Both the position numbers and the translations under genes were made by a program. 64,000 nucleotides of DNA. Source: Gammaproteobacteria bacterium. GTDB lineage: Bacteria > Pseudomonadota > Gammaproteobacteria > Ga0077536. A model generated the notes under the pieces. That model was not told the origin of the DNA. It did not search any database and was given only the letters and a program-made list of their open reading frames with translations. Positions 1 through 64,000 of this stretch are shown piece by piece. Positions within the stretch are counted from its first letter, which is position 1; every line of letters starts with the position of its first letter. Where the stretch lies: assembly GCA_021773835.1 (NCBI GenBank), contig JAJFJQ010000059.1:1-64000 (forward strand). Reading direction: 5' to 3'.

Positions 1-141
1 GCGAAGCATCGAAGAAATGGACCATGCCGATCCAAAATTGGAAGCTCGCGTTAAATCGATTTAGTATTGAATTTGGTGAGCGTGTCACCGCTCACCTATA
101 AACCAACCCATGGCCGGTTACACAGAATTATTTACAGTCTC
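1..141 (+). mobile_element. Right end of an IS256-family insertion sequence (cut by window edge)
   Basis: The left edge holds the last codons of a transposase (3-101) followed by a candidate terminal inverted repeat at about 116-141, whose inner part reads ACACAGAATTATTTACAGTC. This A/T-rich pattern ending near TTTACAG, just downstream of the transposase stop, is usual for IS256-family elements. The left end and target duplication lie outside the window, so I cannot say whether the element is intact or where its exact outer boundary is. Confidence 0.7.
3..101 (+). CDS. IS256-family transposase, C-terminal end (partial)
   Basis: Reading from base 3 gives 32 codons and a TAA. The peptide contains KKWTMPIQNWKLALNRF followed by SIEFGERV, which matches the typical C-terminus of IS256-family (mutator-type) DDE transposases, where a conserved W-x-x-x-x-x-x-W-x-x-A-L-N-x-x segment precedes the end of the protein. 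The catalytic DDE residues lie upstream of the window. The stop codon is 14 bases before the candidate terminal repeat, as expected for these elements. Identification rests on about 30 residues, so the family call is good but not certain. Confidence 0.7.
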   Translation, partial: EASKKWTMPIQNWKLALNRFSIEFGERVTAHL

Positions 142-296
142 TTGTCCGGCCGTAAGCGGATCGCCCATCGATTTCATACGCTACGGTCAAGCGTAACGGG
201 GATCTCGAAAGTTGCGGTCTTTAGGATAGAGAGCATGAGAGCCATTCGTGCAACTCTATATTGGTAACCCAGCATCGGCGTATCGCAACCAACGCG

Positions 297-346
297 AAAT
301 TAACTCCGACCCCATTAACCTAAATTAACTCCGACCCCATTAACCT
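297..346. repeat. Two perfect tandem copies of a 25-bp unit
   Basis: Bases 297-321 and 322-346 are identical 25-bp copies containing AACTCCGACCCCATTAACCT, followed by a partial third copy (ATTAACCT) that runs into the stop codon of the minus-strand dehydrogenase gene. The unit sits between the IS256 end and that gene. It may be the footprint of another mobile or REP-like element. Nothing else recognisable lies in 142-296. Confidence 0.9.
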
Positions 347-347
347 A

Positions 348-1241
348 TTAACCTTCCTGGTCCCACGTTCCGCGGACGGTAACGTCGGCGGCCTCCTCCA
401 GCGCTTTCACCGTAGCTAGCACGTCCTCTTTAGCGAAACCATTGGCCTGGAAGTTTTTCAGCAACCGCTCGGCGGTCGGTATCATAGTGAGGTCGACACC
501 GACTTCACGCGCTAGATCCGTCGCCAAGCCGATGTCCTTACAGGCCAGATCCACGGTAAACGACGGTGCCAGACGGTCCCGCAGGATCGCGCGTCCACCA
601 CCCTCCCAGGTCATACTATTGCCGCTGCTGGTTCGTACAATATTCCAAAGCACGTTCGGATCGACTCCCGCCTTGGCGCCAAGGACGAGTGCCTCCGCAT
701 TGGACATCATCACGGAGAACGCGAGCATATTGTTAACGAGCTTCGCCACGTTACCTGATCCGACCTCGCCGACGTGAAAAATATTCTCGCCCATCGTGCC
801 GAAAAGTGGTTCAAGATGGTCATAGAGTGACTTCTCACCGCCGACCATGATTGCGAGGGTCCCTTTTCGAGCACCACGAATACCGCCGCTTACCGGAGCA
901 TCCAGGAAGCCGACCTCTTTGCTTTTTGCTTGTTCGGCAATGCGTTTCACGAGCGCCGGTGAATTCGTGCTCATGTCCACCAAGGTTTGCCCCGCGGACA
1001 TCGTTTCAAGAACTTCGGCGGCAACCGCATCAACCTCCGGCGGACCCGGCAATGACAACAGTACGACCTCAGAGACTTGCGCGAGGCTTGCGAGATTTTC
1101 GCACCGAACAGCGCCTGCCTCCTCCAAAGTGGCAGTTGCCGAGGGATCCGTGTCGAAGACGCAGAGCTCGTTTCCTGCCGCCAGGACGTTCGCCGCCATT
1201 GGCTCGCCCATGTGACCCGTTCCAATAAATCCAACTTTCAT
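348..1241 (-). CDS. NAD(P)-dependent beta-hydroxyacid dehydrogenase (3-hydroxyisobutyrate dehydrogenase family)
   Basis: This 297-residue protein starts with a Rossmann dinucleotide-binding motif (GFIGTGHMGEPMA) and has the family substrate-binding signature DAPVSGGIRGA near residue 115. The catalytic lysine lies in KLVNNMLAF near residue 166. Length and order match 3-hydroxyisobutyrate, tartronate-semialdehyde and related beta-hydroxyacid dehydrogenases, which oxidise a CH-OH beta to a carboxylate using NAD(P). The substrate cannot be assigned from sequence. It stands alone on the minus strand, 151 bases downstream of the next gene, with a 14-bp inverted repeat in its upstream region. The gene ends inside the 25-bp repeat tract. 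Confidence 0.85.
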   Translation of the reverse strand: MKVGFIGTGHMGEPMAANVLAAGNELCVFDTDPSATATLEEAGAVRCENLASLAQVSEVVLLSLPGPPEVDAVAAEVLETMSAGQTLVDMSTNSPALVKRIAEQAKSKEVGFLDAPVSGGIRGARKGTLAIMVGGEKSLYDHLEPLFGTMGENIFHVGEVGSGNVAKLVNNMLAFSVMMSNAEALVLGAKAGVDPNVLWNIVRTSSGNSMTWEGGGRAILRDRLAPSFTVDLACKDIGLATDLAREVGVDLTMIPTAERLLKNFQANGFAKEDVLATVKALEEAADVTVRGTWDQEG

Positions 1242-1299
1242 GTCAACTCCTATATAAAGTAGATGGTACGCACGAAGGCTCCCCCGATTGCCCAGTACG

Positions 1300-1313
1300 C
1301 TCGACGTGTCGAG
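1300..1313. promoter_or_regulatory. 14-bp inverted repeat upstream of the dehydrogenase gene
   Basis: CTCGAC-GT-GTCGAG is a perfect dyad 59 bases upstream of the dehydrogenase start codon (1241, minus strand). Size and position would fit an operator for a dimeric regulator. No regulator gene lies adjacent, and a chance dyad of this size is possible. Confidence 0.3.
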
Positions 1314-1392
1314 AGATTCTAGCTTGGTCGCAGCGTCACATTATCGCGAATGATGGTCGAAGCTTTGCCGCACTTTGGCGCGGCGCGCACCG

Positions 1393-1746
1393 CTACTTGC
1401 TATAGACCTGCTCGACCAATTTCAAGCCCGAGACAGCCACTGGCCAGCCGCCATAATGTGCCAAATGGATCATGATTTCTTCGATCTTTTCGCGCGGGAT
1501 ACCAAGGTTCTTTGCACCATGCAGGTGAATTTTGATTTCGTTTTCGCGACCCAGCACAGTTAAGGCCGATAAGGTAATCATCGAGCGTTCTTCAATTGCC
1601 AATCCTGGTCGCGTCCAAATATCGCCGAACAAATTCTCGACGGTGATGTCGAGAAAATCAGCTTGCATGGAGCCCGGCTGCGGTTCGCGGCCGAACAATT
1701 TTTTGATAACCGCAGCACCTTTTTGAAAGCGTTCGCTGTTTCCCAT
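1393..1746 (-). CDS. Carboxymuconolactone decarboxylase (CMD) family protein
   Basis: A 117-residue all-helical protein with the CMD core: RSMITLSALTVLGRENEIK followed by IHLHGA and a C-terminal helix starting IHLAHYGGWP. It lacks the CxxC pair of AhpD-type peroxidase members and so belongs to the PcaC-like side of the family, which includes 4-carboxymuconolactone decarboxylases and many uncharacterised relatives in catabolic clusters. An extended N-terminal segment includes a conserved-looking GDIWTRPGLAIEER. It is a single minus-strand gene. A strong hairpin (1895-1923) separates it from the thiolase operon upstream, so it probably has its own promoter in 1747-1894. Confidence 0.8.
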   Translation of the reverse strand: MGNSERFQKGAAVIKKLFGREPQPGSMQADFLDITVENLFGDIWTRPGLAIEERSMITLSALTVLGRENEIKIHLHGAKNLGIPREKIEEIMIHLAHYGGWPVAVSGLKLVEQVYSK

Positions 1747-1894
1747 AACCTTTTTCTCCCCTAGTCGTGTTGAATAATGTGCTTGCCGTAAGACGTACTA
1801 CATAAACCAGGCTTGTAGGTTGCGCTCGCCTGCTCGACGAACGCTACGCTAACAGCGGGATCAGCATAGCGATGTCTGCGCGGGTAGTGAGTAC

Positions 1895-1923
1895 AAAAAA
1901 GGCGCAGAAACTGCGCCTTTTTT
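1895..1923 (-). terminator. Rho-independent terminator (bidirectional) after the thiolase operon
   Basis: A perfect 13-bp stem (AAAAAAGGCGCAG / CTGCGCCTTTTTT) with an AAA loop lies 20 bases beyond the thiolase stop codon. Because the arms begin and end in A and T runs it can work in both directions. It closes the minus-strand operon at 1944-4618. Confidence 0.9.
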
Positions 1924-1943
1924 CCATAGCGTGCGCTTTAAGA

Positions 1944-3149
1944 TCAGGCGCCTTCTTTACCCACAATCGTTACCGACGATACGTTTTGGTGTGGAAAGCC
2001 GCCCAGATTATGCGTCAGGCCAAAGACCGGTTCGTCCTGACGTTGGCGTGCGTCAGCACGCCCGTGCATCTGCAGGTACATCTCGTAGATCATGCGCAGT
2101 CCTGATGCGCCGATCGGGTGACCGAAGCATTTGAGTCCGCCGTCAATCTGGCACGGTACCTTGCCATCGGCGTCATAAAAGCCATCCATGATGTCTTTTA
2201 CGGCCCCACCTTCGGGCGAAATATTAAGATCTTCCATGGTCACCAGCTCGGTGATCGAAAAGCAGTCGTGTACTTCGAACAGACTTACCTGGTCGCGAGG
2301 CTTGCTGATGCCGGCCTCTGTATAGGCACGTTCCGCGGCCTTTCGGGTCGTCATGAAGTAGCTACCATCCCACGAGTTGTGCTGAGCTTCGGTGCCGTTG
2401 GACACCGCCAGTTGCAAGGCCTTGACCGTCACCAGATCTTTTTTGCCGAGTCCACGCGCGATGTCAGGGGTGGTGACAATAGCGCAAGCCGAGCCATCAC
2501 TCACGCCGCAACAGTCATATAAGCCAAGCGGATCAGCGATCATCGGCGCATTAAGCACTTTTTCCTCGTTGATCTGGTTTCGCAGATGGGCTTTGGGATT
2601 GCGTGAGCCATTGTCATGGCTCTTGATCGAGATATGCGCCATGGCGCGTTTCAAATCGCCCGCATTCACACCGTGCTTGGCCGAGTAGGCCGCCGCCAAT
2701 TGTGCAAACGAACCGGGCGCTGACGCATTCGCCCAATACAGATCGTTGACCGATCCGCGGCTACGTTGCGGCAGCCCGCCGTATCCAGTGTCCTTAAGCT
2801 TCTCGACCCCAACCGCAAGGGCGATATCTGCGGCACCGGAAGCAACTGCATAGACGGCGCCACGAAACGCTTCCGTTCCGCTGGCGCAATAGTTTTCGAC
2901 CCGGGTTACCGGGATGTACGGCAAGCGCAACGCAGTGGCTAGCGGCACGCCAGATTTACCCACATGTTGCTCTTCAATTGCAGTACCAAACCAGGCCGCG
3001 TCGATTTGACTGGTCTCGATGCCCGCGTCTGCGATCGCCTCTGAATAGGCCTCGACAATGAGATCGTCCGCGTTCTGGTCCCAGCGCTCACCGAACTTGG
3101 CGCAGCCCATACCAAGAATTGCTACTTTGTCTTTGATTCCTGATGCCAT
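1944..3149 (-). CDS. Thiolase family protein (SCP-x/acetyl-CoA acetyltransferase type)
   Basis: A 401-residue thiolase-superfamily protein. The nucleophilic cysteine is present at C88 in VENYCASGTEAF. The SCP-x signature EVHDCFSITE supplies a histidine at 294, and KCFGHPIGASG near 341-348 supplies the second conserved histidine. The C-terminal CxGGG cysteine of classical biosynthetic thiolases is replaced by HNLGGF, as in SCP-x and archaeal-type thiolases. It should cleave or form 3-oxoacyl-CoA. The gene lies 11 bases downstream of the HMG-CoA-synthase-like/DUF35 gene, an arrangement common for thiolases that need an OB-fold partner. Ordinary beta-oxidation and branched-chain or sterol-type CoA substrates are all possible. 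Confidence 0.85.
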   Translation of the reverse strand: MASGIKDKVAILGMGCAKFGERWDQNADDLIVEAYSEAIADAGIETSQIDAAWFGTAIEEQHVGKSGVPLATALRLPYIPVTRVENYCASGTEAFRGAVYAVASGAADIALAVGVEKLKDTGYGGLPQRSRGSVNDLYWANASAPGSFAQLAAAYSAKHGVNAGDLKRAMAHISIKSHDNGSRNPKAHLRNQINEEKVLNAPMIADPLGLYDCCGVSDGSACAIVTTPDIARGLGKKDLVTVKALQLAVSNGTEAQHNSWDGSYFMTTRKAAERAYTEAGISKPRDQVSLFEVHDCFSITELVTMEDLNISPEGGAVKDIMDGFYDADGKVPCQIDGGLKCFGHPIGASGLRMIYEMYLQMHGRADARQRQDEPVFGLTHNLGGFPHQNVSSVTIVGKEGA

Positions 3150-3160
3150 ATCAAATCTCC

Positions 3161-4618
3161 TTAAGCAGGCCCATCGGCCGGTGTCGCCTTCCAGAAGTAT
3201 CGCCGAAAACCGCGACGTTTGTCGTAATCTTTTACCCGAAACACCATGCGCATCGGCATCCCGACGACCAATTCAGCGTCCGGATCGATGTCGGTGAAGT
3301 CGCTCATCAGACGCCCGCCTTCGTCAAACTGCACCATGCCGAAGTAGTTCGGTGGATCCGGTGTATAGGTTAGTCCATCGGCCGTGAAGGAATTCAGCTT
3401 TGCCGTCTTGTTCGAAAACGGCTCGTCTTCCTGACTCCCAATGGCCGCGCATTGCGGGTCGACACAGATATTCGCCTTCGGAAACTGGATGGTGCCGCAT
3501 TTGTTGCATTTGCCACCCACGAAGCCCTGGGTCATAGCTCGATTACGGTACAGTGTGGTCAGTCCGGTACCTTTGTCGACCTCGGCCCGAATACCACGCT
3601 CCATGATCAACAATTCGTTAAACGCGACAAAGCGTTGGTAGTTATGCTCCTCGCGGCGTCGTGCGAGGTGGCCGGCAATACCGAGCCGACCGTGCATGGT
3701 TGAGATGGCCGGCGTGACTTCGAAAACCAGGGCGTCGCAGCCTTGACCGAAACCAATCACGAGAATTTTGTCGCCCGCCTGAGCCTGTTCCAACGCATTA
3801 ACCAACATCACTAACGCGTGCGCTGCGCCAGTTTCGCCACAGTTAGCCTGCAAATTGTCGGCGACCGATTCGGCCGGGAGACCGATGCTCTTGGCCAGCA
3901 TCGTCGCGACCTTAGGCATGGTAGAGGGGACGCAGAACTTCGCAATCGAATCGACCGAGACACCGGCATTATCCAATGCAGTGGTGACGACTCCGGGAAC
4001 AATCTTCAGATAGCTTTCATCGCGGACCCAACGTTCTTCCCAGGTGTAATCGAAACTTTCTCCTTCGCCACGGAAATGATCAACAAAATCGACGGTTTCT
4101 GTAGCGCCGCCAAGGTAGCGCGCTACGACTTCGCCTTCGCCAACCAACAGCGCAGCGGCGCCGTCGCCGCAGCTAAATTCAAGTGGACTGGCGGCTTTGG
4201 TGCGACGTTTCTCGCTCGCACATACGAGCGTTGCACGCTCGCCGCTGGTCTGCAAAGCCAACATCAACGCTGAACTTCCGGCACGTTGTGAGGAGGATAA
4301 GTCGACTGCCTGTAAGCCCCGATTCAGATTCAGCGCTTCCGCAACGATGCCCGAGTTTTGCCGGTCCAAAAACGGGTACGTGGTGGAGGCCATATACAAA
4401 CCCCCAACATCGCCACGCGGCAGATCAGCCAGGCAGTCACGACCGGCCTCAACGGCCATGGTGACCGTGTCCTCGTCCCAGTTCGCCATTGCCCGCTCGC
4501 CCCGGCCAAGACCGCGCAGGCCCGGGTTGAACCAGCTGTGCGCCTTGGCGATTTCTGCGCGTTGTAGCCGTGCTTTGGGCACGTAGCCACCGTAGGCAAG
4601 GATGCCTGCTGCCATCAT
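3161..4618 (-). CDS. HMG-CoA synthase/KAS III-like protein fused to a C-terminal DUF35 zinc-ribbon/OB-fold domain
   Basis: This 485-residue protein has two parts. Residues 1 to about 330 form a thiolase-fold domain of HMG-CoA-synthase/ketoacyl-synthase III type: an ILAYGGYVPKARL start, FSCGDGAAALLVGEG, and a QANCGETGAAHALVMLVNAL segment. Residues from about 350 on form a DUF35 unit with a C-x2-C-x10-C-x4-C zinc ribbon (CNKCGT...ICVDPQC) followed by an OB fold. Where the catalytic cysteine is normally found the sequence reads DLSSSQRAGSSAL, so the usual nucleophile appears to be missing. The gene leads an operon with the thiolase at 1944-3149. I infer an acyl-CoA-binding or accessory role in a C-C cleavage or condensation complex rather than mevalonate synthesis. 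Confidence 0.8.
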   Translation of the reverse strand: MMAAGILAYGGYVPKARLQRAEIAKAHSWFNPGLRGLGRGERAMANWDEDTVTMAVEAGRDCLADLPRGDVGGLYMASTTYPFLDRQNSGIVAEALNLNRGLQAVDLSSSQRAGSSALMLALQTSGERATLVCASEKRRTKAASPLEFSCGDGAAALLVGEGEVVARYLGGATETVDFVDHFRGEGESFDYTWEERWVRDESYLKIVPGVVTTALDNAGVSVDSIAKFCVPSTMPKVATMLAKSIGLPAESVADNLQANCGETGAAHALVMLVNALEQAQAGDKILVIGFGQGCDALVFEVTPAISTMHGRLGIAGHLARRREEHNYQRFVAFNELLIMERGIRAEVDKGTGLTTLYRNRAMTQGFVGGKCNKCGTIQFPKANICVDPQCAAIGSQEDEPFSNKTAKLNSFTADGLTYTPDPPNYFGMVQFDEGGRLMSDFTDIDPDAELVVGMPMRMVFRVKDYDKRRGFRRYFWKATPADGPA

Positions 4619-4873
4619 TTGGACTCCTGTGAAATCGGCGAAATACCGGCCGGGGCGCTATTCTCGGCAAAAACCGCCCTGCTTACAAATAGTTTGATCG
4701 GCTAATGGAGCGCCCAGCTAGTGGGCGACCGGTCCCTTGCCCGATTGCGGTGAGCTGTCACCAATCACTCGGTTTGCACCGCCAAGTAGGCATTTTCGTT
4801 GGTTGTAAAATCCGATTAACGTAGACTCGGTTCGACTAGCTCAGTGGTGGATCCACCAAAAAGGAGACCTGCG

Positions 4874-5827
4874 ATGACCTCCAATAGCTTTTCACGCGAC
4901 ACCACACCAGAGGCGGTCATGCCGACCCTCGAACGAGACGGCTACGTCATAATTGAGAACTTACTGAGCAGCGATCAGCTGCAACGGATCCGTGAGGAAC
5001 TGCGGCCGCATCTCGAAGCTCGTGCGCCTGGCGACGGTAACCTCATGGGCACGCTAACCCGGCGCTTTGGTCGGTTGTTATCGCGATCAAAGACCGTGCA
5101 GGAACTCATCACCCACCCGCTCGTGCTCGCCGTCGCCGACGCCTTGTTGCTGCCCTATTGCGTACGCTACCAGCTCAACTACACCGGCGTGATGTATCTC
5201 GAACCCGGGGAAACGGCCCAACCCTTACACCGCGATACAGGCTTTTATCCAATCCAAAACCCCGCGCCGCCATTGTTACTTTCAACAATGTGGGCGATCA
5301 GCGACTTCACCGCGGATAATGGCGCTACTCGACTGGTTACTGGCAGCCGACACTGGGAAGACGCTAGAGAACCCACTACCGCCGAGCTTGCGATCGCTGA
5401 GATGCCGGCCGGATCGGTCCTCCTCTACATCGGCAACACACTCCACGGCGGGGGCGCGAACCGCTCTGATGCGGCCCGTTTCGGGTTGGCGCTGCACTAT
5501 GCCTTGGGTTGGCTCCGTCAGGAGGAAAATCAATATTTAGCCGTACCTGCAGAAGAGGCCCGAGCGCTGCCGAGGCAAATCCAAGAATTGATTGGTTACT
5601 CCCTCGGCACAGCCGCTCTTGGCTTCGTCGACCATCAGGACCCGAACGTGTTTCTAAACGAAAACAGCGACGTCGCCTCAGGCGATATCTATGGTGAATT
5701 GCTGGTTGCGGACAATGCGCTTGAACGATTCAAGATCTCGGCCACCGAGGCGGTCGGCCGACGCTATTTCGACGACGCGATTGAGCCACCCGCCGTGGCT
5801 GGATCGGGTAACCGCGAGAAGCATTAG
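4874..5827 (+). CDS. Phytanoyl-CoA dioxygenase (PhyH) family Fe(II)/2-oxoglutarate oxygenase
   Basis: A 317-residue oxygenase. The start at 4874 is chosen because an AAGGAG ribosome binding site ends eight bases upstream; an in-frame extension to 4844 has no such site. The PhyH iron triad is visible: HRD in TAQPLHRDTGFYP (about residue 120) and the distal histidine in TLHGGGANRS (about residue 190), followed by the arginine of ARFGLALHY that binds 2-oxoglutarate. Such enzymes hydroxylate or demethylate small organic acids, alkaloids or phosphonates. The gene is 49 bases upstream of the MetE-like gene on the same strand and probably co-transcribed with it. The substrate is unknown. Confidence 0.85.
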   Translation: MTSNSFSRDTTPEAVMPTLERDGYVIIENLLSSDQLQRIREELRPHLEARAPGDGNLMGTLTRRFGRLLSRSKTVQELITHPLVLAVADALLLPYCVRYQLNYTGVMYLEPGETAQPLHRDTGFYPIQNPAPPLLLSTMWAISDFTADNGATRLVTGSRHWEDAREPTTAELAIAEMPAGSVLLYIGNTLHGGGANRSDAARFGLALHYALGWLRQEENQYLAVPAEEARALPRQIQELIGYSLGTAALGFVDHQDPNVFLNENSDVASGDIYGELLVADNALERFKISATEAVGRRYFDDAIEPPAVAGSGNREKH

Positions 5828-5876
5828 AATTCTTATGCCACGGCGCACTACTAGAGCTTAGTTTGAAGGAGCACAA

Positions 5877-7022
5877 ATGAAATTCAGCAGCGAACGCATT
5901 CTCACGACACATGTCGGGAGCCTACCGCGTCCGGATTCTCTGGCCGATCTACTGGCCGGCCGCGAGGCCGGCGAGGATATCGATGAGATTCAATTCTCAC
6001 GCGAGGCAAGCACGGCTGTTCATCACATCGTGCGCCACCAAGTCGCCCTCGGTATCGATGTCGTCAGCGACGGCGAGATGGCGAAGATTGGTTACTCCAC
6101 ATACATCACCGATCGCTGCACGGGCTTTAGCGGTGACAGCCCCCGACGGCCGCCAGCCGATTTGGCTCGGTTTCCGGCTTATATGGAAAGGCAGGCGAAA
6201 ACCAACGAGGCGCCGCCTATCGCGCGTCCGGTTTGCACCGCGGAAATTGCGGTCAAGAATCGAGAGCCACTGAAAACCGATATTGCCAATTTTGCCGCCG
6301 CGTTGGACGGAGCCGGCGCGACGGACGCGTTTATGAATGCGTCGTCACCGGGGGTTATCTCCGCTTTTTTGCCCAACGAATATTATCCAAGTGAACAGGC
6401 CTACCTCGAGGCGCTCGGCACCGTCATGCGCGAGGAGTACGAGGCGATTGTCGATGCCGGCTTCGTGCTACAGGTTGACTGTCCGGACGTGGCAATGGCG
6501 CGTCATACGCAATACAAGGATCTGAGCGATGGTCAGTTCGTCGCTCAGGCCGAACGCCAAGTTGAAGTGCTCAACGCGGCCCTAACCAACATCCCGGCCG
6601 AGTCGGTGCGAATGCATATCTGCTGGGGTAATTATGAAGGTCCGCACGATTTCGATATTCCATTGCATAAAATAGCGAACGTACTGTGCCGTGCCAAACC
6701 ACAGGCGCTCTCCTTCGAGGCTTCGAACCCACGCCACGCGCACGAGTGGCCCGTCTGGGGTGAGATCGATCTACCGAGCGACAAAATACTCATTCCGGGG
6801 GTGATCGACACGTGCACGAACTATATCGAGCATCCGGATCTCGTGGCAGAGCGGATCTGCCGATTCGCCGGCATCGTCGGCCGCGAACGGGTAATGGCCG
6901 GCACGGATTGCGGATTCTCTACGTTTGCACGTTATGGCCACGTGCTGCCAGATATTGCTTATGAAAAGTTGAAGGCGCTTGCGGCCGGTGCGGCGATAGC
7001 GTCGGAGCGATTGTGGCTTTAG
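5877..7022 (+). CDS. Short MetE-like (cobalamin-independent methionine synthase C-terminal type) methyl/alkyl transferase
   Basis: A 381-residue protein made only of the catalytic barrel of MetE: it opens with TTHVGSLPRP and has all four zinc ligands in order, H and C of MHICWGNYEGPH (about 247-249), E of LSFEASN, and C of AGTDCGFSTF near 344. The N-terminal half of ordinary MetE (about 750 residues) is absent. Relatives of this size include core-MetE methionine synthases and epoxyalkane:coenzyme M transferases. An AGGAG site precedes the ATG. Because it follows a 2-oxoglutarate oxygenase, alkyl transfer from a catabolic intermediate to a thiol is a reasonable inference, but methionine synthesis cannot be excluded. 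Confidence 0.8.
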   Translation: MKFSSERILTTHVGSLPRPDSLADLLAGREAGEDIDEIQFSREASTAVHHIVRHQVALGIDVVSDGEMAKIGYSTYITDRCTGFSGDSPRRPPADLARFPAYMERQAKTNEAPPIARPVCTAEIAVKNREPLKTDIANFAAALDGAGATDAFMNASSPGVISAFLPNEYYPSEQAYLEALGTVMREEYEAIVDAGFVLQVDCPDVAMARHTQYKDLSDGQFVAQAERQVEVLNAALTNIPAESVRMHICWGNYEGPHDFDIPLHKIANVLCRAKPQALSFEASNPRHAHEWPVWGEIDLPSDKILIPGVIDTCTNYIEHPDLVAERICRFAGIVGRERVMAGTDCGFSTFARYGHVLPDIAYEKLKALAAGAAIASERLWL

Positions 7023-7088
7023 ACTGACCCGGCCCCAACTGCAACCGCACTATGGCCCGCCGCCCTACCCTGACGTTTGGAAGAAGCA

Positions 7089-7994
7089 ATGACTAAATTG
7101 ATTCAATCGCTCGCCCTACTGACGCTCATCGTGACCGCGGAAGCCGTGTTTGCGGCAGGCGAAGCCGTTCCGATCAAAACGATCGCCATTACCGAGGGCC
7201 TCCACGTGCTGATGGGTCGAGGTGGCAACATAGCGGTTTCCACCGGAGCGGATGGAACATTTTTAGTCGACGATCAATACGCGCCGCAATACGCTGGAAT
7301 CACCGAAGCGATCAAAAAGCTGTCTAAGGATCCGCTAAAGTTCGTCATCAATACCCATTGGCATGGCGACCACACCGGCGGTAACGAACAAATGGGTACG
7401 GCAGGCGCCATCATCGTCGCACAGGAGAACGTGCGACAACGCTTGAGCACCGATCAGGTAGTCGAATTCTTCAATTCAGAACGACCAGCCTCACCGGCGA
7501 TTGCGTTGCCGATTGTGACTTTCTCTAAAGACATTACGTTTCATCTCAACGGTAATGACATCCATGTCTTCCACGTTCTCAATGCGCATACCGACGGCGA
7601 TGCAGTCGTTCATTTTAAGCAGGCCAATGTGCTCCACACCGGCGACACGTTTTTTTCCGAGTACTACCCGTTCATCGATAGCGGTAGTGGCGGATCGATC
7701 AGCGGTATGATCAAAGCCGTGGAACAAATCCTTGCGCTCGCAGACGACAAGACGAAGGTGATTCCCGGCCACGGCAAGGTCAGTGACCGTAAAGGGGTCG
7801 AAGAATTTCTCACGATGCTAAAGGCAGCGCATAAAAAGGTTGCGGAACTGATCGTCGCCGGCAACACATTGGAACAAGCCATCCTGGCAAAACCAACTGC
7901 AGCCTATGATGCTAAATGGGGCGGCGGATTTCTAAAACCCGATGTATTTGTGAGCGTCGTCTACGATAGCATTAAGCGATCGGTCCTCGACTAG
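7089..7994 (+). CDS. Exported metallo-beta-lactamase-fold hydrolase
   Basis: A 301-residue protein starting at ATG 7089 after a GGAAGAAG site. An in-frame TTG at 7077 is less likely because it overlaps that site. The first 22 residues are a signal peptide (MTKLIQSLALLTLIVTAEAVFA), placing it in the periplasm. Zinc ligands are in THWHGDHTGG (about residue 90-99), the later H and D of HTDGDAV and LHTGDTFF, and IPGHGKV. The pattern resembles exported MBL hydrolases near subclass B3 and the SoxH-like group. The substrate is unknown. It follows the MetE-like gene by 66 bases and may be in the same transcription unit. Confidence 0.85.
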   Translation: MTKLIQSLALLTLIVTAEAVFAAGEAVPIKTIAITEGLHVLMGRGGNIAVSTGADGTFLVDDQYAPQYAGITEAIKKLSKDPLKFVINTHWHGDHTGGNEQMGTAGAIIVAQENVRQRLSTDQVVEFFNSERPASPAIALPIVTFSKDITFHLNGNDIHVFHVLNAHTDGDAVVHFKQANVLHTGDTFFSEYYPFIDSGSGGSISGMIKAVEQILALADDKTKVIPGHGKVSDRKGVEEFLTMLKAAHKKVAELIVAGNTLEQAILAKPTAAYDAKWGGGFLKPDVFVSVVYDSIKRSVLD

Positions 7995-8049
7995 CAACCT
8001 GGTGAAAATCTCTAGCTGAGGCTCGACGACGCGCGCCCGGAAGAAATTC

Positions 8050-8091
8050 ATGACCAACAAAGTGGTTAACCAACCGGGGGTCACGGCTTGA
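8050..8091 (+). other. Possible 13-codon leader reading frame overlapping the MFS start
   Basis: An ATG at 8050 with a GGAAG site six bases upstream opens a 13-codon frame (MTNKVVNQPGVTA) whose TGA (8089-8091) overlaps the TTG start proposed for the exporter at 8088. This could be a leader peptide that couples translation, or the original N-terminus of the exporter separated by a single-base shift. Only sequence layout supports it. Confidence 0.3.
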
Positions 8092-9320
8092 CGACACCCG
8101 CCGTGACAACGCCCGTTCTTGGCCCGAATTTTGATTCCGCGAAAACGGTCGTTTTACTGTCGCTAATCTTCGGCATCGCAGCATTCGCCACCGACATGTA
8201 TCTTCCGGCGTTTCCGGCCATTAGCCGTGCCTTCAACGCGAGCCCGCAAGAAGTCCAATACAGCCTGTCCGTGTTTCTATATGGTAATGCGGCCGGCCAT
8301 TTATTTTTCGGTCCCTTGTCTGATCGCTATGGACGTAAACCGGTATTACTTACCGGTATCGCTGCATTTGCGGTCGCAAGCTTTGGCTGCGCTCTTGCCG
8401 TGGACATCACCGGTTTCTATGGCTATCGCTTGGTCCAAGGGGCAGCGGCGGCTAGTGGCCCGGTGCTTATTCGCGCATTGCTCAACGATTGTTTGGATCG
8501 CAACCGTGCAGCCCAGATGTTAGCGCTGCTAACGGGCGTCATGGCCTCCGCGGCGATGCTAACCCCAGCACTTGGTGGTTGGATGGTCGAGCATAAATCA
8601 TGGCATTGGATCTTCTACACCATCGGCAGTCTCGGCGCAGTCCTGTTCCTCACAGCAATAAGAAGTACAGGTGAGACGCTACCACCAGAACGCCGATTAG
8701 GCACCCTTGGTCTCGTCGAAGTTGCACGCGGCTATCTCGAAATCGGCAGTAACGTACGTTTCTGGTGCTACACCGCGCCGCCGGCGCTGATGTTTGCTGC
8801 TGTATTCGCTTATGCAGTGGTGAACAGTTTTCTCTTGATCGACGATCTCGGTATGGCGGCACAACATCAAGGCTTCAGTTATTCGATCGCCGCATGTGCC
8901 TATGTCGCTGGATCGCTAACCAGTAATCGTCTGGTGCGTATGGTTGGTATCGATCGCGCAATCGCGATTGGGTTAGCCGCAGGGATCGTCTTCGCCAGCG
9001 CCGCCGTTATCGCCAGCAGTCTGTTGCCGCTTTCGATACCGCTTGTGATGATCCCCGGCCTGTGCGCCTTCTACTCCACCTCGCTGATCGTTCCGGTTGG
9101 GTTCTCGATGGCGGTAAGCCTGTTTCCTAGCAAAGGCGGTAGTGCGAGTGCCGTCGTGGGATTCATCCAGCTCATGCTGTCAGCCATCAGTTCTGGCATC
9201 GCGGCCTATCTCTACAACCACACGACGATGCCCTTGCATCTTTTTACACTGGGTTGCGGCATTGCGGCTACGGTTGTGTGGGTTGCAAGTCGCAGCTTGC
9301 GCCGTAAGTCACCCGCATAA
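8088..9320 (+). CDS. MFS multidrug transporter, Bcr/CflA type
   Basis: About 410 residues with twelve hydrophobic segments. The loop 2-3 MFS motif reads GPLSDRYGRKPVLLTG near residue 80, typical of the Bcr/CflA subfamily of drug/H+ antiporters. The N-terminus contains the family-typical ATDMYLPAFPAI. The proposed start is a TTG at 8088 that overlaps the stop of a short leader frame; GTG 8103 is an alternative. It would export small organic compounds, perhaps substrates or toxic intermediates of neighbouring pathways. It converges on the yqeC-like gene at 9370. Confidence 0.85.
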   Translation: MTTPAVTTPVLGPNFDSAKTVVLLSLIFGIAAFATDMYLPAFPAISRAFNASPQEVQYSLSVFLYGNAAGHLFFGPLSDRYGRKPVLLTGIAAFAVASFGCALAVDITGFYGYRLVQGAAAASGPVLIRALLNDCLDRNRAAQMLALLTGVMASAAMLTPALGGWMVEHKSWHWIFYTIGSLGAVLFLTAIRSTGETLPPERRLGTLGLVEVARGYLEIGSNVRFWCYTAPPALMFAAVFAYAVVNSFLLIDDLGMAAQHQGFSYSIAACAYVAGSLTSNRLVRMVGIDRAIAIGLAAGIVFASAAVIASSLLPLSIPLVMIPGLCAFYSTSLIVPVGFSMAVSLFPSKGGSASAVVGFIQLMLSAISSGIAAYLYNHTTMPLHLFTLGCGIAATVVWVASRSLRRKSPA

Positions 9321-9369
9321 TACTGAGTTTAAGAATTATTCATTGAATGCGGTCGATGGCATCACCGCG

Positions 9370-10113
9370 TTAACGGTCGACAATCTCGACCAAACGCTCA
9401 TCGCGCATTGACGCCAACACGATCCGCGATATTCGATCGGTCTGCGCTAGTGCGACAATCGCAAGCTCACGCGCGAGCGCGTGGAGATCGTCACTATCGA
9501 CCATATTAATCAATGGGATCACCTCAGCCTCGCCGACACCTTTGAGGGAGCCCTCGGGATGCGATAACAGATCGCTAAGGTGCTGTGGCGTAATCGTTTC
9601 ACCAAGTTTGATCCCGAGAAGGTCGGTTAAACGCTCGGGACGGTGCGCGATGCGGTCGTCGAGATTGCGTCCGATCACTTGCGCCGAGACGACTGGCACA
9701 ACGGTATTGGCAAACGCTGGAATCAACGGCTCATGTGGACCCGGACTTTTGATCCAACGGGCACGGGCCCCGTCGGCCTTGATAATACACAGGTCAAAAT
9801 GACCCTTAGCGTAGATGTTTTGGATCTGTTGCGCCTCAAGGCCACCAACCCGCTTTCGCGTATCGGTCGCAGCTGCGATGGCAACGACCCGATGTTGGGT
9901 AAAATCAGGCAAGGGCTCGGTCGGGTCGGCGAGGGTTAAGGCGATGTCGACTTTATCGCGATCGTATTCGTACATATGGGAGGTTGACGATAACAGCACG
10001 CGTCCGGGATGCGCACGGGCAAGGGCATACATCGTCGTTTTCTTACCGCCGGCCCCGACCAAGCACACGATGCCACGAGTGGCCGATAAGGCGACGGCGA
10101 GGTCCTCACTCAT
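9370..10113 (-). CDS. yqeC: YqeC-like protein (putative selenium/molybdenum hydroxylase maturation factor)
   Basis: A 247-residue protein with a modified P-loop (LVGAGGKKTT) near residue 19 and the YqeC-family blocks LLSSTSHMY and DLCIIKADGARARWIKSPGPHEPLIP. YqeC proteins accompany molybdenum hydroxylases of the xanthine-dehydrogenase/CO-dehydrogenase type, where a role in cofactor maturation or selenium insertion has been proposed. It lies nine bases downstream of the SMP-30 gene, so the two are co-transcribed. CoxG, another maturation protein of the same enzyme class, is encoded divergently at 11315. No molybdenum hydroxylase subunit is present in the window. Confidence 0.8.
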   Translation of the reverse strand: MSEDLAVALSATRGIVCLVGAGGKKTTMYALARAHPGRVLLSSTSHMYEYDRDKVDIALTLADPTEPLPDFTQHRVVAIAAATDTRKRVGGLEAQQIQNIYAKGHFDLCIIKADGARARWIKSPGPHEPLIPAFANTVVPVVSAQVIGRNLDDRIAHRPERLTDLLGIKLGETITPQHLSDLLSHPEGSLKGVGEAEVIPLINMVDSDDLHALARELAIVALAQTDRISRIVLASMRDERLVEIVDR

Positions 10114-10122
10114 GCGATGAAT

Positions 10123-11037
10123 TCATCCGCCAAAACGCGGCTCCTCTATGCCTCGAATTCCAAGGCCTCGGATACGAAACAAGGCGCCGGCACCAAACTG
10201 TGGCTGCACCTGCTTAGTGAAATGTTCATGGGTTGCCGGGTGACTCACCCGTGCCATTGATGTCACGTATATCTCATCGAGATCGGGGCCGCCGAAATTC
10301 ACGCTGGTGATGTTCTTGACGGGCAACCCAATTCGCCGATCGACCTCACCATCGGGTGTATACCGGATCAGATCGCCGCCAATGACCATCGCATTCCAGA
10401 TACATCCCTCACTATCCACCGTCGAGCCGTCATAAAAACCGGCTTCGTCTTTGGAGTAGGCGAAATCCCTTTTATTATCGACACAACCGGTTTCGATATC
10501 GTAATCATAGGCCCACATAACTTGCTGGAAAGTATCGGCGAAATAAAATGTTGCGTCGTCTGGACTCCAGCACGGGCCGTTCGAACAGATTATGCCGTCG
10601 TCAATTTTTTCTGTTGTGAGATCCGGATCGAGCCGCCAGAGACCGCACAGCCCAAGTTCTTCGAGATCATCCATGCCGCCCGCGACAAAACGGCCTCGGC
10701 GATCGACCTTACCGTCGTTTAGGCGGCTCCTTGGCTCCTCGGCCTCGATCAACTCGATGAGATCCAGGCCACCTGTTTCGAAGTCGAAAAAGTAAAATCC
10801 ATCGTCGAGGGCGAGGACTGCACCGCCGCTTTTGCGCAGCGCCATTGCACCGACGTCGTGCTCAAGTGACCAATTTTGCGTCCGGCCGGTACGCGGATCC
10901 AGACGCCAAATTGAGGGATTTCCGACGCGCCGGCCAGTACCGTCGACCCAGTATAAAACGCCCTCTTCGACGTCCCAAACGGGCCCTTCGCCAAGATGAT
11001 TGGCAGCCTCAAAAACACATTCGATCGAATAAGTCAC
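10123..11037 (-). CDS. SMP-30/gluconolactonase/LRE family protein
   Basis: A six-bladed propeller enzyme of 304 residues from a GTG at 11037 (MTYSIECVFEAANHLGEGP). A longer frame to a TTG at 11118 adds a segment unlike the family. The metal-binding residues are all visible: the glutamate of HLGEGPVWD, the asparagine of SRLNDGKVDRRGRFVAGGMDD, the asparagine of CSNGPCWSPD and the aspartate of FYDGSTVD. Family members hydrolyse sugar lactones and other lactones using Ca2+ or Zn2+. It is the first gene of an operon with yqeC, transcribed away from coxG, with the palindrome at 11207-11226 in between. Confidence 0.8.
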   Translation of the reverse strand: MTYSIECVFEAANHLGEGPVWDVEEGVLYWVDGTGRRVGNPSIWRLDPRTGRTQNWSLEHDVGAMALRKSGGAVLALDDGFYFFDFETGGLDLIELIEAEEPRSRLNDGKVDRRGRFVAGGMDDLEELGLCGLWRLDPDLTTEKIDDGIICSNGPCWSPDDATFYFADTFQQVMWAYDYDIETGCVDNKRDFAYSKDEAGFYDGSTVDSEGCIWNAMVIGGDLIRYTPDGEVDRRIGLPVKNITSVNFGGPDLDEIYVTSMARVSHPATHEHFTKQVQPQFGAGALFRIRGLGIRGIEEPRFGG

Positions 11038-11191
11038 TTTGCATAACCCCAGGTTCGAAAAAGCTTTAAGCGTTGTGTTGCTGCAAAAAACGCTAACCGC
11101 TGTACCGACACGAGTCAATTAAATGGCTTCCATCAAGTCCTGATTTAGTCACCATTTTCCAGCCGATTCAGTGGCTTGAGCAGCCATGGAA

Positions 11192-11258
11192 TGGGGCGCC
11201 ACCAATAATTGAACATATGTTCAATTCTCTATAGCATTGAGCAACACGGTGGCGCCCA
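11192..11258. repeat. Outer inverted repeat surrounding the palindromic operator candidate
   Basis: GGCGCCACC within 11192-11203 and GGTGGCGCC within 11248-11258 are inverted copies that flank the 20-bp palindrome. Together they form a nested dyad in the divergent intergenic region, which could fold as a cruciform or bind a second protein. Confidence 0.5.
11207..11226. promoter_or_regulatory. Perfect 20-bp palindrome, candidate operator between divergent operons
   Basis: AATTGAACATATGTTCAATT is a perfect dyad in the 277-base gap between the SMP-30 GTG (minus strand) and coxG (plus strand), 88 bases before the coxG ATG. Perfect dyads of this length and base composition are typical operators of TetR-, MarR- or GntR-type repressors. 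No such regulator gene is adjacent, so the binding protein would be encoded elsewhere. Confidence 0.65.
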
Positions 11259-11314
11259 CGGGAGCTACGTCCCGATAGTACATGGCAGAAAATTCAGGAG
11301 GCTAGTGCCTAAAA

Positions 11315-11782
11315 ATGGAAATGGCAGAGGAAATTCGTATTAACGCGCCGCGTGAAAAGGTATTCGCCGCGTTAAACGACGTCGAGATCCTCAAACAATC
11401 AATCCCCGGCTGTGAATCGCTTGAGGCATTATCCCCGACCGAATTTACAGCCACTGTCGTGTCCAAAGTCGGCCCGTTGAAGGCCCGGTTCACCGGTGGC
11501 GTCACCTTGATCGACGTGATTGCGCCGGAAAGCTATACCATGATTGGCGAGGGCAAAGGCGGGCCGGCTGGATTCGCAAAAATGCGTACCAAAGTCCACC
11601 TGAGCGATGACGGCGACGCCACGCTAATGAGCTATGAAGTCAAAGCCGACATTGGTGGGAAACTCGCTCAGCTTGGTGGCGTATTGATCACAAAAACCTC
11701 ACAAAAGCTGGCCGCGGTTTTCTTTAAGAACTTCGAGGCGCTTGTCAGCGAGGGCGCAGAGACACCAAGCAATCCCGCATAG
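11315..11782 (+). CDS. coxG: CoxG-like SRPBCC family protein (CO dehydrogenase subunit G family)
   Basis: A 155-residue START/SRPBCC-fold protein with the CoxG-type pattern: MAEEIRINAPREKVFAALND at the start, LKQSIPGCESLEAL around residue 27-40 and GGKLAQLGGVLITKTSQ near residue 125. An AGGAGG site lies 13 bases upstream of the ATG. In Oligotropha, CoxG anchors CO dehydrogenase to the membrane; relatives are found near many molybdenum hydroxylases and aromatic degradation genes. It is followed 59 bases later by the BKACE gene. No CoxL, CoxM or CoxS homologue is present, so it is an orphan here and may act as a general hydrophobic-ligand binder. Confidence 0.8.
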   Translation: MEMAEEIRINAPREKVFAALNDVEILKQSIPGCESLEALSPTEFTATVVSKVGPLKARFTGGVTLIDVIAPESYTMIGEGKGGPAGFAKMRTKVHLSDDGDATLMSYEVKADIGGKLAQLGGVLITKTSQKLAAVFFKNFEALVSEGAETPSNPA

Positions 11783-11841
11783 GAATTTAATTCGGCATCG
11801 TCTATCGTTTTCGACGCATTGAGAATAACTCAGGAACCAAC

Positions 11842-12774
11842 ATGCCCAAATCACGCAAAGTCATCATCACCTGCGCGCCGACGGGTGCGATCCACACTCC
11901 CACAATGTCACCCTACCTGCCGGTAACGCCAGATGAAATCGCTCAAGCCAGCATCGACGCCTTCGAGGCAGGTGCCGCGATCATTCATCTACATGCGCGA
12001 GATCCGGACGATGGCAGGCCAACACAAGATCCTGAGGTGTTTCGAAAGTTCTTACCTACGATCAAAAATTCGACCAACGCGGTAATCAACATCACGACCG
12101 GTGGATCGCCGCATATGACCGTAGACGAGCGCCTACGCCCGGCGTCGGAATTTGCCCCTGAAGTCGCGTCGCTCAACATGGGCTCGATGAACATGGGCCT
12201 GTTCCCCATGCTCAGACGTTACGACAACTTCAAATACGATTGGGAAGTCGAACACCTCGAAAAAAGTCGCGACATGGTGTTTAAAAACACCTACCAGGAT
12301 ATCGAAAGAATTTTGACTATCTGCGGTGCTAACGGCACGCGCTTTGAATTCGAGTGTTACGACACCGCGCATCTATACAATTTGGCCTACTTTCGCGACG
12401 CCGGACTGGTCAAAGCGCCGCTTTTCATCCAGACCGTGTTCGGACTTCTCGGTGGTATAGGCGCCCATCCGGAAGACGTTACTCACATGAAACGTACCGC
12501 CGATCGCCTATTCGGCGATGACTATGTGTGGTCTGTGCTTGGCGCGGGACGCAACCAAATTCCGGTGGCAAGCATGTCGGCATCGATGGGCGGTAACGTG
12601 CGAGTTGGCCTTGAGGATTCATTGTGGGGTGGTCCCGGCCGCCTGGCCGAGGGCTCCGCGGATCAAGTACGTCTGGTACGCAAAGTTATTGAGGGTCTGT
12701 CACTTGAAATCGCCAGCCCCGATGAAGCCCGCGAAATGCTGCAGCTCAAAGGTGGCGACCAAATTAACGTATAA
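11842..12774 (+). CDS. 3-keto-5-aminohexanoate cleavage (BKACE) family protein
   Basis: A 310-residue TIM-barrel enzyme with the BKACE hallmarks: an ITCAPTGAIHTPTMSPYLP opening, the zinc-binding HxH in IIHLHARDPDDGRPT (about residues 49-51), and the LNMGSMNMG and RVGLEDSLWGGPGRLA blocks. BKACE enzymes exchange a beta-keto acid with acetyl-CoA to give acetoacetate and a new CoA ester, as in lysine fermentation and carnitine degradation. It probably forms an operon with coxG upstream. The substrate cannot be assigned. The tail overlaps an unrelated open frame leading into the MlaC-like gene. Confidence 0.9.
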   Translation: MPKSRKVIITCAPTGAIHTPTMSPYLPVTPDEIAQASIDAFEAGAAIIHLHARDPDDGRPTQDPEVFRKFLPTIKNSTNAVINITTGGSPHMTVDERLRPASEFAPEVASLNMGSMNMGLFPMLRRYDNFKYDWEVEHLEKSRDMVFKNTYQDIERILTICGANGTRFEFECYDTAHLYNLAYFRDAGLVKAPLFIQTVFGLLGGIGAHPEDVTHMKRTADRLFGDDYVWSVLGAGRNQIPVASMSASMGGNVRVGLEDSLWGGPGRLAEGSADQVRLVRKVIEGLSLEIASPDEAREMLQLKGGDQINV

Positions 12775-12949
12775 GGCCCGTTCACCATCCGCTAGCGGCT
12801 TGAGTTTTCCGATTCACTCAAACATTAATGCCCGCTTAACCCGCGGATCGTTGTCACAGTGCGTAGCATTTGGGCGCGCCGGTGTGGTAACGTCGATGGG
12901 CACTTTTAACAGGCTGTATAGGCCAATAAATCCGTCGCGAGGATGGCGA

Positions 12950-13594
12950 ATGAACCGAGTTGGACTCCACACGAAGGTACGAATTTTGCTCCGAACTGGC
13001 ATGCAGACCGGTGTCATGCTGTTCGCATTATTGAGTTCTCTAGGTGCCACGGCCGCCCAAGCGCCAGATGTGGTCATTCGGGAAGTATTCGATGAACTGC
13101 TCATGCAGTTAGAGGTCAAGCGGCAGGACGCTTCATTGAACGACGACAGCGTGAGAGAAATTTTCGCCACGCTATTGAATCCGCGCATTGACTATTTGGC
13201 TTTAGCCCGGTGGATTCTGCGGGATCATTGGGTCAATGCCTCGCTCGAGCAGCAGACCGAGTTTCTCCATGCATTCGAGCAGTACATCATTAACACCTAT
13301 GCTTTGGCGCTTTCGAACGGCGATAAAATTGAGTTGGATGTCGCAGGCGACCCGTTGCTGCGAAAAAATACCGCGGTCGTCACGGCCGGCATAAAAGTCG
13401 CAGACTCCGACTCAATTCCACTCGATTTTCGCTTGATTCAGCGGGACGAGAAATGGCTACTGTTTGATGTGACTTTCAGTGGCGTGAGTCTTGCACGTAC
13501 GTTCCGCTCGGACTTCAGCTACGTGGCGAAAGATGGCGGCATCGAAGCCGTCACCGCGCACCTTAACCGCCGCCGCGAGGGCAATTCACCGTAA
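12950..13594 (+). CDS. MlaC/Ttg2D family phospholipid-binding protein
   Basis: A 214-residue exported protein. The ATG at 12950 has a GAGGA-type site; upstream in-frame codons overlap the BKACE gene and were rejected. A hydrophobic signal segment ends near AAQAPDV. The mature part shows the MlaC pattern: VVIREVFDELL near the start, FATLLNPRIDYLALARWIL, HAFEQYIINTYALAL, and a C-terminal LFDVTFSGVSLARTFRSDF. MlaC shuttles phospholipids between the outer and inner membranes. No mlaA, B, D, E or F gene is nearby, so it is an isolated family member whose job may differ. Confidence 0.8.
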   Translation: MNRVGLHTKVRILLRTGMQTGVMLFALLSSLGATAAQAPDVVIREVFDELLMQLEVKRQDASLNDDSVREIFATLLNPRIDYLALARWILRDHWVNASLEQQTEFLHAFEQYIINTYALALSNGDKIELDVAGDPLLRKNTAVVTAGIKVADSDSIPLDFRLIQRDEKWLLFDVTFSGVSLARTFRSDFSYVAKDGGIEAVTAHLNRRREGNSP

Positions 13595-13634
13595 AACTGG
13601 TTAGGGGGCCTGCGCAGCCGGCTCTGGCAACGCC

Positions 13635-14000
13635 TCATTCGCCCTCATCGGAGTCGATCCCGGCCTTAAGCTTAAATCGCCGTAAGGCGATATTGAACTC
13701 GTCTCCAGCCAAGTACATTTCTTCGACCATCCCTTTGTACTTGTCCACCAGTGTGTGTCCGTCGACTTCCGTGATCCTATCGCCAAGCGAATCTTCAAAT
13801 TCGCGCAGGCATACAAGGAAGCGGTCGCCATCCTTTAAATATTGCTCGAGTACCGATCGAGCCTCAATTAGCTTCTCCTCCGTCGTCGCCTCGCCGTCCG
13901 GAATCGATGGTCGCATTGGTCGTTTACACTTCGAGGCCACTTCGGCCGTAGCAATCGACCATGCGAGCATGAGAAATAGGGGAATACACAATCGCTTCAT
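13635..14000 (-). CDS. Small exported hypothetical protein
   Basis: A 121-residue protein from ATG 14000 with an AGGAG site seven to eight bases upstream. An upstream extension to 14063 lacks a site. It starts with a clear signal peptide (MKRLCIPLFLMLAWSIATA), followed by a mature part rich in acidic residues: EEKLIEARSVLEQYLKDGDRFL and later MYLAGDEFNIALRRFK. These helices have the look of a small periplasmic coiled protein. Two cysteines (in SKCKRP and LVCLREF) could form a disulphide. I do not recognise the family. It is convergent with the MlaC-like gene and divergent from the hydrolase at 14096. Confidence 0.65.
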   Translation of the reverse strand: MKRLCIPLFLMLAWSIATAEVASKCKRPMRPSIPDGEATTEEKLIEARSVLEQYLKDGDRFLVCLREFEDSLGDRITEVDGHTLVDKYKGMVEEMYLAGDEFNIALRRFKLKAGIDSDEGE

Positions 14001-14095
14001 TTTCTGCTCTCCTGTTGGCGCAGTATGATACCGGACAAAGCGCGTTATTACGGCGCGTGTCATTCAACTTCGTATTGTGACAAGGAGATCGCATC

Positions 14096-14887
14096 TTGGG
14101 TTCACACAACGGCATTGCCGAAGTAAACGGCACAAGCCTCTACTATGAACAGGCCGGACAGGGACGCACGCTCGTATTTATCCATGGTTTTTCGCTCGAT
14201 TGCCGTATGTGGGACGATCAATTCGAGTCCTTCGCCCGAGGTTTCCACGTTATTCGGTACGATCTTCGCGGGTTTGGCCGCTCGGCGCCAGCCTCCGACG
14301 ATCCCTTCGATTCCGCAGCAGATCTCAAAGCCTTGCTCGAATATCTAAACGTTGAGCGCGCGACAGTCATTGGATTATCACTAGGCGGTGGAATCGCTAT
14401 AGATTTTGCCTTGGCATTTCCTGAACTCACCGCAGCCTTGGTCACCGCCGATAGCGGCCTCCCCGGATACCCGTGGCCTCGCGGACGACCAATGACGGGG
14501 CCGGCCGAACTCGCGCGGAGCGTAGGTATCGACGCTGCAAAACAACTATGGCTCAGTTCAGAACTATTCGCGCCGGCGTTTGAACGGCCCGAGGTATCCG
14601 TGCGAATGTCAGATTACGTCGGGGACTACAGTGGCTGGCACTGGTTAAACGACAATCCTGCAATAATGTCGCAACCGCCGGCGATTGAATGCCTTGAGCG
14701 CATTCAATGCCCGACACTGGTGATTGTCGGCGAGCGCGATACGCTTGATTTCCAAGAAATTTCCAACATTCTGAGCGAGCGGATCCCGGACTCGATTCTG
14801 TGCAAGATTCCCGGCGTTGGACATATGTCAAACCTGGAGGACCCAGCAACTTTTAACGATGCCGTACTAAATTTTGTCGATAAATAA
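14096..14887 (+). CDS. Alpha/beta-hydrolase (3-oxoadipate enol-lactonase-like)
   Basis: A 263-residue hydrolase starting at a TTG with a perfect AAGGAG site nine bases upstream. The fold motifs are clear: oxyanion segment FIHGFSLDCRMWD, nucleophile elbow VIGLSLGGGIA (Ser near residue 98), acid in VIVGERDTLDF and histidine in PGVGHMSNLEDP near residue 242. All three catalytic residues are present. It most resembles enol-lactonase and C-C or ester hydrolases of aromatic degradation. A 530-base stretch without genes follows, so it is probably a single transcription unit. Confidence 0.8.
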   Translation: MGSHNGIAEVNGTSLYYEQAGQGRTLVFIHGFSLDCRMWDDQFESFARGFHVIRYDLRGFGRSAPASDDPFDSAADLKALLEYLNVERATVIGLSLGGGIAIDFALAFPELTAALVTADSGLPGYPWPRGRPMTGPAELARSVGIDAAKQLWLSSELFAPAFERPEVSVRMSDYVGDYSGWHWLNDNPAIMSQPPAIECLERIQCPTLVIVGERDTLDFQEISNILSERIPDSILCKIPGVGHMSNLEDPATFNDAVLNFVDK

Positions 14888-15420
14888 AATCCGACGAACG
14901 TCAACGAGGTGCCGATTAGACGATGGTGAAGCGTGCCTGTCAGCCGCATGGGCAAGCTGGCGCGAAAATATAGTGTGAACTTATTTGCACTTCTAAGCAT
15001 CACACCTGACATGGCTCGTGATTCGCGGCAACATTCGTTAAGTTCCCGCGTCCAGACGCCGACACTATTACTAAATCCAACTTTGAGTACCGAAATTTTG
15101 AACGCACACGAACTTTACGTCCTTGCCGAATCTCCAGACCTACGATCGACGGCCAGCTCGACCAAACGGCGGGTGATGCCGTATCGACTGCACGCGGCCA
15201 ACCGTGAAAGAATAGAGGTTGCGGCCCGTCGACATAAATCGCCAGTGGAGCACGTCGCCGTCCTCGGCGAAAACTAGGCCGGCGCCGGCGCCTTCTCGCG
15301 GCGCCTCAGAGTTTGGAATGCGGCCTAGCAGGTCGCGCCTACCTCGTATCGCAGTATCGCCCCTACGGCGAAATCTGCGACAATGATTGCACCTATATTG
15401 ATCCGAAGTAAGGAGCATTG
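14888..15420. other. About 530 bases without a supported gene
   Basis: Open frames on both strands (for example 14933-15277 plus and 15140-15418 minus) lack ribosome binding sites and family motifs. The minus-strand stretch around 15200-15300 encodes a short phrase, FAEDGDVLHWRFMSTGRNLY, that looks protein-like and could be the remnant of a lost gene, but it cannot be extended. The last bases carry the AAGGAG site of the ligase gene. Confidence 0.6.
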
Positions 15421-16953
15421 GTGGACAACAATCTCGGCTTATTTCTAAGCAAACGCGCGACGCTCAGCCCGAATCACGAAGCCTATGTCGACGGCGACGG
15501 GTCCGTTCGACTGAGCTTCTTTGAACTGAACCAACGCTGTAATCGCCTCGCCAACGCGCTAACGAACGCCAAGGTAAAGAAAGGTGAGCGCATCGGTTTC
15601 CTGCTCATGAATAGCGCAGAGTTTATGGAAGCCTATTTTGCAGCGGCGAAGATCGGTGCGGTGGTCGTCCCGCTTAATTGGCGCCTGGTACCGGACGAAC
15701 TAGAATTTATCTTGAACGATAGCGGTACGACGCGGCTTATATTCGGTGAAGAATTTATCCCGACCGTAGCCGATCTCCAAGCACGCGGTGCGAAGACTGA
15801 TATCGAGCACTGGTTGCAGGTTACCGGCGATGCCGCGCTAACGCCGTTCGCCGAAAGCTATCAAGACTTCCGCGACGCAGCACAACCCAGCGAACCCGCG
15901 ATCGGAGCGTCGGCCGATGACATGCTTTATATCATGTATACCTCCGGCACCACGGGACTCCCCAAGGGCGTTGTACATACGCACAACACATCGATCTGGG
16001 CGATCCTAACGGTCGCCGCGACAACGTATTATCGCGAACAGGATCGTTTCCTCGGCGCCTTACCGATGTTTCATGTCGGCGCCTTGATGCCGTTATCTGT
16101 GAATGTCTATCGGGGCGCGACCAGCATTGTCATGCGCAGCTTCGATCCCAAACGCGCCTGGGAGCTGATCCAAAACGAACGTATAACGAGTGGCTTGGCG
16201 GTACCGGCGATGCTGAATTTCATGCTACAGGTGCCGGACGTCGAGCAATACGATTTCCAAGCCTTGCGTTGGATCCTGTCCGGGGCTGCGCCGGTTCCGA
16301 TAGCCTTGATGGAGCGCTACGCGGCTATGGGCATCGAAATCCACCAAATCTACGGGCTTACGGAAACATGTGGGCCGGCCTGCGTAATTGATGCCGAAAA
16401 TGCGATCGCAAAAATCGGCTCGACGGGGAAGGCATTTTTTCATACTGAAGTTCGGCTGGCGGCTGCAGACGGTAGTGATTGTGCCCCGGGCGAGCCAGGT
16501 GAAATCCTAGTGCGTGGTCCGCATGTCATGCGCGAGTACTGGAATCGCCCTGAGGCAACCGCCGAGACAATCGTCGACGGCTGGCTCCATACAGGCGATG
16601 TCGCCGTTACCGATGAAGATGGGTTTATCTACATTCAGGACCGCATGAAAGATATGATCATTTCCGGCGGCGAGAACGTCTACCCAGCTGAAATCGAAGG
16701 GATATTGGTTTCCCACCCGGAGATCGTAGAGGCAGCCGTGATCGGGCAAAACGACGAAAAATGGGGAGAATCACCGTTTGCCATCGTGGTCAGCGCCGAC
16801 GATTCGCTTACCGCCGATGCCGTCATGGCCTATTGCGACAATAAGCTCGCGCGTTTTAAACAACCGAAACGGATCGAATTTACCGATCAGATCCCGCGTA
16901 ACCCCAGCGGCAAGATCCTCAAGCGGCTGCTACGCGAACAATACGGCGTCTAG
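15421..16953 (+). CDS. AMP-forming acyl-CoA synthetase (fatty-acid/aromatic acid CoA ligase)
   Basis: A 510-residue adenylate-forming enzyme. The GTG at 15421 follows an AAGGAG site. Motifs run in the usual order: P-loop YTSGTTGLPKGVVHTH near residue 176, the A5 motif QIYGLTETCG near 308, the hinge GWLHTGDVAVTDEDGFIYIQDR and SGGENVYPAEIE, and the C-terminal catalytic lysine in NPSGKILKRLLRE. It activates a carboxylic acid with ATP and CoA. Substrate choice is not predictable. Its stop codon overlaps by four bases the stop of the convergent cupredoxin gene. Confidence 0.9.
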   Translation: MDNNLGLFLSKRATLSPNHEAYVDGDGSVRLSFFELNQRCNRLANALTNAKVKKGERIGFLLMNSAEFMEAYFAAAKIGAVVVPLNWRLVPDELEFILNDSGTTRLIFGEEFIPTVADLQARGAKTDIEHWLQVTGDAALTPFAESYQDFRDAAQPSEPAIGASADDMLYIMYTSGTTGLPKGVVHTHNTSIWAILTVAATTYYREQDRFLGALPMFHVGALMPLSVNVYRGATSIVMRSFDPKRAWELIQNERITSGLAVPAMLNFMLQVPDVEQYDFQALRWILSGAAPVPIALMERYAAMGIEIHQIYGLTETCGPACVIDAENAIAKIGSTGKAFFHTEVRLAAADGSDCAPGEPGEILVRGPHVMREYWNRPEATAETIVDGWLHTGDVAVTDEDGFIYIQDRMKDMIISGGENVYPAEIEGILVSHPEIVEAAVIGQNDEKWGESPFAIVVSADDSLTADAVMAYCDNKLARFKQPKRIEFTDQIPRNPSGKILKRLLREQYGV

Positions 16954-17546
16954 CGACCCGAGGCATAGTCGTCCGGCAACGGCTGCGCGCTGATCCCGGG
17001 AATACTTGGCAGGGTTCCGTTGCCACTGCCGACGACGACTTGCCCTTTCAGACCCTGTTCCATGTGTTGTGCAATATCGCAGTGCGCGAGATAGGTCCGA
17101 TCGTCACTAGGCACGATAAATGTGCCGCTCTTGCGCTTCTCCCCACTCACCTCAAGATGGAACATGCCCTGCGGATACAGGTAACGAGGAAGTCCGTGCA
17201 CCATCCATTGATGGCGCACTTGATCCTCGTTAATAAGGGTTACAGTTACGCGTGCGCACGGTGGTACCACCCATTCATGCTGGTTATAGCCAAACGTTAA
17301 TCCGCGGCGAGCATAGTCGCGACCGACACGAACCTCGAACTCGAGGTCGGCGGATACCTCAGTACAATCTTTTGGCAGAACGTCTGCATTGGCGTTCATT
17401 ACCATGCCGTCACGATCCAGCACCATTGAGTGATCATGATGGGCGTGATGATGATGTTGTTCTTGAGCCGTTACGACATGGATGGACGCAGCCGTTGCAA
17501 CAAACACCGCGGCGAACGCCACCGAAATCCGCCGGCCACCGGTCAT
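16950..17546 (-). CDS. Exported cupredoxin-domain protein with a His-rich N-terminus
   Basis: A 198-residue copper protein. The ATG at 17546 overlaps the TGA of the multicopper oxidase (ATGA), so the two are translationally coupled. A signal peptide ends near VVTAQ and is followed by a histidine-rich stretch (HHHHAHHDHS) likely to bind copper. The C-terminal half is a cupredoxin: QVRHQWMVHGLP supplies one histidine, and TYLAHCDIAQHMEQGLKG supplies the Cys and second His of a type 1 copper site. It could pass electrons to or from the oxidase, or deliver copper to it. It is convergent and overlapping at its 3' end with the acyl-CoA ligase gene. Confidence 0.8.
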   Translation of the reverse strand: MTGGRRISVAFAAVFVATAASIHVVTAQEQHHHHAHHDHSMVLDRDGMVMNANADVLPKDCTEVSADLEFEVRVGRDYARRGLTFGYNQHEWVVPPCARVTVTLINEDQVRHQWMVHGLPRYLYPQGMFHLEVSGEKRKSGTFIVPSDDRTYLAHCDIAQHMEQGLKGQVVVGSGNGTLPSIPGISAQPLPDDYASGR

Positions 17547-19354
17547 CGTGCCCGCCACCGACGCAACGGTACGATTATGAGCAACCACATCAAGGCCAAT
17601 ATCCCAATCCAGAAGTACCACAAGTTGGTTGCGCCAAACGCTCGCTGCTCAGGATCCGCCAGATCGTGCCCTGCCATGCCACTAAATACCGGCAATTCAC
17701 CGGCGTAGTACGCCGAAGAAAAAAACGGCGCGAGACTTTGCAGTCCGCCAACCGCCAACGGTAGTCCACGCGGGCCGAGATATTTTTCGTAGGCCACCAG
17801 ACTAACGTCACCCCCAGGACCAATCCCGTTCGAGGTCACCGCTTGTTCACGATGATCGTGCAATAACCAAGCGCCGGCACCATAGGCGTTAAGGCCATCG
17901 TTGACCGTATTCAATTCGAGATCAACGCGCTGCGCACTGGCGATCCAAAAGACATCCCGCTGAATTTCTTGGCCGGGCGAAAGTGGTACGCCATCACGAT
18001 GGGTCAAACGTGGCTTGTGACCGTGAAAGTGCAGCGCAAGCCCCTCGCTGCCGCCATTGAGAATACGAATGCGATTGCGCTGCTGTGGATTCACCACGAC
18101 CATCGCTTCACGCAATGTGTATGGGAACGACCTTCCATTGAGCACAAAATAGTCGGCACTGCGCTTGGTGATGTTATAGCCACGGTGAATTGACCGCGAG
18201 ACCAGGCGCGGATCATTAAAACGCTGGATCCGATTGTTCAGCGTTGAATCGATCTCCAGATAATGGAGATCAAATTCGCGATCGTATTGCTCGCGCACGG
18301 CAACCGATGGTGATCGCACCCGGCCCGCCCCAATGTTAAACGTTTGGACCCAATTGTTCGGACGATTTTCCTCGACGACCAACATACCCTGCAATCCCAT
18401 CAGGATGTGCGAATGGGGCTGGACGTGGCAATGGTAAAAGGTAGTGCCCGCATGGCGCGGTTGCAGCTGATAGGCGCGTGCCTTGCCAGGCATGATCGGA
18501 TGCTCACTGAACACCGGCACGCCGTCGTTGCCTTTACCGTCAGATGTCTTGAAGGGGTGATCCAAACCATGGAAATGAATCGTATGCGGCAGGTAGTGCG
18601 AATTTTCGAGGGTAATGCGAACCTCATCGCCCTGTTCGATGCGAATCACAGGCGCCGGTAGACGCACTATTCGATTCGCAACCAACGATTCGAAGTTAAT
18701 CGTCGTCATACCTCGTGTCTTCGGCGCGAACACCCAAAATCCTGGCGTGATACCGGGCCCAATCTCAAATTGAGGCACCACTTCGGAGCCATCCGGTGAC
18801 TTACCATTTAGCTCCATCACTTCGAGCCGAATGTCGATCACGTCCGGATCGCCGTCGCCATCTCGATCATCGCCTTTTTCGACCGCATCGGGAGCGAACA
18901 ATGATTGCATTAAGGTTGCCTCGGTGACGTTATTGGCGCCGCGCACCGACACCGCAATATCCCAGGGGTTATCCGGAGCGCAGTCGCTCACCGCTTCAAT
19001 TTCAACCCCATCAATACGATGAGCCGTGCGCCAAGTATCAAAGTCCGGCGAACAGATTTCATCAATGTCGAGTTCAGCAACCGACACAGTGCGACTTGGC
19101 GGCGCTTCTGTGTATTTCGAGCCGCCCATCCAGCTGTTTCTATATGCCGCCCACTCGGCGGAAAGGTAAGCTGGCGGGATATTCCAGAGCGTCAGTGCAA
19201 ATGCAGCGAGCACACCGATAAGGTAGGCAAACCTCACCGCCGAGGTGCCACTAGCTGATGAATTCTCGGTGACACTACCAGCAACGTTGGGCCGAACACG
19301 ATCGACAAGATAATTTCTCGTCGCGAGACCGGATCTGTTCAACGGCCACTGCAT
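17543..19354 (-). CDS. Membrane-anchored multicopper oxidase with the type 1 site in the first copper domain
   Basis: A 603-residue oxidase with hydrophobic segments near both ends (about 41-60 and 579-596). Residues 163-171 form an acidic calcium-loop-like stretch (DRDGDGDPD). Copper motifs: HFHG at 260-263; FYHCHVQPHSHILMG at 306-320, the HCHx3Hx4M pattern of a type 1 site; HFHGH at 442-446; and HDH at 499-501. In three-domain laccases the HCH motif is at the C-terminus. Here it sits in the first copper-binding domain and the last motif has no cysteine, as in two-domain oxidases of type C. It is the first gene of a coupled pair with the cupredoxin. Substrates could be metal ions or reduced sulfur or nitrogen compounds. 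Confidence 0.85.
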   Translation of the reverse strand: MQWPLNRSGLATRNYLVDRVRPNVAGSVTENSSASGTSAVRFAYLIGVLAAFALTLWNIPPAYLSAEWAAYRNSWMGGSKYTEAPPSRTVSVAELDIDEICSPDFDTWRTAHRIDGVEIEAVSDCAPDNPWDIAVSVRGANNVTEATLMQSLFAPDAVEKGDDRDGDGDPDVIDIRLEVMELNGKSPDGSEVVPQFEIGPGITPGFWVFAPKTRGMTTINFESLVANRIVRLPAPVIRIEQGDEVRITLENSHYLPHTIHFHGLDHPFKTSDGKGNDGVPVFSEHPIMPGKARAYQLQPRHAGTTFYHCHVQPHSHILMGLQGMLVVEENRPNNWVQTFNIGAGRVRSPSVAVREQYDREFDLHYLEIDSTLNNRIQRFNDPRLVSRSIHRGYNITKRSADYFVLNGRSFPYTLREAMVVVNPQQRNRIRILNGGSEGLALHFHGHKPRLTHRDGVPLSPGQEIQRDVFWIASAQRVDLELNTVNDGLNAYGAGAWLLHDHREQAVTSNGIGPGGDVSLVAYEKYLGPRGLPLAVGGLQSLAPFFSSAYYAGELPVFSGMAGHDLADPEQRAFGATNLWYFWIGILALMWLLIIVPLRRWRAR

Positions 19355-19645
19355 CCGCGCAACCAGCGACCACAGCCGATCCCATTTGCGTCCTCCTTAA
19401 TCCAGTTTCGAATCTGTCGCGATAATGATAGAGTCCTCATTAATTGATTACAAGCTACTGAAAATTAAGCGAGATCCTAAGCGCTGGCGCGAATTTATTT
19501 GGGTGAGGTTTGCGCCTATCGCGGGCTGTAGCGGCCCATTAGGTGATAGCTCGCCTTGCAATCGCTAGCGGTCATTAGTCATCGAAATTCAATTGACCGC
19601 AGCACAGTCAAATAGCACCCCGATTAGATCACGGTCCGCTTCGCT
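19355..19645. other. Divergent intergenic region, oxidase and czcD-like genes
   Basis: This 291-base stretch separates the divergent oxidase and cation efflux genes and must hold both promoters. It is A/T-rich around 19430-19470. I see no clear CueR/ZntR-type 19-bp spacer promoter, strong dyad or gene in it. Confidence 0.5.
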
Positions 19646-20551
19646 ATGAATCATGACCATTCGCATCACCACCTAACGCCGAACGACACGGATAGCGAAC
19701 GACGGCTGTTCGGTGCGATGCTTTTGACCGGCAGTTTCATGCTCGCCGAGCTAGCGGGAGGCCTGCTCTCGGGGTCACTGGCCTTGCTAGCCGACGCAGG
19801 CCATATGTTTGGTGATTTTGTGGCATTAGCGCTGGCGTGGGCAGCTTTTCGAGTTGGATCACGGTCACCCGATTTGCGCCGCAGCTTCGGCTACCATCGG
19901 TTTCAAGTGTTGGCGGCATTCGTCAACGGCATCGCGCTGCTCGTTATCGCCGTGTGGATCGTCTTCACTGCACTCACCCGGTTCGTTGAACCTCACAGCG
20001 TTGCGGCGGGCCCAATGCTTGTCATTGCGAGCCTTGGGCTCATTGTCAATCTCGTTGTATTCCGCATGCTCACCGCGGCAGGTCATGCTAATTTAAACCT
20101 GCGCGGCGCGGCGCTTCACGTTCTTGGCGATCTCCTAGGATCATTAGCCGCGATTGGCGCGGCGTTGATAATCATGATAACCGGCTGGATGCAGGCCGAC
20201 CCCCTATTGTCGATCATTGCGGCGGCGCTAATCGTTCGTGCGGGCTACGTGGTTGTCCGGCAATCCGGACATATTTTGCTGGAAGGGACACCGGAGGAAG
20301 TCGATCCAGATCAGGTCAGCTCGCAACTGATGGCTCAGATCCCCGAAGTCTTAGATATCCATCATGTCCACATTTGGTCTCTTACCGATGAACGCCCAGT
20401 TCTTACCTTGCATGCCCGGATCGCGGAGAACGTAGAACACGATCGTATAATGAATGAAATCCACCGCGCCTTGGAATCACTGTTTGGCGTGTCACACGCA
20501 ACCGTGCAGCTAGAGTACGGACCGTGCACCGACGAAAATAAGCCGGCTTAG
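19646..20551 (+). CDS. Cation diffusion facilitator, CzcD/ZitB type
   Basis: A 301-residue CDF transporter with six membrane segments. The N-terminus is His-rich (MNHDHSHHHL). The transport-site residues are the His/Asp pairs LLADAGHMFGD in segment 2 (about residue 49-57) and LHVLGDLLGS in segment 5, the H-D-H-D arrangement of zinc-selective members. The cytoplasmic C-terminal domain contains DIHHVHIWSLTDERPVLTLHARI, the CDF dimerisation and metal-sensing fold. It exports Zn2+ and possibly Co2+ or Cd2+ in exchange for protons. It is divergent from the copper oxidase and convergent with a second CDF gene. Confidence 0.9.
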   Translation: MNHDHSHHHLTPNDTDSERRLFGAMLLTGSFMLAELAGGLLSGSLALLADAGHMFGDFVALALAWAAFRVGSRSPDLRRSFGYHRFQVLAAFVNGIALLVIAVWIVFTALTRFVEPHSVAAGPMLVIASLGLIVNLVVFRMLTAAGHANLNLRGAALHVLGDLLGSLAAIGAALIIMITGWMQADPLLSIIAAALIVRAGYVVVRQSGHILLEGTPEEVDPDQVSSQLMAQIPEVLDIHHVHIWSLTDERPVLTLHARIAENVEHDRIMNEIHRALESLFGVSHATVQLEYGPCTDENKPA

Positions 20552-20582
20552 CGCCACTGACCCAACCCCTGCGTAGCCGGAC

Positions 20583-21470
20583 TTACTGGTGCGGTTCAAC
20601 GTGGATTGAAATATCCTGGACGTCGAACTCTCGTTCGATCAACGACTCGATCTGATCGGCAATTTCATGCGACTCTACAATCAACAGGGCGGGATCGACG
20701 GTAATGACCATATCCACAGCGCGGTTTTGACCCAGCCAACGCGACCGGATCGTCCTAACCGATTCGACGCCCCTGACACTCATCACCGCTGTTGTAAGCT
20801 CGCGCGGATCTATTGCAAATTCATCGACCAAACCTGGTAAAGCCCGCTTAAATAGGCCGAATGCCAGATACAGGACTAAACAAGCCACCCCAAGAGCACA
20901 CAAGGTATCAAGCCAAACATACCCTCGGCTCGATAGTTGCCACCCAATGATGACGACCAAGGTCGTCATCACATCTGAAAACGTATGACTAGCGTCCGCG
21001 ATGAGAATATCGGATTTCAGGCGCATAGCCCAACGACGCTCCCATAAGGCGAGTACGATATTTGCGAGCAGTACAACACCCATTAAGGTCAGCCCCCAGA
21101 TGCTGCTTTCAATCTCCGGCGATCCTCGTTGCAGGGCGCGTAGAATTAGCTCGAAGCCTAGCACTGTTAACAAGCCGGCAAGACCAAACACGGCCAGCGT
21201 TTCAAATTTCCGGTGACCGTAGGGATGTTCCCGGTCGGCTGGTTCGTTCGCCAGCCGGATCACAAACCAGGCAACGACGTTGTTGGCCACATCACTCAAA
21301 GAATGGACAGCATCACCCAGGACTGCCAACGAGCCGGTGGTGAGGCCAACGACCAACTTCAGCACCAATACGAATAGGTTTGCCAGGCCTTCAATAAAGA
21401 TAACGCGTTGGACCGCGTAGTGATTATCTTTGCGCGACGTTGCAGATCCGTCCATCGTGTGTTGCAACAT
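20583..21470 (-). CDS. Cation diffusion facilitator, FieF-like
   Basis: A 295-residue CDF transporter of a different subgroup: segment 2 reads LAVLGDAVHSLSDVANN and segment 5 IADASHTFSDVMTT, giving the D-x3-H/D or H-x3-D sites found in FieF-like Fe/Zn exporters. The C-terminal domain has VRTIRSRWLGQNRAVDMVITVD and ends with a short His-containing tail. Its stop is 31 bases from the stop of the CzcD-like gene, so the two converge. Different metal-site residues suggest the two pumps handle different metals. Confidence 0.88.
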   Translation of the reverse strand: MLQHTMDGSATSRKDNHYAVQRVIFIEGLANLFVLVLKLVVGLTTGSLAVLGDAVHSLSDVANNVVAWFVIRLANEPADREHPYGHRKFETLAVFGLAGLLTVLGFELILRALQRGSPEIESSIWGLTLMGVVLLANIVLALWERRWAMRLKSDILIADASHTFSDVMTTLVVIIGWQLSSRGYVWLDTLCALGVACLVLYLAFGLFKRALPGLVDEFAIDPRELTTAVMSVRGVESVRTIRSRWLGQNRAVDMVITVDPALLIVESHEIADQIESLIEREFDVQDISIHVEPHQ

Positions 21471-21638
21471 AATAGTGCTGGAACCCAGCGCTCACGATTA
21501 CACTTAGGCTTGCTGGGGTCAAGGTGGTGCGCTTGATGCGGAACCTATTGGGAAGGCGAGCGTGTATTGGACGTCGTGGCCAGGAGCTACAGGCGCTATG
21601 ATACTGTATCCCGACAACAACTACGGAGAATAGGTGTT

Positions 21639-22109
21639 ATGTCTAGTAATATTTCCAAAATACTACTTGCCACTGACGGTTCCGAAGGCGCACTACATGC
21701 CGCTAAGTTCACCGCGACCATCGCCCGTTCTCTCAACGCCAAGGTCATCGTTTTAACCGTCCATGACGACGATGTCTTAATGCTTAACGCAATGGGACCC
21801 GCGGTGTGGCCGGCGGCCGTACCCGATGCGTCGCTGAACGTCGAAGAGATTAAGGCGGCGACCGAGAGCAAAGCGGTTGAGACAACCTTGGCAGATACAA
21901 AATCCGCGTTGGGCGATCTTGAGGACATCGAAACCGATCAGATATGGGGCCATACTGCGGAAGCCATCTGCGACTACGCTGGGGACAATGCGGTTGACCT
22001 GATCGTGATCGGTTCGCGCGGACGCTCGGTATTCGCGCGGCTCCTATTGGGTAGCGTTAGCACCCAAGTTGCCCATCACTCACCGTGCCCGGTCACTATC
22101 GTCCACTGA
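21639..22109 (+). CDS. Universal stress protein (UspA family)
   Basis: A single-domain, 156-residue UspA protein from ATG 21639, with a GGAG about ten bases upstream. An in-frame extension to 21567 lacks a site. It starts SNISKILLATDGSEGALHAA and carries the ATP-binding signature GSRGRSVFARLLLGSVSTQ near residue 126-144, so it is probably of the nucleotide-binding type. USPs respond to growth arrest and oxidative or metal stress. It stands alone between the metal pumps and the PrsT-like gene. Confidence 0.88.
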   Translation: MSSNISKILLATDGSEGALHAAKFTATIARSLNAKVIVLTVHDDDVLMLNAMGPAVWPAAVPDASLNVEEIKAATESKAVETTLADTKSALGDLEDIETDQIWGHTAEAICDYAGDNAVDLIVIGSRGRSVFARLLLGSVSTQVAHHSPCPVTIVH

Positions 22110-22196
22110 CGATTTTCGGCGCCGCATCGCGCGCAATTATTTGATCCATCGACGAGCCTAGCGTGCGTGCTCAATGCCAGGTGGTGTCTGATAGTT

Positions 22197-24977
22197 TTAA
22201 TTTAGGCGACCACCTAATTTTTCAATCAGTAGTTTCGCGTCTGCTCTGCTTGAAAAATCACGCTCGCTCGCTAGCGCCGCGTCGAGCTCGCGCCGTGCTG
22301 CATCAGTCCGATCCAGACGCAGCAAGGCCAATGCAATGTGGTAGCGAATTTCCTGATTCGTTGACTGACGCGTATAGGCATCACGTAATACGTCAAGCCC
22401 TCGCTCGGGCTCACCAGTTTCAGCCAATATCCAGCCATAAGTGTCAAGAAATCTCGGTTCGTCGGGCGCGATCTCTACGGCCCGTTCCGCAAAGCCAAGG
22501 GCCCGCTCGTCACCGAGTTTTTGCGTAACGAATGCAAGGTTATTGAGCAACTGGGGATCGGCCTTCGCACGTTTCAGGATCCCTTCATAAACCAGCTGCG
22601 CTGGACGGTATTGTCCGACGGCGATTAATTTCTCAGCAAGGCTATGCCTCGAATCGAGATCGTCTGGATGTAGCAGGATCCAAACTCGGATCGTTTTGAG
22701 CGCCGCGTCGATGTCGCCGTGCTCGACTTGCGCCTCAAACAAATGACGTACGGTAGTGCGGGTTGGCGTAGCTTCGTATGCGAGTTGATACGCGGTGATC
22801 GCGGCATCCAAATTCGCCTCCGCTCGATACAAGTCGCCTGCAGCAAGGTGCGTTTCACTTCTTTGTGGATAAGCCGCCTGAACCTCCACTAGCGCCGCCT
22901 TAGCGGCGTCCATTCGCCCAAGTGTATGCAGCACCTTGACCCGAAGCGCCAGCGCGCGCAGGTGTCGCGGATTCCCCTTGAGCGCTTTAGTAATTGCCCA
23001 TTGCGCGTCACTCGTATTTCCGAGTGAAAGTTGTTCGCGAGCAATTTCAAATAACTGGTCGGCGTTGAATCCTGCACTCTCTCCCGCACGTCGCAGCTGC
23101 AATCGCGCATTCTCGAAATCGCCCATCGCACGGTAGATCCGAGTTATCCCTAGCTGAACCTCTGGGTTATTAGGCAGATCTTCTAAGACTTCATAAATAT
23201 CCGCTTTTACTTCGTCAAATTCGCGGCGGGCGAGCCGTACCCATAGATACGCAATGCGCGCTTTCGCATTAAGCGGCTCGCGCTCAAGCAAGGTTCGCAG
23301 CAACGGCGCTGCGCCGCCGATATCATTTTTCCCGATCAATGTTTCGGCGAGTTCAATTAAGCCTTCGTCGGAATCCGGTGCGAGCTTAACGGCACTCCGA
23401 TAATATTCGATGGCGGTAAGTGGCTCATCCATGCGTCGTGCCAAGCGTGCTCGATTCAATCGTGCGAGAACGTCGGCGGGATCTAGTTTTTCGGCCTCGA
23501 TAAAGCATGCTTTTGCATCACGATAGCGCCCCGCCTCCATTAGCACAGCACCCAAAAGATTCTGCATCGAGGCGTTATCCGGATCGGCCTTAGCGAGGCT
23601 TCTGGCCAAGGTCAGTGCATCCAATACGCGGCCGACTGAAACATACATTCGGACCAACTCCGTCTTTGCGTTGAGAAATTCGGGATCCGTTTGAATTAGT
23701 TTTTCAGTTATCGAAATCGCGTCCGTCGAATTGCCGACTTCGAAACGGGTTAGCGCCAGTCCTAGCGTGAAACGTGGGTGCTTAGGCACTATTTCCAGTG
23801 CACGTTCGTAAACTTTTATCGCTCGATTGAAGTCCCCACCGATGCGCAAGGCCTCGGCGAGTAAAGACAAGGTCGCCGGATGCGCCGGTAATTCTTCACC
23901 CTGTCCAGGTTGTAGCGTCCGAACAACGCGCTCCCAATCGCCCGACGCGAGATACGTCGCGGCAAGATAGCGAGTCGCACCACTGTGTTTGGGGAATCGA
24001 GCAAGAAAAGTCGTGAAATTCTCGACCGCTTGCTCATATTCGGCCGCCAAGAAGTTCACGATGCCAAATAATAAATCGGTTTGCGGCAGCTTCTCCCGAT
24101 GTTCCGTACTGAGTTCGCTCAAGCGGCTTGCGGTCTCTTCCAGGAGTGAGCGGGCACGTGCGTGCTGATCGTTGCTCACATATAGCCAGCTTTGCAGGTA
24201 AAGTCCCTCGAGATCGGCCGGATTCGCCTCACGCAAGGTTTTAATATCAGCAGCAGCCGCAGATTGATCCCCCAAATCTAGTAACAACGCGGCGCGTGCA
24301 CCGAGTACTTTCGTTGAGTCTGGATCAAGTTCAAGCGCACGGTCGAGCGCCTCGCGTGCAAGCTTATGTTCTGCACGATCACGGTGGACCATCCCTTTCA
24401 GTGTCCAAGCGCTAACGGAGTCTGCGTCGGCCTCCATTGCGGCAGCAATTTTTTTATCCGCCACCGCCCGGCGGCCTCTTGCCAGGGCTACGCGCGCCTC
24501 ACCAATCAAAGGGCGCGCGTCAGAGCGCAATCGGTCGCGTGCGTCAGCATAGCTCCGGGCCGCGTAACCGAGATCTCCGAGCAGCAATGCAGCGTCGCCA
24601 TGTAACAACAGGATCTCTCCGTCGACGGCAGTGTCCGTCCCGGGCGGGATCACTTTGGTCAGCACAGAATTTGGTTCGAGAAGTTGCAAATAGATCTGGC
24701 CAAGCGAGGGTAAGATCAAATTTCGGTCCCCGCCGAGGTCGAGTCCTTTTTCGAGTTCGGCGGCGGCGTCACGGGGTTTATCCTGCTCAAGCAGAACAAC
24801 CCCGAGCAGCACTCGCGCGGTGACGTTGTCAGGAGATTCCTGCAAGGCATTACGCAGTTCAATCTCAGCCGCCGGTAGTTGCCCAGCCGCATGCAGCTCC
24901 AGCGCCGCCTCATAGGAATTTCCAAATGCCGCGCCAGTCGCGAACACCAAAAACAAAACGATGACCTTTCGCGACAC
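22197..24977 (-). CDS. PrsT-like TPR-repeat protein of the PEP-CTERM/exopolysaccharide system
   Basis: A very large TPR protein, 926 residues from a GTG at 24977; the frame stays open to 25124 but without a good start. It begins with a signal peptide (MSRKVIVLFLVFATGAAFG) and then consists of about 20 consecutive TPR-like helical pairs, for example YEAALELHAAGQLPAAEIEL near the start and GWILAETGEPERGLDVL near the end. This length and architecture match PrsT, the exported TPR protein associated with PEP-CTERM and exopolysaccharide loci. There is no lipobox cysteine. A PEP-CTERM protein gene starts divergently 310 bases away, which supports the assignment. The start codon is uncertain. Confidence 0.7.
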   Translation of the reverse strand: MSRKVIVLFLVFATGAAFGNSYEAALELHAAGQLPAAEIELRNALQESPDNVTARVLLGVVLLEQDKPRDAAAELEKGLDLGGDRNLILPSLGQIYLQLLEPNSVLTKVIPPGTDTAVDGEILLLHGDAALLLGDLGYAARSYADARDRLRSDARPLIGEARVALARGRRAVADKKIAAAMEADADSVSAWTLKGMVHRDRAEHKLAREALDRALELDPDSTKVLGARAALLLDLGDQSAAAADIKTLREANPADLEGLYLQSWLYVSNDQHARARSLLEETASRLSELSTEHREKLPQTDLLFGIVNFLAAEYEQAVENFTTFLARFPKHSGATRYLAATYLASGDWERVVRTLQPGQGEELPAHPATLSLLAEALRIGGDFNRAIKVYERALEIVPKHPRFTLGLALTRFEVGNSTDAISITEKLIQTDPEFLNAKTELVRMYVSVGRVLDALTLARSLAKADPDNASMQNLLGAVLMEAGRYRDAKACFIEAEKLDPADVLARLNRARLARRMDEPLTAIEYYRSAVKLAPDSDEGLIELAETLIGKNDIGGAAPLLRTLLEREPLNAKARIAYLWVRLARREFDEVKADIYEVLEDLPNNPEVQLGITRIYRAMGDFENARLQLRRAGESAGFNADQLFEIAREQLSLGNTSDAQWAITKALKGNPRHLRALALRVKVLHTLGRMDAAKAALVEVQAAYPQRSETHLAAGDLYRAEANLDAAITAYQLAYEATPTRTTVRHLFEAQVEHGDIDAALKTIRVWILLHPDDLDSRHSLAEKLIAVGQYRPAQLVYEGILKRAKADPQLLNNLAFVTQKLGDERALGFAERAVEIAPDEPRFLDTYGWILAETGEPERGLDVLRDAYTRQSTNQEIRYHIALALLRLDRTDAARRELDAALASERDFSSRADAKLLIEKLGGRLN

Positions 24978-25287
24978 GGGAATTTTACCGATTGCGAGTT
25001 CCAAAAACCGATGCAATTGAGGTGAAATAGAATCCAAGTTCACGGGCGAATGCTGCGCCAGTGCGAAGTCGGATTCAAGATCAACACAGACCCAATGCTC
25101 AATAGTTGGCTTTCGCCCCGGCAAAATCGACGCTATATGCTGGAAATCAACGGCGTTTTCTCCGATGTAAACGTTTGTTTCACATCGTTAACAAGAGAAG
25201 GCGTTAACGTTTTGAAAGGATTATACTTAGACCGTACACGCTTTAGGACTCCAAGCATTGAATAACGCTGTACATGGTGGCATCGAA

Positions 25288-25908
25288 ATGATCAACAAAT
25301 GTGTGAGCTTGCGAGCCCTATTGGTCGCCGTTGCCAACGTGGCCTTAATGGTAGGCACCGTTTCTGCGGACGTCGTGCCCCGCGGTAGCGCTCCAGGTCC
25401 CGGCGCATCCGACGGCCGGTCGGATTTCACCGTTGCCCTAGACCTTAGTGGTTACCGCAACGCAGCAGTGGCATTCAATTTTGCAAGCCTAATGAGTCAA
25501 AACCCCGATGCGTTTACGTTGCGGTCTGCGACCGGTATGTCGTACGTGGACGGATTCCGACTGCTCTCACCGGTCCGTTCGCGTCGCGGTCGCGCCAGAC
25601 CGTCCCGAACCGGGCGTTTCGAATATGGCGACGGCGGTCGTAGCTACGCGATGGCGATGTTCAATCTCGCGGCCTTCGACGGACAATCCGTCATCCTGAA
25701 CGTCAGCCTCGAAGATCACACCGTCGCTAGCCGCAGAGGTATGGTCAACCTCGATAACCTACGTATTTCTGTTACCTCGGCTAGCCCCGTGGTTGCGGCA
25801 GCGTCAATTCCCGAACCAACGACGTTCACGCTGTGCGCGGCCGGTCTGTTGGGGATGTTCGGCGCGGCGAGATGGCAGCGAACACGATTGTTATTTTTGC
25901 CTAGTTAA
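25288..25908 (+). CDS. PEP-CTERM sorting-domain protein
   Basis: A 206-residue exported protein from ATG 25288; a TTG at 25258 is an alternative. An N-terminal signal peptide (ending near VSADV) precedes a beta-rich body with an unusual arginine-rich patch (RSRRGRARPSRTGRF, about 94-108). The C-terminus is a PEP-CTERM tripartite signal: PEPTTFTLCAAGLLGMF, a hydrophobic segment, then a basic end ARWQRTR. Such proteins are cleaved by exosortase and anchored or released at the cell surface, often in biofilm matrix. It is divergent from the PrsT-like gene and convergent with the gene at 25951. No recognisable domain in the body. Confidence 0.8.
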   Translation: MINKCVSLRALLVAVANVALMVGTVSADVVPRGSAPGPGASDGRSDFTVALDLSGYRNAAVAFNFASLMSQNPDAFTLRSATGMSYVDGFRLLSPVRSRRGRARPSRTGRFEYGDGGRSYAMAMFNLAAFDGQSVILNVSLEDHTVASRRGMVNLDNLRISVTSASPVVAAASIPEPTTFTLCAAGLLGMFGAARWQRTRLLFLPS

Positions 25909-25950
25909 TCGCCTCGCGCTCCAACTCAACGTATAGATCGCCGCCGCGCT

Positions 25951-27213
25951 TTATTGACGATACAAAGCAGAAGCGGCTATGCGCTGATCGATATCCTGCA
26001 CCACTCGTTTATAAGCATCACCGCCTACACCTCCGTAGCGACGTTTAAATTCAGCATCGGTCATGTTTTCTTCTAAATCGCTCACATCTGGAATGAGCGC
26101 CGCATCGTCAATGCCACGCTCAATCCTGTCTTGTAAGCGAATTGCAGAAGGTTCCGATTCGACCGCAACTTGACCGAACTGTGTCCCGGCTTTGTCTGCC
26201 GCGAGATCTTTAAAGCTAAAACCACTACCACCGTCGGCGTCATCAACTTCTTTGTACAAGCCAATCGCGTCCGACATGGCTCCGCCTCCGGCAACCGCCA
26301 AGGCCGCAGACGTCGTAAAGTGTTTAACGAAATCGCGACGCGAGTGGATCTTGAGTCGCACCCGCCGCGGCTGAACCCAGTCCACAGCTTCCGGCGCAAA
26401 AGTACTTAGGCTGCTGCCGTTTACATAGGAAGCCAGGACCACAATCGCGGCACGATTTTCCGCCACCGGATCGGTACTGGGGGATCGCTTGCGCGCTTCC
26501 TGAAAGATCGCTCGCAGCAGAGTCGTAAAGGATAAATTAGCACCCTGGCGCTCAATTTCGGCCGCGAGAAACTCGTTGTAGACCCGCAGCAATACTCGGT
26601 CCGTGCGCGAAACGAGGCGATCCCTCACCGCATCGACAATCTCTTCTTGCCATTGATAGGTAATGTCGAGTCGCCGTGGACGGATCGTGACCGCGCGCAA
26701 TACTTGCTTTGCGTTTTGAATACCAGAAGCTCGATAGACATGTTCCGCACCGAAGGATACCAATCCCCTAACGATCGCCCGCGGTATTGAAACGGATCCT
26801 ATCTTCAGTTTTTCAAAATGCGCCAAGTCGCCATCGGCACTAAGTTGGGTTTCCAAATTGAGATAGTGGTTAGGGATAAGCGCGGATAAATCCAGGCTTG
26901 CCAACAGCGCAAGCCGATCCTGCTCCATATCAAGCGTCGCGCTACCGGATCCAAAGCGGTTTATCAAATGATTAGCGATCAAACTAAGTTCTTCCTCATT
27001 CATGCTCACGGTCTTGACTTCGCCGGAGCGCAGCTTCCGCGGATCGTGCTCATGCAGGAGCTGTTTCGCACGTTCGACATTGGAGGCGCTCAACAATGCC
27101 TCGCCTTGCACCAGCGGGGTGGATTCCAGACACAGGACAGCGACCACGATGATCCCAATTGGGATCAGCAGCAGCGATAGGACAAAAAGGCGAACAAACC
27201 AGCGCACCAGCAA
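25951..27213 (-). CDS. Membrane-anchored hypothetical protein
   Basis: A 420-residue protein with one N-terminal membrane segment (residues about 5-28, WFVRLFVLSLLLIPIGIIVV), so the bulk lies in the periplasm. The first 240 residues look like a conserved lipid/polymer-interaction fold (EELSLIANHLINRFG; DLSALIPNHYLNLETQL). A later segment, RRDFVKHFTTSAALAVAGGGA, resembles a second hydrophobic stretch or an internal twin-arginine-like signal. The C-terminal 80 residues are charged and end in ASALYRQ. I do not recognise a named family. It is the last gene in the minus-strand run, 100 bases downstream of the maleate isomerase gene, and may or may not belong to that operon. Confidence 0.6.
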   Translation of the reverse strand: MLVRWFVRLFVLSLLLIPIGIIVVAVLCLESTPLVQGEALLSASNVERAKQLLHEHDPRKLRSGEVKTVSMNEEELSLIANHLINRFGSGSATLDMEQDRLALLASLDLSALIPNHYLNLETQLSADGDLAHFEKLKIGSVSIPRAIVRGLVSFGAEHVYRASGIQNAKQVLRAVTIRPRRLDITYQWQEEIVDAVRDRLVSRTDRVLLRVYNEFLAAEIERQGANLSFTTLLRAIFQEARKRSPSTDPVAENRAAIVVLASYVNGSSLSTFAPEAVDWVQPRRVRLKIHSRRDFVKHFTTSAALAVAGGGAMSDAIGLYKEVDDADGGSGFSFKDLAADKAGTQFGQVAVESEPSAIRLQDRIERGIDDAALIPDVSDLEENMTDAEFKRRYGGVGGDAYKRVVQDIDQRIAASALYRQ

Positions 27214-27313
27214 ATTCCCTACACCGAGGTTTTTAGGATCTAATCACGATCCGAGCCAGGATGCGATCGAAATTGTAAGAGCAGACGCCGAATTCGAGCG
27301 CGGCAGTAGAGTT

Positions 27314-28075
27314 TTAGTGATAGCGGCCAGACAGGAGATCGCCTGCGTCTGGAATCGCGGTACTCAGCTGCAGCGCTCGCAGAATTTGAAACACAGTGGC
27401 CGCCGCAGTCGATAACACGGGGACGTCGATTGTCTCCTGCACCGGCGCAAGCGCAGCAAGTGACGGCATCTGCACACAAGCGGAAAGCACTACAGCGTCG
27501 GCATTGGCAATAGACAACCGCTTCACGGTCTCCACCAAAGCCATTGGATCCTGTGCCCCCACTACCAGGTTATTCGGGATTTCAAGTGAAATCGCATCCA
27601 ATACTTCTATCCCCTCGCTTTCGATATAACCGGTAACGAGTTCAGTCAAACTTTTCATGTATGGCGTGACGATCGCTACCTTTTTCGCACCTATCGCATT
27701 GAGGCCTTCGATTAGGGCGCCAGCGCTCGTAACGACCTTGGTATCCGGAGCATCGGTACGGCAGACTTCGCGTAGCGTCTGCTCGGTTTCACGATGGTAG
27801 CCGGGACCTTGACACATGATCGCGACCAAGCATGCCGAGGCAATCACATCCATTCTTGCGTCTGTAAGCTCCTGAGCGCAGCGTGCCATATGTCCGTTCA
27901 TCGCGGTCAGTTCGTCCTTGGAAACCGTTTTCATCGGCGCACGACTGGAATGGAAGGTGAAACTCATCCCATCATCGAGAAGCGCACGTTGAAGCATGGC
28001 TGGAACTTCGGTTTCCATGGTGGTGTTGGAACTCGGGACGATTTGACCAATACGATAAGTCTTCCGCTGATTCAT
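27314..28075 (-). CDS. Maleate cis-trans isomerase (NicE/MaiA-like)
   Basis: A 253-residue Asp/Glu racemase-superfamily enzyme. It has the isomerase signature QIVPSSNTTMETEVP at residues 11-25 and two catalytic cysteines, C82 in VIASACLVAIM and C200 in VVLSACVQMPSL, the positions used by characterised Pseudomonas maleate isomerases. It would convert maleate to fumarate, the last step of the nicotinate, picolinate and nicotine lower pathways. Its ATG overlaps the stop of the Rieske ferredoxin gene (ATGA), so translation is coupled. This is the most diagnostic gene for the cluster function. Confidence 0.88.
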   Translation of the reverse strand: MNQRKTYRIGQIVPSSNTTMETEVPAMLQRALLDDGMSFTFHSSRAPMKTVSKDELTAMNGHMARCAQELTDARMDVIASACLVAIMCQGPGYHRETEQTLREVCRTDAPDTKVVTSAGALIEGLNAIGAKKVAIVTPYMKSLTELVTGYIESEGIEVLDAISLEIPNNLVVGAQDPMALVETVKRLSIANADAVVLSACVQMPSLAALAPVQETIDVPVLSTAAATVFQILRALQLSTAIPDAGDLLSGRYH

Positions 28076-28386
28076 GAGTCTACCTCGATGTAGACGGTGC
28101 CATCTTCAACACGCACTGGATAACATGTGATCGGACTTACGCAAGGCGGCGCAGTGGCCTCGCCGGTGCGAATATCAAATGCCCCCATGTGAAACGGACA
28201 AATGATCTCACCGTCCTCGATGTCGCCCTCGGCTAAAGACGCGTCACCGTGGGTACAGGTATCGTCGGTTGCGAAAAACTGCCCGTCTAGGTTGTAGAGC
28301 GCAATCGGTGCGCGACCGTCCACAAAAACCTGGAGAACTTCATTGGGCGCGAGCTCGTCGGCGGCGCATGCGGCTATTTCCGGCAT
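28072..28386 (-). CDS. Rieske-type [2Fe-2S] ferredoxin
   Basis: A 104-residue Rieske ferredoxin. The cluster motif is CTHGDASL (residues about 43-50) and CPFHMGAFD (about 63-71), i.e. C-x-H and C-x2-H about 17 residues apart. Length and sequence match ferredoxin components of multi-component aromatic dioxygenases (BphF type) and NirD-like proteins. It lies seven bases after the amidase stop and overlaps the isomerase start by four bases. It is the likely electron donor for the Rieske oxygenase at 31976-33142. No ferredoxin reductase gene is in the window. Confidence 0.9.
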   Translation of the reverse strand: MPEIAACAADELAPNEVLQVFVDGRAPIALYNLDGQFFATDDTCTHGDASLAEGDIEDGEIICPFHMGAFDIRTGEATAPPCVSPITCYPVRVEDGTVYIEVDS

Positions 28387-28393
28387 TGTCGTA

Positions 28394-29680
28394 TTACTGC
28401 GCTTGAATCGGTTGAAGGTCGCGCATCAGGTGCCGTCCGAGCGCCAATATCGTCTTGTCGTCGTGGCGACGCCCGATCAACTGAATGCCAACGGGTAATC
28501 CGTTTGGCCCCGATCCGACAGGCAGATTCAGACATGGTACGCCTAGCAGCGTCCAAGTTACTTGGAAGATCGGATTCCCAGTTGCCATTCCTTTAGGCGC
28601 CTCACCGGGCGCACTGGGACAAATTATCGCGTCAAAGTCCTGAAATTTTTCGTTTACCGACTCTCGACACCGGTCCGCAAATGCATATGCCTCGTCATAC
28701 TCCTTGCTTGAGGTTGCCTGCCCTTCTTCTATTATCTCGACCAAAATGTCGCTCATTTGATCTTTTGCCGCACGATAGTCGGCGTCAAGCGACTTTGCTA
28801 CGCCAGCGTACAGTACCCGTCGATGCACGTCGGGGAGATCCGCATGGTCACTCGGCAGCTCGAACTCTTCAACGGTAGCTCCCCGGTCGGCAAATTTTGC
28901 CGCCACTTGAGTTAATACAGAGCGACTCTCCGCCTCTGCAAACTCCCACTGAAAGGTTTTGCAAAGACCTATCTTCGGGCGCTTGTCGACCGGCCACGAA
29001 GCCGATTGATCCTGCTCTGATACGATGCCGTAGAACGCCTGGATGTCTTCAATCGACCGCGCCATATAGCCCAAGGTGTCGAAATACAGCTGCAGCGGCA
29101 AGATGCCGGAGCCATCGGTTGTACCGTGCGTCGGCTTGAGTCCATAGACGCCACAAAAGGCTGCCGGTCGAATCAATGACCCCGCCGTCTGATTACCAAA
29201 CGCTATTGGCACCATGCGATCACATACCGAGGCCCCGGTGCCACTGGATGACCCCCCCGGTGTGTGCTCGAGATTCATCGGGTGGCGCGTCTCGGCAGGG
29301 TTGTAAATCGCAAACTCTGTGCTCACCACCTTCCCCAGCAACACGGCGCCGGCCTGGCGCATTAGAGCAACACAGGCGGCATCCGCGCTCGGCCGATGAC
29401 CTTTGTGGATCGGGCTGCCGTATTCGGTCGGGAAGTCCTTTGTGTCGATAACATCCTTCACCGCGAAGGGCACACCGTGCAACGGCGAACGCGGCGCTTC
29501 ACCGTCTGCTCTGGCTGCTTCGGCAAGCGAGAATTCCGGGTCAAGATGGCGAAAAGCGCCAACCGCTCCGTTGCGTTCCTCGATGCGCTTAAGACATGCT
29601 TCGGTAAGCGCCACCGAGCTCAATTCTTTGTTCGCAATCAAACGTGCGGCGGCGGTGGCGGTGAGAGTCGTCAGGTCCAT
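28394..29680 (-). CDS. Amidase (amidase-signature family)
   Basis: A 428-residue amidase with the Ser-cisSer-Lys triad: lysine in PFAVKDVIDT near residue 74, the glycine-serine loop HTPGGSSSGTGASV near 140-153, and the nucleophile region NQTAGSLIRPAAFCGVYGLKPT near 163-184. A GGAGA site precedes the ATG. It hydrolyses a C-N amide bond. In this cluster the fitting substrate is maleamate, giving maleate and ammonia for the isomerase. The known maleamate amidase NicF belongs to the isochorismatase family, so this would be a non-homologous replacement. Other small amides remain possible. Confidence 0.85.
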   Translation of the reverse strand: MDLTTLTATAAARLIANKELSSVALTEACLKRIEERNGAVGAFRHLDPEFSLAEAARADGEAPRSPLHGVPFAVKDVIDTKDFPTEYGSPIHKGHRPSADAACVALMRQAGAVLLGKVVSTEFAIYNPAETRHPMNLEHTPGGSSSGTGASVCDRMVPIAFGNQTAGSLIRPAAFCGVYGLKPTHGTTDGSGILPLQLYFDTLGYMARSIEDIQAFYGIVSEQDQSASWPVDKRPKIGLCKTFQWEFAEAESRSVLTQVAAKFADRGATVEEFELPSDHADLPDVHRRVLYAGVAKSLDADYRAAKDQMSDILVEIIEEGQATSSKEYDEAYAFADRCRESVNEKFQDFDAIICPSAPGEAPKGMATGNPIFQVTWTLLGVPCLNLPVGSGPNGLPVGIQLIGRRHDDKTILALGRHLMRDLQPIQAQ

Positions 29681-29835
29681 GTTGTCTCCATGAATGCTGG
29701 ATCAATGTTGGTCGACGGTACTGGCAATGTTTGCCCTACCATTTAAAGTGTCGCGCTATTGTACAAGTAAGGTATGGGTGATCACTTTTTTTCGTCGTCC
29801 AAGCAAACTGTACTGGTCACCGATTGCTAAGCCCG

Positions 29836-30840
29836 CTAGTTCGAAAGCAGTTCTTTGAGTTGGCGGTCGATAAAATCCGTGTCCTCAGGGTTACGGCCAG
29901 ACCCCGCCCAGTGTCCCCATTGCGAATTGATCGGGCGCAATTTCGCGTTTCTCATGTGGCTTACTTCAAGCTCGCTATCTTCCGGCGGGAAATAAGCGTC
30001 GGAAGTAGATGGCATAACATAAACACGCGCGCTGATTGCCCCCAACGCCTTCGCGAAATCCCCGTTGTAAAGTTCATTGGCACTGATATCGGCCGACCGC
30101 CAAGTCGCAATCTGAGCTAATACGTTGTTTGCATCCATGCCGGCGTACGTCGCCTCCCAATAACGCTCCATGAAGTCATCGACCGAGGTATACCCAAGAC
30201 GTTCGTAGTACGCGTGACGAAAGAAATGCGATGACGGCGGCCAGGCGCCCCATGCACGTGCCATCGTACGTAGGCCAACAACGGGTTGTTCTTCGTATTG
30301 ACCATTCATCCATGCTGGATCCGCCGTTAGGATCCCGCGCATCCCTTGGAGAAACACATCATTGTGGCGTGATATTTTTGCTGCTCCGCAGATCGCGCCG
30401 ACCCGTTCAACGAAATCCGGAAACAACGCGCCCCAATGGTAGGCCTGCACAGCGCCCATCGAGTGGCCGACCGCAAGTGCTAGCTTTTGTACACCAAACG
30501 CCTCAACCAGCAAACGCTTCTGGAGCCTGACGTTGTCGGCAATGGTGACCGTTGGGAACGCTACGCCGCCCGCATTACTCGGTGAGCTAGAAACACCGTT
30601 CCCGATGAGATTTACGGTGACGATAAAGTAATGCGCCGGATCCAATGCAAGCCCGCTACCAGTCAAGTATTGACTATGCTCATGGCTGCCACCGAAATGG
30701 GTTGGCATGATGATTGCGTTATCTTTGGCGCTGTTCAGCGTCCCACGCACGCAATAGGCGAGGCGTGCATCGGGCAGGGTTTCGCCCGACTCGAGGGTGA
30801 CATTCCCAGCAAAAAACGTTTCTTGGGTGAGTTCGGTCAT
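29836..30840 (-). CDS. Alpha/beta-hydrolase of the homoserine O-acetyltransferase (MetX)-like family
   Basis: A 334-residue hydrolase-fold protein. Motifs are NLIGNGVSSSPSN (MetX-like loop), nucleophile elbow AVGHSMGAVQAYHWG (Ser near 127), an acid in PSTSDAYFPPED and histidine in SQWGHWAGSGRNPED near 310. MetX enzymes usually have GGSMGGMQ at the elbow and lie in methionine loci. This one sits inside a catabolic operon, so hydrolysis is more likely than acetyl transfer. The step expected here is removal of formate from N-formylmaleamate, done by the alpha/beta-hydrolase NicD in known pathways. That assignment is inferred from context only. Confidence 0.75.
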   Translation of the reverse strand: MTELTQETFFAGNVTLESGETLPDARLAYCVRGTLNSAKDNAIIMPTHFGGSHEHSQYLTGSGLALDPAHYFIVTVNLIGNGVSSSPSNAGGVAFPTVTIADNVRLQKRLLVEAFGVQKLALAVGHSMGAVQAYHWGALFPDFVERVGAICGAAKISRHNDVFLQGMRGILTADPAWMNGQYEEQPVVGLRTMARAWGAWPPSSHFFRHAYYERLGYTSVDDFMERYWEATYAGMDANNVLAQIATWRSADISANELYNGDFAKALGAISARVYVMPSTSDAYFPPEDSELEVSHMRNAKLRPINSQWGHWAGSGRNPEDTDFIDRQLKELLSN

Positions 30841-30889
30841 CGGTGCGCTTTGGGCTACCGCCGCTCCGCGTGGTCAGTTATTTTACCTG

Positions 30890-31936
30890 CTAACCGTACA
30901 CCGGTTGTAGCTCGCGCACAGCCGCGGCTAGGTCCGGTGGGGCTACGATCACCCCGCCATCGATGATCTGCTCATCCTCGATCCAGAAAGATTGTTCTTT
31001 CATCACACAATCCGGATGATTTTCGCCGCCGCCGTCAACCCATTGCGGTAGACCGAGCCCGACAGCGTTGCACCCGATTGCGCGTTGATCCTCAATGAAG
31101 GATTTGCCGGTGAACCGGGCTGCTGGGTGATAACCACAAGTAAAGTGGACGATATTGCCATATTCACCATTGCCGGCGCGTTTCAATGAGCGATCGATCA
31201 CCTTTAGTTCGGTGCCACCGCCGGTGACCGACTGGATCTTGCCATCCACTTCAAACCGATATGGCTCCTGGAGCGGTGTGTAATATTCGTGAAAGGTTGA
31301 TTCACACACCACCGTGCCCTTCACTGAATCAAGCTCCGGAATCACCATCACCGTCCCAGGCACAAAATAACCACCGGGTTTCGTCGCGCGTTCTATCGCC
31401 AGGCCTTCTGGATCAGCCAGTTGAAACCGAACGTCAGTGCCAAGCGGTGTGGTGAAACGGCACTGCTTACCGGCCGATTCTTCAAGTAATGCATTGAACA
31501 GGTCCGAAACCACGAAAACCTGATCGAGATCCGCCTTACTGAAAATCCGAATTATCCCTTCGGCGCCGATGTCTGCAGCAAGGAAATACCGCGTACGCCC
31601 ATTTTTCATTGCCGTGTCATATACCGCCGCACCCGCCATATAGGGCATGCACAAGTCGATCCAGGCGTCGCAGTTCTGCGCTGCCGCTACGACCGGATCA
31701 GGCAGGTAGGGGTTCGCGAGCCCGCCTTGAAACGGTAACGGCGGCGATAAAGTCATCGTCGCAACTTTAGCGCCAAGTGCATAAGCGGCGTTGACGATCG
31801 CATCGACCGCGCGTTTTTCCGTGTTGGTGTCGCAGGTGACCAACACATGCTCTTGCTCCACGACGCACATCATGTCGCGTACTAACATTAGTGCGGCGCG
31901 CGCGAGGTCCGGGCCCATTTCAACAGTAGCACTCAT
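30890..31936 (-). CDS. 2,5-dihydroxypyridine 5,6-dioxygenase-like (NicX/M29) protein
   Basis: A 348-residue protein of the group that includes NicX and is related to M29 aminopeptidases. Candidate iron ligands are H264 in GNIVHFTCGYHP and the H307-x-D309 pair in GGGENHPDCVM; the H-x-D pair near the C-terminus is characteristic of NicX. The N-terminal domain has VLVTCDTNTEKRAVDAI and ALGAKVATMTLSP. NicX opens the ring of 2,5-dihydroxypyridine to N-formylmaleamate. A GGAGAAGAGGG site precedes the start. It lies 39 bases downstream of the Rieske oxygenase gene. An aminopeptidase-like role is an alternative, but neighbours favour ring cleavage. Confidence 0.75.
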   Translation of the reverse strand: MSATVEMGPDLARAALMLVRDMMCVVEQEHVLVTCDTNTEKRAVDAIVNAAYALGAKVATMTLSPPLPFQGGLANPYLPDPVVAAAQNCDAWIDLCMPYMAGAAVYDTAMKNGRTRYFLAADIGAEGIIRIFSKADLDQVFVVSDLFNALLEESAGKQCRFTTPLGTDVRFQLADPEGLAIERATKPGGYFVPGTVMVIPELDSVKGTVVCESTFHEYYTPLQEPYRFEVDGKIQSVTGGGTELKVIDRSLKRAGNGEYGNIVHFTCGYHPAARFTGKSFIEDQRAIGCNAVGLGLPQWVDGGGENHPDCVMKEQSFWIEDEQIIDGGVIVAPPDLAAAVRELQPVYG

Positions 31937-31975
31937 CGCCCTCTTCTCCTTTGTGCCGGTGCGGCGAAATTTTAG

Positions 31976-33142
31976 TTATTTGTGACCGATATCATCAACG
32001 GTGTGCTTGATAGTCCCCATGACACCTGCTTCAAACGGCGACACCGGGCCGGGCTCGTAGAAGCGGGATTTCATTCCTTTCTGTAGGGCATCGATCATCT
32101 CGGTGTCTTCCTCCATAAAGGCCTTATAGAAATCAACGTAGACCTGCGCCTCTTCTTTGAAGTTCGGCCGTGAGAAATGTTCTTCCGGGAACAATTGATA
32201 GGTGATGGATAAGCTCTTATCCGCACCCATTGGCCAATTGGTATTCACCGAGACGTAATCAAAACGAGGGAACCACGCATTGTTCGGTGGTAGATGACTG
32301 GAAAAACCGCCGCTATGTAACTCTTCTGGCAACCATGGGATCGGGCCGAACAACGATTTACCCTCGGGCGCCAAAGTGCCGCCAATGAAGCGGCCATGGT
32401 AGCCACCATCGAAGACCTCATAGCGATAACCATCGAGCGGCTGATAGGGTCCGAACGTGTCACCGTGCAATACCGCGATGTGGTAGATGTCGGTCAGGTT
32501 CTCGTTCAAGAACTTCCAGTTGCAGCCAATGTTCATGGTGAACTTATTTGCTAGGCGCAAACGCCCCATCTGGTAGGGCTCATAGATTCTAGGGAAATCC
32601 CACTTTTCCAAACTCTCCATCAACGGCCGCGCATCGGGGTCGAAATTGATGAAGACAAATCCTTCCCACAGCTCCGTTTGGATCACCGGTAGACGGCAAT
32701 TCTCTTTCTTGAAGGTTTTGGATTTCTCGAGGTATTGCGCATCGACCAGGTTACCGCTCGTGTCGTATACCCAACCGTGATAGGGGCAGGAGAAGTATTT
32801 TGTGTTCCCTGCTTCCCACGCAACTTGGACGCCGCGGTGACGACAGACATTCGCGAAGGCTTGTATATTCCCGTTCTTTTCCTTTACTACCACAATCGGT
32901 TCGTCGCCGATCCGTTGGGTGAAATAGTCTCCCGGTTTTTCACACTCTTCGGCCCGACCAACCAATAGCCATTCCTTCATGAAGATCTCTTCCATCTCCC
33001 GCTCAAGGACCTCGTCGGAGTAGTAAACTTCTCCGCGGCGGTGATTTTCGCTGACCTCGGGCGCCTCATTAACGACGCTATAGCCGAATTTCAACGGGTC
33101 ATAGCTGATTTTTGCGGTATCGTCTTTCGGGTTCGCTGCCAT
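31976..33142 (-). CDS. Rieske non-heme iron oxygenase, large subunit
   Basis: A 388-residue ring-hydroxylating oxygenase alpha subunit. The Rieske centre is CRHRGVQVAWE (about residue 83-85) and FSCPYHGWVYD (about 102-105). The mononuclear iron site begins at NWKFLNENLTDIYHIAVLHG near residue 205-224, giving the two histidines; the acidic ligand is probably in EDTEMIDALQKGM near the C-terminus. A GAGGAAA site precedes the ATG. It is the first gene of the cluster and so probably catalyses the ring hydroxylation that feeds the NicX-like enzyme. No small (beta) subunit is present, as in phthalate- or KshA-like families. Confidence 0.9.
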   Translation of the reverse strand: MAANPKDDTAKISYDPLKFGYSVVNEAPEVSENHRRGEVYYSDEVLEREMEEIFMKEWLLVGRAEECEKPGDYFTQRIGDEPIVVVKEKNGNIQAFANVCRHRGVQVAWEAGNTKYFSCPYHGWVYDTSGNLVDAQYLEKSKTFKKENCRLPVIQTELWEGFVFINFDPDARPLMESLEKWDFPRIYEPYQMGRLRLANKFTMNIGCNWKFLNENLTDIYHIAVLHGDTFGPYQPLDGYRYEVFDGGYHGRFIGGTLAPEGKSLFGPIPWLPEELHSGGFSSHLPPNNAWFPRFDYVSVNTNWPMGADKSLSITYQLFPEEHFSRPNFKEEAQVYVDFYKAFMEEDTEMIDALQKGMKSRFYEPGPVSPFEAGVMGTIKHTVDDIGHK

Positions 33143-33318
33143 AGTGGTTTCCTCGTATGTCGTCAGAAGCTAGAGCAAGATCGCGGCCGGTTGTCGTCGG
33201 TGGCCTGTCCGTTCGTACCTATTAGGCGATCTCGCAGGCAACTATGCAACCTGCGAATGGGGACAAATTTGATAACTCTTTTGGGGGTGTCATCACGGCT
33301 GACTCGCCCAAGATCCTA

Positions 33319-33954
33319 TTATAGTGTGATGAAACCACGCTGGATCGCGATAGTTACCGCATGCGTCCGATCGTTCGCATTGAGTTTAGCCATTGTGTTC
33401 TTGACGTGCATCTTCACGGTTTCCTCGCTGATTGACAGCAACTGTGCGACCGCTTTGTTGCGATGGCCGTCAGCGATCAAGGTCAGAACCTCAATTTCGC
33501 GGGTGCTGAGCGCCTTCTCGCCGAGATGCTCCGCGATTTGGGTCGCGACGAGGCCCGGGATGCCGCTTTTTCCCGCATGGACAGCATGAATGATCTTCAG
33601 TAATTCAGGAAACGCCATCCCCTTCAGCACATATCCACGAGCGCCGGCGGCGAGTGCTCGCTGGATCAGCGCGTCGCCGGTCTCGGTCGTCAATACAACT
33701 ATCTTGGCGTCTGCTGCCGTTTCCCGGATTGCGGCAATCGCTTCGATACCATTGATATCTGGCAGACGTAGGTCCATCAACGTTACGTCGGGATTAAACT
33801 CGCGGAACTTTTCAATCGCAAGCTCCCCGCTTGCTGCTTCCGCAACGAGTTCAACACTCGGATCGTTACCAAGGACCGCGGCCAACCCCTGGCGAAAGAT
33901 GGGATGGTCGTCGACACACATCACCCGAATCCGCTGGACATCATCGTCACTCAT
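33319..33954 (-). CDS. LuxR/NarL-family response regulator
   Basis: A 211-residue regulator. The receiver domain has the acidic pair CVDDHP near residue 14-16, the phospho-acceptor aspartate in VTLMDLRLPDINGIEA (about residue 60) and the conserved lysine in ARGYVLKGM. The C-terminal helix-turn-helix is LSTREIEVLTLIADGHRNK through ISEETVKMHVKNTMAKL. The gene starts six bases after the histidine kinase stop, so the two form one unit. The pair lies just upstream of the Rieske oxygenase operon in the same direction, which suggests it controls that operon. Confidence 0.9.
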   Translation of the reverse strand: MSDDDVQRIRVMCVDDHPIFRQGLAAVLGNDPSVELVAEAASGELAIEKFREFNPDVTLMDLRLPDINGIEAIAAIRETAADAKIVVLTTETGDALIQRALAAGARGYVLKGMAFPELLKIIHAVHAGKSGIPGLVATQIAEHLGEKALSTREIEVLTLIADGHRNKAVAQLLSISEETVKMHVKNTMAKLNANDRTHAVTIAIQRGFITL

Positions 33955-33960
33955 TGGGCT

Positions 33961-35637
33961 TTACTCGGCCGAACCAGACCGGCCGGCATAGGCGACTGCA
34001 CCCGGGACAAGCAACTCCACGGTTGTACCCTGAGCATTTTGCGCTTCGACTTTAAGCAAGCCACCGATCTTTTCTGCTCGCTCACGCATGCCCTGTAGAC
34101 CAAAATGTCCGGGTCGACCGATGCGCGCAATCGTGCTGTCGATACCGCATCCGTCATCCCTCACTCGTATCGACAGATCCTCCGTGTAGGCGAGTTCAAG
34201 TTCAATCGATGCTGCGTTTGCGTGGTGAGTGGCGTTTGCCACCGCCTCTCTACAGATCCCGTATATATCATTCCAAAGTGCGGCGTTCAGTTCCCGCTGC
34301 TCGCCACGAACATCAAGTTTGAAGGCGATTTCAGAACCGCTAAGAAGTGCATCACCAAGCGACGCGATGGATGTCGTCAGATCTATCGTCGGAGGTGCGG
34401 TTGAACGTAGCAAAGAAAGTACCGCACGCCCTTCATCTATTGCATAGATGGAAGCGTCCAGGGCGCGTTCAAATAGTTTATTCGCGGATTCGTCGCCTGT
34501 TTTGGATCGTTCGATCGCGGCTTCGAGTAGAAACCGCAATCCCTGCATACTCTGTAATAAAGTGTCATGTAAGTCGCGCGCTATACGAACCCGATCTTCT
34601 TGTTGCGCCGCTTTCGCCCGATCTTGTAGTTCGCGCAAGCGAACATCTTCCTGTTCGTGGCTAAATGCCTCCGCTAGTGCACCCGACACTTGGTCCGCGA
34701 GCATGCGAAAGAACGAACTATGTGCTTCGTCGAGGCGTTTATGTGGATTAACGCCGCACAACATGAAGGCCTTCGGCGTACCTTCGCCATAACGCTCGAA
34801 CGGAAGAAACAATAACTCCTCGGCTGGTACTTTCCACGTGCCAAGAGGGATCGGCGCGGACGCGGGATCCAATGGAAGCAAAGCGTACTCGCGACTTCCA
34901 GATTGCGTAAGCAAGCGCACAATGTCGCTATCGACATCTACGTCGATTGTCGTCGGGCATAATGCTGCACCGACGTCGATATTAGACGTCGCGCACAAAT
35001 GCGCCTGCGTGCGTTCCTCGTCCCATAAGTACAAGCCGGCGAATGGGATATCGCGATCATTACTCGTAAAGACTTGAGCCGCGACATCGAGCACTTCACG
35101 CGGATCGCGCAGTTCCCGGGTACCAGCGGCAAGTTGTTGTAACGTCTGTAGCCGGCGCTCCCCGATAACCCGTTGGGTGGTCTCCGGGAACATGGTGAAA
35201 ACACCTTCAATGTCGCCATACTCGTTAACCAGCGGTGAGTAACTAAAGGAGCAATAGAACTCCTCCACATATCCGGAACGATTCAAGAATATGGCTGCGT
35301 CATCTGCACCGGTCGCCTCACCGGTCTCGAGCGTGTGCTGCATGAGTGGCCCGATGACGTCGAACACTTCCGCCCAAACTTCATCGGCGGTCCGTCCCAA
35401 TGCCCACGGATGTTTTGAACCCAGTAGTGCGCTGTAGGCATCGTTGTAGAGTACTAATCGTTCCGCGCCCCAATAAATGGCACTGCACAGGCGTGAACCG
35501 AGACACAGATCTAGCGCCGTGCTGAAACCGCGCGACCATTGCCCCGCTGGGCCGAGTGCGGTTTTGCCCCAATCGTAGGCGTGGATCCGCTCAGCCATCT
35601 CCGACACGGCGTTTCGCTGTGCGTTAGTTCCCGGCAT
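33961..35637 (-). CDS. Cytoplasmic sensor histidine kinase (PAS-GAF-HisKA_3)
   Basis: A 558-residue kinase without membrane segments. The N-terminal 150 residues are PAS-like (IYWGAERLVLYNDAYSALLG; VEEFYCSFSYSPLVNEYG), residues about 165-320 look like a GAF domain (RDIPFAGLYLWDEERTQAHL), and the catalytic region has the NarX/DesK-type H box RVRIARDLHDTLLQSMQGLR near 350 and an HATPase with CREAVANATHHANA, RVRDDGCGID and GHFGLQGMRERAEKIGG. It should sense an intracellular ligand or redox state. The start may be this ATG or an internal ATG 13 codons later that has a closer GGAG. It is partnered with the response regulator downstream. Confidence 0.88.
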   Translation of the reverse strand: MPGTNAQRNAVSEMAERIHAYDWGKTALGPAGQWSRGFSTALDLCLGSRLCSAIYWGAERLVLYNDAYSALLGSKHPWALGRTADEVWAEVFDVIGPLMQHTLETGEATGADDAAIFLNRSGYVEEFYCSFSYSPLVNEYGDIEGVFTMFPETTQRVIGERRLQTLQQLAAGTRELRDPREVLDVAAQVFTSNDRDIPFAGLYLWDEERTQAHLCATSNIDVGAALCPTTIDVDVDSDIVRLLTQSGSREYALLPLDPASAPIPLGTWKVPAEELLFLPFERYGEGTPKAFMLCGVNPHKRLDEAHSSFFRMLADQVSGALAEAFSHEQEDVRLRELQDRAKAAQQEDRVRIARDLHDTLLQSMQGLRFLLEAAIERSKTGDESANKLFERALDASIYAIDEGRAVLSLLRSTAPPTIDLTTSIASLGDALLSGSEIAFKLDVRGEQRELNAALWNDIYGICREAVANATHHANAASIELELAYTEDLSIRVRDDGCGIDSTIARIGRPGHFGLQGMRERAEKIGGLLKVEAQNAQGTTVELLVPGAVAYAGRSGSAE

Positions 35638-35808
35638 CGTTCATACGGCGCCGAGGATAAGGACGGTGGCATGTGGTGCACACGGTATCGATGCCCTTCG
35701 TGGCCATGAGCTCATAGACAATCATCATAAAGGCCGCCCCGTGCGACGTCATCCGGTATCGCGAGCGATCTCGATCGCAGCACCCGGCACGAACGTCGCC
35801 AACGTTTC

Positions 35809-37095
35809 CTAATGACGCGCACAATCGGCGACAATCAGTAGCTCTGTTAGCGCATGGTACGACCGCACGTCCAAGCCAGTCGCATCGAGCAGTTTTTGAA
35901 ATCGCGAATAGACTGTGTTCGGATGGACCGATAGTGCTTCCGCCGTCTTCAACACATTCATATCTGCATCCGCATAGGCGCGGACCGTCGCCAACAGGGC
36001 GCCGCAGAGCTTCTCGTCCAAACGAACAAACTCGCTCACCCACGGCGGTGTTACTTGCTGAAGCTCATCACCGGCAATGTGCAGCATTAAACGCCTTGCT
36101 GAAATTTCAGAAAACTGCACGACCCGATCGCTCACGCTCGCGAGTTCGAGCGCGAGCAGCGCTTGGCGGTGAGCATTCGGGATCAGTGCGGTCGCCGGGA
36201 CATCATTGCTCACGCCGATGAGTACCGCATTACCAACCAACATGAGTTCTTTGTTTAAGCGCGTCGCCAATTTAGCGTTCGGTGCGGTCCACCCGGAGAC
36301 GCGTCTCGTATCGGAAAAAATCGTCACCACCCGGTTATCGCGTATATCGATCACCCGACGTGCAACAGAGCCGCGAACGATTTCGTCGATTGAATCCGCA
36401 ACACGTCTAGCGCGCAACGGATTGAGCATCTCACTCGGGTCGACGGGCTGCGCAATCGCGACACAAAACGATTGGCGTCGATCAAGGTAACCCGCGGATT
36501 TAAGTATTGCCGCAACCCGACCGTCAGACTCGTCGTAACCGTCGAGTAGTATGTTGATCAACTCTGCCCGACGCGCGCCCGCGACATCGGCCAATAGACG
36601 GGTTTGCGCAACGTAGCTGCTCGCCGCAATTGTGCTAATCGCATCGGTATACTCCAGTGCGAAGTCCGCAACCGCTGCCACCATTTGCTGGGCATCGTCA
36701 TCGGGCGGGGTCGCGGCCAAAATGGCCTTGCGCAGCCAACGTGAAAAAACTTTATGGCCACATCGATAGGCGTGTAGTGTCGCCTCTAACGGGAAACGGC
36801 TGTCGGCGCGCCGGCGCGCATGCTCGCGTACAAATTCGAAATCACCGACCCTGCCGCCGCCAAGCAGACGCAATATCTCCTCGGTGTGTTGCGGGCCGTG
36901 CCGCGCAAGCGCCGGCTGCACATCGGGATTTCGCGATTCTGTGAAGGCCGGAATGGCGCTCACGACGGCTTCGCCTAATTCAACGTTGATCGCTGCTGCA
37001 TGAGAGCGGATGTACTTGACCGCTGGAGGCAAAAGCGGGCTCTGCCGGAGTTGGTCCTGTACTTGTGTGAGCGTCCTGGTGTAGTAGGTGGACAT
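35809..37095 (-). CDS. PucR/CdaR-family transcriptional regulator
   Basis: A 428-residue regulator. The C-terminus carries the PucR-type helix-turn-helix (MNVLKTAEALSVHPNTVYSRFQKLLDATG). The middle has the GGDEF-like region usual in this family (RQSFCVAIAQPVDPSEM through VVTIFSD), and the N-terminal 170 residues are helical with LEATLHAYRCGHKVFSRWL, as in RsbT-co-antagonist-like N-terminal domains. PucR-family proteins often activate purine, amino-acid or aromatic degradation. It is 171 bases upstream of the kinase gene on the same strand and divergent from the YCII-like gene. It could act on the pyridine-type cluster. Confidence 0.85.
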   Translation of the reverse strand: MSTYYTRTLTQVQDQLRQSPLLPPAVKYIRSHAAAINVELGEAVVSAIPAFTESRNPDVQPALARHGPQHTEEILRLLGGGRVGDFEFVREHARRRADSRFPLEATLHAYRCGHKVFSRWLRKAILAATPPDDDAQQMVAAVADFALEYTDAISTIAASSYVAQTRLLADVAGARRAELINILLDGYDESDGRVAAILKSAGYLDRRQSFCVAIAQPVDPSEMLNPLRARRVADSIDEIVRGSVARRVIDIRDNRVVTIFSDTRRVSGWTAPNAKLATRLNKELMLVGNAVLIGVSNDVPATALIPNAHRQALLALELASVSDRVVQFSEISARRLMLHIAGDELQQVTPPWVSEFVRLDEKLCGALLATVRAYADADMNVLKTAEALSVHPNTVYSRFQKLLDATGLDVRSYHALTELLIVADCARH

Positions 37096-37287
37096 CTAGG
37101 TGAATGTGCAATCTACACAATGAAAGGGTTGAAATAAGGTCGAAATGCCCACTGAAATCTAACTTTCCTGGTGATAGTTTACATCGTATCGGTTGTTGTA
37201 ACCGAAAGGATACGGCGACGCCAAAGCCAACCGAGTGGTACTAGGCGGCGGTGGCCCATTGTAAAACCAACATCAGGAGACGAGGTT

Positions 37288-37602
37288 ATGGCGAAATACT
37301 TATTGGTCTATCACGGTGGCAAAATGCCCGAGTCGTCCGCAGAGGTCGCACAGGTGATGGATGCCTGGGGCAAATGGTTTGGCTCTCTGGGGAGCGCCGT
37401 GGTCGATGGTGGGAATCCCGTTGGCCAATCATTCACCGTGAACAGCGACGGCTCGACCGCCGACAACGGCGGTTCCAACCCAGCTTCCGGTTATAGCCTG
37501 ATTGAAGCATCTGACATGGACGATGCCCTATCCAAGGCCAAAGCTTGCCCAGTGCTGTCCAGCGGTGGATCAATCGAGGTCGCACAAGCGATAGATATGT
37601 AA
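37288..37602 (+). CDS. YCII-related domain protein
   Basis: A 104-residue protein from ATG 37288 with an AGGAGACGAGG ribosome binding region. It begins MAKYLLVYHGGKMP and ends with the YCII-type block GYSLIEASDMDDALSKAKACPVL followed by GGSIEVAQAIDM. This dimeric alpha/beta ferredoxin-like fold is found in YCII and DGPF proteins of unclear function, some linked to extracytoplasmic sigma factors or ring-cleavage chemistry. A hairpin terminator follows immediately. A truncated copy of its 3' end lies about 1 kb downstream (38653-38733). Confidence 0.8.
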   Translation: MAKYLLVYHGGKMPESSAEVAQVMDAWGKWFGSLGSAVVDGGNPVGQSFTVNSDGSTADNGGSNPASGYSLIEASDMDDALSKAKACPVLSSGGSIEVAQAIDM

Positions 37603-37611
37603 GACGGAAAT

Positions 37612-37670
37612 GGTGACGGAGGGATTACTATTTAACCAGTGGCGATTTTTTAATCCCTCGGTCACCTTTT
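37612..37670 (+). terminator. Rho-independent terminator of the YCII-like gene
   Basis: Arms GGTGACGGAGGGATTA (37612-37627) and TAATCCCTCGGTCACC (37651-37666) pair over 16 positions with one mismatch around a 23-base loop, followed by TTTT. It begins ten bases after the YCII stop codon and lies before the convergent methyltransferase-like gene. Confidence 0.75.
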
Positions 37671-37684
37671 CATGAGGGCAGATG

Positions 37685-38533
37685 TTATTTCGGCTTCCTG
37701 AATAACAAAGTCATACGCGTCGATTCGCCAATCTTAGCAATCTCGGCGCGTTTCGCCGGATCATCACCGCTGCCTGAGAAACTCGGTGACAGGCGCCAGA
37801 CCCTGTCACCTTCGACAGGCTGGTCTGCGGGATTAACATTGATGTCGCTTTCGCCGACCAAAGCAAAACCCGCTTTCGTCATCGTCTCGATGACAAAGCT
37901 CTTTTTGAGGTAGCCGTTACTGCCGTTAGCCCAGGCGTCGGGGGCATCTTCCGGCGCCATGTGTTGAACGACGCCAACCGCACCACCTGGTTTTAATGCG
38001 CGCATTATTTCCTTTAAGGCGATAGACATATAGCCGCCGTCGTTTTCGAAACGGGCGAGATTGTGTAACGCACGGATCAGCAAAACCACATCGACCTTAC
38101 CGTCGACATCCCTGGTCATGGAGCCGAATGGAAACGCACTGACTTGAGCACCACCATCGCGATAGCGCTGCACCAGTGCTTCCGTCCAGGTCTTGGCCCA
38201 GGTGCTTTTGGCGGCTAAATAGTCGTCGTCGTAGAAATTGAATTTGGGGTACATGTCATTGGCGTAGTCGGCGCCGATGAGTAGGCCTTTGTTCCCGATA
38301 AAGGGAACCAGGATGTTGGTATACCAACCGCCTCCAGGAAAGGATTCGATCACCGTCATGCCCGCTTTCACGCCGAACATTTCCAGCACTTCCTTCGGGT
38401 GCCGCACGCTAATTCGCGCTTTTGCCGCATCGGGCAGTTGCCCTAGCACCTCATCGAGCGTCATGGCCGCGACCTGCGGTGAGAACACCGAGGCGAGAAT
38501 AATCAAACTGAACATTGTTATTAGTCGATGCAT
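37685..38533 (-). CDS. Exported SAM-methyltransferase-like protein
   Basis: A 282-residue protein with an N-terminal signal peptide (MHRLITMFSLIILASVFSPQVAA) followed by a class I methyltransferase-like domain: GMTVIESFPGGGWYTNILVPFIG (a modified motif I, about residue 58-80), VDVVLLIRALHNLAR and MRALKPGGAVGVVQHMAPEDAPD. Proteins of this type (COG4798) are predicted methyltransferases carrying export signals, odd because SAM is cytoplasmic. The glycine-rich motif is altered (FPGGGWYT), so catalysis by another mechanism is possible. It is convergent with the YCII-like gene. Confidence 0.75.
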   Translation of the reverse strand: MHRLITMFSLIILASVFSPQVAAMTLDEVLGQLPDAAKARISVRHPKEVLEMFGVKAGMTVIESFPGGGWYTNILVPFIGNKGLLIGADYANDMYPKFNFYDDDYLAAKSTWAKTWTEALVQRYRDGGAQVSAFPFGSMTRDVDGKVDVVLLIRALHNLARFENDGGYMSIALKEIMRALKPGGAVGVVQHMAPEDAPDAWANGSNGYLKKSFVIETMTKAGFALVGESDINVNPADQPVEGDRVWRLSPSFSGSGDDPAKRAEIAKIGESTRMTLLFRKPK

Positions 38534-38652
38534 GTAGCGCTCCTAGCGGCAGGGAATTATTACAGAGCGTATGTTACATGACGGTTTGAGTATTCCTTAA
38601 TTCGCGTCATTTCGTGGGTGTCCCAAAGTTCCTCCTAGTTCTCCCCTAGTTC
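38534..38652. other. Intergenic, start of a 317-base stretch without intact genes
   Basis: Between the methyltransferase-like gene and the PEP-CTERM gene terminator the only recognisable items are the YCII remnant (38653-38733) and the hairpin at 38786-38813. The first 119 bases hold nothing else I can support apart from the presumed promoter of the methyltransferase-like gene. Confidence 0.5.
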
Positions 38653-38733
38653 GATGCCTTGGCCAGAGCGAAAGGGTGCCCAGTGCCTACCGACGGCGGA
38701 TCGATCGATGTCGCACGAGCGATTGATATGTAA
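38653..38733 (+). pseudogene. 3' remnant of a second YCII-like gene
   Basis: Twenty-six codons plus TAA read DALARAKGCPVPTDGGSID then VARAIDM, matching the last 26 residues of the intact gene at 37288-37602 (DALSKAKACPVLSSGGSIE then VAQAIDM) at 18 of 26 positions, including an identical IDM end and TAA. No start or upstream part of the domain is present. This is a decayed, 5'-truncated paralogue, left after duplication and deletion or insertion of the methyltransferase-like gene between the two copies. Confidence 0.85.
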
Positions 38734-38785
38734 GCGGTCGGATTAAATAAGCCAACAGCGGGTCCGCTTAGTTTCCACAGTAAGG

Positions 38786-38813
38786 CAAAAAAAACCCGCT
38801 ATACGGCGGGTTC
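38786..38813 (-). terminator. Rho-independent terminator of the PEP-CTERM gene
   Basis: On the minus strand a hairpin AACCCGC/GCGGGTT (arms 38793-38799 and 38806-38812, six-base loop) is followed by a T run (A run at 38787-38794 on the plus strand). It lies about 38 bases after the PEP-CTERM stop codon at 38851. Confidence 0.85.
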
Positions 38814-38850
38814 TTCTTTCATCTTGCAGCGGTTCGATAAATCGCTAGAG

Positions 38851-39624
38851 TTAATTGCGCCGACGTGCGCGGATGGCCCCCAGACCTAGCAGCATGAGTG
38901 CCAGCGACGTCGGTTCCGGCACCGGCGTACTCGCAGCAGTGAGTGCGGAATCGAGTACCGATTGCCAGTCCGCAAGGCCGCTGGCGTCATCTTCCTCAAA
39001 CCAGTCGAAACCCAGAAGGGCGACATGGCCGGAGCCGACGCCAATTTGCATTACCGATGTTGCACCGGCATCTGAATATAAGTTGAGCGCGCCTCCGGGA
39101 AGCGATGCCGTGTTGACGAGTAAGGTACCGTCGAGATTTCCGAGTGGATCCGGTCCACCGGCGTATGCCGTGCCAGCTGCATCTGGCCCGAGGTTCGTAG
39201 TGCCCCCGGCTGTGAAGGTACTTTGCGTCAAAGCATAGCCGAAAATCGAATTTAGCAACCCGAGAGCGTTATTAGAGCCGTCTCCTGCAATGACCAGAAT
39301 GCCGCCACCGTTGACAAAAGACGCGATCGCGGCCTCCGCCGTAGCCGAAAGCGCGGCGGCAAGATCCCCGCGTTCCAATTCCGGGATAACGAGCGCAGAC
39401 GCTCCCGCAATCGCGGCGGTCCAAGCTGCATCTCCGCTGCCACTAAAATCAGTGACCGTGTGGCCTAGCATGACTAGATCGGCGCGCATATTGACGACTT
39501 CCCGGCCGGTATCACCAAAAGCGCCGTCGGAGAAATAGCCCACCGGAATAGCGTGCGCATTGATGGATAGCGTTGTCAGGAACACAAGGCAAAGTGCCAT
39601 CGTTAAGGAATTCGTTTTTTTCAC
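38851..39624 (-). CDS. PEP-CTERM sorting-domain protein with a ThuA/DJ-1-like body
   Basis: A 257-residue exported protein. The GTG at 39624 is chosen because a GGAGA site sits five bases before it; an ATG four codons upstream overlaps that site. A classic signal peptide (MKKTNSLTMALCLVFLTTLS, ending INAHA) is followed by a body with VNMRADLVMLGHTVTDFSG, FVNGGGILVIAGDG and VALLGFDWFEEDD, which looks like a glutamine-amidotransferase-type flavodoxin-like fold. The end is a canonical PEP-CTERM signal: PEPTSLALMLLGLGAI then RARRRN. A sigma-54 promoter lies 67 bases upstream and dyad sites further up. It is expected at the cell surface or matrix after exosortase cleavage. Confidence 0.85.
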   Translation of the reverse strand: MKKTNSLTMALCLVFLTTLSINAHAIPVGYFSDGAFGDTGREVVNMRADLVMLGHTVTDFSGSGDAAWTAAIAGASALVIPELERGDLAAALSATAEAAIASFVNGGGILVIAGDGSNNALGLLNSIFGYALTQSTFTAGGTTNLGPDAAGTAYAGGPDPLGNLDGTLLVNTASLPGGALNLYSDAGATSVMQIGVGSGHVALLGFDWFEEDDASGLADWQSVLDSALTAASTPVPEPTSLALMLLGLGAIRARRRN

Positions 39625-39690
39625 TGGTATCTCCATTAGGTTTAAGCCGCGTCAGACGAATAGGCGCGACATCGCGGTAGTTAGAGCCCG

Positions 39691-39706
39691 AGCAATATGC
39701 GTGCCA
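39691..39706 (-). promoter_or_regulatory. Sigma-54 (RpoN) promoter of the PEP-CTERM gene
   Basis: On the minus strand the sequence reads TGGCACGCATATTGCT, matching the consensus TGGCACG-N4-TTGCW at every fixed position with correct GG/GC spacing. Transcription would start near 39680, about 56 bases before the GTG start codon. This places the gene under an enhancer-dependent activator. Confidence 0.85.
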
Positions 39707-39756
39707 TAAAAATAAAGCTATTTAAATCAGTTAGTTGCGTAAATAATTAAAATTCC

Positions 39757-39775
39757 GTGTAAAGAATCTTGACAA
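39757..39775 (-). promoter_or_regulatory. Activator-site candidate 1 (17-bp dyad) upstream of the sigma-54 promoter
   Basis: The minus strand reads TGTCAAGATTCTTTACA within these bases, an imperfect dyad of the form TGTnAAGAnTCTTnACA. It lies roughly 75-95 bases upstream of the predicted transcription start, a normal place for an NtrC-family activator. A second copy with one difference in 19 bases lies exactly 100 bp away. Confidence 0.7.
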
Positions 39776-39856
39776 CTTTCCGAACAGTTTTACTGATCTG
39801 AGCGACATGAAAGTGGTAAATGTATTTTAAATCAAAGCGTTACGTTATCAGCCGGT

Positions 39857-39875
39857 GTGTAAAGGATCTTGACAA
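39857..39875 (-). promoter_or_regulatory. Activator-site candidate 2 (17-bp dyad), 100 bp from candidate 1
   Basis: This copy differs from the one at 39757-39775 at one of 19 positions (plus strand GTGTAAAGGATCTTGACAA against GTGTAAAGAATCTTGACAA). It sits 26 bases before the stop codon of the HyuB gene. Two equally oriented copies separated by about ten helical turns fit cooperative binding of an enhancer-binding protein. Confidence 0.65.
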
Positions 39876-39901
39876 AAAGGCGCCAAAAGGAAAAACCTTG
39901 T

Positions 39902-41668
39902 TCAAGCTGCGTTGCGGCGAAGTTCGGTGCGGCGCGCTATCGTTGCATCCACATCTATCACGGTCGCCTCATCCATGACTACACCGTAGACATTAAACGC
40001 GTGCTCGATAGTACAGAAATCATCTAGTACATCTTCTCTTACCTGGGCCGGGTCGCGATCTAGTGGATCTCCGTACCCGCCACCGCATGGCGTGTGGATC
40101 TCTATGCAGTCCCCTTTGAGGGTGCGCAAACCAGAAAACTTAGCCGGGATCGACTCGCGCGTGTCCGGATCGGTGATGTTGTATTTGACAACGTGTCCGC
40201 CATGGCCAGCCTCCCCACCGAGGATCCCCCACGGACGATCTTCGTGCCGATCGGATTCATGCGTCATGACACCATCGCTGACGAATCGCTGGGTCTTAAC
40301 GACACCGATGCCACCGCGAAACTGGCCGGCCGCTGGCAATACGTCGTCACGCAGTTCATAGCGGTCGCAAAATAGCGGTAGGTGCATTCCAAGGTCTTCG
40401 ATTGGATTGTTACGCGTATTCGCCATGAGGCAATCGATCGAATCCGGCCCGTCGCTCGTCGGACGCCCACCGTAAGAGCCTTCGTTGACTTCGAGGAACA
40501 CCCAAATGTCGCCGGAATCACGCAGTCCGGAGTAGGCGGCGAACGATAAGGCTGCGGAATTTCCTGCCGTGATGTTATTTGGTACCACCGGCGCGAGCGC
40601 CTTGATGATGCAGTCCACGATCCGCTGGATCTGGCCAAAGCGCGCTTCTGCCGCGTTCGGGAATTCGGGATTAAAAATCGAACCCATCGGTGCGACAACC
40701 GAAATTGGCCGAAACGACCCTTCGTTTTGTGGGACGTATTCGGCGTGCGTGTGGGTGTCCATCAACAAGGCGCGAAAGGCGTAGTAGCAGGCGACTTTTG
40801 TCGACCCTTCGAACGGGACATTGAACGCGGTCGGTACCTGATCCGCCGACCCCGTCAGATCCACCTCTGCGCTATCTCCGGCAATCCTCACAGTTACCTT
40901 AACCGGTAATGTCGTACCACGATTGCGGCCGTCATCGTCCATGAAACCCTCGGCGCTGTATTCACCGTCTGGGATCTCGGCCAAGCGGCCCCGTAACACA
41001 CGCTCTGAATAATCCATCAATTGATTACACGCCGCGCGCACCGTGTCGCGTCCATAACTATCCATTAATTCCGTAAAACGCCGCACGCCAAGTTCTGCCG
41101 CTGCGAGTTGCGCCTCTAAGTCACCCATCACCTGACCGGGGGCTCGAGTATTCGTTTCTATAAACTGCCACAACGCGCGGTTCAGAATTCCGCGTTCATA
41201 GAGCTTGATCCCCTTAAACAGCATCCCTTCTGCGTAGACATCAGCAACATCGATGATCAATCCAGGCGTTGCCGCGCCGATGTCCACGTGGTGCGCGGTA
41301 TTGGCCGAGAATCCAAATAGCTCACCGTCGTAGAACACGGGCGCTACAATGGCGATATCTGGCGAATGACTCGCACCATAATAAGGATGATTGTGAATCA
41401 CGATGTCGCCCGGCTCCCAATCACCGTGTAGCGTTTCTTCAATGCCACGTAGGTAACCTGGTAGCGATCCGATGTGCATTGGGGTCGAATCCGATTCACA
41501 CAAGGTGTTGAAATTGTGGTCGAACAGTCCCGCACCAAGATCCTGCGATTCCCGAATTATTGATGAGTAGGACATGCGGTAGAGCACGTGGCCCATCTCT
41601 TTGGCAATCGTATCCAACGCCCCGCCGATGACTTGCAATGAAATTGGGTCTACTGTGATTTCGCTCAT
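39902..41668 (-). CDS. hyuB: Hydantoinase B/oxoprolinase family protein (HyuB), pair 1
   Basis: A 588-residue HyuB-family protein starting ITVDPISLQVIGGALDTIAKEMG and containing the family blocks DPYYGASHSPDIAI-like (NHPYYGASHSPDIAIVAPVF near residue 97), AHHVDIGAATPG and CGGGYGDPLDRDPAQVREDV near the end. HyuB is the beta partner of HyuA in ATP-dependent hydantoinases, N-methylhydantoinases and 5-oxoprolinases, which open cyclic amides. It follows HyuA by 41 bases. The second pair is only about 4.5 kb upstream. No gamma subunit of the acetone-carboxylase type is present. Confidence 0.88.
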   Translation of the reverse strand: MSEITVDPISLQVIGGALDTIAKEMGHVLYRMSYSSIIRESQDLGAGLFDHNFNTLCESDSTPMHIGSLPGYLRGIEETLHGDWEPGDIVIHNHPYYGASHSPDIAIVAPVFYDGELFGFSANTAHHVDIGAATPGLIIDVADVYAEGMLFKGIKLYERGILNRALWQFIETNTRAPGQVMGDLEAQLAAAELGVRRFTELMDSYGRDTVRAACNQLMDYSERVLRGRLAEIPDGEYSAEGFMDDDGRNRGTTLPVKVTVRIAGDSAEVDLTGSADQVPTAFNVPFEGSTKVACYYAFRALLMDTHTHAEYVPQNEGSFRPISVVAPMGSIFNPEFPNAAEARFGQIQRIVDCIIKALAPVVPNNITAGNSAALSFAAYSGLRDSGDIWVFLEVNEGSYGGRPTSDGPDSIDCLMANTRNNPIEDLGMHLPLFCDRYELRDDVLPAAGQFRGGIGVVKTQRFVSDGVMTHESDRHEDRPWGILGGEAGHGGHVVKYNITDPDTRESIPAKFSGLRTLKGDCIEIHTPCGGGYGDPLDRDPAQVREDVLDDFCTIEHAFNVYGVVMDEATVIDVDATIARRTELRRNAA

Positions 41669-41709
41669 GCTTCACCCATTTAACTAATCAGTTTTTCTTT
41701 GGCGCAGTA

Positions 41710-43809
41710 CTAGGCGTTTTCTGCTGCGCTACCGCGAATATGGATATTGCCAAAATCGCTGACCGTCGCCACGTAATTCGGTGGTACCAGTGAGGTGGAA
41801 TTGTGTTGAATGATCACCGCCGGTCCATCGATACGATGTCCGGCGAGTAATTGCTCTCTGGTGTAGCGCGGTGTGTCGTGCGTCTTACCGGAATCAAACA
41901 CCGTTGCCCGTGTGTACAAATAGGCCGCCTTCGGATCCGGGCTAACGGCTTTATCGAGCTCCGGCCACAGAAGTTTATCCGCTGGCGCCGAGCCAATAAC
42001 ACGCAATGTAATCACTTCAATCGGGGTGTCCTCGAACGAATGCCCGTAGTCGCTCTTATGCGCAAGATGAAAGCTTTCGGCTAATTGCTCGCGATTACCG
42101 TCATTTAGCGGTTCGTCCGGAAATTGCGCGCGCAGCTCAAAACCTTGCCCTTGATAGCGACACTCAGCAATACGCGTAAATCGGTGTAGGGAAGGATCGA
42201 TCCCATCATTCACCAGCGCCGTCGTCGCCTGCGAAACAAGCTCATCCATCTGACGATTAATCTGTTTAAGCTCCGCATCGGTACACGCAGACAGTACCAA
42301 CATGGCCGCAGCGGTAAACTCGTATTGGATATCGGTTGCGAGTAATCCTATCGCGGCGGTAATACCCGGCGCCGGTGGGACTATTACTTCACGCGCGGCA
42401 ACCGCATCAGCCAAAGCCAAACCGTGCAGTGGACCGGCGCCGCCGAAGGGCATCAGTGAATAATCGCGCGGGTCGATCCCGCGCGCAACCGAATTGGCCC
42501 GGATCGCCAAGGCCATATTGGAATTGATCACCCGAATAATGCCGAGCGCAGCATCGGTTACGCTCAGATCGAGCTTCGCGCAAAGGTTGTCTTCAATTGC
42601 TTTGCGCGCGAGTTCGGGATCTATCGATAAGCCGCCGCCAAGAAACTGGTCAGGATCCAAACGGCCCAGAACAACCTGTGCATCGGTTACAGTGGGCTCA
42701 GTGCCACCCCGGCCGTAACACGCTGGACCCGGCACCGCACCAGCCGAGCGCGGACCGACCCGAAACGCGCCACCACTATCAACGTATGCGATCGAGCCGC
42801 CACCGGCACCAATGGTTTGCAGATCGATCATCGGCGCGAGTACGGGATAGCCATCAACTTCGGTATCGCGGGGGTTCTTGATCCGCACTTGCCCGTCCGG
42901 AATGACGCTAATGTCCGCCGAGGTGCCACCGATATCGACAGTGATTAAATTCCTAGCGGCGGAAAGCTCACCACACCACCGGCCGCCGATAACGCCGCCC
43001 GCAGGCCCAGACATGAGGATCGTTACCGCCTTATTCGAGCACGTCTCGATAGTCGCAATGCCGCCGTTCGATTGCATGACCCGGATCGGTGCATGAATAC
43101 CAGCGGTAGCTAAGTTTGATTCCAAATTGCGTAAATAAGTCGCTACACGAGGGCCGATGAAGGCATTCATCGCCGCGGTCGAGAAGCGTTCGTACTCACG
43201 CATGACGTTGACGACTTCTGAAGAGCAATGGACGTAGGCGTCCGGCATGATCTCTTGGACGATCGCCTTCGCGCGTTGCTCGTGCGCATCGTTCAAAAAC
43301 GAAAATAGAAACCCGATGACGACGGACTGAATACCGCGCTTGTTTAATAATGCAGCGGCTTCGCGGACCTCGTCTTCCGCTAACGTGACAGTTGCAGCAC
43401 CGTCCGGTGGCATGATCCGCTCGGTGATTGGCAAGCGGTTACGCCGCCGGATCATGGGCTTCGTCTGCCACGGTAAGTCGAACTGCAATGAGAAATTATG
43501 TGGTCGCTTGTGTCGCGCCAGGTGCAAAATGTCGCGATAGCCGCGAGTGGTTAGCATCCCGACCTCGGCACCGCTGTGCTCGATCACGGTATTCGTCGCA
43601 ACTGTAGTGCCGTGGACAATTAGATCCAATTCACTCGGTGCCAAGTCCGCGTGCGTGCAGATTTCCTGGATGCCTTGGAGAACCGCTAAGGATTGATCTT
43701 GTGGTGTGCTCGGCACCTTATGCACATGTATCGAACGCGCACTCGCAGAGGACGATTCCAAGATCAAATCGGTGAAAGTGCCGCCGACGTCGACGCCGAT
43801 CTTATTCAT
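41710..43809 (-). CDS. hyuA: Hydantoinase A/oxoprolinase family protein (HyuA), pair 1
   Basis: A 699-residue HyuA-family protein. The ASKHA-type ATPase motifs are clear: IGVDVGGTFTDLILE at the start, TVDIGGTSADISVIPDG near residue 295 and GAGGGSIAYVDSGGAFRVGP near 335, followed by the PGPACYGRGGTEPTVTDA signature. An AGAGGT site precedes the ATG. Together with HyuB it should form an ATP-dependent ring-opening or carboxylating complex acting on a cyclic imide, lactam or ketone-like substrate. It shares architecture with the HyuA at 46305-48380 but differs widely in sequence, so the pairs probably have different substrates. Confidence 0.88.
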   Translation of the reverse strand: MNKIGVDVGGTFTDLILESSSASARSIHVHKVPSTPQDQSLAVLQGIQEICTHADLAPSELDLIVHGTTVATNTVIEHSGAEVGMLTTRGYRDILHLARHKRPHNFSLQFDLPWQTKPMIRRRNRLPITERIMPPDGAATVTLAEDEVREAAALLNKRGIQSVVIGFLFSFLNDAHEQRAKAIVQEIMPDAYVHCSSEVVNVMREYERFSTAAMNAFIGPRVATYLRNLESNLATAGIHAPIRVMQSNGGIATIETCSNKAVTILMSGPAGGVIGGRWCGELSAARNLITVDIGGTSADISVIPDGQVRIKNPRDTEVDGYPVLAPMIDLQTIGAGGGSIAYVDSGGAFRVGPRSAGAVPGPACYGRGGTEPTVTDAQVVLGRLDPDQFLGGGLSIDPELARKAIEDNLCAKLDLSVTDAALGIIRVINSNMALAIRANSVARGIDPRDYSLMPFGGAGPLHGLALADAVAAREVIVPPAPGITAAIGLLATDIQYEFTAAAMLVLSACTDAELKQINRQMDELVSQATTALVNDGIDPSLHRFTRIAECRYQGQGFELRAQFPDEPLNDGNREQLAESFHLAHKSDYGHSFEDTPIEVITLRVIGSAPADKLLWPELDKAVSPDPKAAYLYTRATVFDSGKTHDTPRYTREQLLAGHRIDGPAVIIQHNSTSLVPPNYVATVSDFGNIHIRGSAAENA

Positions 43810-43976
43810 ACTAGTTCGTATACCTCTGTGACGTGGGCCTTATTGTGCCTCATGTTGCTCGCTAGAACGAACGCCCAACGCACTTCATTAAAAGAATAGG
43901 GTTACTGCATCTCCATCACGGAAATACGCCGCAAGCCGAAAATAAACGATCGTTGGGAAACAGCGCGGTCGCTTGA

Positions 43977-44366
43977 TCAGCTAGATTTCGGCTTGACGTT
44001 GTAGTGAATCGTCATCACGACAACGTTGCCATCGCGTACGAGATAGGAATCGGCCCCATCGCTTACGGTGTTGGTATCAGAATCACCTGTCCAGACTAAA
44101 AATCCCATCTCTCCATGGATCAAGATCTGCTTGTACTCGTAGGTTGCATTCGGCAGGTGTTCATGCAGCAATCGGATTTTCTGCTTGATGCCTTCGTGGC
44201 CTTCGAACACCCCGTAGTTCGTCAGCAACACACAGGATCCGGAAAAGTTGCGCTTTAGATCGGTTTGCCAGTCGCCCTGCTTGGCCAATTCGAGATGGTC
44301 GTATAGAACTTCTTCCGTTGTGCGACTCATTGATCGTGTCACCCGTTCAATATCATTAGCATTCAT
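43977..44366 (-). CDS. NTF2-like (SnoaL-type) small protein
   Basis: A 129-residue NTF2-fold protein from ATG 44366; a TTG seven codons earlier is an alternative. It shows DHLELAKQGDWQTDLKRNFS, VLLTNYGVFEGHEGIKQKI and GEMGFLVWTGDSD, the helix-sheet cone typical of SnoaL-like and limonene-epoxide-hydrolase-like proteins and of many small dehydratases or isomerases. It lies between the two HyuAB pairs, only 20 bases after the hairpin that terminates the first pair transcribed, leaving almost no room for a separate promoter. Function unknown; perhaps auxiliary to the hydantoinase-like pathway. Confidence 0.75.
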   Translation of the reverse strand: MNANDIERVTRSMSRTTEEVLYDHLELAKQGDWQTDLKRNFSGSCVLLTNYGVFEGHEGIKQKIRLLHEHLPNATYEYKQILIHGEMGFLVWTGDSDTNTVSDGADSYLVRDGNVVVMTIHYNVKPKSS

Positions 44367-44385
44367 GGTGCACGGAATCTCATGC

Positions 44386-44414
44386 AAAAGAAAACCCGCA
44401 ACTATGGCGGGTTT
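44386..44414 (-). terminator. Rho-independent terminator/attenuator after the HyuAB pair 2
   Basis: Arms AAACCCGC (44392-44399) and GCGGGTTT (44407-44414) with a seven-base loop; on the minus strand the hairpin is followed by TTTTCTTTT. It lies 33 bases after the HyuB stop codon (44447) and about 20 bases before the next start codon (44366). Confidence 0.85.
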
Positions 44415-44446
44415 CCCTTATGCACAAAACGTGCGTATCAGTTGGT

Positions 44447-46240
44447 TTAAGCGCGCAGCTTCTGCGTCGCCTCCATATCAACTTTCTTGGCAGCTTTATC
44501 AACCACTACGCCGTAGACGTCGCGCGCATGCTCTACCGAAATATACTCGTCGAGCACATCCTCGAGGACTTCCTCGGGCGTGCGGTCATGTGGGTTGCCC
44601 CAACCGCCGCCACCGGTCGTCTCAAATAAGAAGTTATCGCCATAGGCAAATCCATAGCGGCACAGCAGCGGGTTATGCCATGTACCAGATGCGTCAAAAC
44701 CGCCAATGACTTCGTCACGACCGTCGGCGTAAATATGCCGCAACCGTTGTGGCATGCTGCGCAATCCACCGTTAACTCCTGGGGTTCCTTCTAAGGTGCG
44801 CGCGGTTTCGACGTTCATTTGCCCTTCGCAGCGGAAGCGAACCTTAAGATTCGCACCGAGTCCGCCACGATGCCTGCCGGCACCCGCCGAATCCTGGCGC
44901 AGGTCGTAGCCTTCGTAGGCGATCATTGGGAACAACAGCTCGGCGGTCTCGGCCTCCATGTTCATGCAGTTACCGAGTGGATCCATGGTCACGTTCATAC
45001 CGTCACTGTAGGGCGTACCACCCCAACCACCGGCCGGAAGATCGGTAAACACATCGGTTACACCGTCAGGGTCGCGGACACCGCAGACGAACCAATTACC
45101 GTCGCCACAGGCCGACCCGACCGCGCGCTCCGGGATCGCCTTGGCGATTGTTTGCCAGATCGCGCTTGCCACCTTGGGCGCGGCGAGAACCGTGCAGCCA
45201 ATCGTTGGGCCGGGCCACACTGGATGCAGCCACGTCCCCTCTTTGGTGATGACCTTGATCGGCTCGAACATGCCTTCGTTTTGTGGCGCCGTCGGATCCA
45301 GGAAAAATTGCAACGAGTAGTACACCGCCGACATGGTGTTCGCGATCGGTGAATTGATCGCACCTAAACACTGCGGATCGGACTCGGTCAGATCAATGGT
45401 GATATCGGATCCTTTAACTGTCATCTTCACCCGAACGGTGATGGTGCCTTCTTGTTGGCCGTCGGTATCCGCATAGTCTTCGCCTTCGTAGACGCCATCG
45501 GGGATCCCTTCGATCTTCTTACGCACTATGCGCTCGGTATAGCCGATGAGTTCCTTCATCGCGGTGCGTACGGTATCGAGGCCGTAGCGTTCTGCAGCTC
45601 CCTGCATCTCTTTCTCAGCGGCCTTCAAGCAGCCGACATGCGCCTGTAAATCACCGCGGATAAAATGCGGCGTGCGAGTATTCGCCAACAAGATCTTCAT
45701 AATGTTGGGGTCGACTACATTGTTCTCAAAGGCCTTGATTGGCGGCAGTCGCAGGCCTTCCTCGGCAATGTGCGTACCCCAAGCCTGGCCGCCCGGCGCA
45801 CCACCGCCAAAATCCATCCAATGCCCTCGAGTAACCGCAAATCCCATCAGTTCCTCTTTAAAGAAGATCGGTTTGATCCAGGAAATGTCATTGATGTGGG
45901 TACCGCCGCAGTAGGGATCGTTGACGACGTAAATGTCGCCATCTTTCATATTCTCGATGCCGAACTCGTCGCGCACCGCGTGGGCACTAAACTTCATCGC
46001 GGCGAGATGTACTGGCACATTAGCGGCCTGACTTAGTAGACGCATATCGGCGTCATAGATCGCGTTGGAGAAATCAACCATGTCCGACAAGATCGGAGAA
46101 AACGACGCCCGCTGAAGTACCGCCGACATACGGTCGCAGGTGTACTCAAATAAATTGCGCAAGACCTCGAAGGTAACATGGTCGATACCCGTTACGCCGC
46201 CGAAGTCCGTACCTTTGTTGTGGAGTGCGCTCGTTTGCAT
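44447..46240 (-). CDS. hyuB: Hydantoinase B/oxoprolinase family protein (HyuB), pair 2
   Basis: A 597-residue HyuB-family protein: DHVTFEVLRNLFEYTCDRMSA near the start, VVNDPYCGGTHINDISWIKPIF near residue 107 and TTGGGGWGNPHDRTPEEVLED near the end. An AGGAG site precedes the ATG. It follows its HyuA partner by 64 bases and ends at a hairpin. Compared with the HyuB at 39902 it has a different N-terminus and C-terminal region, indicating an old duplication or independent recruitment. Expected to be the second subunit of an ATP-dependent hydrolase or carboxylase on cyclic amides or related compounds. Confidence 0.88.
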   Translation of the reverse strand: MQTSALHNKGTDFGGVTGIDHVTFEVLRNLFEYTCDRMSAVLQRASFSPILSDMVDFSNAIYDADMRLLSQAANVPVHLAAMKFSAHAVRDEFGIENMKDGDIYVVNDPYCGGTHINDISWIKPIFFKEELMGFAVTRGHWMDFGGGAPGGQAWGTHIAEEGLRLPPIKAFENNVVDPNIMKILLANTRTPHFIRGDLQAHVGCLKAAEKEMQGAAERYGLDTVRTAMKELIGYTERIVRKKIEGIPDGVYEGEDYADTDGQQEGTITVRVKMTVKGSDITIDLTESDPQCLGAINSPIANTMSAVYYSLQFFLDPTAPQNEGMFEPIKVITKEGTWLHPVWPGPTIGCTVLAAPKVASAIWQTIAKAIPERAVGSACGDGNWFVCGVRDPDGVTDVFTDLPAGGWGGTPYSDGMNVTMDPLGNCMNMEAETAELLFPMIAYEGYDLRQDSAGAGRHRGGLGANLKVRFRCEGQMNVETARTLEGTPGVNGGLRSMPQRLRHIYADGRDEVIGGFDASGTWHNPLLCRYGFAYGDNFLFETTGGGGWGNPHDRTPEEVLEDVLDEYISVEHARDVYGVVVDKAAKKVDMEATQKLRA

Positions 46241-46304
46241 GGTTTATCTCCTAAGGTCTATTTCGAATTACTCTGTGCAAAAATCTAAACAAATTTGTAA
46301 CGGT

Positions 46305-48380
46305 TTAAGCCGCGACCGATGCTTGCAGCGCGACGTCAATCACGAGGTTGCCGTGCGTATCGACGGCGGCGCTCGCATTCGGTGGCAGAACACACACCGA
46401 GTCCGTGTACTCAATGACCGCGGGACCGGTGGCAGTGTCGCCAGGTTGCAATATCTGGCCATTGATCACTGGGCATTCCAACCACTCGCGATCGAAATAC
46501 ACCTCCCGCTTATTCTTCAAGGCGTGCATCTTGTCGCCTGATAAACGTTTGAATTCTGGCGCCTCTGCCATATGCGCGGTGGCCGCGATACTGAGTGAGA
46601 CAAAGGCCGGCTCAAAATCGTCCGAGCTAACGCCATATTCAAGTTCGTGCATGCGGTGAAATTCGTTGGTTATGGTCTTGATCGAGTCTTGATCCAGTTC
46701 GCCGTGCGGGATCGGTGTCTCGACCTCGAAAGTCTGTCCAACATAGCGCATTTGCGCTGTTTTGGTAATTTCTACCCGTTCCCCACGAACCCCATCACGC
46801 GCCATTAGTTCGCGTGCGCGCGCCTCAAGATCGGCATAAGTCGCGTTCAATTTATTGAGGTCGACGACGCTCATCGGCGCGTACATCGACGTCTCCACGT
46901 CTTGCCTGAGATCCATCACTGTCGCACCAAATGCTGAGCCTACTCCCGCTGCCGCCGGCACGATCACGCTCGGGATACTCATCGCTTGTGCCACCATGCA
47001 GGCATGCATTGGCCCAGCACCGCCAAAACTGACCAGTACGTAGTCGCGCGGGTCGCGGCCTTTGTTGACGACCACTTTCTTCACCGCTTGGGCCATGATC
47101 TCGCAACTGATCTTGACCATCGCCTCAGCGGCCTCGATGGTTTCGATCCCAAGCTGCTCTGCCACCGTCGCAATCGCTCGCTCCGACGCTTCACGGTCAA
47201 GGGTTATCTTGCTGCCCAGCGTTGGCTCCAAGCGACCAAGCAGCAAGTTCGCATCTGTGATGGTCGGCTCCGTCCCGCCGTTGCCATAACAGGCCGGACC
47301 CGGGAACGAACTCGCGCTCTTCGGGCCAACCCTGAGTGAACCGCCCTCGTCGACCCAGCCGATAGACCCGCCCCCGGCGCCGACACTGTGGATGTCCAGC
47401 ATTGGGACAATCACCGGGACCTCAAACTCAAGTTCGTAGTCACGGGTGATAATGCCCTTCCCATCTTCGATAATAGAGGCGTCAAAGCTCGTGCCACCCA
47501 TGTCGGTACAAATGATGCTCGGTGTGTCGGTGACCTCCGCCAGGTAACGCGCGTAAGCGACCCCGCCAGCCGGTCCGGACTCCAGCATCTCTTCGGGATG
47601 TTCCTTGGCGAGGTCCAAGCCCATGACCCCGCCGCTGCTCTTTAACACTAGCACGGACCCGTTGAAACCCTGCTCGTTTAATCGTCCCAGTAAGTGATCA
47701 AAATACTCGCCCATCACTGGTTTCAGTGCGGCGCTTATCGCCGTGGTGACGAAGCGACCATGCTCACGGAACATCGGCTTCACTTCTGCGGACAACATGA
47801 CGTGCGCGTCTGGAATATGCTCCAGGATGATGTCCCGCATTTGACGTTCGTGATCGCCATTCATGTAGGAGTTTATGAAGCCGACCGCAACCGCCTTGAT
47901 GCCTTCCGCCGCGATCTGTTTCGCCACTGCGTGTGCCGCGTCGGTATCTAGCGGCCGCTCTTCCGTACCGTCTACGGTGATGCGCTCGGGTACGGTATAA
48001 CGATAGCGGCGTTTTATGATCGGTTTGGGTTTGACCTGGTAAGGATCGTAGAGGTCCTTGCGATGCTGTCGCCCGATTTCGATCGTGTCCCTGAACCCGT
48101 CAGTCGTAACCAGCGCCGGGTCGGGATAAGAGCGCTCGATGAGCGCGTTGGTGGCGGTTGTTGTGCCATGCACAAGTGTCGATATTTGATCAAAAGGTAA
48201 TCCCGCTGCTTCGACCGCACTGATCGGGTCTTGCGTCGCCTTACGGATCGCATCGATAACCCCTTCGGATCGATCCCACACCGTGGTCAGCACCTTGGCC
48301 GTGACGCGCTCGCCCGTCTCCTCATTCCAACCGAACAGATCGGTGAACGTTCCACCAACATCAACGCCTACTCGCCACAT
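46305..48380 (-). CDS. hyuA: Hydantoinase A/oxoprolinase family protein (HyuA), pair 2
   Basis: A 691-residue HyuA-family protein starting WRVGVDVGGTFTDLFGWNEE, with the second phosphate motif in IICTDMGGTSFDASIIEDG (about 290) and SVGAGGGSIGWVDEGGSLRVGP plus PGPACYGNGGTEPTITDA. A GGAGGT site precedes the ATG. It is the first gene of the transcription unit that also includes HyuB pair 2, divergent from the cupin gene at 48709. ATP-dependent ring opening of a cyclic amide or imide is the family role; acetone- or acetophenone-carboxylase-type chemistry cannot be excluded. Confidence 0.88.
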   Translation of the reverse strand: MWRVGVDVGGTFTDLFGWNEETGERVTAKVLTTVWDRSEGVIDAIRKATQDPISAVEAAGLPFDQISTLVHGTTTATNALIERSYPDPALVTTDGFRDTIEIGRQHRKDLYDPYQVKPKPIIKRRYRYTVPERITVDGTEERPLDTDAAHAVAKQIAAEGIKAVAVGFINSYMNGDHERQMRDIILEHIPDAHVMLSAEVKPMFREHGRFVTTAISAALKPVMGEYFDHLLGRLNEQGFNGSVLVLKSSGGVMGLDLAKEHPEEMLESGPAGGVAYARYLAEVTDTPSIICTDMGGTSFDASIIEDGKGIITRDYELEFEVPVIVPMLDIHSVGAGGGSIGWVDEGGSLRVGPKSASSFPGPACYGNGGTEPTITDANLLLGRLEPTLGSKITLDREASERAIATVAEQLGIETIEAAEAMVKISCEIMAQAVKKVVVNKGRDPRDYVLVSFGGAGPMHACMVAQAMSIPSVIVPAAAGVGSAFGATVMDLRQDVETSMYAPMSVVDLNKLNATYADLEARARELMARDGVRGERVEITKTAQMRYVGQTFEVETPIPHGELDQDSIKTITNEFHRMHELEYGVSSDDFEPAFVSLSIAATAHMAEAPEFKRLSGDKMHALKNKREVYFDREWLECPVINGQILQPGDTATGPAVIEYTDSVCVLPPNASAAVDTHGNLVIDVALQASVAA

Positions 48381-48708
48381 ATTCGTAACCTCCGGGTCCA
48401 GATTATTCTTTTATTCGCGTGCTGAGGCAGTGCTGTTTCACCCCGAGCGTCCGTTGATGATTCCGGACGAGGATTCGCTACGTCAGCGTTTATCTGTCTA
48501 CCGGAAAATACTACTGGAATTGGCGATAATCAAATCCTGAACCCACTGGGTTTTCTGCTTTTTTGTTTTGGTTGCGGCGCAGCATTCGGCAAGCGGTGGT
48601 GACCGCTCGTCTTATCGGTTGGATTCACATGTCTCGGTGAAATTGATTTACAGTACCGCCGGTAACGAAACGAATACGATAAATCCTAAGCCTGCGGAGG
48701 ACATCACG
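48381..48708. other. 328-base divergent intergenic region (HyuA / cupin)
   Basis: No supported gene. A 28-codon plus-strand frame (ATG 48457 to TGA 48540) ends next to a short hairpin-like sequence (AACCCACTGGGTT) and a T-rich run (48550-48566), which might mark the end of a lost or very small gene. The region must contain promoters for hyuA (minus) and the cupin gene (plus). Confidence 0.4.
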
Positions 48709-49101
48709 ATGCTCGACTACACAGAACTCAAAGACAAAGGCGGCCTAGAGCCCTGGCCGACGCTAGAAGAACTGCCATTTGTGCAGGTGCTGGACGGAAA
48801 ACCGGTGCATTCAGGCCGCTTCGACGTTGGCGGCTTCGGGGTACGCACGATGGCCGGTGTATGGCAATGCACCCCAGGCAAATTCGAATACACCTATCCT
48901 GGCGATGAAATCTGCACCTTGATTGAAGGCAAGATCAGTCTCGTGGACGAGGACGGACGCACCCATGAGTACGGCCCCGGCGATACCTTCTATACGCGTA
49001 AAGGTGAAGTTGTGATCTGGACTGTGATCGAGACCATTCGCAAGGTCTTCCATATCCACGATCCGGACGCGGCCGAGCTTGCGCACAAGGCTGCCGCCTA
49101 A
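48709..49101 (+). CDS. Cupin-domain protein (DUF861 type)
   Basis: A 130-residue single cupin from ATG 48709 with a GGAGG site eight bases upstream. The barrel motifs are WQCTPGKFEYTYPGDEICTLIEG and YGPGDTFYTRKGEVVIWTV, as in Cupin_3/DUF861 proteins and ureidoglycine aminohydrolase relatives. Metal ligands are reduced: a glutamate (DEIC) is present but the usual histidines are not obvious in the first motif, so it may bind a ligand rather than catalyse. It is divergent from the HyuA pair, whose ring-opened products could be related to its ligand. Confidence 0.8.
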   Translation: MLDYTELKDKGGLEPWPTLEELPFVQVLDGKPVHSGRFDVGGFGVRTMAGVWQCTPGKFEYTYPGDEICTLIEGKISLVDEDGRTHEYGPGDTFYTRKGEVVIWTVIETIRKVFHIHDPDAAELAHKAAA

Positions 49102-49156
49102 ACGGGAACTCAGAACGAAGCAGCGCTAGTTCGCGGTCAGTTGTACGACGCCGCAA

Positions 49157-49972
49157 CTAGATGATTTGTCGGCGCCGCAAAAACCCGAGGCAGGCGTCGG
49201 CCAACTTTTCCGGTTGCTCCATCATGATAAGGTGACCCATACCTTCGGCGATACCGCCTTCGGCAAGTCCGTTCGGTATCGCCGCGATCGTGTCGTGCAC
49301 CGCCTGCTCCGGGATGTGGTAGTCCGCTTCACCCTTGAACATGAATATCGGACACTTAATGTTTTGCAACAAACCCGTGACATCATGGTCATTCCAGGCA
49401 TCCATATCGGCCACGCAAGTTGCCTGATAGGTAGCGCGGTGTTGCCACTTGGACTCAATCACCTTTTCTTCGTCGCAGGGATAATACATCGCTGAGGTTG
49501 AGGCGTTATCCACCAGCGCAGCAAACCCGGGGAAGGTATGTGGCTCGGTGTATCCCGACAAAAACGATATGGAACCGGTTTTAGCTGCCGACTCAAATGC
49601 CATCCCGGCCGCGATCCCAGTCGGATGATTACAGGCGATATCGAGCGTCATATCGCCACCGATACCGCTACCACACACGACCGGCTTCTCGCCCGGACAT
49701 ACGGTCTCAATAAAATGCCAAACCCATTCGGCATAGTCGTGCATTTTCTTGAATGGCTGCCAATTTACCGGCATAGACTTGGCGTGGCCGGGTAAATCCG
49801 GGGCAATTACTTTAAAACCAGCTTCTGCCATCAGTGGCATAAAGTGGTGCCACTGCAGCGAACACGCCCAACCCATGTGGATGCAGATCAGCGGAATTCC
49901 TTCTCCGCAAACATCGTAATAGACCCTGGTGTTTTCAACCATGGCATAACGACCTGTGATTTCATGCGCCAT
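49157..49972 (-). CDS. Alpha/beta-hydrolase fold protein lacking the nucleophile serine
   Basis: A 271-residue alpha/beta-hydrolase-fold protein. The oxyanion region ICIHMGWACSLQWHHFMP, the strand-5 elbow VVCGSGIGGDMTL (about residue 97-109), the acid FMFKGEADYHIPE and the histidine MGHLIMMEQPEKLAD are all recognisable. In the elbow the position of the nucleophile (GxSxG in GHSMGG) is glycine: G-S-G-I-G-G. It may therefore not be a classical esterase. Cofactor-independent or ligand-binding roles are possible. It is the last gene of an operon with the SCP2-like and FIST-domain genes. Confidence 0.8.
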   Translation of the reverse strand: MAHEITGRYAMVENTRVYYDVCGEGIPLICIHMGWACSLQWHHFMPLMAEAGFKVIAPDLPGHAKSMPVNWQPFKKMHDYAEWVWHFIETVCPGEKPVVCGSGIGGDMTLDIACNHPTGIAAGMAFESAAKTGSISFLSGYTEPHTFPGFAALVDNASTSAMYYPCDEEKVIESKWQHRATYQATCVADMDAWNDHDVTGLLQNIKCPIFMFKGEADYHIPEQAVHDTIAAIPNGLAEGGIAEGMGHLIMMEQPEKLADACLGFLRRRQII

Positions 49973-49986
49973 CGTGAGATCTCCTA

Positions 49987-50367
49987 TCAGTCGGCAATTT
50001 CTAGATCGCGAACGATCGACAACATCACGTGGGTGGACTCGTACAAGCGATTGGCCTGTAGCAAATCGCCGTCAACCATGATGTCACCTGTATCGAGTAG
50101 ATGACCGAGGGGACGTGAGCCTTGGCGTAGCGAGTTCCAATTTTCAACCGACGCACCAATCATGTAGTCCCAACCAAGCGGATTGACCATCGGGAAGTAC
50201 TCCATCATGTCGATGACTTTTCCGCCATACAACTTCATCCAATAGCGTTGTTCGCCAAAACACAGCAGCACCTTGACATCCGACCACTTGCTCACAACGG
50301 CGAATCGCTCGCTATCGTTAAGCGCTGCTTGCAGCTTTTGCATGTATTCCAAACTAGGAAATTTCAT
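49987..50367 (-). CDS. Small SCP2-like hypothetical protein
   Basis: A 126-residue protein from ATG 50367 with a GGGAG site. Segments such as SDVKVLLCFGEQRYWMKLYGG and RPLGHLLDTGDIMVDGDLLQANRLY resemble SCP2 sterol-carrier-type domains, which bind lipids or acyl-CoAs, including the typical xxGDxxVDGDLLxAxRL helix. The similarity is weak to moderate. It is 23 bases after the FIST gene and 14 bases before the hydrolase gene, so the three are co-transcribed. Confidence 0.6.
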   Translation of the reverse strand: MKFPSLEYMQKLQAALNDSERFAVVSKWSDVKVLLCFGEQRYWMKLYGGKVIDMMEYFPMVNPLGWDYMIGASVENWNSLRQGSRPLGHLLDTGDIMVDGDLLQANRLYESTHVMLSIVRDLEIAD

Positions 50368-50390
50368 CAGACACTCCCGCAATTACGGTA

Positions 50391-51509
50391 TCAACAAAAG
50401 ACGCTGAGTACGCCGGTGTAAGCATAGAGGCGGTTGTGGAAGATCTCACCGTTCGCAAAAAAACCAACCAGCGGCACGTCACCAAGAACATCTTCGATCA
50501 TCTTCAACTCTTCGGAATTATCTCCAAACTGATGCCGCCCGCGCGCGAGGCAGGAATAATATAATGCGCCACGTGCGCTACCGTCGATCCGGCTCGAGAT
50601 ATCCTCTAGCATGCGCTCCATATCCTGCCGCGCCGAGGTCCCATCGCGCCGGCAAAACATGAGTTCGCTGCCCTCGGTCAATAGATCACCGATGCCAACG
50701 AGCTTTTGCTCCTCGTCTACCCCAATGATGTTGCGCACGAGATAGTCGGCGGTATCGGAGCCAGGGATCGGTAGGGCAGCGAAAATATAACCTGCCATAC
50801 GCTGCAAATCTTTCGCGATAACTTCGCCGACATCTTCGCGTAGTACGTCCAAGGCCGGACGCTCGTCAAGTTCGACCGCGATATTCTGCTGACACTTTGT
50901 CACCACATGACTTTGTGCGATTGGCGAACACCCTTGGGTGTGGCCGGTCACGAGTGGCACGCTACTTGAGAACAATACCCCTGACACTCCGCCACTAGTG
51001 ACCGTATCGCTGATTTGCAAGTTTTGCGTGTTCGATGAGGTCATGCCGCCAACGAGAAACGCGTTGGGGACAGCATCCGCCAGCGCGTCGATGATGCCAG
51101 GCGTACGTCCATTACTCGGATCCGCATGGATGACGCCGAAATGATGGTCGTTCTCGTCGAGCCAGTCGCCGTTCGCATCAACAAACCCAGAGACATCGAT
51201 GGCTTGCGGATCGATCATTCTAAAAGCGCTATCCACGAAGCGCCCGAGCATCACGGCAACCGCAGCACGATCGTAGAACTCCTCCCCCATTACGCTCATT
51301 CCCATGCCGATCGTACCGGTCCAATGCTCGATTCCGGTTGAATTTTTGAGCCGACTCAATATGTCGTTCAACAACGGCGCACTTACATCAGTGGCGTAGA
51401 CAAAACCGAGGTTGGCGTCGTCTGGTATCACACCGAGCTTATCGATCAGATCGTCGACAATAGCATCGCTAGTGTCTCCGCTGACGCAGGCAAAGTTGAA
51501 TTTTTCCAC
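50391..51509 (-). CDS. FIST-domain sensory protein
   Basis: A 372-residue protein of FIST_N plus FIST_C architecture. The N-terminal half has NLGFVYATDVSAPLLNDIL and WTGTIGMGMSVMGEEFYDRAAVAVM and the C-terminal half YFAALPIP-like (YIFAALPIPGSDTADYLVRNIIG) and ALYYSCLARGRHQFGDNSEELKMIEDVLG followed by VPLVGFFANGEIFHN, the usual end of FIST_C. The GTG start has a GGAG site. FIST domains are thought to bind small ligands such as amino acids and often feed signalling enzymes, but here it stands alone and is followed by an SCP2-like and a hydrolase-like gene. Confidence 0.85.
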   Translation of the reverse strand: MEKFNFACVSGDTSDAIVDDLIDKLGVIPDDANLGFVYATDVSAPLLNDILSRLKNSTGIEHWTGTIGMGMSVMGEEFYDRAAVAVMLGRFVDSAFRMIDPQAIDVSGFVDANGDWLDENDHHFGVIHADPSNGRTPGIIDALADAVPNAFLVGGMTSSNTQNLQISDTVTSGGVSGVLFSSSVPLVTGHTQGCSPIAQSHVVTKCQQNIAVELDERPALDVLREDVGEVIAKDLQRMAGYIFAALPIPGSDTADYLVRNIIGVDEEQKLVGIGDLLTEGSELMFCRRDGTSARQDMERMLEDISSRIDGSARGALYYSCLARGRHQFGDNSEELKMIEDVLGDVPLVGFFANGEIFHNRLYAYTGVLSVFC

Positions 51510-51886
51510 TGTAGTGTCTCCGTGTCAGATCGACATTCCATTTTGCGAACATTCCTGCCGTTGCCGTGGTCGCGGCACGTTTTGAAAGCGGCGATCTCCG
51601 TCGCCTGCTTTACTGCCGCCGCAGGCATCATCGCTGTACATCAGATGTTACCACTGTGAGGTCCACGTTCGTCGACCGGGAACGAGTAAAAGCCGGCATT
51701 GTCACCATCAACGCATTCGCCCACGCATCGATTGTTAACAAATCTTACCGAGTTTTAACCTCGTTTAACCTTGAGTGTGAGATACCTCACGCAGATTTCG
51801 AACCTATCCCCATATGGTCTTATCACAGGCCCTACGGATGGGCACTTTTCAATTCCATAGCGGTCAAATATCAGAAGCGCGTTGTC
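51510..51886. other. 377-base divergent intergenic region (FIST / lipoprotein)
   Basis: No supported gene. A small dyad GTGAG-ATAC-CTCAC (51777-51790) lies about 97 bases before the lipoprotein ATG, and A/T-rich TTTAACC repeats (51750-51770) precede it. These may belong to the lipoprotein promoter. Confidence 0.4.
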
Positions 51887-52321
51887 ATGAATAACATCAC
51901 CGAATTTGTTTTCACATCAAAGTGGCTTATCCCATCGATCTTGATCGGGTTGCTCACTACTGGTTGCGCATCGATAAGCGACACGCAGAACCCACCACTT
52001 ATCGACGCGGACCGACACGCGGAAGATATACCCCGGGCGGAACGCGTATTTCTTTACCAAAGTCGCGTCGCGAACGCGATGCTGGACCATTATCCCTTAC
52101 TAGAAGTCCTTGAGAATGCCGACCCAAGCGTGGTCGATGCTGAAGCACGAATGACTGAATCCTGCAGCCCGCTAACTCAAGCAGTTCTCGCCCATATGGG
52201 CGGCGAACGTGCATCGCTCGGATTGCGCATGCGCGTCATGACCACCTTAGACGACTGCGAGCGCGCGGCGCGGGCGCTGGATGAATTACTCCAAGTTACT
52301 GCGGTCGCGGATTCTATTTGA
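51887..52321 (+). CDS. Small predicted lipoprotein
   Basis: A 144-residue protein from ATG 51887; upstream in-frame codons were rejected because the lipoprotein signal begins here. The signal ends in a clear lipobox, LLTTGCAS, so the mature protein is anchored through Cys26 or so. The mature part is acidic and helical (VANAMLDHYPLLEVLENADPSV, MTESCSPLTQAVLAHMGGERASLGLRMRV), with two cysteines in MTESCSP and TLDDCERAA that may be bridged. Family not recognised. No neighbouring gene explains it. Confidence 0.7.
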   Translation: MNNITEFVFTSKWLIPSILIGLLTTGCASISDTQNPPLIDADRHAEDIPRAERVFLYQSRVANAMLDHYPLLEVLENADPSVVDAEARMTESCSPLTQAVLAHMGGERASLGLRMRVMTTLDDCERAARALDELLQVTAVADSI

Positions 52322-52378
52322 GTAACCGACCTAGATACGCGCCGCACGCCGTAATTCCACCAGTCCCGTAAACCGATG

Positions 52379-53107
52379 TCATGCCGGCGGCGCCACCGTC
52401 AGCCTACCGGTCACGTCATGCCTTTCGATGAGTTCGGCAATAAAGCCATTTGTTTTCGCTTCTTCTACAAACGCCTGAAGAAAGGCGGCGCCCGCTACGC
52501 GATCGGGCTTGGTACCGATGGCTTGCTGTACGGCGGTGAACTTTCCATCGAGAATACGCGCGCCCGGCAGCTTCACTACATCGTCAATCAAGCGCGGGCG
52601 TAGACCCGCGAGCGCATCGAGCTTTTGTTCAACAAAGAGATTGAAGGACGCATCAAGACCATCGGTCATGACCAGCTGCGCATGTCGTATGTTGTCCTTC
52701 AACCAAAGACCATAAGCGCTACGTTCATATAACGCGACGCGCACACCGTTTCGATCAACGTCATCAATATGCTGCAAGGCCGATCCCTGCGGTACTAGAT
52801 ATGTAGCTTCGATCTCAGCATAAGCATCGGTGAAGGTGATGGTCTTTGCGCGCTCGGCCACAGCACCAATGTTACCGATATCCCAAACGTCATCTTCTGC
52901 GGCGTCTGCCAGCGCTCCAGGATTTTTAAATGGTACGAGAACCAAACGGACGCCCAATCGATCGGCAACCGCACGGGCGAGATCCGGCGAAACACCGATC
53001 GGATCGCCGTCGGGAGTGCTGCCGGTTACCAGCAAGAAATTGGACATATTGATGCCGGCACGAAGAACACCGGTGGGTGCGAGTTCGGCGCGTGCTTGAT
53101 CGAGCAT
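52379..53107 (-). CDS. Family 3 solute-binding-like protein without a signal peptide
   Basis: A 242-residue periplasmic-binding-protein fold of the amino-acid (SBP_bac_3) type: LRAGINMSNFLLVTGSTPDGDPIGVSPDLARAVADRLGV near the start, WDIGNIGAVAERAKTITFTDAYAEIEATYLVP and LDALAGLRPRLID. The N-terminus (MLDQARAELAPTGVLRAG) is not a signal peptide and no export signal is present upstream. No permease or ATPase gene is nearby. It is 64 bases downstream of the RidA gene. It may be a cytoplasmic ligand-binding or enzyme-like (cyclohexadienyl-dehydratase-type) protein. Confidence 0.8.
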   Translation of the reverse strand: MLDQARAELAPTGVLRAGINMSNFLLVTGSTPDGDPIGVSPDLARAVADRLGVRLVLVPFKNPGALADAAEDDVWDIGNIGAVAERAKTITFTDAYAEIEATYLVPQGSALQHIDDVDRNGVRVALYERSAYGLWLKDNIRHAQLVMTDGLDASFNLFVEQKLDALAGLRPRLIDDVVKLPGARILDGKFTAVQQAIGTKPDRVAGAAFLQAFVEEAKTNGFIAELIERHDVTGRLTVAPPA

Positions 53108-53171
53108 CAGTGACCGGCCTGTTTTCTAAATTTTGACAAAATTCGAATCGATGAAATCTGATCCGCGATTG

Positions 53172-53579
53172 CTAGTCGATCACCGCCATACCGGTGATCT
53201 CGACCATTTGTCCGGGGACGAATAGCCCCTTTATTTCTACCCAGGTACTGGTCGGTGGATGTTTACCTAACACGTCTGCAAATACTTCCGCGGCCTTGTA
53301 GAGCTCGCTCATGTCGGTGGTGTAGACGGTATGCATGATCCAATTTTCCAAACTCGCACCCTCCGCTGCCAAGCAGCGCTCCAGCACGCCCAAACAAAAT
53401 GACACCTGGGCCTTAATATCGCCCGCCCCCATTAGTTCGATATTGTCGTTCCCACCTCGTAGCGGCGCTATCCCAGACAGATAGATGTTATTACCCGTCC
53501 TTATCGTCTGGGTAAATGCAAACGTCTCAAATACATCATTCTCTAAATAACCGACATCAGGATTGCTTCTTGTGGCCAT
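53172..53579 (-). CDS. RidA/YjgF-family protein
   Basis: A 135-residue Rid-family protein. The pattern NIYLSGIAPLRG, CLAAEGASLENWIMHTVYTTD and HPPTSTWVEIKGLFVPGQMVEITGMAV is typical. The arginine that makes RidA an imine deaminase (in the RSxVEV segment of RidA) is replaced (TSTWVEI), so it belongs to another Rid subgroup with unknown or different activity. Rid proteins of this type are common next to amino-acid and pyrimidine catabolic genes. It precedes the signal-less solute-binding gene. Confidence 0.85.
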   Translation of the reverse strand: MATRSNPDVGYLENDVFETFAFTQTIRTGNNIYLSGIAPLRGGNDNIELMGAGDIKAQVSFCLGVLERCLAAEGASLENWIMHTVYTTDMSELYKAAEVFADVLGKHPPTSTWVEIKGLFVPGQMVEITGMAVID

Positions 53580-53773
53580 GACCTACCTCCAGTAACGCTG
53601 GTGCGCGCTCGTCAGCACGCGAAACGGGGAATAACATATGGTGGGCGTAAAGATAGCACCTCGTATCCATCTGTGCTTCAATCCGGCGTAACCGACTTAT
53701 CGAGCGTGGCATAGTGGATAATGATTTAGAAACGCAGTGCTGAGCGCCAATTACATTTCGCCAGGAGACGTGC

Positions 53774-54997
53774 ATGTCATCCGCTTCGAATCCCGCAACG
53801 ATGCCTAGTGAGGTGCAAATAGCACCCGTTGGCAGTTATGACGAATTAGTCGAACGCGCCCGCAATCTCGTGCCAGTGCTCAGCGAGCGTGCCGAGGAGA
53901 CGCAGGAACAACGACGGATCCTGCCGGCCAACAAACAAGCAATTGCCGACGCCGGTATCGCTCGCCTGCTGCAGCCATCGCGCTACGGCGGCTGCGAAGG
54001 CCACTTATTCGGTGCGGTAGAGATCTTGACCCACGTCGGCAGCGCTTGCGGTTCAACCGCTTGGTGTCTCGCGCAATACATCGGCCACAATTTCATGCTC
54101 GCGCAGTGGCCCGTCGAGGCGCAGGACGAGATCTGGGGCGTAAAACCGGAAAGCCTATTGGCCGGTATCTTGATCCCGTTGTGTGGCAAGGCGCGCAAAG
54201 TCGAAGGCGGCTATCGCTTAAGCGGACGATGGCCCTTTGTCAGTGGGGTCGATGGCTGTGATTGGTGCATCTTATCGGGCATGGTCGAGAACCCGCATGG
54301 TGACGACGAAGAGCGTTATTTCATGATGCAACACGGCACCTTCGAAATCCTAGACACCTGGTATGCAATGGGGCTAAAGGGCTCCGGTAGTCATGACATA
54401 ACCGTTGAGGACGTCTTTATCCCCGAACACATGACCTTACCCATTGACCACCTGAAAGGCGGGCCAACCCCAGGCAACCGGGTAAACACGGCACCGATGT
54501 ATCAGCTGCCAAGCTATATGCAATTCGGCATCTATATCACCAGCGCGACGCTCGGCATCGCCACCGGCATGCTCGCCCATTACGAAGAGTTCATCGCCGG
54601 CCACAAGGCGTTGATGTCGGGCAAGGTTACCCGCAACGAGGTGCCGCAACATCTAAAGGTTGCCGAGGCGGCGGTATGTCTTGCCACGGCACGCGCCATC
54701 GCGCGTACGACTTGTGACGAAATTATGTCGCATGCTGCCGACGGCACGTCGCCGAGTGATGAACAGCGGACTCAGTATCGCGCGCAGGCGAACTTCGTCG
54801 GCCTACAAGCATGGCGCAGTGCGAATGCTATTTGGGACGCGGCGATGGGCCGCGGTGTCTACGAAAGCAATCCGATAGCGCGCTGTTACCGCGACATGTC
54901 GGCCGCCACTCGCCACTTCACCCATAACTGGGATGTCAACGGCGCCTCCTACGGGAGGGTTCGATTAGGGCTTCCAATCGACAACCCCTCGCTCTAA
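53774..54997 (+). CDS. Flavin-dependent monooxygenase, acyl-CoA dehydrogenase fold (HsaA/HpaH C2-like)
   Basis: A 407-residue protein with the group D flavin monooxygenase architecture. It has an N-terminal helical domain with RARNLVPVLSERAEETQEQRR, a middle beta domain with GGYRLSGRWPFVSGVDGCDWC, and a C-terminal helical bundle ending RHFTHNWDVNGASYGRVRLG. An AGGAG site precedes the ATG. Relatives (HsaA, HpaH-C2, XiaF) hydroxylate phenols, steroids or indoles using reduced flavin from a partner reductase. The OYE-like and LLM genes beside it use flavin but are not obvious reductases. Acyl-CoA dehydrogenase activity is a weaker alternative. Confidence 0.8.
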   Translation: MSSASNPATMPSEVQIAPVGSYDELVERARNLVPVLSERAEETQEQRRILPANKQAIADAGIARLLQPSRYGGCEGHLFGAVEILTHVGSACGSTAWCLAQYIGHNFMLAQWPVEAQDEIWGVKPESLLAGILIPLCGKARKVEGGYRLSGRWPFVSGVDGCDWCILSGMVENPHGDDEERYFMMQHGTFEILDTWYAMGLKGSGSHDITVEDVFIPEHMTLPIDHLKGGPTPGNRVNTAPMYQLPSYMQFGIYITSATLGIATGMLAHYEEFIAGHKALMSGKVTRNEVPQHLKVAEAAVCLATARAIARTTCDEIMSHAADGTSPSDEQRTQYRAQANFVGLQAWRSANAIWDAAMGRGVYESNPIARCYRDMSAATRHFTHNWDVNGASYGRVRLGLPIDNPSL

Positions 54998-55002
54998 CAC
55001 GA

Positions 55003-57066
55003 TTAGAGGCGGCGGCCGAGTTCCTCTCCGTCATAGATAACTGCCGTCGCGTCGCGCGGTGCCGCGGCATCACCGATGCGGGTGACGTTGTCGAGCGCTG
55101 CTTCAGCGGCGTTAAATAACGCATCATTCGGTACGCGCAGGATAGACATCACTACGCTATCGACACCACTTCGAGTCTCCGCTGTAGCGGGACCCGCCCA
55201 AATATCGTAGACATCGACCTCGTTGGCGCGAATCGAATCGACAAAATGCTGGTTGATGATACGTACACCAAGCTGCTTTAGGCGGGGAAAGATGTAGAGG
55301 ATGTCGAGGTTGCGGTAAATGCGCTCGCCGGCATACAGGCGTGGACTCACGACCTCAACCTGGACCCCCGCCTTCGCTGCGATTTCGGCAACCGCAAACG
55401 GCAGGTGGGCCCCTGTTTCATCGACGATCAATATATTCTTACCCAAGGCCAGCGGATCGTCGAGAACGCGTTGCGCGGCCGTGCCCACATCTACAACGTG
55501 CGCCAGGTCGCTTCCAGGGATCGATTCGCGCTCTGGCCGATAGAGGCTTAAGCCCGTGTCCTCGTAGGACGCGCCGGTTGCGATGACAGTTTCATCAGCG
55601 CCGAAGTCGCGTAAGCCATCCAAGTCCATCGTTGAATTCAAGACCACTTCGACGCCTGCATGCGCAATTTCTCGATTCAGATTGTCGATCGCGATCCCCC
55701 ACGAGCCCATCCCCGGCAGCCGTTCATACAAACGTAGATGACCACCGAGTTGCTCGCGCTGCTCCATCAAGGTTACTGCGTGTCCGCGCTTTGCTGCGAT
55801 GGCGGCAACCTTCATCCCCGCCGGTCCACCACCAACGACTAAGACCTTTTTTTTCTTTTTAGCGGAAACCTTCTTTAGCGATCCGTCACCCCAATAGGAT
55901 TCACGCCCGCTGACCGGATTCAAGGCGCATACCAGCTCCCGATGTTCCCACAAGCGGCCGGCGCATTCGTTGCAACGGTTGCAACGAATGATTTCATCTT
56001 CGCGCCCTTCTTGAGTTTTCTTGACTGTGAACGGATCCGTTAGGAGTTGGCGAGCCAGCGCAACCATATCCGCCGCGTCGTCCTCAAGGATCGTCTCGGC
56101 CGTATGTAGATCGCGGATCTTACCGACCACGAAAACCTTAGCGCGATCGCCAACGATCTCTTTCGCGCGTTTACTAAACGGCGCCAACCAACCTTCAGGC
56201 GATTCGTCCTCCATCCCCGGCAAGGCCAGGTGGATCGTGTGATAGCCGCCGGCGGAGATGCTGAAGTAATCGAACAGACCTGTGTCTGCCAGCACCGCGA
56301 TCTGCTCTTCCGACTGCTCCGGCGTGACGCCACCTTCGGGGCCCATAAACTCGTCCCAGGACAGGCGCACGCCGACGACGAAATCCGGGCCTACTTGTGC
56401 CCGCACCTGCTCCGCGCAGTCGATCATCAAACGACACCGCTTCGCCGGTGTTCCACCATAGGCATCGGTACGCTTGTTATAGGTCGGACTCAAAAATTGC
56501 GCGAGTCCGTAGCTATGGGCGCCATGCAACTCAACGCCATCGAGACCGCCACGCTTAACGTTCGCGGCCGAGACGCCGAAGTCGTGTGCTAATTCTTTAA
56601 ACTCCGTGGGGCCCATGACCTGCGGCATCTCGTTATGCATGAGTGACGGAATTCGCGAGGCGCCCCAAATCGGCTTCGGCCGGTCGATGAACATCCGACC
56701 TTTATCGTGTACGCCCATCGAGGCCAGTTGGACCATAATGCGCCCACCATGCTCATGTACGGCCTCGCCCATGCGTTCCATCGATGGGATACAAGCTTCG
56801 TTATACACATCGACAACGTGGAAAAACGAGCCCAGGGCGCTGCGCGCTGCCGCCACGGTTTCGGTGACGCTAAGCGCAACCCCACCCTTCGCGCGCTCGC
56901 GGAAGTAAGCAATTTGACGGTCGGAAAACACATGGTCTCGTGGGTCACCATGCTGAGAACTATGCGCCGGCTGCAGGATCCGATTGCGCAACTCTACATT
57001 GCCAATCTTTAGTGGTTCCCACACTCTCTTGAGGTCATTACTCATAATTGGTGCCGTGGCAGCCAT
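55003..57066 (-). CDS. Old yellow enzyme/TMADH-type NADH:flavin oxidoreductase with 4Fe-4S and FAD domains
   Basis: A 687-residue protein from ATG 57066 (GGAGACAGGA upstream; the extension to 57150 was rejected). Domains in order: an FMN-binding TIM barrel (WEPLKIGNVELRNRILQPAHSSQ near residue 17-40; ANVKRGGLDGVELHGAHSYGLAQFLSP); a 4Fe-4S site C-x2-C-x2-C-x11-C (CNRCNECAG...LVCALNP, about residue 356-374); and an FAD/NAD(P)-binding domain starting VLVVGGGPAGMKVAAIAAKRGH near 413. This is the layout of trimethylamine dehydrogenase, 2,4-dienoyl-CoA reductase and bile-acid enoate reductases. It probably reduces an activated C=C bond or oxidises an amine. Confidence 0.88.
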   Translation of the reverse strand: MAATAPIMSNDLKRVWEPLKIGNVELRNRILQPAHSSQHGDPRDHVFSDRQIAYFRERAKGGVALSVTETVAAARSALGSFFHVVDVYNEACIPSMERMGEAVHEHGGRIMVQLASMGVHDKGRMFIDRPKPIWGASRIPSLMHNEMPQVMGPTEFKELAHDFGVSAANVKRGGLDGVELHGAHSYGLAQFLSPTYNKRTDAYGGTPAKRCRLMIDCAEQVRAQVGPDFVVGVRLSWDEFMGPEGGVTPEQSEEQIAVLADTGLFDYFSISAGGYHTIHLALPGMEDESPEGWLAPFSKRAKEIVGDRAKVFVVGKIRDLHTAETILEDDAADMVALARQLLTDPFTVKKTQEGREDEIIRCNRCNECAGRLWEHRELVCALNPVSGRESYWGDGSLKKVSAKKKKKVLVVGGGPAGMKVAAIAAKRGHAVTLMEQREQLGGHLRLYERLPGMGSWGIAIDNLNREIAHAGVEVVLNSTMDLDGLRDFGADETVIATGASYEDTGLSLYRPERESIPGSDLAHVVDVGTAAQRVLDDPLALGKNILIVDETGAHLPFAVAEIAAKAGVQVEVVSPRLYAGERIYRNLDILYIFPRLKQLGVRIINQHFVDSIRANEVDVYDIWAGPATAETRSGVDSVVMSILRVPNDALFNAAEAALDNVTRIGDAAAPRDATAVIYDGEELGRRL

Positions 57067-57173
57067 TCCTGTCTCCAGTTGCGATAATATGTGACAACGA
57101 TAAACGATTAGATCGCCGGCCCCAAGCGCTAGGCGAATCGTGCACAACAACTAGCCCAAGCTGGAGATATTTG

Positions 57174-58256
57174 ATGGAATTCGGGATCACGATCGCACCG
57201 CACATCGAACGCTGGGACCAAATTAAGTTCGCAGAAGAATTGGGCTACGACCGCGCATGGGTGCCGGATTCACAAATGATCTGGTCGGACTGCTACGCCA
57301 TCCTCGCGCTTGCCGCGGTCAACACGACGAAAATTAAGATCGGCACCGGTGTCTCGATCGCGGGTACCCGGATTGCACCGGTCACCGCGCATTCGATCGG
57401 CAGTATCAACCAATTGGCGCCGGGTCGCGCGTTTCTTGGACTTGGCACAGGTCATACGGCAATGCGTGTCATGGGCCAAGATCCAATGCCAGTGAGTGAG
57501 TTTCGCGAATATTTACGCGTGGTCCGCGCGCTGCTGGACGGCGAGGCGGTCGACTATACCTACCACGGCAACACGCGCGAGATCGAGTTCCTCCATCGCG
57601 ACCGAAATTTCGTCAACCTCGATAATCGCATACCGATTTATGTTGCGGGTAACGGACCAAAGGCGTGCCAAGCAGCCGGCGCCTATGGTGACGGTTGGAC
57701 GACAATCGGTCGCGATCCTGTGCAGCTTGGTAACGCGCGGGAGCAAATAGACCTTGGCGCGAATAATAATGGGCGCGTCTTAGACGACGGTTTCCACACG
57801 ACGCTTTTTTCTTCTACTTCGGTGCTGCGACCAGGCGAAGATTTGACCAGCGAAAGAGTCATCAACGAAGTCGGGAGCTGGGTCACAACGGAGCTTCATT
57901 TCTTCTACGAAATCTGGAATAAAGCCGGTCGCAAAGATGAATTAATCCCGCCCCACTTCCTCAACAAGCGGGACGAATACCTCGCAAGAGTCGATAATTT
58001 CAGTCTGCCGGAAGAAAAGCGTTTTCGCCAAGTCCATAACGGCCATGCGATCTACATGGTCCCGGAAGAGCGGACTTTCGTCACCCCAGAGGCGATCAGT
58101 GCGATCTGCATGGTCGGCTCTGCAGAGGATATTATCGATCAAGTTCGCACCGTCGAGAGCGCCGGCATCAAGGAGGTCAACATTATGCCGGCGATGGATT
58201 ACGCCAGTGACGCTTTTCGCGATTTTGCCGAGAAGATCATTCCGGCCTTCCGCTAG
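57174..58256 (+). CDS. LLM-class flavin-dependent oxidoreductase
   Basis: A 360-residue luciferase-like monooxygenase-family protein from ATG 57174, with GGAG upstream. It has MEFGITIAPHIERWDQIKFAEELGYDRAWVPDS, the bulge segment IKIGTGVSIAGTRIAPVTAHSIGSINQLAPGR, and LGLGTGHTAMRVMG. Members use F420 or FMNH2 for dehydrogenation or monooxygenation. It is divergent from the OYE-like gene, with only 107 bases between the starts. I infer that both take part in the same conversion as the monooxygenase at 53774. Confidence 0.85.
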   Translation: MEFGITIAPHIERWDQIKFAEELGYDRAWVPDSQMIWSDCYAILALAAVNTTKIKIGTGVSIAGTRIAPVTAHSIGSINQLAPGRAFLGLGTGHTAMRVMGQDPMPVSEFREYLRVVRALLDGEAVDYTYHGNTREIEFLHRDRNFVNLDNRIPIYVAGNGPKACQAAGAYGDGWTTIGRDPVQLGNAREQIDLGANNNGRVLDDGFHTTLFSSTSVLRPGEDLTSERVINEVGSWVTTELHFFYEIWNKAGRKDELIPPHFLNKRDEYLARVDNFSLPEEKRFRQVHNGHAIYMVPEERTFVTPEAISAICMVGSAEDIIDQVRTVESAGIKEVNIMPAMDYASDAFRDFAEKIIPAFR

Positions 58257-58292
58257 CCGCGATTGATTCGGTGCATCACGAAATCGGCCGTT

Positions 58293-59540
58293 CTAGTCGT
58301 TGCGGGATGTAGCCGAATGCGCGTGCGGGCGCAGAAGGTTTAAGCTCGCCAAGGTCGTTACGATTGCGACGCCGACTATCGGCAAGCTAAAGCCACCGCT
58401 TAAGGTGACTAATCCGGACATCACGATCGGGCCCAACACGACCCCGGCGTAGATGAAAAATAGCGAACCGCCGGTCGCTGTGCCGACGTCATCAGGTCCG
58501 GCTAGGTGAACCACCTCGGCGAGGAATACACCATTCCAACCGAAACTCATGGCGCCGACCGCGATGGACAAAGCAGCCGCAAGCGCCACCGATGATCCGG
58601 GACCGAGTTGAGTCAGCATAACGAAGGCCGCAGAGCTACCAATGCCTAATGCAACCAGCGCCGGTTTTGCGCCGAGTGCTCGATCGGCAAACCAACCCAT
58701 GATGATCCGCAGCACCACCCCGGCCGCCTGCGACGCGGCGAATACGGCGCCGGCGAGCTGAAACCCCAGTCCCACTTCTTGTACCAGGATGATCATGAGA
58801 AAGGTCATCACGATCGCCTGAATCGATGCGAGACAAAAGGCGACCACGGTCAAACGACGTAGCGGGACATTTGTCAGCAACTTACGTAATGCATCCCACG
58901 GTGAGGCAAAGCCAATCGGGGCAAATGGATCGCGGTCATCATCCAATGTCGATCGAAGTGGTTGCAGCGCGATAACGGCAATCAGCGCGATGGCAACTGA
59001 GACCCCGATTGCGCCCTGCCAGCCGACCGCGACCACCATCGCAGGGATCAGCAATCCAGCAATCAGACCGCCAAGCGGCGCGCCGCTTTGTTTCAGCGAG
59101 AACACGAATGCACGCGCCCGCGGCGGCGTCACCCGCGCAAGCACGTGGGCCCCAGAGGGTGTATTGGGACCATAACCGATGCCAACGAGTGCGGCCGCCA
59201 GGAACAATAAGGGTAATGACGCACTGAGTACGAGCAGCAGGCAAATGGCAGAGAAACTCATACCGATTTGGATCGATCGAATAGCACCCCAGCGACGGAT
59301 CAAGCTGCCGCTTGCGGCGGATAACATCATTGCGAACGCAAAGACAATCGACATGAATACGCCGATGTCTTTCGCTTCAGCGCCAAATGCTGGTGCAATC
59401 TCTGTCGCCATCACAGGCACCGTAAGGAACACGATTACTGTAACCGCCTGAGTTCCAAACATTGCACTGACAGGCCAAAACAATCCGGCAAGGCCTTCCG
59501 TTGGTTCGGGTGCTGGCGCGTTCCCGCGCGATTCAGACAT
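58293..59540 (-). CDS. MFS transporter
   Basis: A 415-residue transporter with twelve hydrophobic segments and the family linker after segment 2 modified to SGSLIRRWGAIRSIQIG. Segment 4 contains LVGIGYGPNTPSGAHVLARVTPPRARAFVFSLKQSGAPLGGLIAG, typical of CynX/OFA-like anion and organic-acid MFS members. It follows another MFS gene by 69 bases on the same strand. Direction and substrate are unknown; uptake of a carboxylate is plausible. Confidence 0.85.
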   Translation of the reverse strand: MSESRGNAPAPEPTEGLAGLFWPVSAMFGTQAVTVIVFLTVPVMATEIAPAFGAEAKDIGVFMSIVFAFAMMLSAASGSLIRRWGAIRSIQIGMSFSAICLLLVLSASLPLLFLAAALVGIGYGPNTPSGAHVLARVTPPRARAFVFSLKQSGAPLGGLIAGLLIPAMVVAVGWQGAIGVSVAIALIAVIALQPLRSTLDDDRDPFAPIGFASPWDALRKLLTNVPLRRLTVVAFCLASIQAIVMTFLMIILVQEVGLGFQLAGAVFAASQAAGVVLRIIMGWFADRALGAKPALVALGIGSSAAFVMLTQLGPGSSVALAAALSIAVGAMSFGWNGVFLAEVVHLAGPDDVGTATGGSLFFIYAGVVLGPIVMSGLVTLSGGFSLPIVGVAIVTTLASLNLLRPHAHSATSRND

Positions 59541-59609
59541 TCGTGAAACTAGAATAAGCGTGGTTGATCAACAGCGGCGCGTCGTATGGTCGCGGATATG
59601 AAGTTGTGA

Positions 59610-60842
59610 TCAATCGCCAGCACTACCAGGTGTAGACTGTATACGCCGCAGCCAAATCTGGCTGGCGAACGCCACGAGGATGAAGGCGATCATAAACAGC
59701 GCCATTTCAACCGCCGTATTATTATCAAACAAACCAATCGCGTAGCCGCCGAATGCGCCAAACATTTGTTGCGAGAGACCGGCAATACCCGCCGCCGAGC
59801 CGGCTAACACCGGCACCACACTAACGGTGCCGGCGAGTGCGGTTGGCATCAATAATCCTTGCCCTAGTCCCAACAACATCATGGGCCCGGCCACGGCAAA
59901 TGGCGAATGCACCCCACTGAGTGCCAATCCCAAAACCAGGCAAACGCTAAACAGGCCAAGACACTGGCCGATGAACATCAATTCGGTTTCACCAAATCGC
60001 TTAAGCAGGCGGCTAGTAAGAAAATTGCCCGCGATATAGGACAAAGGCATCACCATGATGAAGAATCCCACTTCGCTGGGTCCAACGCCGTAGTTGGCAA
60101 GGACAATAGGCGTTCCAGCCAGAAAGACATAGAACGGACCGGTGCTCATCGCAACCACCCCAGTAAACGCTATAAACGCCGGCACCTGAGCGAGCCGCCG
60201 ATAGATGCTGAGCATTTCGCGTAACCAATGAGATTCGGTCGCACGCGCACGCGCATCAGTTGGCAATCCAAACCACGTTGTCAGCATCAGCACGGTAGCG
60301 AGCCCGCCAATCAACCAAAAATTCGCGCGCCAACCCAATTGCACATGAACTTGCCCGCCAATAACCGTGGCAAGCGGTGCGCACACTCCCATCGCCATGC
60401 CGACATAGGCCATGACTCGCGCGCGATCGGAACCACTAAAAAAATCCTGCACCAGCGCCCGCCCGAGTACCATGCCTGCCCCCGCGCCAGCACCCTGGAC
60501 AAACCGCGCAAAGGTTAGAGCCGCCAAACTGGGCGCCATTGCGGCAACGATCGAACCAACACCTGCTAGGGCAAATCCGAAGACCAGTAAGCGCCGCCGC
60601 CCGTAGCGATCAGATAACGGACCATAGATAACTTGGGTTAAGCCAAAGGCAACGACGAAACTGCTAAAGCTCAGCTGCACATTGGCCTGACTGGTGCTGA
60701 ATACCTCGCTCCAGCTGGGCATCGACGGCAGACAAATCGTCATGGCAACCAATCCGAATCCGATCGAGCAGAGCAAGTTGATCAGAAGTAAACGGCTTGG
60801 ACGAGCACCGGGAATTTCATTGAGTGGTGAAGCGGTTGACAC
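59610..60842 (-). CDS. MFS multidrug transporter, Bcr/CflA type
   Basis: A 410-residue transporter with the loop 2-3 motif YGPLSDRYGRRRLLVFG near residue 72 and GRALVQDFFSGSDRARVMAYVG around 130-150, both as in Bcr/CflA drug exporters. It is related in architecture to the exporter at 8088. With the MFS gene downstream it forms a two-gene unit. Export of a toxic intermediate or drug is the family role. Confidence 0.85.
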   Translation of the reverse strand: MSTASPLNEIPGARPSRLLLINLLCSIGFGLVAMTICLPSMPSWSEVFSTSQANVQLSFSSFVVAFGLTQVIYGPLSDRYGRRRLLVFGFALAGVGSIVAAMAPSLAALTFARFVQGAGAGAGMVLGRALVQDFFSGSDRARVMAYVGMAMGVCAPLATVIGGQVHVQLGWRANFWLIGGLATVLMLTTWFGLPTDARARATESHWLREMLSIYRRLAQVPAFIAFTGVVAMSTGPFYVFLAGTPIVLANYGVGPSEVGFFIMVMPLSYIAGNFLTSRLLKRFGETELMFIGQCLGLFSVCLVLGLALSGVHSPFAVAGPMMLLGLGQGLLMPTALAGTVSVVPVLAGSAAGIAGLSQQMFGAFGGYAIGLFDNNTAVEMALFMIAFILVAFASQIWLRRIQSTPGSAGD

Positions 60843-61085
60843 GACAAAAGGATAAGGTGGCTCGGGTGCTTGGGGCGGCTATGGTACCCGATGCCAGGCG
60901 TTTTGCGTCGCTTTAAGCGTTCTCAAGCAGTAATACATTACTAGCGTCCCACCGGACAGGGAACGCCGACCAGCAAAATTTCCCGCACGGACGGCGCAAT
61001 GGCTACGGGCGCATTTGTGTGAAGTCGCCTGCCGTTTGAGACGGTGGATATAATGTCCAGTCCAATAACCCAAGGGGACATAATC

Positions 61086-61526
61086 ATGACGCTCGATGAA
61101 CACAACGAATTCGAAGCCATTCGGCAACTAAAATCACGTTATTTTCGGCTCATGGATACGCAGCAATTTGACGATTGGCATACCTGTTTTACCAACGACA
61201 TCACCGCCGTGTACGAAGGTGCGCCGCGGCCCGCTAAGGATGCTTCAACAGAAATCGCTATAGAAGGCTGTGCCGCCTTGGTCGCCGGCGTGCGCGGTTT
61301 GATGACCGGTGCACAATCGATCCATCAGGGTTACATGCCGGAACTTGAACTCACCAGCGCAACCACCGCGACCGGGATCTGGTCGATGTATGACCAGGTT
61401 CGATTGCCAACATGCATCTTCGAAGGGTGGGGGCACTACCACGAGGAATATGTAAAAGAGGCTGATGGATGGAAGATAAGTAAGATCCATCTGACCCGAC
61501 TCCACACGAAAGAGGAATGGATCTAG
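61086..61526 (+). CDS. SnoaL-like (NTF2-fold) protein
   Basis: A 146-residue SnoaL_4-type protein from ATG 61086 preceded by AAGGGGACA. It has FEAIRQLKSRYFRLMDTQQFDDWHTCFTNDITAVYEG, SIHQGYMPELELTSATTATGIWSMYDQVRLP and a C-terminal EADGWKISKIHLTRLHTKEEWI. The HQGY...H/W pattern is shared with dehydratases and bile-acid 7-alpha dehydratase-like proteins (BaiE family). It lies 244 bases after the start of the divergent MFS unit and is followed by a hairpin terminator. Confidence 0.8.
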   Translation: MTLDEHNEFEAIRQLKSRYFRLMDTQQFDDWHTCFTNDITAVYEGAPRPAKDASTEIAIEGCAALVAGVRGLMTGAQSIHQGYMPELELTSATTATGIWSMYDQVRLPTCIFEGWGHYHEEYVKEADGWKISKIHLTRLHTKEEWI

Positions 61527-61558
61527 CGCGATCGACTTCGATTCTTCTCTGACCACGA

Positions 61559-61583
61559 AAACCCAACTTTCACGGTTGGGTTT
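61559..61583 (+). terminator. Hairpin terminator after the SnoaL-like gene
   Basis: Arms AAACCCAAC (61559-61567) and GTTGGGTTT (61575-61583) with a seven-base loop lie 33 bases after the stop codon. The trailing T run is short (three, part of the stem), so efficiency is uncertain. Confidence 0.7.
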
Positions 61584-61595
61584 AGCGCCAGTTTA

Positions 61596-61979
61596 GTGCA
61601 CGAGATCCGACTCGCCACGCTGGGTGAGGCCGAACGCTTACGGGCGTTTATCGACGCGCATTGGCGAAAAGATCATATTTTTGTCCAATCAAGAGCGATG
61701 TTGAATTGGCAGCATCGGGATCAACACGGCGGCCACTACAATTTTATCGTCGGTCTCGAGATCGCCAGCGACGAAATCCATGGGATCCTTGGTTTCATTC
61801 CGTTATTGCGTTGCGGGGCTGACCACGCGAGTCGCTATCGCCGACATGAAGACCGACAACCCTCTCGCACTGCCCCGGCTCGATACCAACGACCTGCCGA
61901 AAGGTGCGCAAGCGGCGCCCAACGAATGGACGCGAGAAGCCTAGCACGAGCTTGCAAATCATCGACGTTGGATCGTTAG
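61596..61979 (+). pseudogene. Truncated/frameshifted GNAT-like acetyltransferase
   Basis: The first 72 residues (GTG start) look like the N-terminal half of a GNAT-type acetyltransferase of surface-sugar type: LRAFIDAHWRKDHIFVQSR, MLNWQHRD and IHGILGFIP. After that the frame turns into low-complexity basic sequence and ends. In the next frame, from about 61800, a different coherent peptide begins (VAGLTTRVAIADMKTDNPLA) and ends at TAG 61939-61941, after which the same frame continues sensibly (HELANHRRWIVSRLPL), as if a TGG had become TAG. The second half does not obviously belong to the same protein, so a deletion junction is likely. Confidence 0.6.
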
Positions 61980-62018
61980 TCGTTTACCTTTGACGCTCCA
62001 CTATCGTAAGCTTAGGCC

Positions 62019-63170
62019 ATGTTCAATCTACGTGATAAGGCCGCTGTCACTGGCGTTGGAGAGACGCGTTACGCGCGCGACAGCGAAAAAAGTCAACTCG
62101 CCTTGACCTTGGAAGCCTCGCTCAACGCGATCGTTGATGCAGGGCTCGACCCGAAAGAAATCGATGGCGTTATCCCGTACGCCGCCGGCGGCATCGTCGC
62201 TGAAGATTTCATCACCAACTTCGGTCTGCCCGATCTCCGATATTCTGCGCTAACGCCCATGGGCGGCGCGAGTCCCGTCGCGGCGCTACAAAGCGCGGCG
62301 ATGGCGGTCGCAACTGGGGTCGCCAATCACGTACTGGTGGCACTCGGGCGCGGTAGCATTTCCGGCGGCCGCATCACCAGTCGCTTGGCCGAGATGCCGC
62401 AAATGCGGCTCGTATCCGAGTTCGAAATGCCGCTCGGTACGAATGCACCGGCGCAGTTCTATGCACACATGGCCCGGCGCCATATGGAACTCTACGGCAC
62501 AACTTATGAACAATTCGGTGAGATCGCGGTTACTTGTCGACAAAACGCCGTACTGAATGAACGCGCTATGATGCGCAAACCGATGACGCTGGCAGACCAC
62601 CAGAACTCACGCATGATCGCCGATCCGTTTCGCCTGTTCGACTGCAGTCTGGAAAGCGCGGGCGCGGCTGCTGTGGTGGTCACGAGTGCAGAACGCGCAA
62701 AAGATTTACGTCATCGGCCGATATTGATTGGTGGCGTCGCCGAAGGTCACCCTGAATCGCCGAGCGCCATCACGCAGCGACCGGATCTAACCCGATTCGG
62801 TATCGCATCTGCCGCGCCAATCGCTTTCGCAATGGCGGACGTCACCCACGCCGATATCGATGTGGCGGAGATCTATGACTGCTTTACCTTTGTCGTGCTA
62901 TGCCAACTCGAGGACATGGGTTTCTGCGCAAAAGGGGAAGGCGGCGAATTCATTGCCAACGGACGTATTCGGCCAGGCGGTGAGCTACCCATCAATACGC
63001 ATGGCGGCCTACTATCCGAGGCACATATCGCCGGTATGAATCATATCGTCGAGTTGGTGCGCCAACTTCGCGGAGACTGCGGCGAGCGTCAGGTTGACGG
63101 CGCCGAGATTGGTCTCGTTACAGGATTCGGTGATCTGGGCGACGGCTCGATCGCGATCATGCACCGATGA
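62019..63170 (+). CDS. Cysteine-less thiolase-like protein (Ltp2-type aldolase/lipid-transfer family)
   Basis: A 383-residue thiolase-superfamily protein. The nucleophilic Cys loop is replaced by LTPMGGASPVAAL (residues 79-91), and the VHDCF histidine is replaced by tyrosine in EIYDCFTFVV (Y286). This matches Ltp2-type aldolases of steroid side-chain degradation, which use tyrosines and pair with a DUF35 protein. The C-terminal block is PINTHGGLLSEAH. The ATGA overlap with the DUF35 gene at 63167 means tight coupling. I infer a retro-aldol cleavage of a beta-hydroxyacyl-CoA rather than thiolysis. Confidence 0.85.
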   Translation: MFNLRDKAAVTGVGETRYARDSEKSQLALTLEASLNAIVDAGLDPKEIDGVIPYAAGGIVAEDFITNFGLPDLRYSALTPMGGASPVAALQSAAMAVATGVANHVLVALGRGSISGGRITSRLAEMPQMRLVSEFEMPLGTNAPAQFYAHMARRHMELYGTTYEQFGEIAVTCRQNAVLNERAMMRKPMTLADHQNSRMIADPFRLFDCSLESAGAAAVVVTSAERAKDLRHRPILIGGVAEGHPESPSAITQRPDLTRFGIASAAPIAFAMADVTHADIDVAEIYDCFTFVVLCQLEDMGFCAKGEGGEFIANGRIRPGGELPINTHGGLLSEAHIAGMNHIVELVRQLRGDCGERQVDGAEIGLVTGFGDLGDGSIAIMHR

Positions 63171-63592
63171 CGGACAGCTACGATCAACTGCCGGAGAAAC
63201 CTCGGCCGCAACCGTCGACCGAGAACCAACCGTATTGGGATGGACTTCGCGAGCACCGGCTACTGGTGCAGCGTTGCGCAAACTGCAACAAATTGCGCCA
63301 CTATCCACGTCCCATGTGTGATGCCTGTTACGCCATGGATTACACCTGGCAGGAGATAGACGGCCGCGGCACGGTGCACAGTTGGGCCACTAGCCATCAC
63401 CCCTTCCATCATAGCTTCAAGCGTGAGGTCCCTTACGTTACCGTGACTGCTGATCTAGAATCCGGCGTCCGCCTGCAGGCGCCGCTAGTCGGTAGCGACG
63501 AGACCGCACTCGCTCTAGGCCTAAGGGTGATCGTCGACTATGCAGATGTTGACGCATCGCTGAGCCTGCCGTGCCTGCGCCTGGAGTCTTAG
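63167..63592 (+). CDS. Zinc-ribbon/OB-fold (DUF35) protein
   Basis: A 141-residue DUF35 protein. The rubredoxin-like zinc ribbon is C-x2-C-x11-C-x2-C (CANCNKLRHYPRPMCDAC, about residues 37-54), followed by the OB fold with GRGTVHSWATSHHPFHHSF and VPYVTVTADLESGVRLQAPLVG. DUF35 proteins bind acyl-CoA and act as obligate partners of thiolase-like or MaoC-like enzymes (for example Ltp2-ChsH2). Its start overlaps the stop of the thiolase-like gene (ATGA) and a FAS1-like dehydratase gene begins seven bases after its stop. Confidence 0.9.
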   Translation: MTDSYDQLPEKPRPQPSTENQPYWDGLREHRLLVQRCANCNKLRHYPRPMCDACYAMDYTWQEIDGRGTVHSWATSHHPFHHSFKREVPYVTVTADLESGVRLQAPLVGSDETALALGLRVIVDYADVDASLSLPCLRLES

Positions 63593-63598
63593 ATTCCA

Positions 63599-64000
63599 AT
63601 GGGCAAATTAATAACCGATGAGATCCGTTCATGGATTGGGCGCGCAGACGAGCCGATCCGCTTGGAGGTCTCACGCCGGGACATCGTTAAATATTCGCTT
63701 GCAACGGAACAACTAAACGAAAAATATTTACGTGGCGATGAGGCGCCGCCGATGTTCCTGTTTGGCACTGACCGGGCGCTAACACCAATCGATGAGCTCG
63801 GCCCGGATGGCCTGCGCCGGGATCCGCTGCTACCGGACTTGCCGCTCAAACGGGTCATGGCCGGCGGAGTAAAACAACGACATTTATTGCCGATCGTCCC
63901 CGGCGACGTGCTGCTGATCAGGCGAAGCATTACCGATATCTACGACAAGCAAGGCTCGAGCGGCGCGCTAATCTTTATCGTCTACGACGTCAGCGTCACG
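63599..64000 (+). CDS. FAS1-like/MaoC N-terminal-type dehydratase (partial at window edge)
   Basis: 134 codons are visible before the right edge. The sequence (MGKLITDEIRSWIGRADEP; VSRRDIVKYSLATEQLN; MAGGVKQRHLLPIVPGDVLL) is a FAS1-like hot-dog dehydratase domain, the N-terminal MaoC half that pairs with a catalytic MaoC domain. In steroid-type side-chain degradation such a hydratase supplies the beta-hydroxyacyl-CoA that the Ltp2-like aldolase cleaves. It is seven bases after the DUF35 gene, third in the operon. The catalytic half, if fused, lies outside the window. Confidence 0.8.
   Translation, partial: MGKLITDEIRSWIGRADEPIRLEVSRRDIVKYSLATEQLNEKYLRGDEAPPMFLFGTDRALTPIDELGPDGLRRDPLLPDLPLKRVMAGGVKQRHLLPIVPGDVLLIRRSITDIYDKQGSSGALIFIVYDVSVT

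Follow-up and report, generated by a model that had tools for sequence, protein, structure and literature searches.

Six consecutive minus-strand genes at positions 27314 to 33142 of the window, a gammaproteobacterial stretch of 64,000 nucleotides, raise the question of which ring their products open, and whether they do so by the known lower nicotinate (nic) reactions. The earlier note had described six genes in a given order, and all are present as intact open reading frames. From the first gene onward they encode a Rieske non-heme iron oxygenase, alpha subunit only (31976..33142; 388 aa; PF00355 and PF00848), a NicX-like Fe(II) ring-cleavage dioxygenase of a divergent clade (30890..31936; 348 aa; NicX profile match), an alpha/beta hydrolase of the MetX-like PRK07581 family, proposed to be an N-acyl/formyl hydrolase (29836..30840; 334 aa; NF005757), an amidase-signature amidase, proposed to be of maleamate type (28394..29680; 428 aa; PF01425), a Rieske-type [2Fe-2S] ferredoxin, the proposed electron carrier of the oxygenase (28072..28386; 104 aa; PF00355, HcaC/AndAb-like), and a maleate cis-trans isomerase with C82 and C200 (27314..28075; 253 aa; 4fq7 match). 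Successive genes are separated by 39, 49, 155 and 7 bases and the last two overlap by 4 bases, an arrangement that is operon-like. Pfam models matched were Rieske plus Ring_hydroxyl_A, Abhydrolase_1, Amidase, Rieske, and Amdase/Asp-Glu racemase; the NicX-like protein matched no model up to an E value of 10, M29 (PF02073) included. Across the operon proteins dN is low (0.06-0.37) and silent sites are saturated, which points to functional genes and not chance frames; because of that saturation no dN/dS ratio is given. Between the window and locus L027 the Rieske oxygenase (dN 0.06) and the NicX-like protein (0.08) are the most constrained, the other genes lying at 0.20-0.25. In a promoter and terminator scan, the number of sites was no higher than in shuffled sequence.

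In its carriers, which are uncultured and for the most part aquatic bacteria, the six-gene set seems to serve in opening a nitrogen-containing ring and converting it to fumarate. It is fairly probable that these genes form a catabolic operon degrading a small N-heteroaromatic compound to fumarate on a plan like that of the lower nicotinate pathway, built mostly of other parts. The Rieske oxygenase would hydroxylate the ring, with electrons passed on by an unlinked reductase and the Rieske ferredoxin of the operon, and the NicX-fold Fe(II) enzyme would then cleave the hydroxylated ring. The iron of this enzyme is predicted to have just two histidines and one aspartate as protein ligands, which may allow direct binding of the hydroxylated substrate to the metal, in contrast to 2,5-dihydroxypyridine (DHP) in NicX. 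Thereafter the MetX-like hydrolase would take an acyl or formyl group off an N-acyl amide, the amidase would split a maleamate-type product with release of ammonia (or an amine), and the isomerase would convert maleate to fumarate.

Judged by its sequence, the enzyme proposed for the final step is a genuine maleate isomerase. Both cysteines named in the earlier note, C82 and C200, are present, and the protein groups, as claimed, with NicE-type maleate isomerases. It is 54.6% identical over 249 residues to Iso/NicE of P. putida (4fq7; 262.8 bits, E 2e-77), as against 42 bits to arylmalonate decarboxylase. In comparison with the P. putida (4fq7, 4fq5) and Nocardia (2xec, 2xed) enzymes, C82, C200, N17, Y139 and N169 are identical and no important difference was seen. 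Of the nine genomes searched, seven have the isomerase, in one copy each, and all of them carry the NicX-like gene.

The putative ring-cleaving enzyme is a real but distant relative of NicX, as profile comparisons and tree placement indicate; kinship with NicX, as claimed, was borne out, and kinship with M29 peptidases was not. A search of the PDB with the profile of the NicX-like family (hmmsearch) matched NicX only (7cn3, E 3.5e-5), and hhalign of the family against the NicX clade gave 99.3% and an E value of 6.8e-21 over 298 columns, a near full-length profile alignment with 23% identity. In the tree the family forms its own deep and separate clade (100/99). Its iron triad, H264, H307 and D309, aligns with H265, H318 and D320 of NicX (PDB 7cn3, 7cnt, 7cup) and is invariant in the clade. 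The predicted structure (seven close homologues) has a pLDDT of 52, too poor for a reading of the pocket.

Such a deep branch invites the suggestion that the protein is a metallo-hydrolase or some other enzyme of the NicX/M29 superfamily, with no oxidative aromatic ring cleavage by the operon. That the NicX serine ligand has been lost would suit such an enzyme, as would the weak profile match of the NicX clade itself to M29 peptidases. This is nevertheless very unlikely, given that H264 occupies the position of NicX H265, that pairing with a Rieske oxygenase recurs, and that the NicX-like clade matches M29 weakly and only in part (21% probability, to a thin three-sequence M29 profile). The clade and M29 also lie apart in the tree, on long branches.

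If the enzyme is a ring-cleaving dioxygenase, its pocket bears on the identity of the ring. In NicX, S302 is a ligand, and H105, E177 and H189 make contact with DHP or its product or hold it in position (PMC7910607). The operon enzyme lacks the S302 ligand, and this residue and the substrate residues L104/H105, E177 and H189 are replaced in every member of its clade that was aligned. In contrast, S302 and H189 are kept in both clade B and clade C, together with E177 in B and H105 in C. Candidates for residues lining the pocket of the operon enzyme are H216, Y219, T266, R274, E282, D283 and R285. Read from these residues, 2,5-dihydroxypyridine is not supported as the substrate, which is probably not simply that compound.

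The two hydrolytic genes also depart from the nic pattern. The alpha/beta hydrolase scores above the cut-off of NF005757 (444.9 bits) and matches PDB 5e4y with 239 bits; its catalytic residues (S127, D281, H310) and its GHSMG...H310 motif are intact, and similarity to a NicD-position protein was not detectable. In the amidase the VKD/GGSSSG/GS motifs are intact, and the nearest solved relative is malonamidase E2 (1ock, 218 bits), an enzyme that acts on a dicarboxylic half-amide. The NicF position of a Variovorax nic-type cluster is occupied by a hydrolase of the isochorismatase type, unlike the amidase-signature enzyme of the operon. Both families are broad, so the reactions assigned to the hydrolase and the amidase are guesses from position.

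It is against this background that functional equivalence with the lower nic pathway must be weighed. Under such a scheme the Rieske oxygenase would produce 2,5-dihydroxypyridine, the NicX-like enzyme would convert it to N-formylmaleamate, the hydrolase would deformylate this product, and the amidase and isomerase would carry it to fumarate. Reaction types and their order agree, the isomerase is 55% identical to P. putida Iso, the dioxygenase is akin to NicX, and in Agrobacterium its clade adjoins a flavin monooxygenase like 3-hydroxybenzoate 6-monooxygenase. Equivalence is unlikely all the same, in view of the replacement of S302, H105, E177 and H189, of which clades B and C each keep three, the absence of a NicD- or NicF-type protein, and the absence of a linked molybdenum hydroxylase, the enzyme expected to supply a hydroxypyridine; neither a molybdenum hydroxylase nor a NicC flavin monooxygenase turned up among the operon genes or their conserved surroundings, as far as these were read. 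On these same grounds the view that the operon runs the nic reactions on 2,5-dihydroxypyridine, the model in the earlier note, is not supported. Compared with the P. putida lower pathway (NicC-NicX-NicD-NicF-NicE), the operon shares hydroxylation, NicX-fold cleavage, an alpha/beta hydrolase, an amidase and an isomerase as reaction types, the isomerase being homologous and the dioxygenase distantly so. It differs in using a Rieske oxygenase and ferredoxin where nic uses a flavin monooxygenase, a MetX-like hydrolase and amidase-signature amidase in place of NicD and NicF, and a dioxygenase whose clade stands apart and whose pocket is altered. The hydrolase and amidase types together with the replaced dioxygenase residues thus argue for a nic-like route, not a nic operon.

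The oxygenase that would initiate this nic-like route has an intact Rieske motif C-x-H...C-x2-H at 100 (CRHRG..CPYH) and a mononuclear iron site with bridging aspartate, D218-x2-H221-x4-H226 (D218IYHIAVLH); the Rieske motif of the ferredoxin, at 44, is likewise intact. As far as sequence can tell, a Rieske enzyme in place of NicC is a reasonable proposal. It fits an Agrobacterium plasmid on which the same dioxygenase clade is paired with a flavin monooxygenase (3-hydroxybenzoate 6-monooxygenase-like family) and no Rieske gene is found. The 100/99 clade that holds the operon oxygenase has ten members, seven of them NicX-linked, in favour of the N-heteroaromatic reading; against it stand those with no NicX neighbour, which lie near citrate synthase genes or hydantoinase genes. 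Quaternary-amine oxygenases carry the glutamate form of the iron-site motif (ExYH), and assignment to that group (GbcA/CntA) was rejected, the operon protein having DxYH and scoring 147 bits against a GbcA cut-off of 670.

The altered pocket could instead reflect a ring other than pyridine, for instance a pyrrole, a furan or a lactam, or else a marine pyridinium carrying an N-methyl group (trigonelline and homarine are examples), degraded via a maleate- or N-methylmaleamate-type intermediate. Several carriers are suggested to be marine or Caspian Sea genomes, two hydantoinase-type pairs lie some 7 kb off in the window, and one member of the Rieske clade has hydantoinase-type genes beside it together with an M20 hydrolase; this hydrolase shares 46% identity with the M20 hydrolase adjoining the Variovorax pair. 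The hydantoinase genes are, however, not conserved beside the operon, and the oxygenase has DxYH and not the quaternary-amine glutamate form, which leaves this substrate range somewhat unlikely. Homarine and trigonelline themselves were considered and set aside: no Rieske-based route for either was found in the literature searched, and the oxygenase is without quaternary-amine oxygenase features.

The preferred reading, a nic-like route to fumarate from a small N-heteroaromatic compound, gains from recurrence. The six-gene order was found again at L020, L022, L025 and L027, and L026 has the last five genes on a contig that begins within the NicX-like gene. None of the outcomes that the earlier note had named as counting against its proposal (M29 clustering, an isomerase among other racemases, no co-occurrence elsewhere) was found. 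Rieske and NicX-like genes also form a pair at L028, in the genome that holds the operon, and at L031 a Rieske gene is accompanied by a NicX-clade gene and a hydrolase. On a Variovorax plasmid, a dioxygenase of the operon clade stands with a Rieske oxygenase and a hydrolase, and a canonical nic-type cluster lies about 6 kb away, made up of a NicX-clade protein, a hydrolase, an isochorismatase-family protein, an FAD monooxygenase and 2Fe-2S/FAD-binding hydroxylase subunits. Weighing against the reading, the Rieske and NicX-like pair is found at L024, L028 and L023 with no amidase or isomerase nearby. The dioxygenase clade is rare: the operon's own genome was its sole carrier in the phylum and class samples (398 and 369 genomes). 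Two scans of viral contigs revealed no NicX-like relatives, and a phage collection gave no match.

Another N-heterocycle route, the lum riboflavin/lumichrome cluster (PMC12746152), likewise proceeds from a Rieske dioxygenase to a ring-cleaving dioxygenase. It differs in its alpha/beta Rieske enzyme, the extradiol LumE, and a pyrone route to pyruvate and acetoacetate, and neither a NicX-like protein nor a maleate isomerase is reported there; with genes and products unlike those of the operon, it was set aside as a counterpart. A tentative proposal, a little short of probable, is put forward separately: an undescribed N-heteroaromatic pathway that couples Rieske oxygenases to a new NicX-fold clade (2-His-1-Asp, no serine) acting on a substrate other than 2,5-DHP, in uncultured aquatic gammaproteobacteria, with variants on soil plasmids. 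N-heteroaromatic breakdown by uncultured aquatic bacteria has been poorly mapped so far, and NicX has been treated until now as a nearly isolated enzyme subclass. If the proposal is true, a second, Rieske-linked NicX-fold clade would add to what is known of pyridine-type ring-cleavage chemistry, provide marker genes for N-heterocycle turnover, and test the need for the NicX serine ligand in catalysis.

Regulatory genes lie upstream of the operon. A LuxR-type response regulator (33319..33954, minus strand; PF00072 and GerE), the probable operon regulator, occupies the corresponding place in L027 and in Longimicrobiales L023, and its partner sensor histidine kinase (33961..35637, minus strand; HisKA_3 and HATPase_c) is conserved in both. 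Further out, a PucR-type regulator, its link to the operon uncertain (35809..37095, minus strand; PF13556), is also found upstream of the operon in L027. The two hydantoinase-type gene pairs about 7 kb away within the 64-kb window were rejected as pathway members, since they are not retained next to the operon elsewhere.

The operon occupies 27314-33142 on the minus strand, and its six genes have the place, order and strand that the earlier note gave them: Rieske oxygenase, NicX-like dioxygenase, alpha/beta hydrolase, amidase, Rieske ferredoxin and maleate isomerase. The spacing is operon-like: the first four intergenic gaps measure 39, 49, 155 and 7 bases, and the ferredoxin and isomerase genes overlap by 4 bases. 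Pfam and NCBIfam assign a Rieske oxygenase, an amidase-signature amidase, a Rieske ferredoxin and an Asp/Glu-racemase-superfamily protein, and the alpha/beta hydrolase is MetX-like (PRK07581; 445 bits against the NCBIfam cut-off of 332). Catalytic motifs are intact in all five of these known-family proteins, and the NicX-like protein has no Pfam and no NCBIfam match. A two-component system upstream, likewise found upstream in two related loci (L027 and L023), is likely the operon's regulator. Directly downstream, as also in L026 and L027, is a gene whose product lacks a Pfam match (25951-27213, minus strand). Two tandem hydantoinase/oxoprolinase-type pairs (HyuA/HyuB; 39902-48380, minus strand) lie a few kilobases away, and related genomes do not keep them next to the operon.

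A profile of seven close homologues of the dioxygenase matched a single PDB entry, NicX (7cn3), weakly (E 0.016); with two plasmid homologues added (43-46% identity), 7cn3 was again the sole match, at E 3.5e-5. Profile-profile comparison with the NicX-clade alignment gave a probability of 99.3% and E 6.8e-21 over 298 columns, whereas M29, represented by a thin profile of three proteins, gave 21% and a partial match. In a maximum-likelihood tree, whose very long branches leave the order of splitting poorly constrained, the window protein and its kin (the window clade) form one group (100/99), set apart from M29 as well as from NicX with its closer kin (91/89). Because of the profile searches, profile-profile scores and tree, the protein is, as judged by sequence, a relative of NicX that belongs to a separate clade, and not an M29 peptidase, which upholds the kinship proposed earlier. 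Broken remnants of this clade occur on Cupriavidus metallidurans pMOL30 (L042, 7881-8320), adjoining two short nitronate monooxygenase annotations, and in L043; other plasmids carry intact relatives.

In NicX, Fe(II) is bound by H265, S302, H318 and D320, and dihydroxypyridine (DHP) and product are handled by L104/H105 with E177 and H189 (PMC7910607). Window residues H264, H307 and D309 align to H265, H318 and D320. No aligned window-clade member has Ser at the S302 position, where, according to how the gaps fall, Leu, Gly or a neighbour stands; all have Gly at H105, Tyr or Phe at H189, and a shorter, rearranged region around E177. More of these NicX residues survive in other relatives from the same genome family: S302, E177 and H189 in clade B, and S302, H105 and H189 in clade C. 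Residues invariant in the window clade, plasmid homologues included, are among others H216, Y219, R274, E282, D283, R285, E305 and N306. From these alignments we infer that iron is held in a plain 2-His-1-Asp site that leaves space for a bidentate substrate, which would be other than 2,5-DHP. A second Rieske-NicX association is seen where NicX-clade genes with Phe at H105 adjoin a Rieske oxygenase and an alpha/beta hydrolase (L031, 5825-9104; L029, 693-3032).

The identity of the maleate isomerase is firm. The protein matches the maleate isomerase structures of Pseudomonas putida at 262.8 bits and arylmalonate decarboxylase at only about 40; it is 54.6% identical to the P. putida enzyme over 249 residues, and shares its N17, C82, Y139, N169 and C200, both cysteines having been named beforehand. 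PDB 4fq5 has Ala at the C200 position, which fits C200 being one of the cysteines mutated by the depositors.

The mechanism is anchored in the observed gene set, its conservation, the motifs, the isomerase's identity and the dioxygenase's kinship. The Rieske oxygenase would hydroxylate an N-heteroaromatic ring, which the NicX-fold enzyme would then open oxidatively; the MetX-like hydrolase may split the N-acyl bond left by ring opening, the malonamidase-like amidase would hydrolyse the amide, and the isomerase would convert maleate to fumarate. The operon resembles the nic lower pathway in its working but differs from it in deformylase, amidase and NicX pocket. The reaction types are already known; what looks new is the way the genes are assembled, together with the clade of the dioxygenase. 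Literature searches, which covered sources other than subscription papers and preprints, found only the NicX structure paper mentioning Rieske, NicX and pyridine together, and none mentioning Rieske, dihydroxypyridine dioxygenase and maleate isomerase together.

When homology-retrieved loci were compared by tblastn, all six genes were found in the same order in four (L020, L022, L025, L027); L026 begins within the NicX-like gene and has the rest, and other contigs end partway through the operon. Protein identity to the window ranges from about 58% (ferredoxin) to 92% (a NicX-like fragment). The oxygenase-dioxygenase pair is present, 72-83% identical, in L023 (labelled Longimicrobiales) and L024 (Deltaproteobacteria); the remaining carriers are uncultured proteobacteria, and record titles point to a marine or Caspian Sea origin for some. 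Across the operon silent sites are saturated and non-synonymous divergence is low, the Rieske oxygenase and NicX-like dioxygenase being most constrained. Seven genomes carry one isomerase copy each, all with the NicX-like gene; searches returned no isomerase in G013, where a contig end truncates the NicX-like gene, and neither gene in G024. The dioxygenase clade is rare, occurring in none of 398 phylum-sampled and 369 class-sampled genomes except the window's own.

Variovorax sp. SRS16 plasmid 3 groups an M20 hydrolase, a window-clade dioxygenase, a Rieske oxygenase and an alpha/beta hydrolase; about 6 kb further, a member of the NicX clade, 43% identical to the NicX of P. putida, is followed by an alpha/beta hydrolase, an isochorismatase-family protein, an FAD monooxygenase and 2Fe-2S/FAD-binding subunits, a group with the look of a canonical pyridine-type cluster. 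The window-clade dioxygenase of Agrobacterium sp. T29 is accompanied by an alpha/beta hydrolase, an FAD monooxygenase, and Asp/Glu racemase-family and isochorismatase-family proteins, and no Rieske gene of the operon's kind was found in that stretch. The Variovorax and Agrobacterium hydrolases are 39% identical and both unlike the NicD-position hydrolase. Such surroundings support a role in N-heterocycle catabolism, and they suggest that one type of oxygenase can be exchanged for another.

Across the 6.1 Mb and 74 contigs of the window genome, the Rieske catalytic-domain family is matched 27 times and a molybdenum-hydroxylase family 19 times. A tree built from 30 Rieske proteins groups those linked to NicX (window, L024, L025, the window genome's second pair in L028, Variovorax L041, and the clade-B neighbours L029 and L031) with one other, L059 (99/98). 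The L059 gene adjoins an M20 hydrolase, 46% identical to that beside the Variovorax pair, and a hydantoinase-type pair; two more plasmid members adjoin citrate synthase genes, with NicX neighbours absent. Because of L059 and these plasmid members, the clade is bound to NicX-type genes strongly, not exclusively. A quaternary-amine oxygenase was also considered; the DxYH motif and a GbcA score under threshold argue against it.

In L095 (7194-9630) a Rieske oxygenase of this clade lies next to a HyuA/HyuB pair and an M20 hydrolase, and no NicX gene was found in its vicinity. On Acidovorax and Paraburkholderia plasmids (L097, 8935-11658; L098, 8923-11772) sets of Rieske protein, ferredoxin and FAD oxidoreductase, likewise of this clade, adjoin citrate/2-methylcitrate synthase genes. 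The window genome's second pair of Rieske and NicX-like genes (L028, contig C71, 7509-9856), 78-79% identical, is without amidase and isomerase; its neighbours are AMP ligase, MaoC-like, CitE-like and PanB-like genes, two FAD-linked oxidases and a cytochrome c.

Follow-up and report, generated by a model that had tools for sequence, protein, structure and literature searches.

The PEP-CTERM gene and its upstream region

The window, the whole 64,000-nucleotide stretch of DNA analysed here, represents contig 55 of a 6.14-Mb assembly in 74 contigs. On its minus strand, a gene at positions 38851–39636 encodes a protein of 261 amino acids with the C-terminus VPEPTSLALMLLGLGAIRARRRN. Profile searches place the PEP-CTERM domain of this ORF above cut-off in both NCBIfam (29.3 versus 16 bits) and Pfam (26.3 versus 20.7 bits), in agreement with the original prediction, which had located a PEP-CTERM gene downstream of the promoter described below. 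The adjacent minus-strand gene (39902–41668) has its 3′ end at 39902 and bounds a 265-bp intergenic region (39637–39901, minus strand), which contains the entire regulatory array. This gene and two ORFs farther upstream on the minus strand (41710–43809 and 44447–46240) resemble what we take to be subunits of the hydantoinase/acetophenone-carboxylase type.

A sigma-54 promoter with an exact full-consensus match to TGGCAC-N5-TTGC (−24/−12), TGGCACGCATATTGCT, is located at 39691–39706 on the minus strand, and its TGG lies 70 nt from the start of the PEP-CTERM gene as defined by the longest ORF. A pattern scan returned this RpoN promoter, already recognized in the original prediction, as the only full match within the window, with 8 further matches at one mismatch (5.7 are expected at ≤1 mismatch). 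Four elements precede it on the minus strand. A proximal IHF-like box, CAACTAACTGATT (39725–39737; one mismatch to YAANNNNTTGATW), ends 18 nt before the TGG of the −24 element. The proximal enhancer, TGTCAAGATTCTTTACA, a motif 1 of the PrsR type (39758–39774), is positioned 51 nt before the −24 element and 20 nt from the proximal box. The distal enhancer, TGTCAAGATCCTTTACA (39858–39874), lies 151 nt before the −24 element, and a second IHF-like box, TAACGCTTTGATT (39830–39842; exact match), lies between the two, 15 nt downstream of the distal enhancer.

The two enhancers sit within 19-bp copies of GTGTAAAGRATCTTGACAA (39757–39775 and 39857–39875), which differ at one base and are offset by exactly 100 bp. 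Both copies had been described as dyads; the one-base difference and the 100-bp offset hold, but in the second copy, TGTAAAGGATCTTGACA, one position of an arm departs from the dyad, which amounts to one mismatch on one strand. When the window was scanned with the enhancer core, 14 matches were recovered at ≤3 mismatches (8.55 expected), and the two enhancer cores are the only ones among these 14 with 0–1 mismatches.

An asymmetric enhancer motif precedes PEP-CTERM genes

The pattern TGTMAAN5TTKACA has 20 zero-mismatch sites in the genome, and all 20 are asymmetric (TGTAAA...TTGACA or its reverse); a perfect-dyad reading of the enhancer was rejected on these grounds. The site has a defined polarity, with TGTCAA on the distal side and TTTACA toward the promoter, and its center shows no conservation genome-wide. 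A scan of the whole genome and of related genomes, as proposed with the original prediction, returned 20 exact copies of the oriented form TGTCAAN5TTTACA in this genome, compared with 0 for the control pattern read backwards, and 62 compared with 3 over 36 family genomes. ORFs above the PEP-CTERM cut-off lie downstream of 18 of these exact sites, a 19th (C71:119799) precedes an ORF with a PEP-CTERM-like IPLPAP tail, and the 20th (C47:275176) is unassigned. Random placement across the genome is thus not seen, which supports the assignment of the two window copies as putative PrsR-type enhancers.

Among the 20 ORFs of the genome that score above the PEP-CTERM cut-off, 14 are preceded by an enhancer together with a sigma-54 promoter, a 15th has two enhancers and no promoter at the threshold used, and five have no enhancer. 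Three of these five carry VPVPA-type or close-variant tails. The enhancer is mostly absent before those PEP-CTERM-like ORFs of this genome whose tails are VPVPA-type or similar (L125, L128, L129), C71:108432 being an exception. The VPVPA-tailed ORFs suggest a second, PrsR-independent set. The array in the window appears to be a well-formed and ordinary member of the known regulon, with an architecture that seems finer than previously described.

An IHF-like box at a fixed distance from the promoter

In reverse complement, the box between enhancer and promoter (TAACNNNTTGATT / YAANNNNTTGATW) corresponds to the IHF consensus, which is given as WATCARXXXXTTR (PMC7962754). When compared with WATCARNNNNTTR, the proximal box in the window shows one mismatch and the second box none. 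We analysed the position of the box in a set of 38 promoters, from which two rows had been removed (L014, gap 68, combining a distal site with a non-promoter, and L141, gap 118, a duplicate promoter). The box ends 17–21 nt before the −24 TGG in 16 of the 38 at ≤1 mismatch and in 25 at ≤2, compared with 0–2 and 2–4 promoters, respectively, in five other offset windows, and with 1 and 9 for the opposite orientation. It was not found at ≤2 mismatches in 13 of the 38. Outside the host genome, the corresponding counts at offset 17–21 are 7/25 (≤1 mismatch) and 14/25 (≤2). A Gibbs search to which no pattern was supplied returned the motif TAACTnATTGATT. Of its 34 copies, 24 lie at offsets 18–21, and its score is 294, versus 200–212 for shuffled spacers; for this search, the L141 promoter with gap 65 (doubtful PEP-CTERM ORF) and promoters with gaps >100 were further left out.

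The distances from enhancer to box fall into classes of 20, 30–34, 40–43, 50, and 64 nt (n = 30), with quantised values of 20, 31, 41–42, and 50 nt, and are more tightly spaced than those from enhancer to promoter. In the three promoters at 64 nt (L001, L009, and L015, all from the host genome, gap 95), a further site with a TTTACA half lies nearer to the promoter by 23 nt. This nearer site is degenerate, its TTTACA half is intact, and from it the distance to the box is again the usual 41 nt. The box itself was also considered as a degenerate PrsR site, a reading that was rejected because sequence comparison reveals a different spacing (TAA-N4-TTGA, versus TAA-N6-TTGA on the reversed enhancer).

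From the match to the consensus, we infer that IHF binds the box. The box could instead be recognized by a protein other than IHF, or serve the sigma-54 polymerase as a promoter-proximal element; contact with polymerase would also suit the fixed distance of 18–21 nt to the −24 element, and a C and a T are conserved within the N4 segment of the IHF consensus. We consider this rather unlikely, as TAACNNNTTGATT matches the full IHF consensus including the N4 spacing, a profile search located a gene for IHF alpha (ihfA) above cut-off in the genome, and polymerase contact leaves unexplained the copy of the box between the enhancers, which lies 46–77 nt from the proximal enhancer and has no adjoining promoter.

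Enhancer-promoter distances follow the helical repeat

Both in this genome and elsewhere, the distances between enhancer and promoter are grouped in classes that differ by one helical turn. In the host genome, both the enhancer-promoter gaps and the pair spacings looked ∼11 bp apart, a regularity that was noticed before other genomes were searched. Exact sites recovered in family and class searches, which allowed gaps of 48–78, have gaps of 51–53, 61–66, and 71–76. Three promoters with a gap of 62 (G019–G021) look orthologous and are outside the PEP-confirmed set. For the 35 PEP-confirmed promoters with gaps of 30–100, the vector strength R at 10.5 bp is 0.72 (reached in 0 of 20,000 uniform draws), and the 23 of these that come from other genomes yield an R of 0.68 (1 of 20,000 uniform draws), with uniform-spacing nulls that ignore relatedness.

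The limits of the gap clusters and the box pattern were first noticed in part of the same data. In a replication with the classes stated beforehand, four of eight new enhancer-promoter pairs fit (gaps 53, 65, 75, and 75) and the other four fall outside the classes (gaps 88, 95, 108, and 108); the replication loci are few and mixed, come from 11 genomes, and were filtered for PEP-CTERM by a regular expression that let in doubtful ORFs (L141, L207). The box is present at offset 17–21 in four of the eight pairs at ≤2 mismatches; one of these four, L197, has a better match elsewhere. Two orders searched as independent clades added nothing new: the order of G154 consists of one genome, and the order of G364 returned 1 match in 53. 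The analysis thus shows the elements with their orientation and position upstream of PEP-CTERM genes and, here as in other genomes, distances quantised at ∼10.5 bp.

A second enhancer farther upstream

Eleven promoters in the host genome have a second enhancer 100–133 bp farther out. The spacings of these 11 pairs are 100, 100, 111–114, 120–123, and 133 bp, with an R at 10.5 bp of 0.76 (18 of 20,000 uniform draws). A second box is located between the enhancers in 8 of the 11 pairs at ≤1 mismatch, where 1.06 would be expected and none of 1000 shuffles gave as many, and no box in the opposite orientation was found between the enhancer pairs of this genome. In pairs from elsewhere, a box between the enhancers is present in one of six, no more than chance.

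An exact-pair scan of 84,980 species returned 15 stretches, six of which are labelled proteobacteria or Myxococcales (L109, L113, L114, L116, L121, and L122). The other nine (Chryseobacterium, another Bacteroidetes bin, Lactococcus, Adlercreutzia, a Clostridia bin, and WWE3) were treated as chance or unrelated. Six pairs in other records have spacings of 102, 112, and 122–125 bp, in agreement with those of the host genome, in a search that allowed 96–126 bp only. Among 369 class genomes, exact-consensus pairs at 96–126 bp were found in the host genome only, and the two-tier form at such spacing is therefore not general. This restriction to a single class genome would also fit an outer enhancer that is a functionless, decaying relic of a duplication, at an accidental distance of 100 bp. 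We regard such an origin as improbable, given that the host-genome pairs fall into turn-sized classes, that most of them enclose a box, and that such pairs exist in five other records labelled proteobacteria.

PrsR and its distribution among relatives

Profile searches identified a single PrsR above cut-off in the genome (C42:7519–8838; 692.5 versus 502.6 bits), with receiver, sigma-54-interaction, and Fis-type domains. It adjoins a PrsK (718.8 bits, cut-off 300), which is followed by a PEP-CTERM-system glycosyltransferase. The regulator to which the original prediction had assigned the enhancers is thus encoded in this genome. In total, 13 activator-like proteins give long matches to the PrsR model, and only this one exceeds the cut-off. 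A second NtrC-type regulator on the same contig (C42; L123:15780–17156), ∼7 kb from PrsR, is nearest to GlrR, although its 546.7 bits fall short of the cut-off (763). A similar weaker match to the PrsR model is found ∼8 kb from PrsR in the relatives G002, G004, G007, G018, and G020.

Across relatives, the presence of PrsR is weakly tied to that of the enhancer. Exact enhancers are present in 10 of 16 PrsR-positive and 7 of 20 PrsR-negative family genomes (p = 0.096). In combination with a sigma-54 promoter, the enhancer occurs in 7 of the 16 PrsR-positive genomes and in 2 of the 20 PrsR-negative ones (p = 0.026), several of the assemblies being incomplete. The exact site was not found in six PrsR-positive family genomes. 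In the 97% complete genome G035 (apparently UBA981; L114), no PrsR above cut-off was found, despite enhancers and sigma-54 promoters before its PEP-CTERM genes; an assembly gap, loss of the gene, or another activator could each account for this absence. Binding of the enhancers by another of the about a dozen NtrC-type activators in the genome, such as the GlrR-like protein 7 kb from PrsR, would be in line with the many sub-threshold matches, with G035, and with the weak association between PrsR and the site, but we judge it very improbable, as the phylogenetic profile of the site is reported to match PrsR/PrsK/PrsT exactly (Haft et al.; PMC1569441) and a PEP-CTERM gene in Zoogloea is reported to require PrsK-PrsR and RpoN (PMC9012009).

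Comparison with known sigma-54 systems

Haft et al. (2006) described a 17-nt motif 1, which ends in TTTACA, is sometimes repeated, and was predicted to be the PrsR site. Of 167 proteobacterial PEP-CTERM genes, 99 were reported to have it upstream, and the spacer to the sigma-54 motif 2 is 62.8 nt on average (range 32–92) (PMC1569441). The window array is alike in these features: TGTCAAGATTCTTTACA and TGTCAAGATCCTTTACA are 17-nt sites with TTTACA toward the promoter, the gap of 51 nt to the TGG of TGGCACGCATATTGC is inside the 32–92 range, a PEP-CTERM gene lies downstream, and prsR and prsK are found in the genome. Because Haft et al. had predicted both the site and PrsR as its binder, the original inference is supported and already published; the concrete motif that it offered for the PrsR regulon stands, but it is not new, having been in print since 2006 (PMC1569441). 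That paper summarizes the spacer as mean, SD, and range, and helical classes are absent; the terms IHF and integration host factor do not appear in its main text. The second enhancer 100–133 bp farther out in 11 promoters and the conserved box go beyond motifs 1 and 2.

The upstream activator site of NifA is TGT-N10-ACA. Neither window copy matches it, as both are TGT-N11-ACA with conserved inner bases, and the predicted activator is PrsR. The order of elements is nevertheless that of nif-type promoters, in which an activator site, an IHF site, and a sigma-54 promoter follow each other with bending in between; sigma-54 polymerase depends on activators of the AAA+ type, and the DNA that separates activator and promoter is commonly bent by IHF (PMC7962754, PMC7057263). 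The RpoN1-dependent pepA of Aquincola tertiaricarbonis is likewise a PEP-CTERM gene, with a mapped −24/−12 promoter (TGGCAC/CTGCTT) and, as here, a "previously predicted enhancer" upstream; as far as the available text of that report goes, the enhancer, its spacing, and bending sites were outside its study (PMC9850573).

Helical distance classes, the IHF-like box, and the second enhancer were not found in print in a search of mostly open-access literature, which leaves their absence unproven. PEP-CTERM literature that mentions integration host factor had, in the parts available, Geobacter biofilms and fruit-fly gut symbionts as its topics, and no test of direct PrsR binding to the enhancer was found in open-access literature. 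Taken together, the enhancer was described and PrsR predicted as its binder in 2006, while the likely bending sites and the spacing by helical turns appear to be previously undescribed.

A model for PrsR-dependent promoters

With a probability of roughly 0.78, we read the window gene as a member of the PrsK/PrsR regulon, controlled by a nif-like enhancer complex of PrsR, IHF, and sigma-54 polymerase that would assemble in helical register. In such a complex, PrsK presumably phosphorylates PrsR, as expected from knowledge of the family. PrsR, an NtrC-type AAA+ activator, would bind TGTCAA-N5-TTTACA at two places, and IHF or a similar bending protein would occupy the box between each enhancer and the parts downstream of it. 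The bends, together with the fixed helical register, would bring PrsR onto the RNA polymerase-sigma-54 waiting at −24/−12, and contact with PrsR would let the promoter open. The outer enhancer and its box would probably raise activator occupancy or sharpen the response, and selection would have maintained matching helical faces for all parts. We infer binding, bending, and activation from the sequence and arrangement of the sites.

The refined architecture, with its asymmetric site, fixed box, turn-sized distances, and optional outer enhancer, is testable by small mutations. Together, the promoters form a set of naturally occurring spacing variants on which DNA looping at sigma-54 promoters can be studied, and the architecture provides a sharper search pattern for surface and floc-forming proteins controlled by PrsR. 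More tentatively, and at somewhat less than even odds, PrsR promoters as a group may form a rigid enhancer complex, in which one or two PrsR sites alternate with IHF sites and all distances are locked to the helix, with the host genome mostly using the two-tier form. If so, the whole PEP-CTERM surface coat would be switched by stacked, bent PrsR assemblies.
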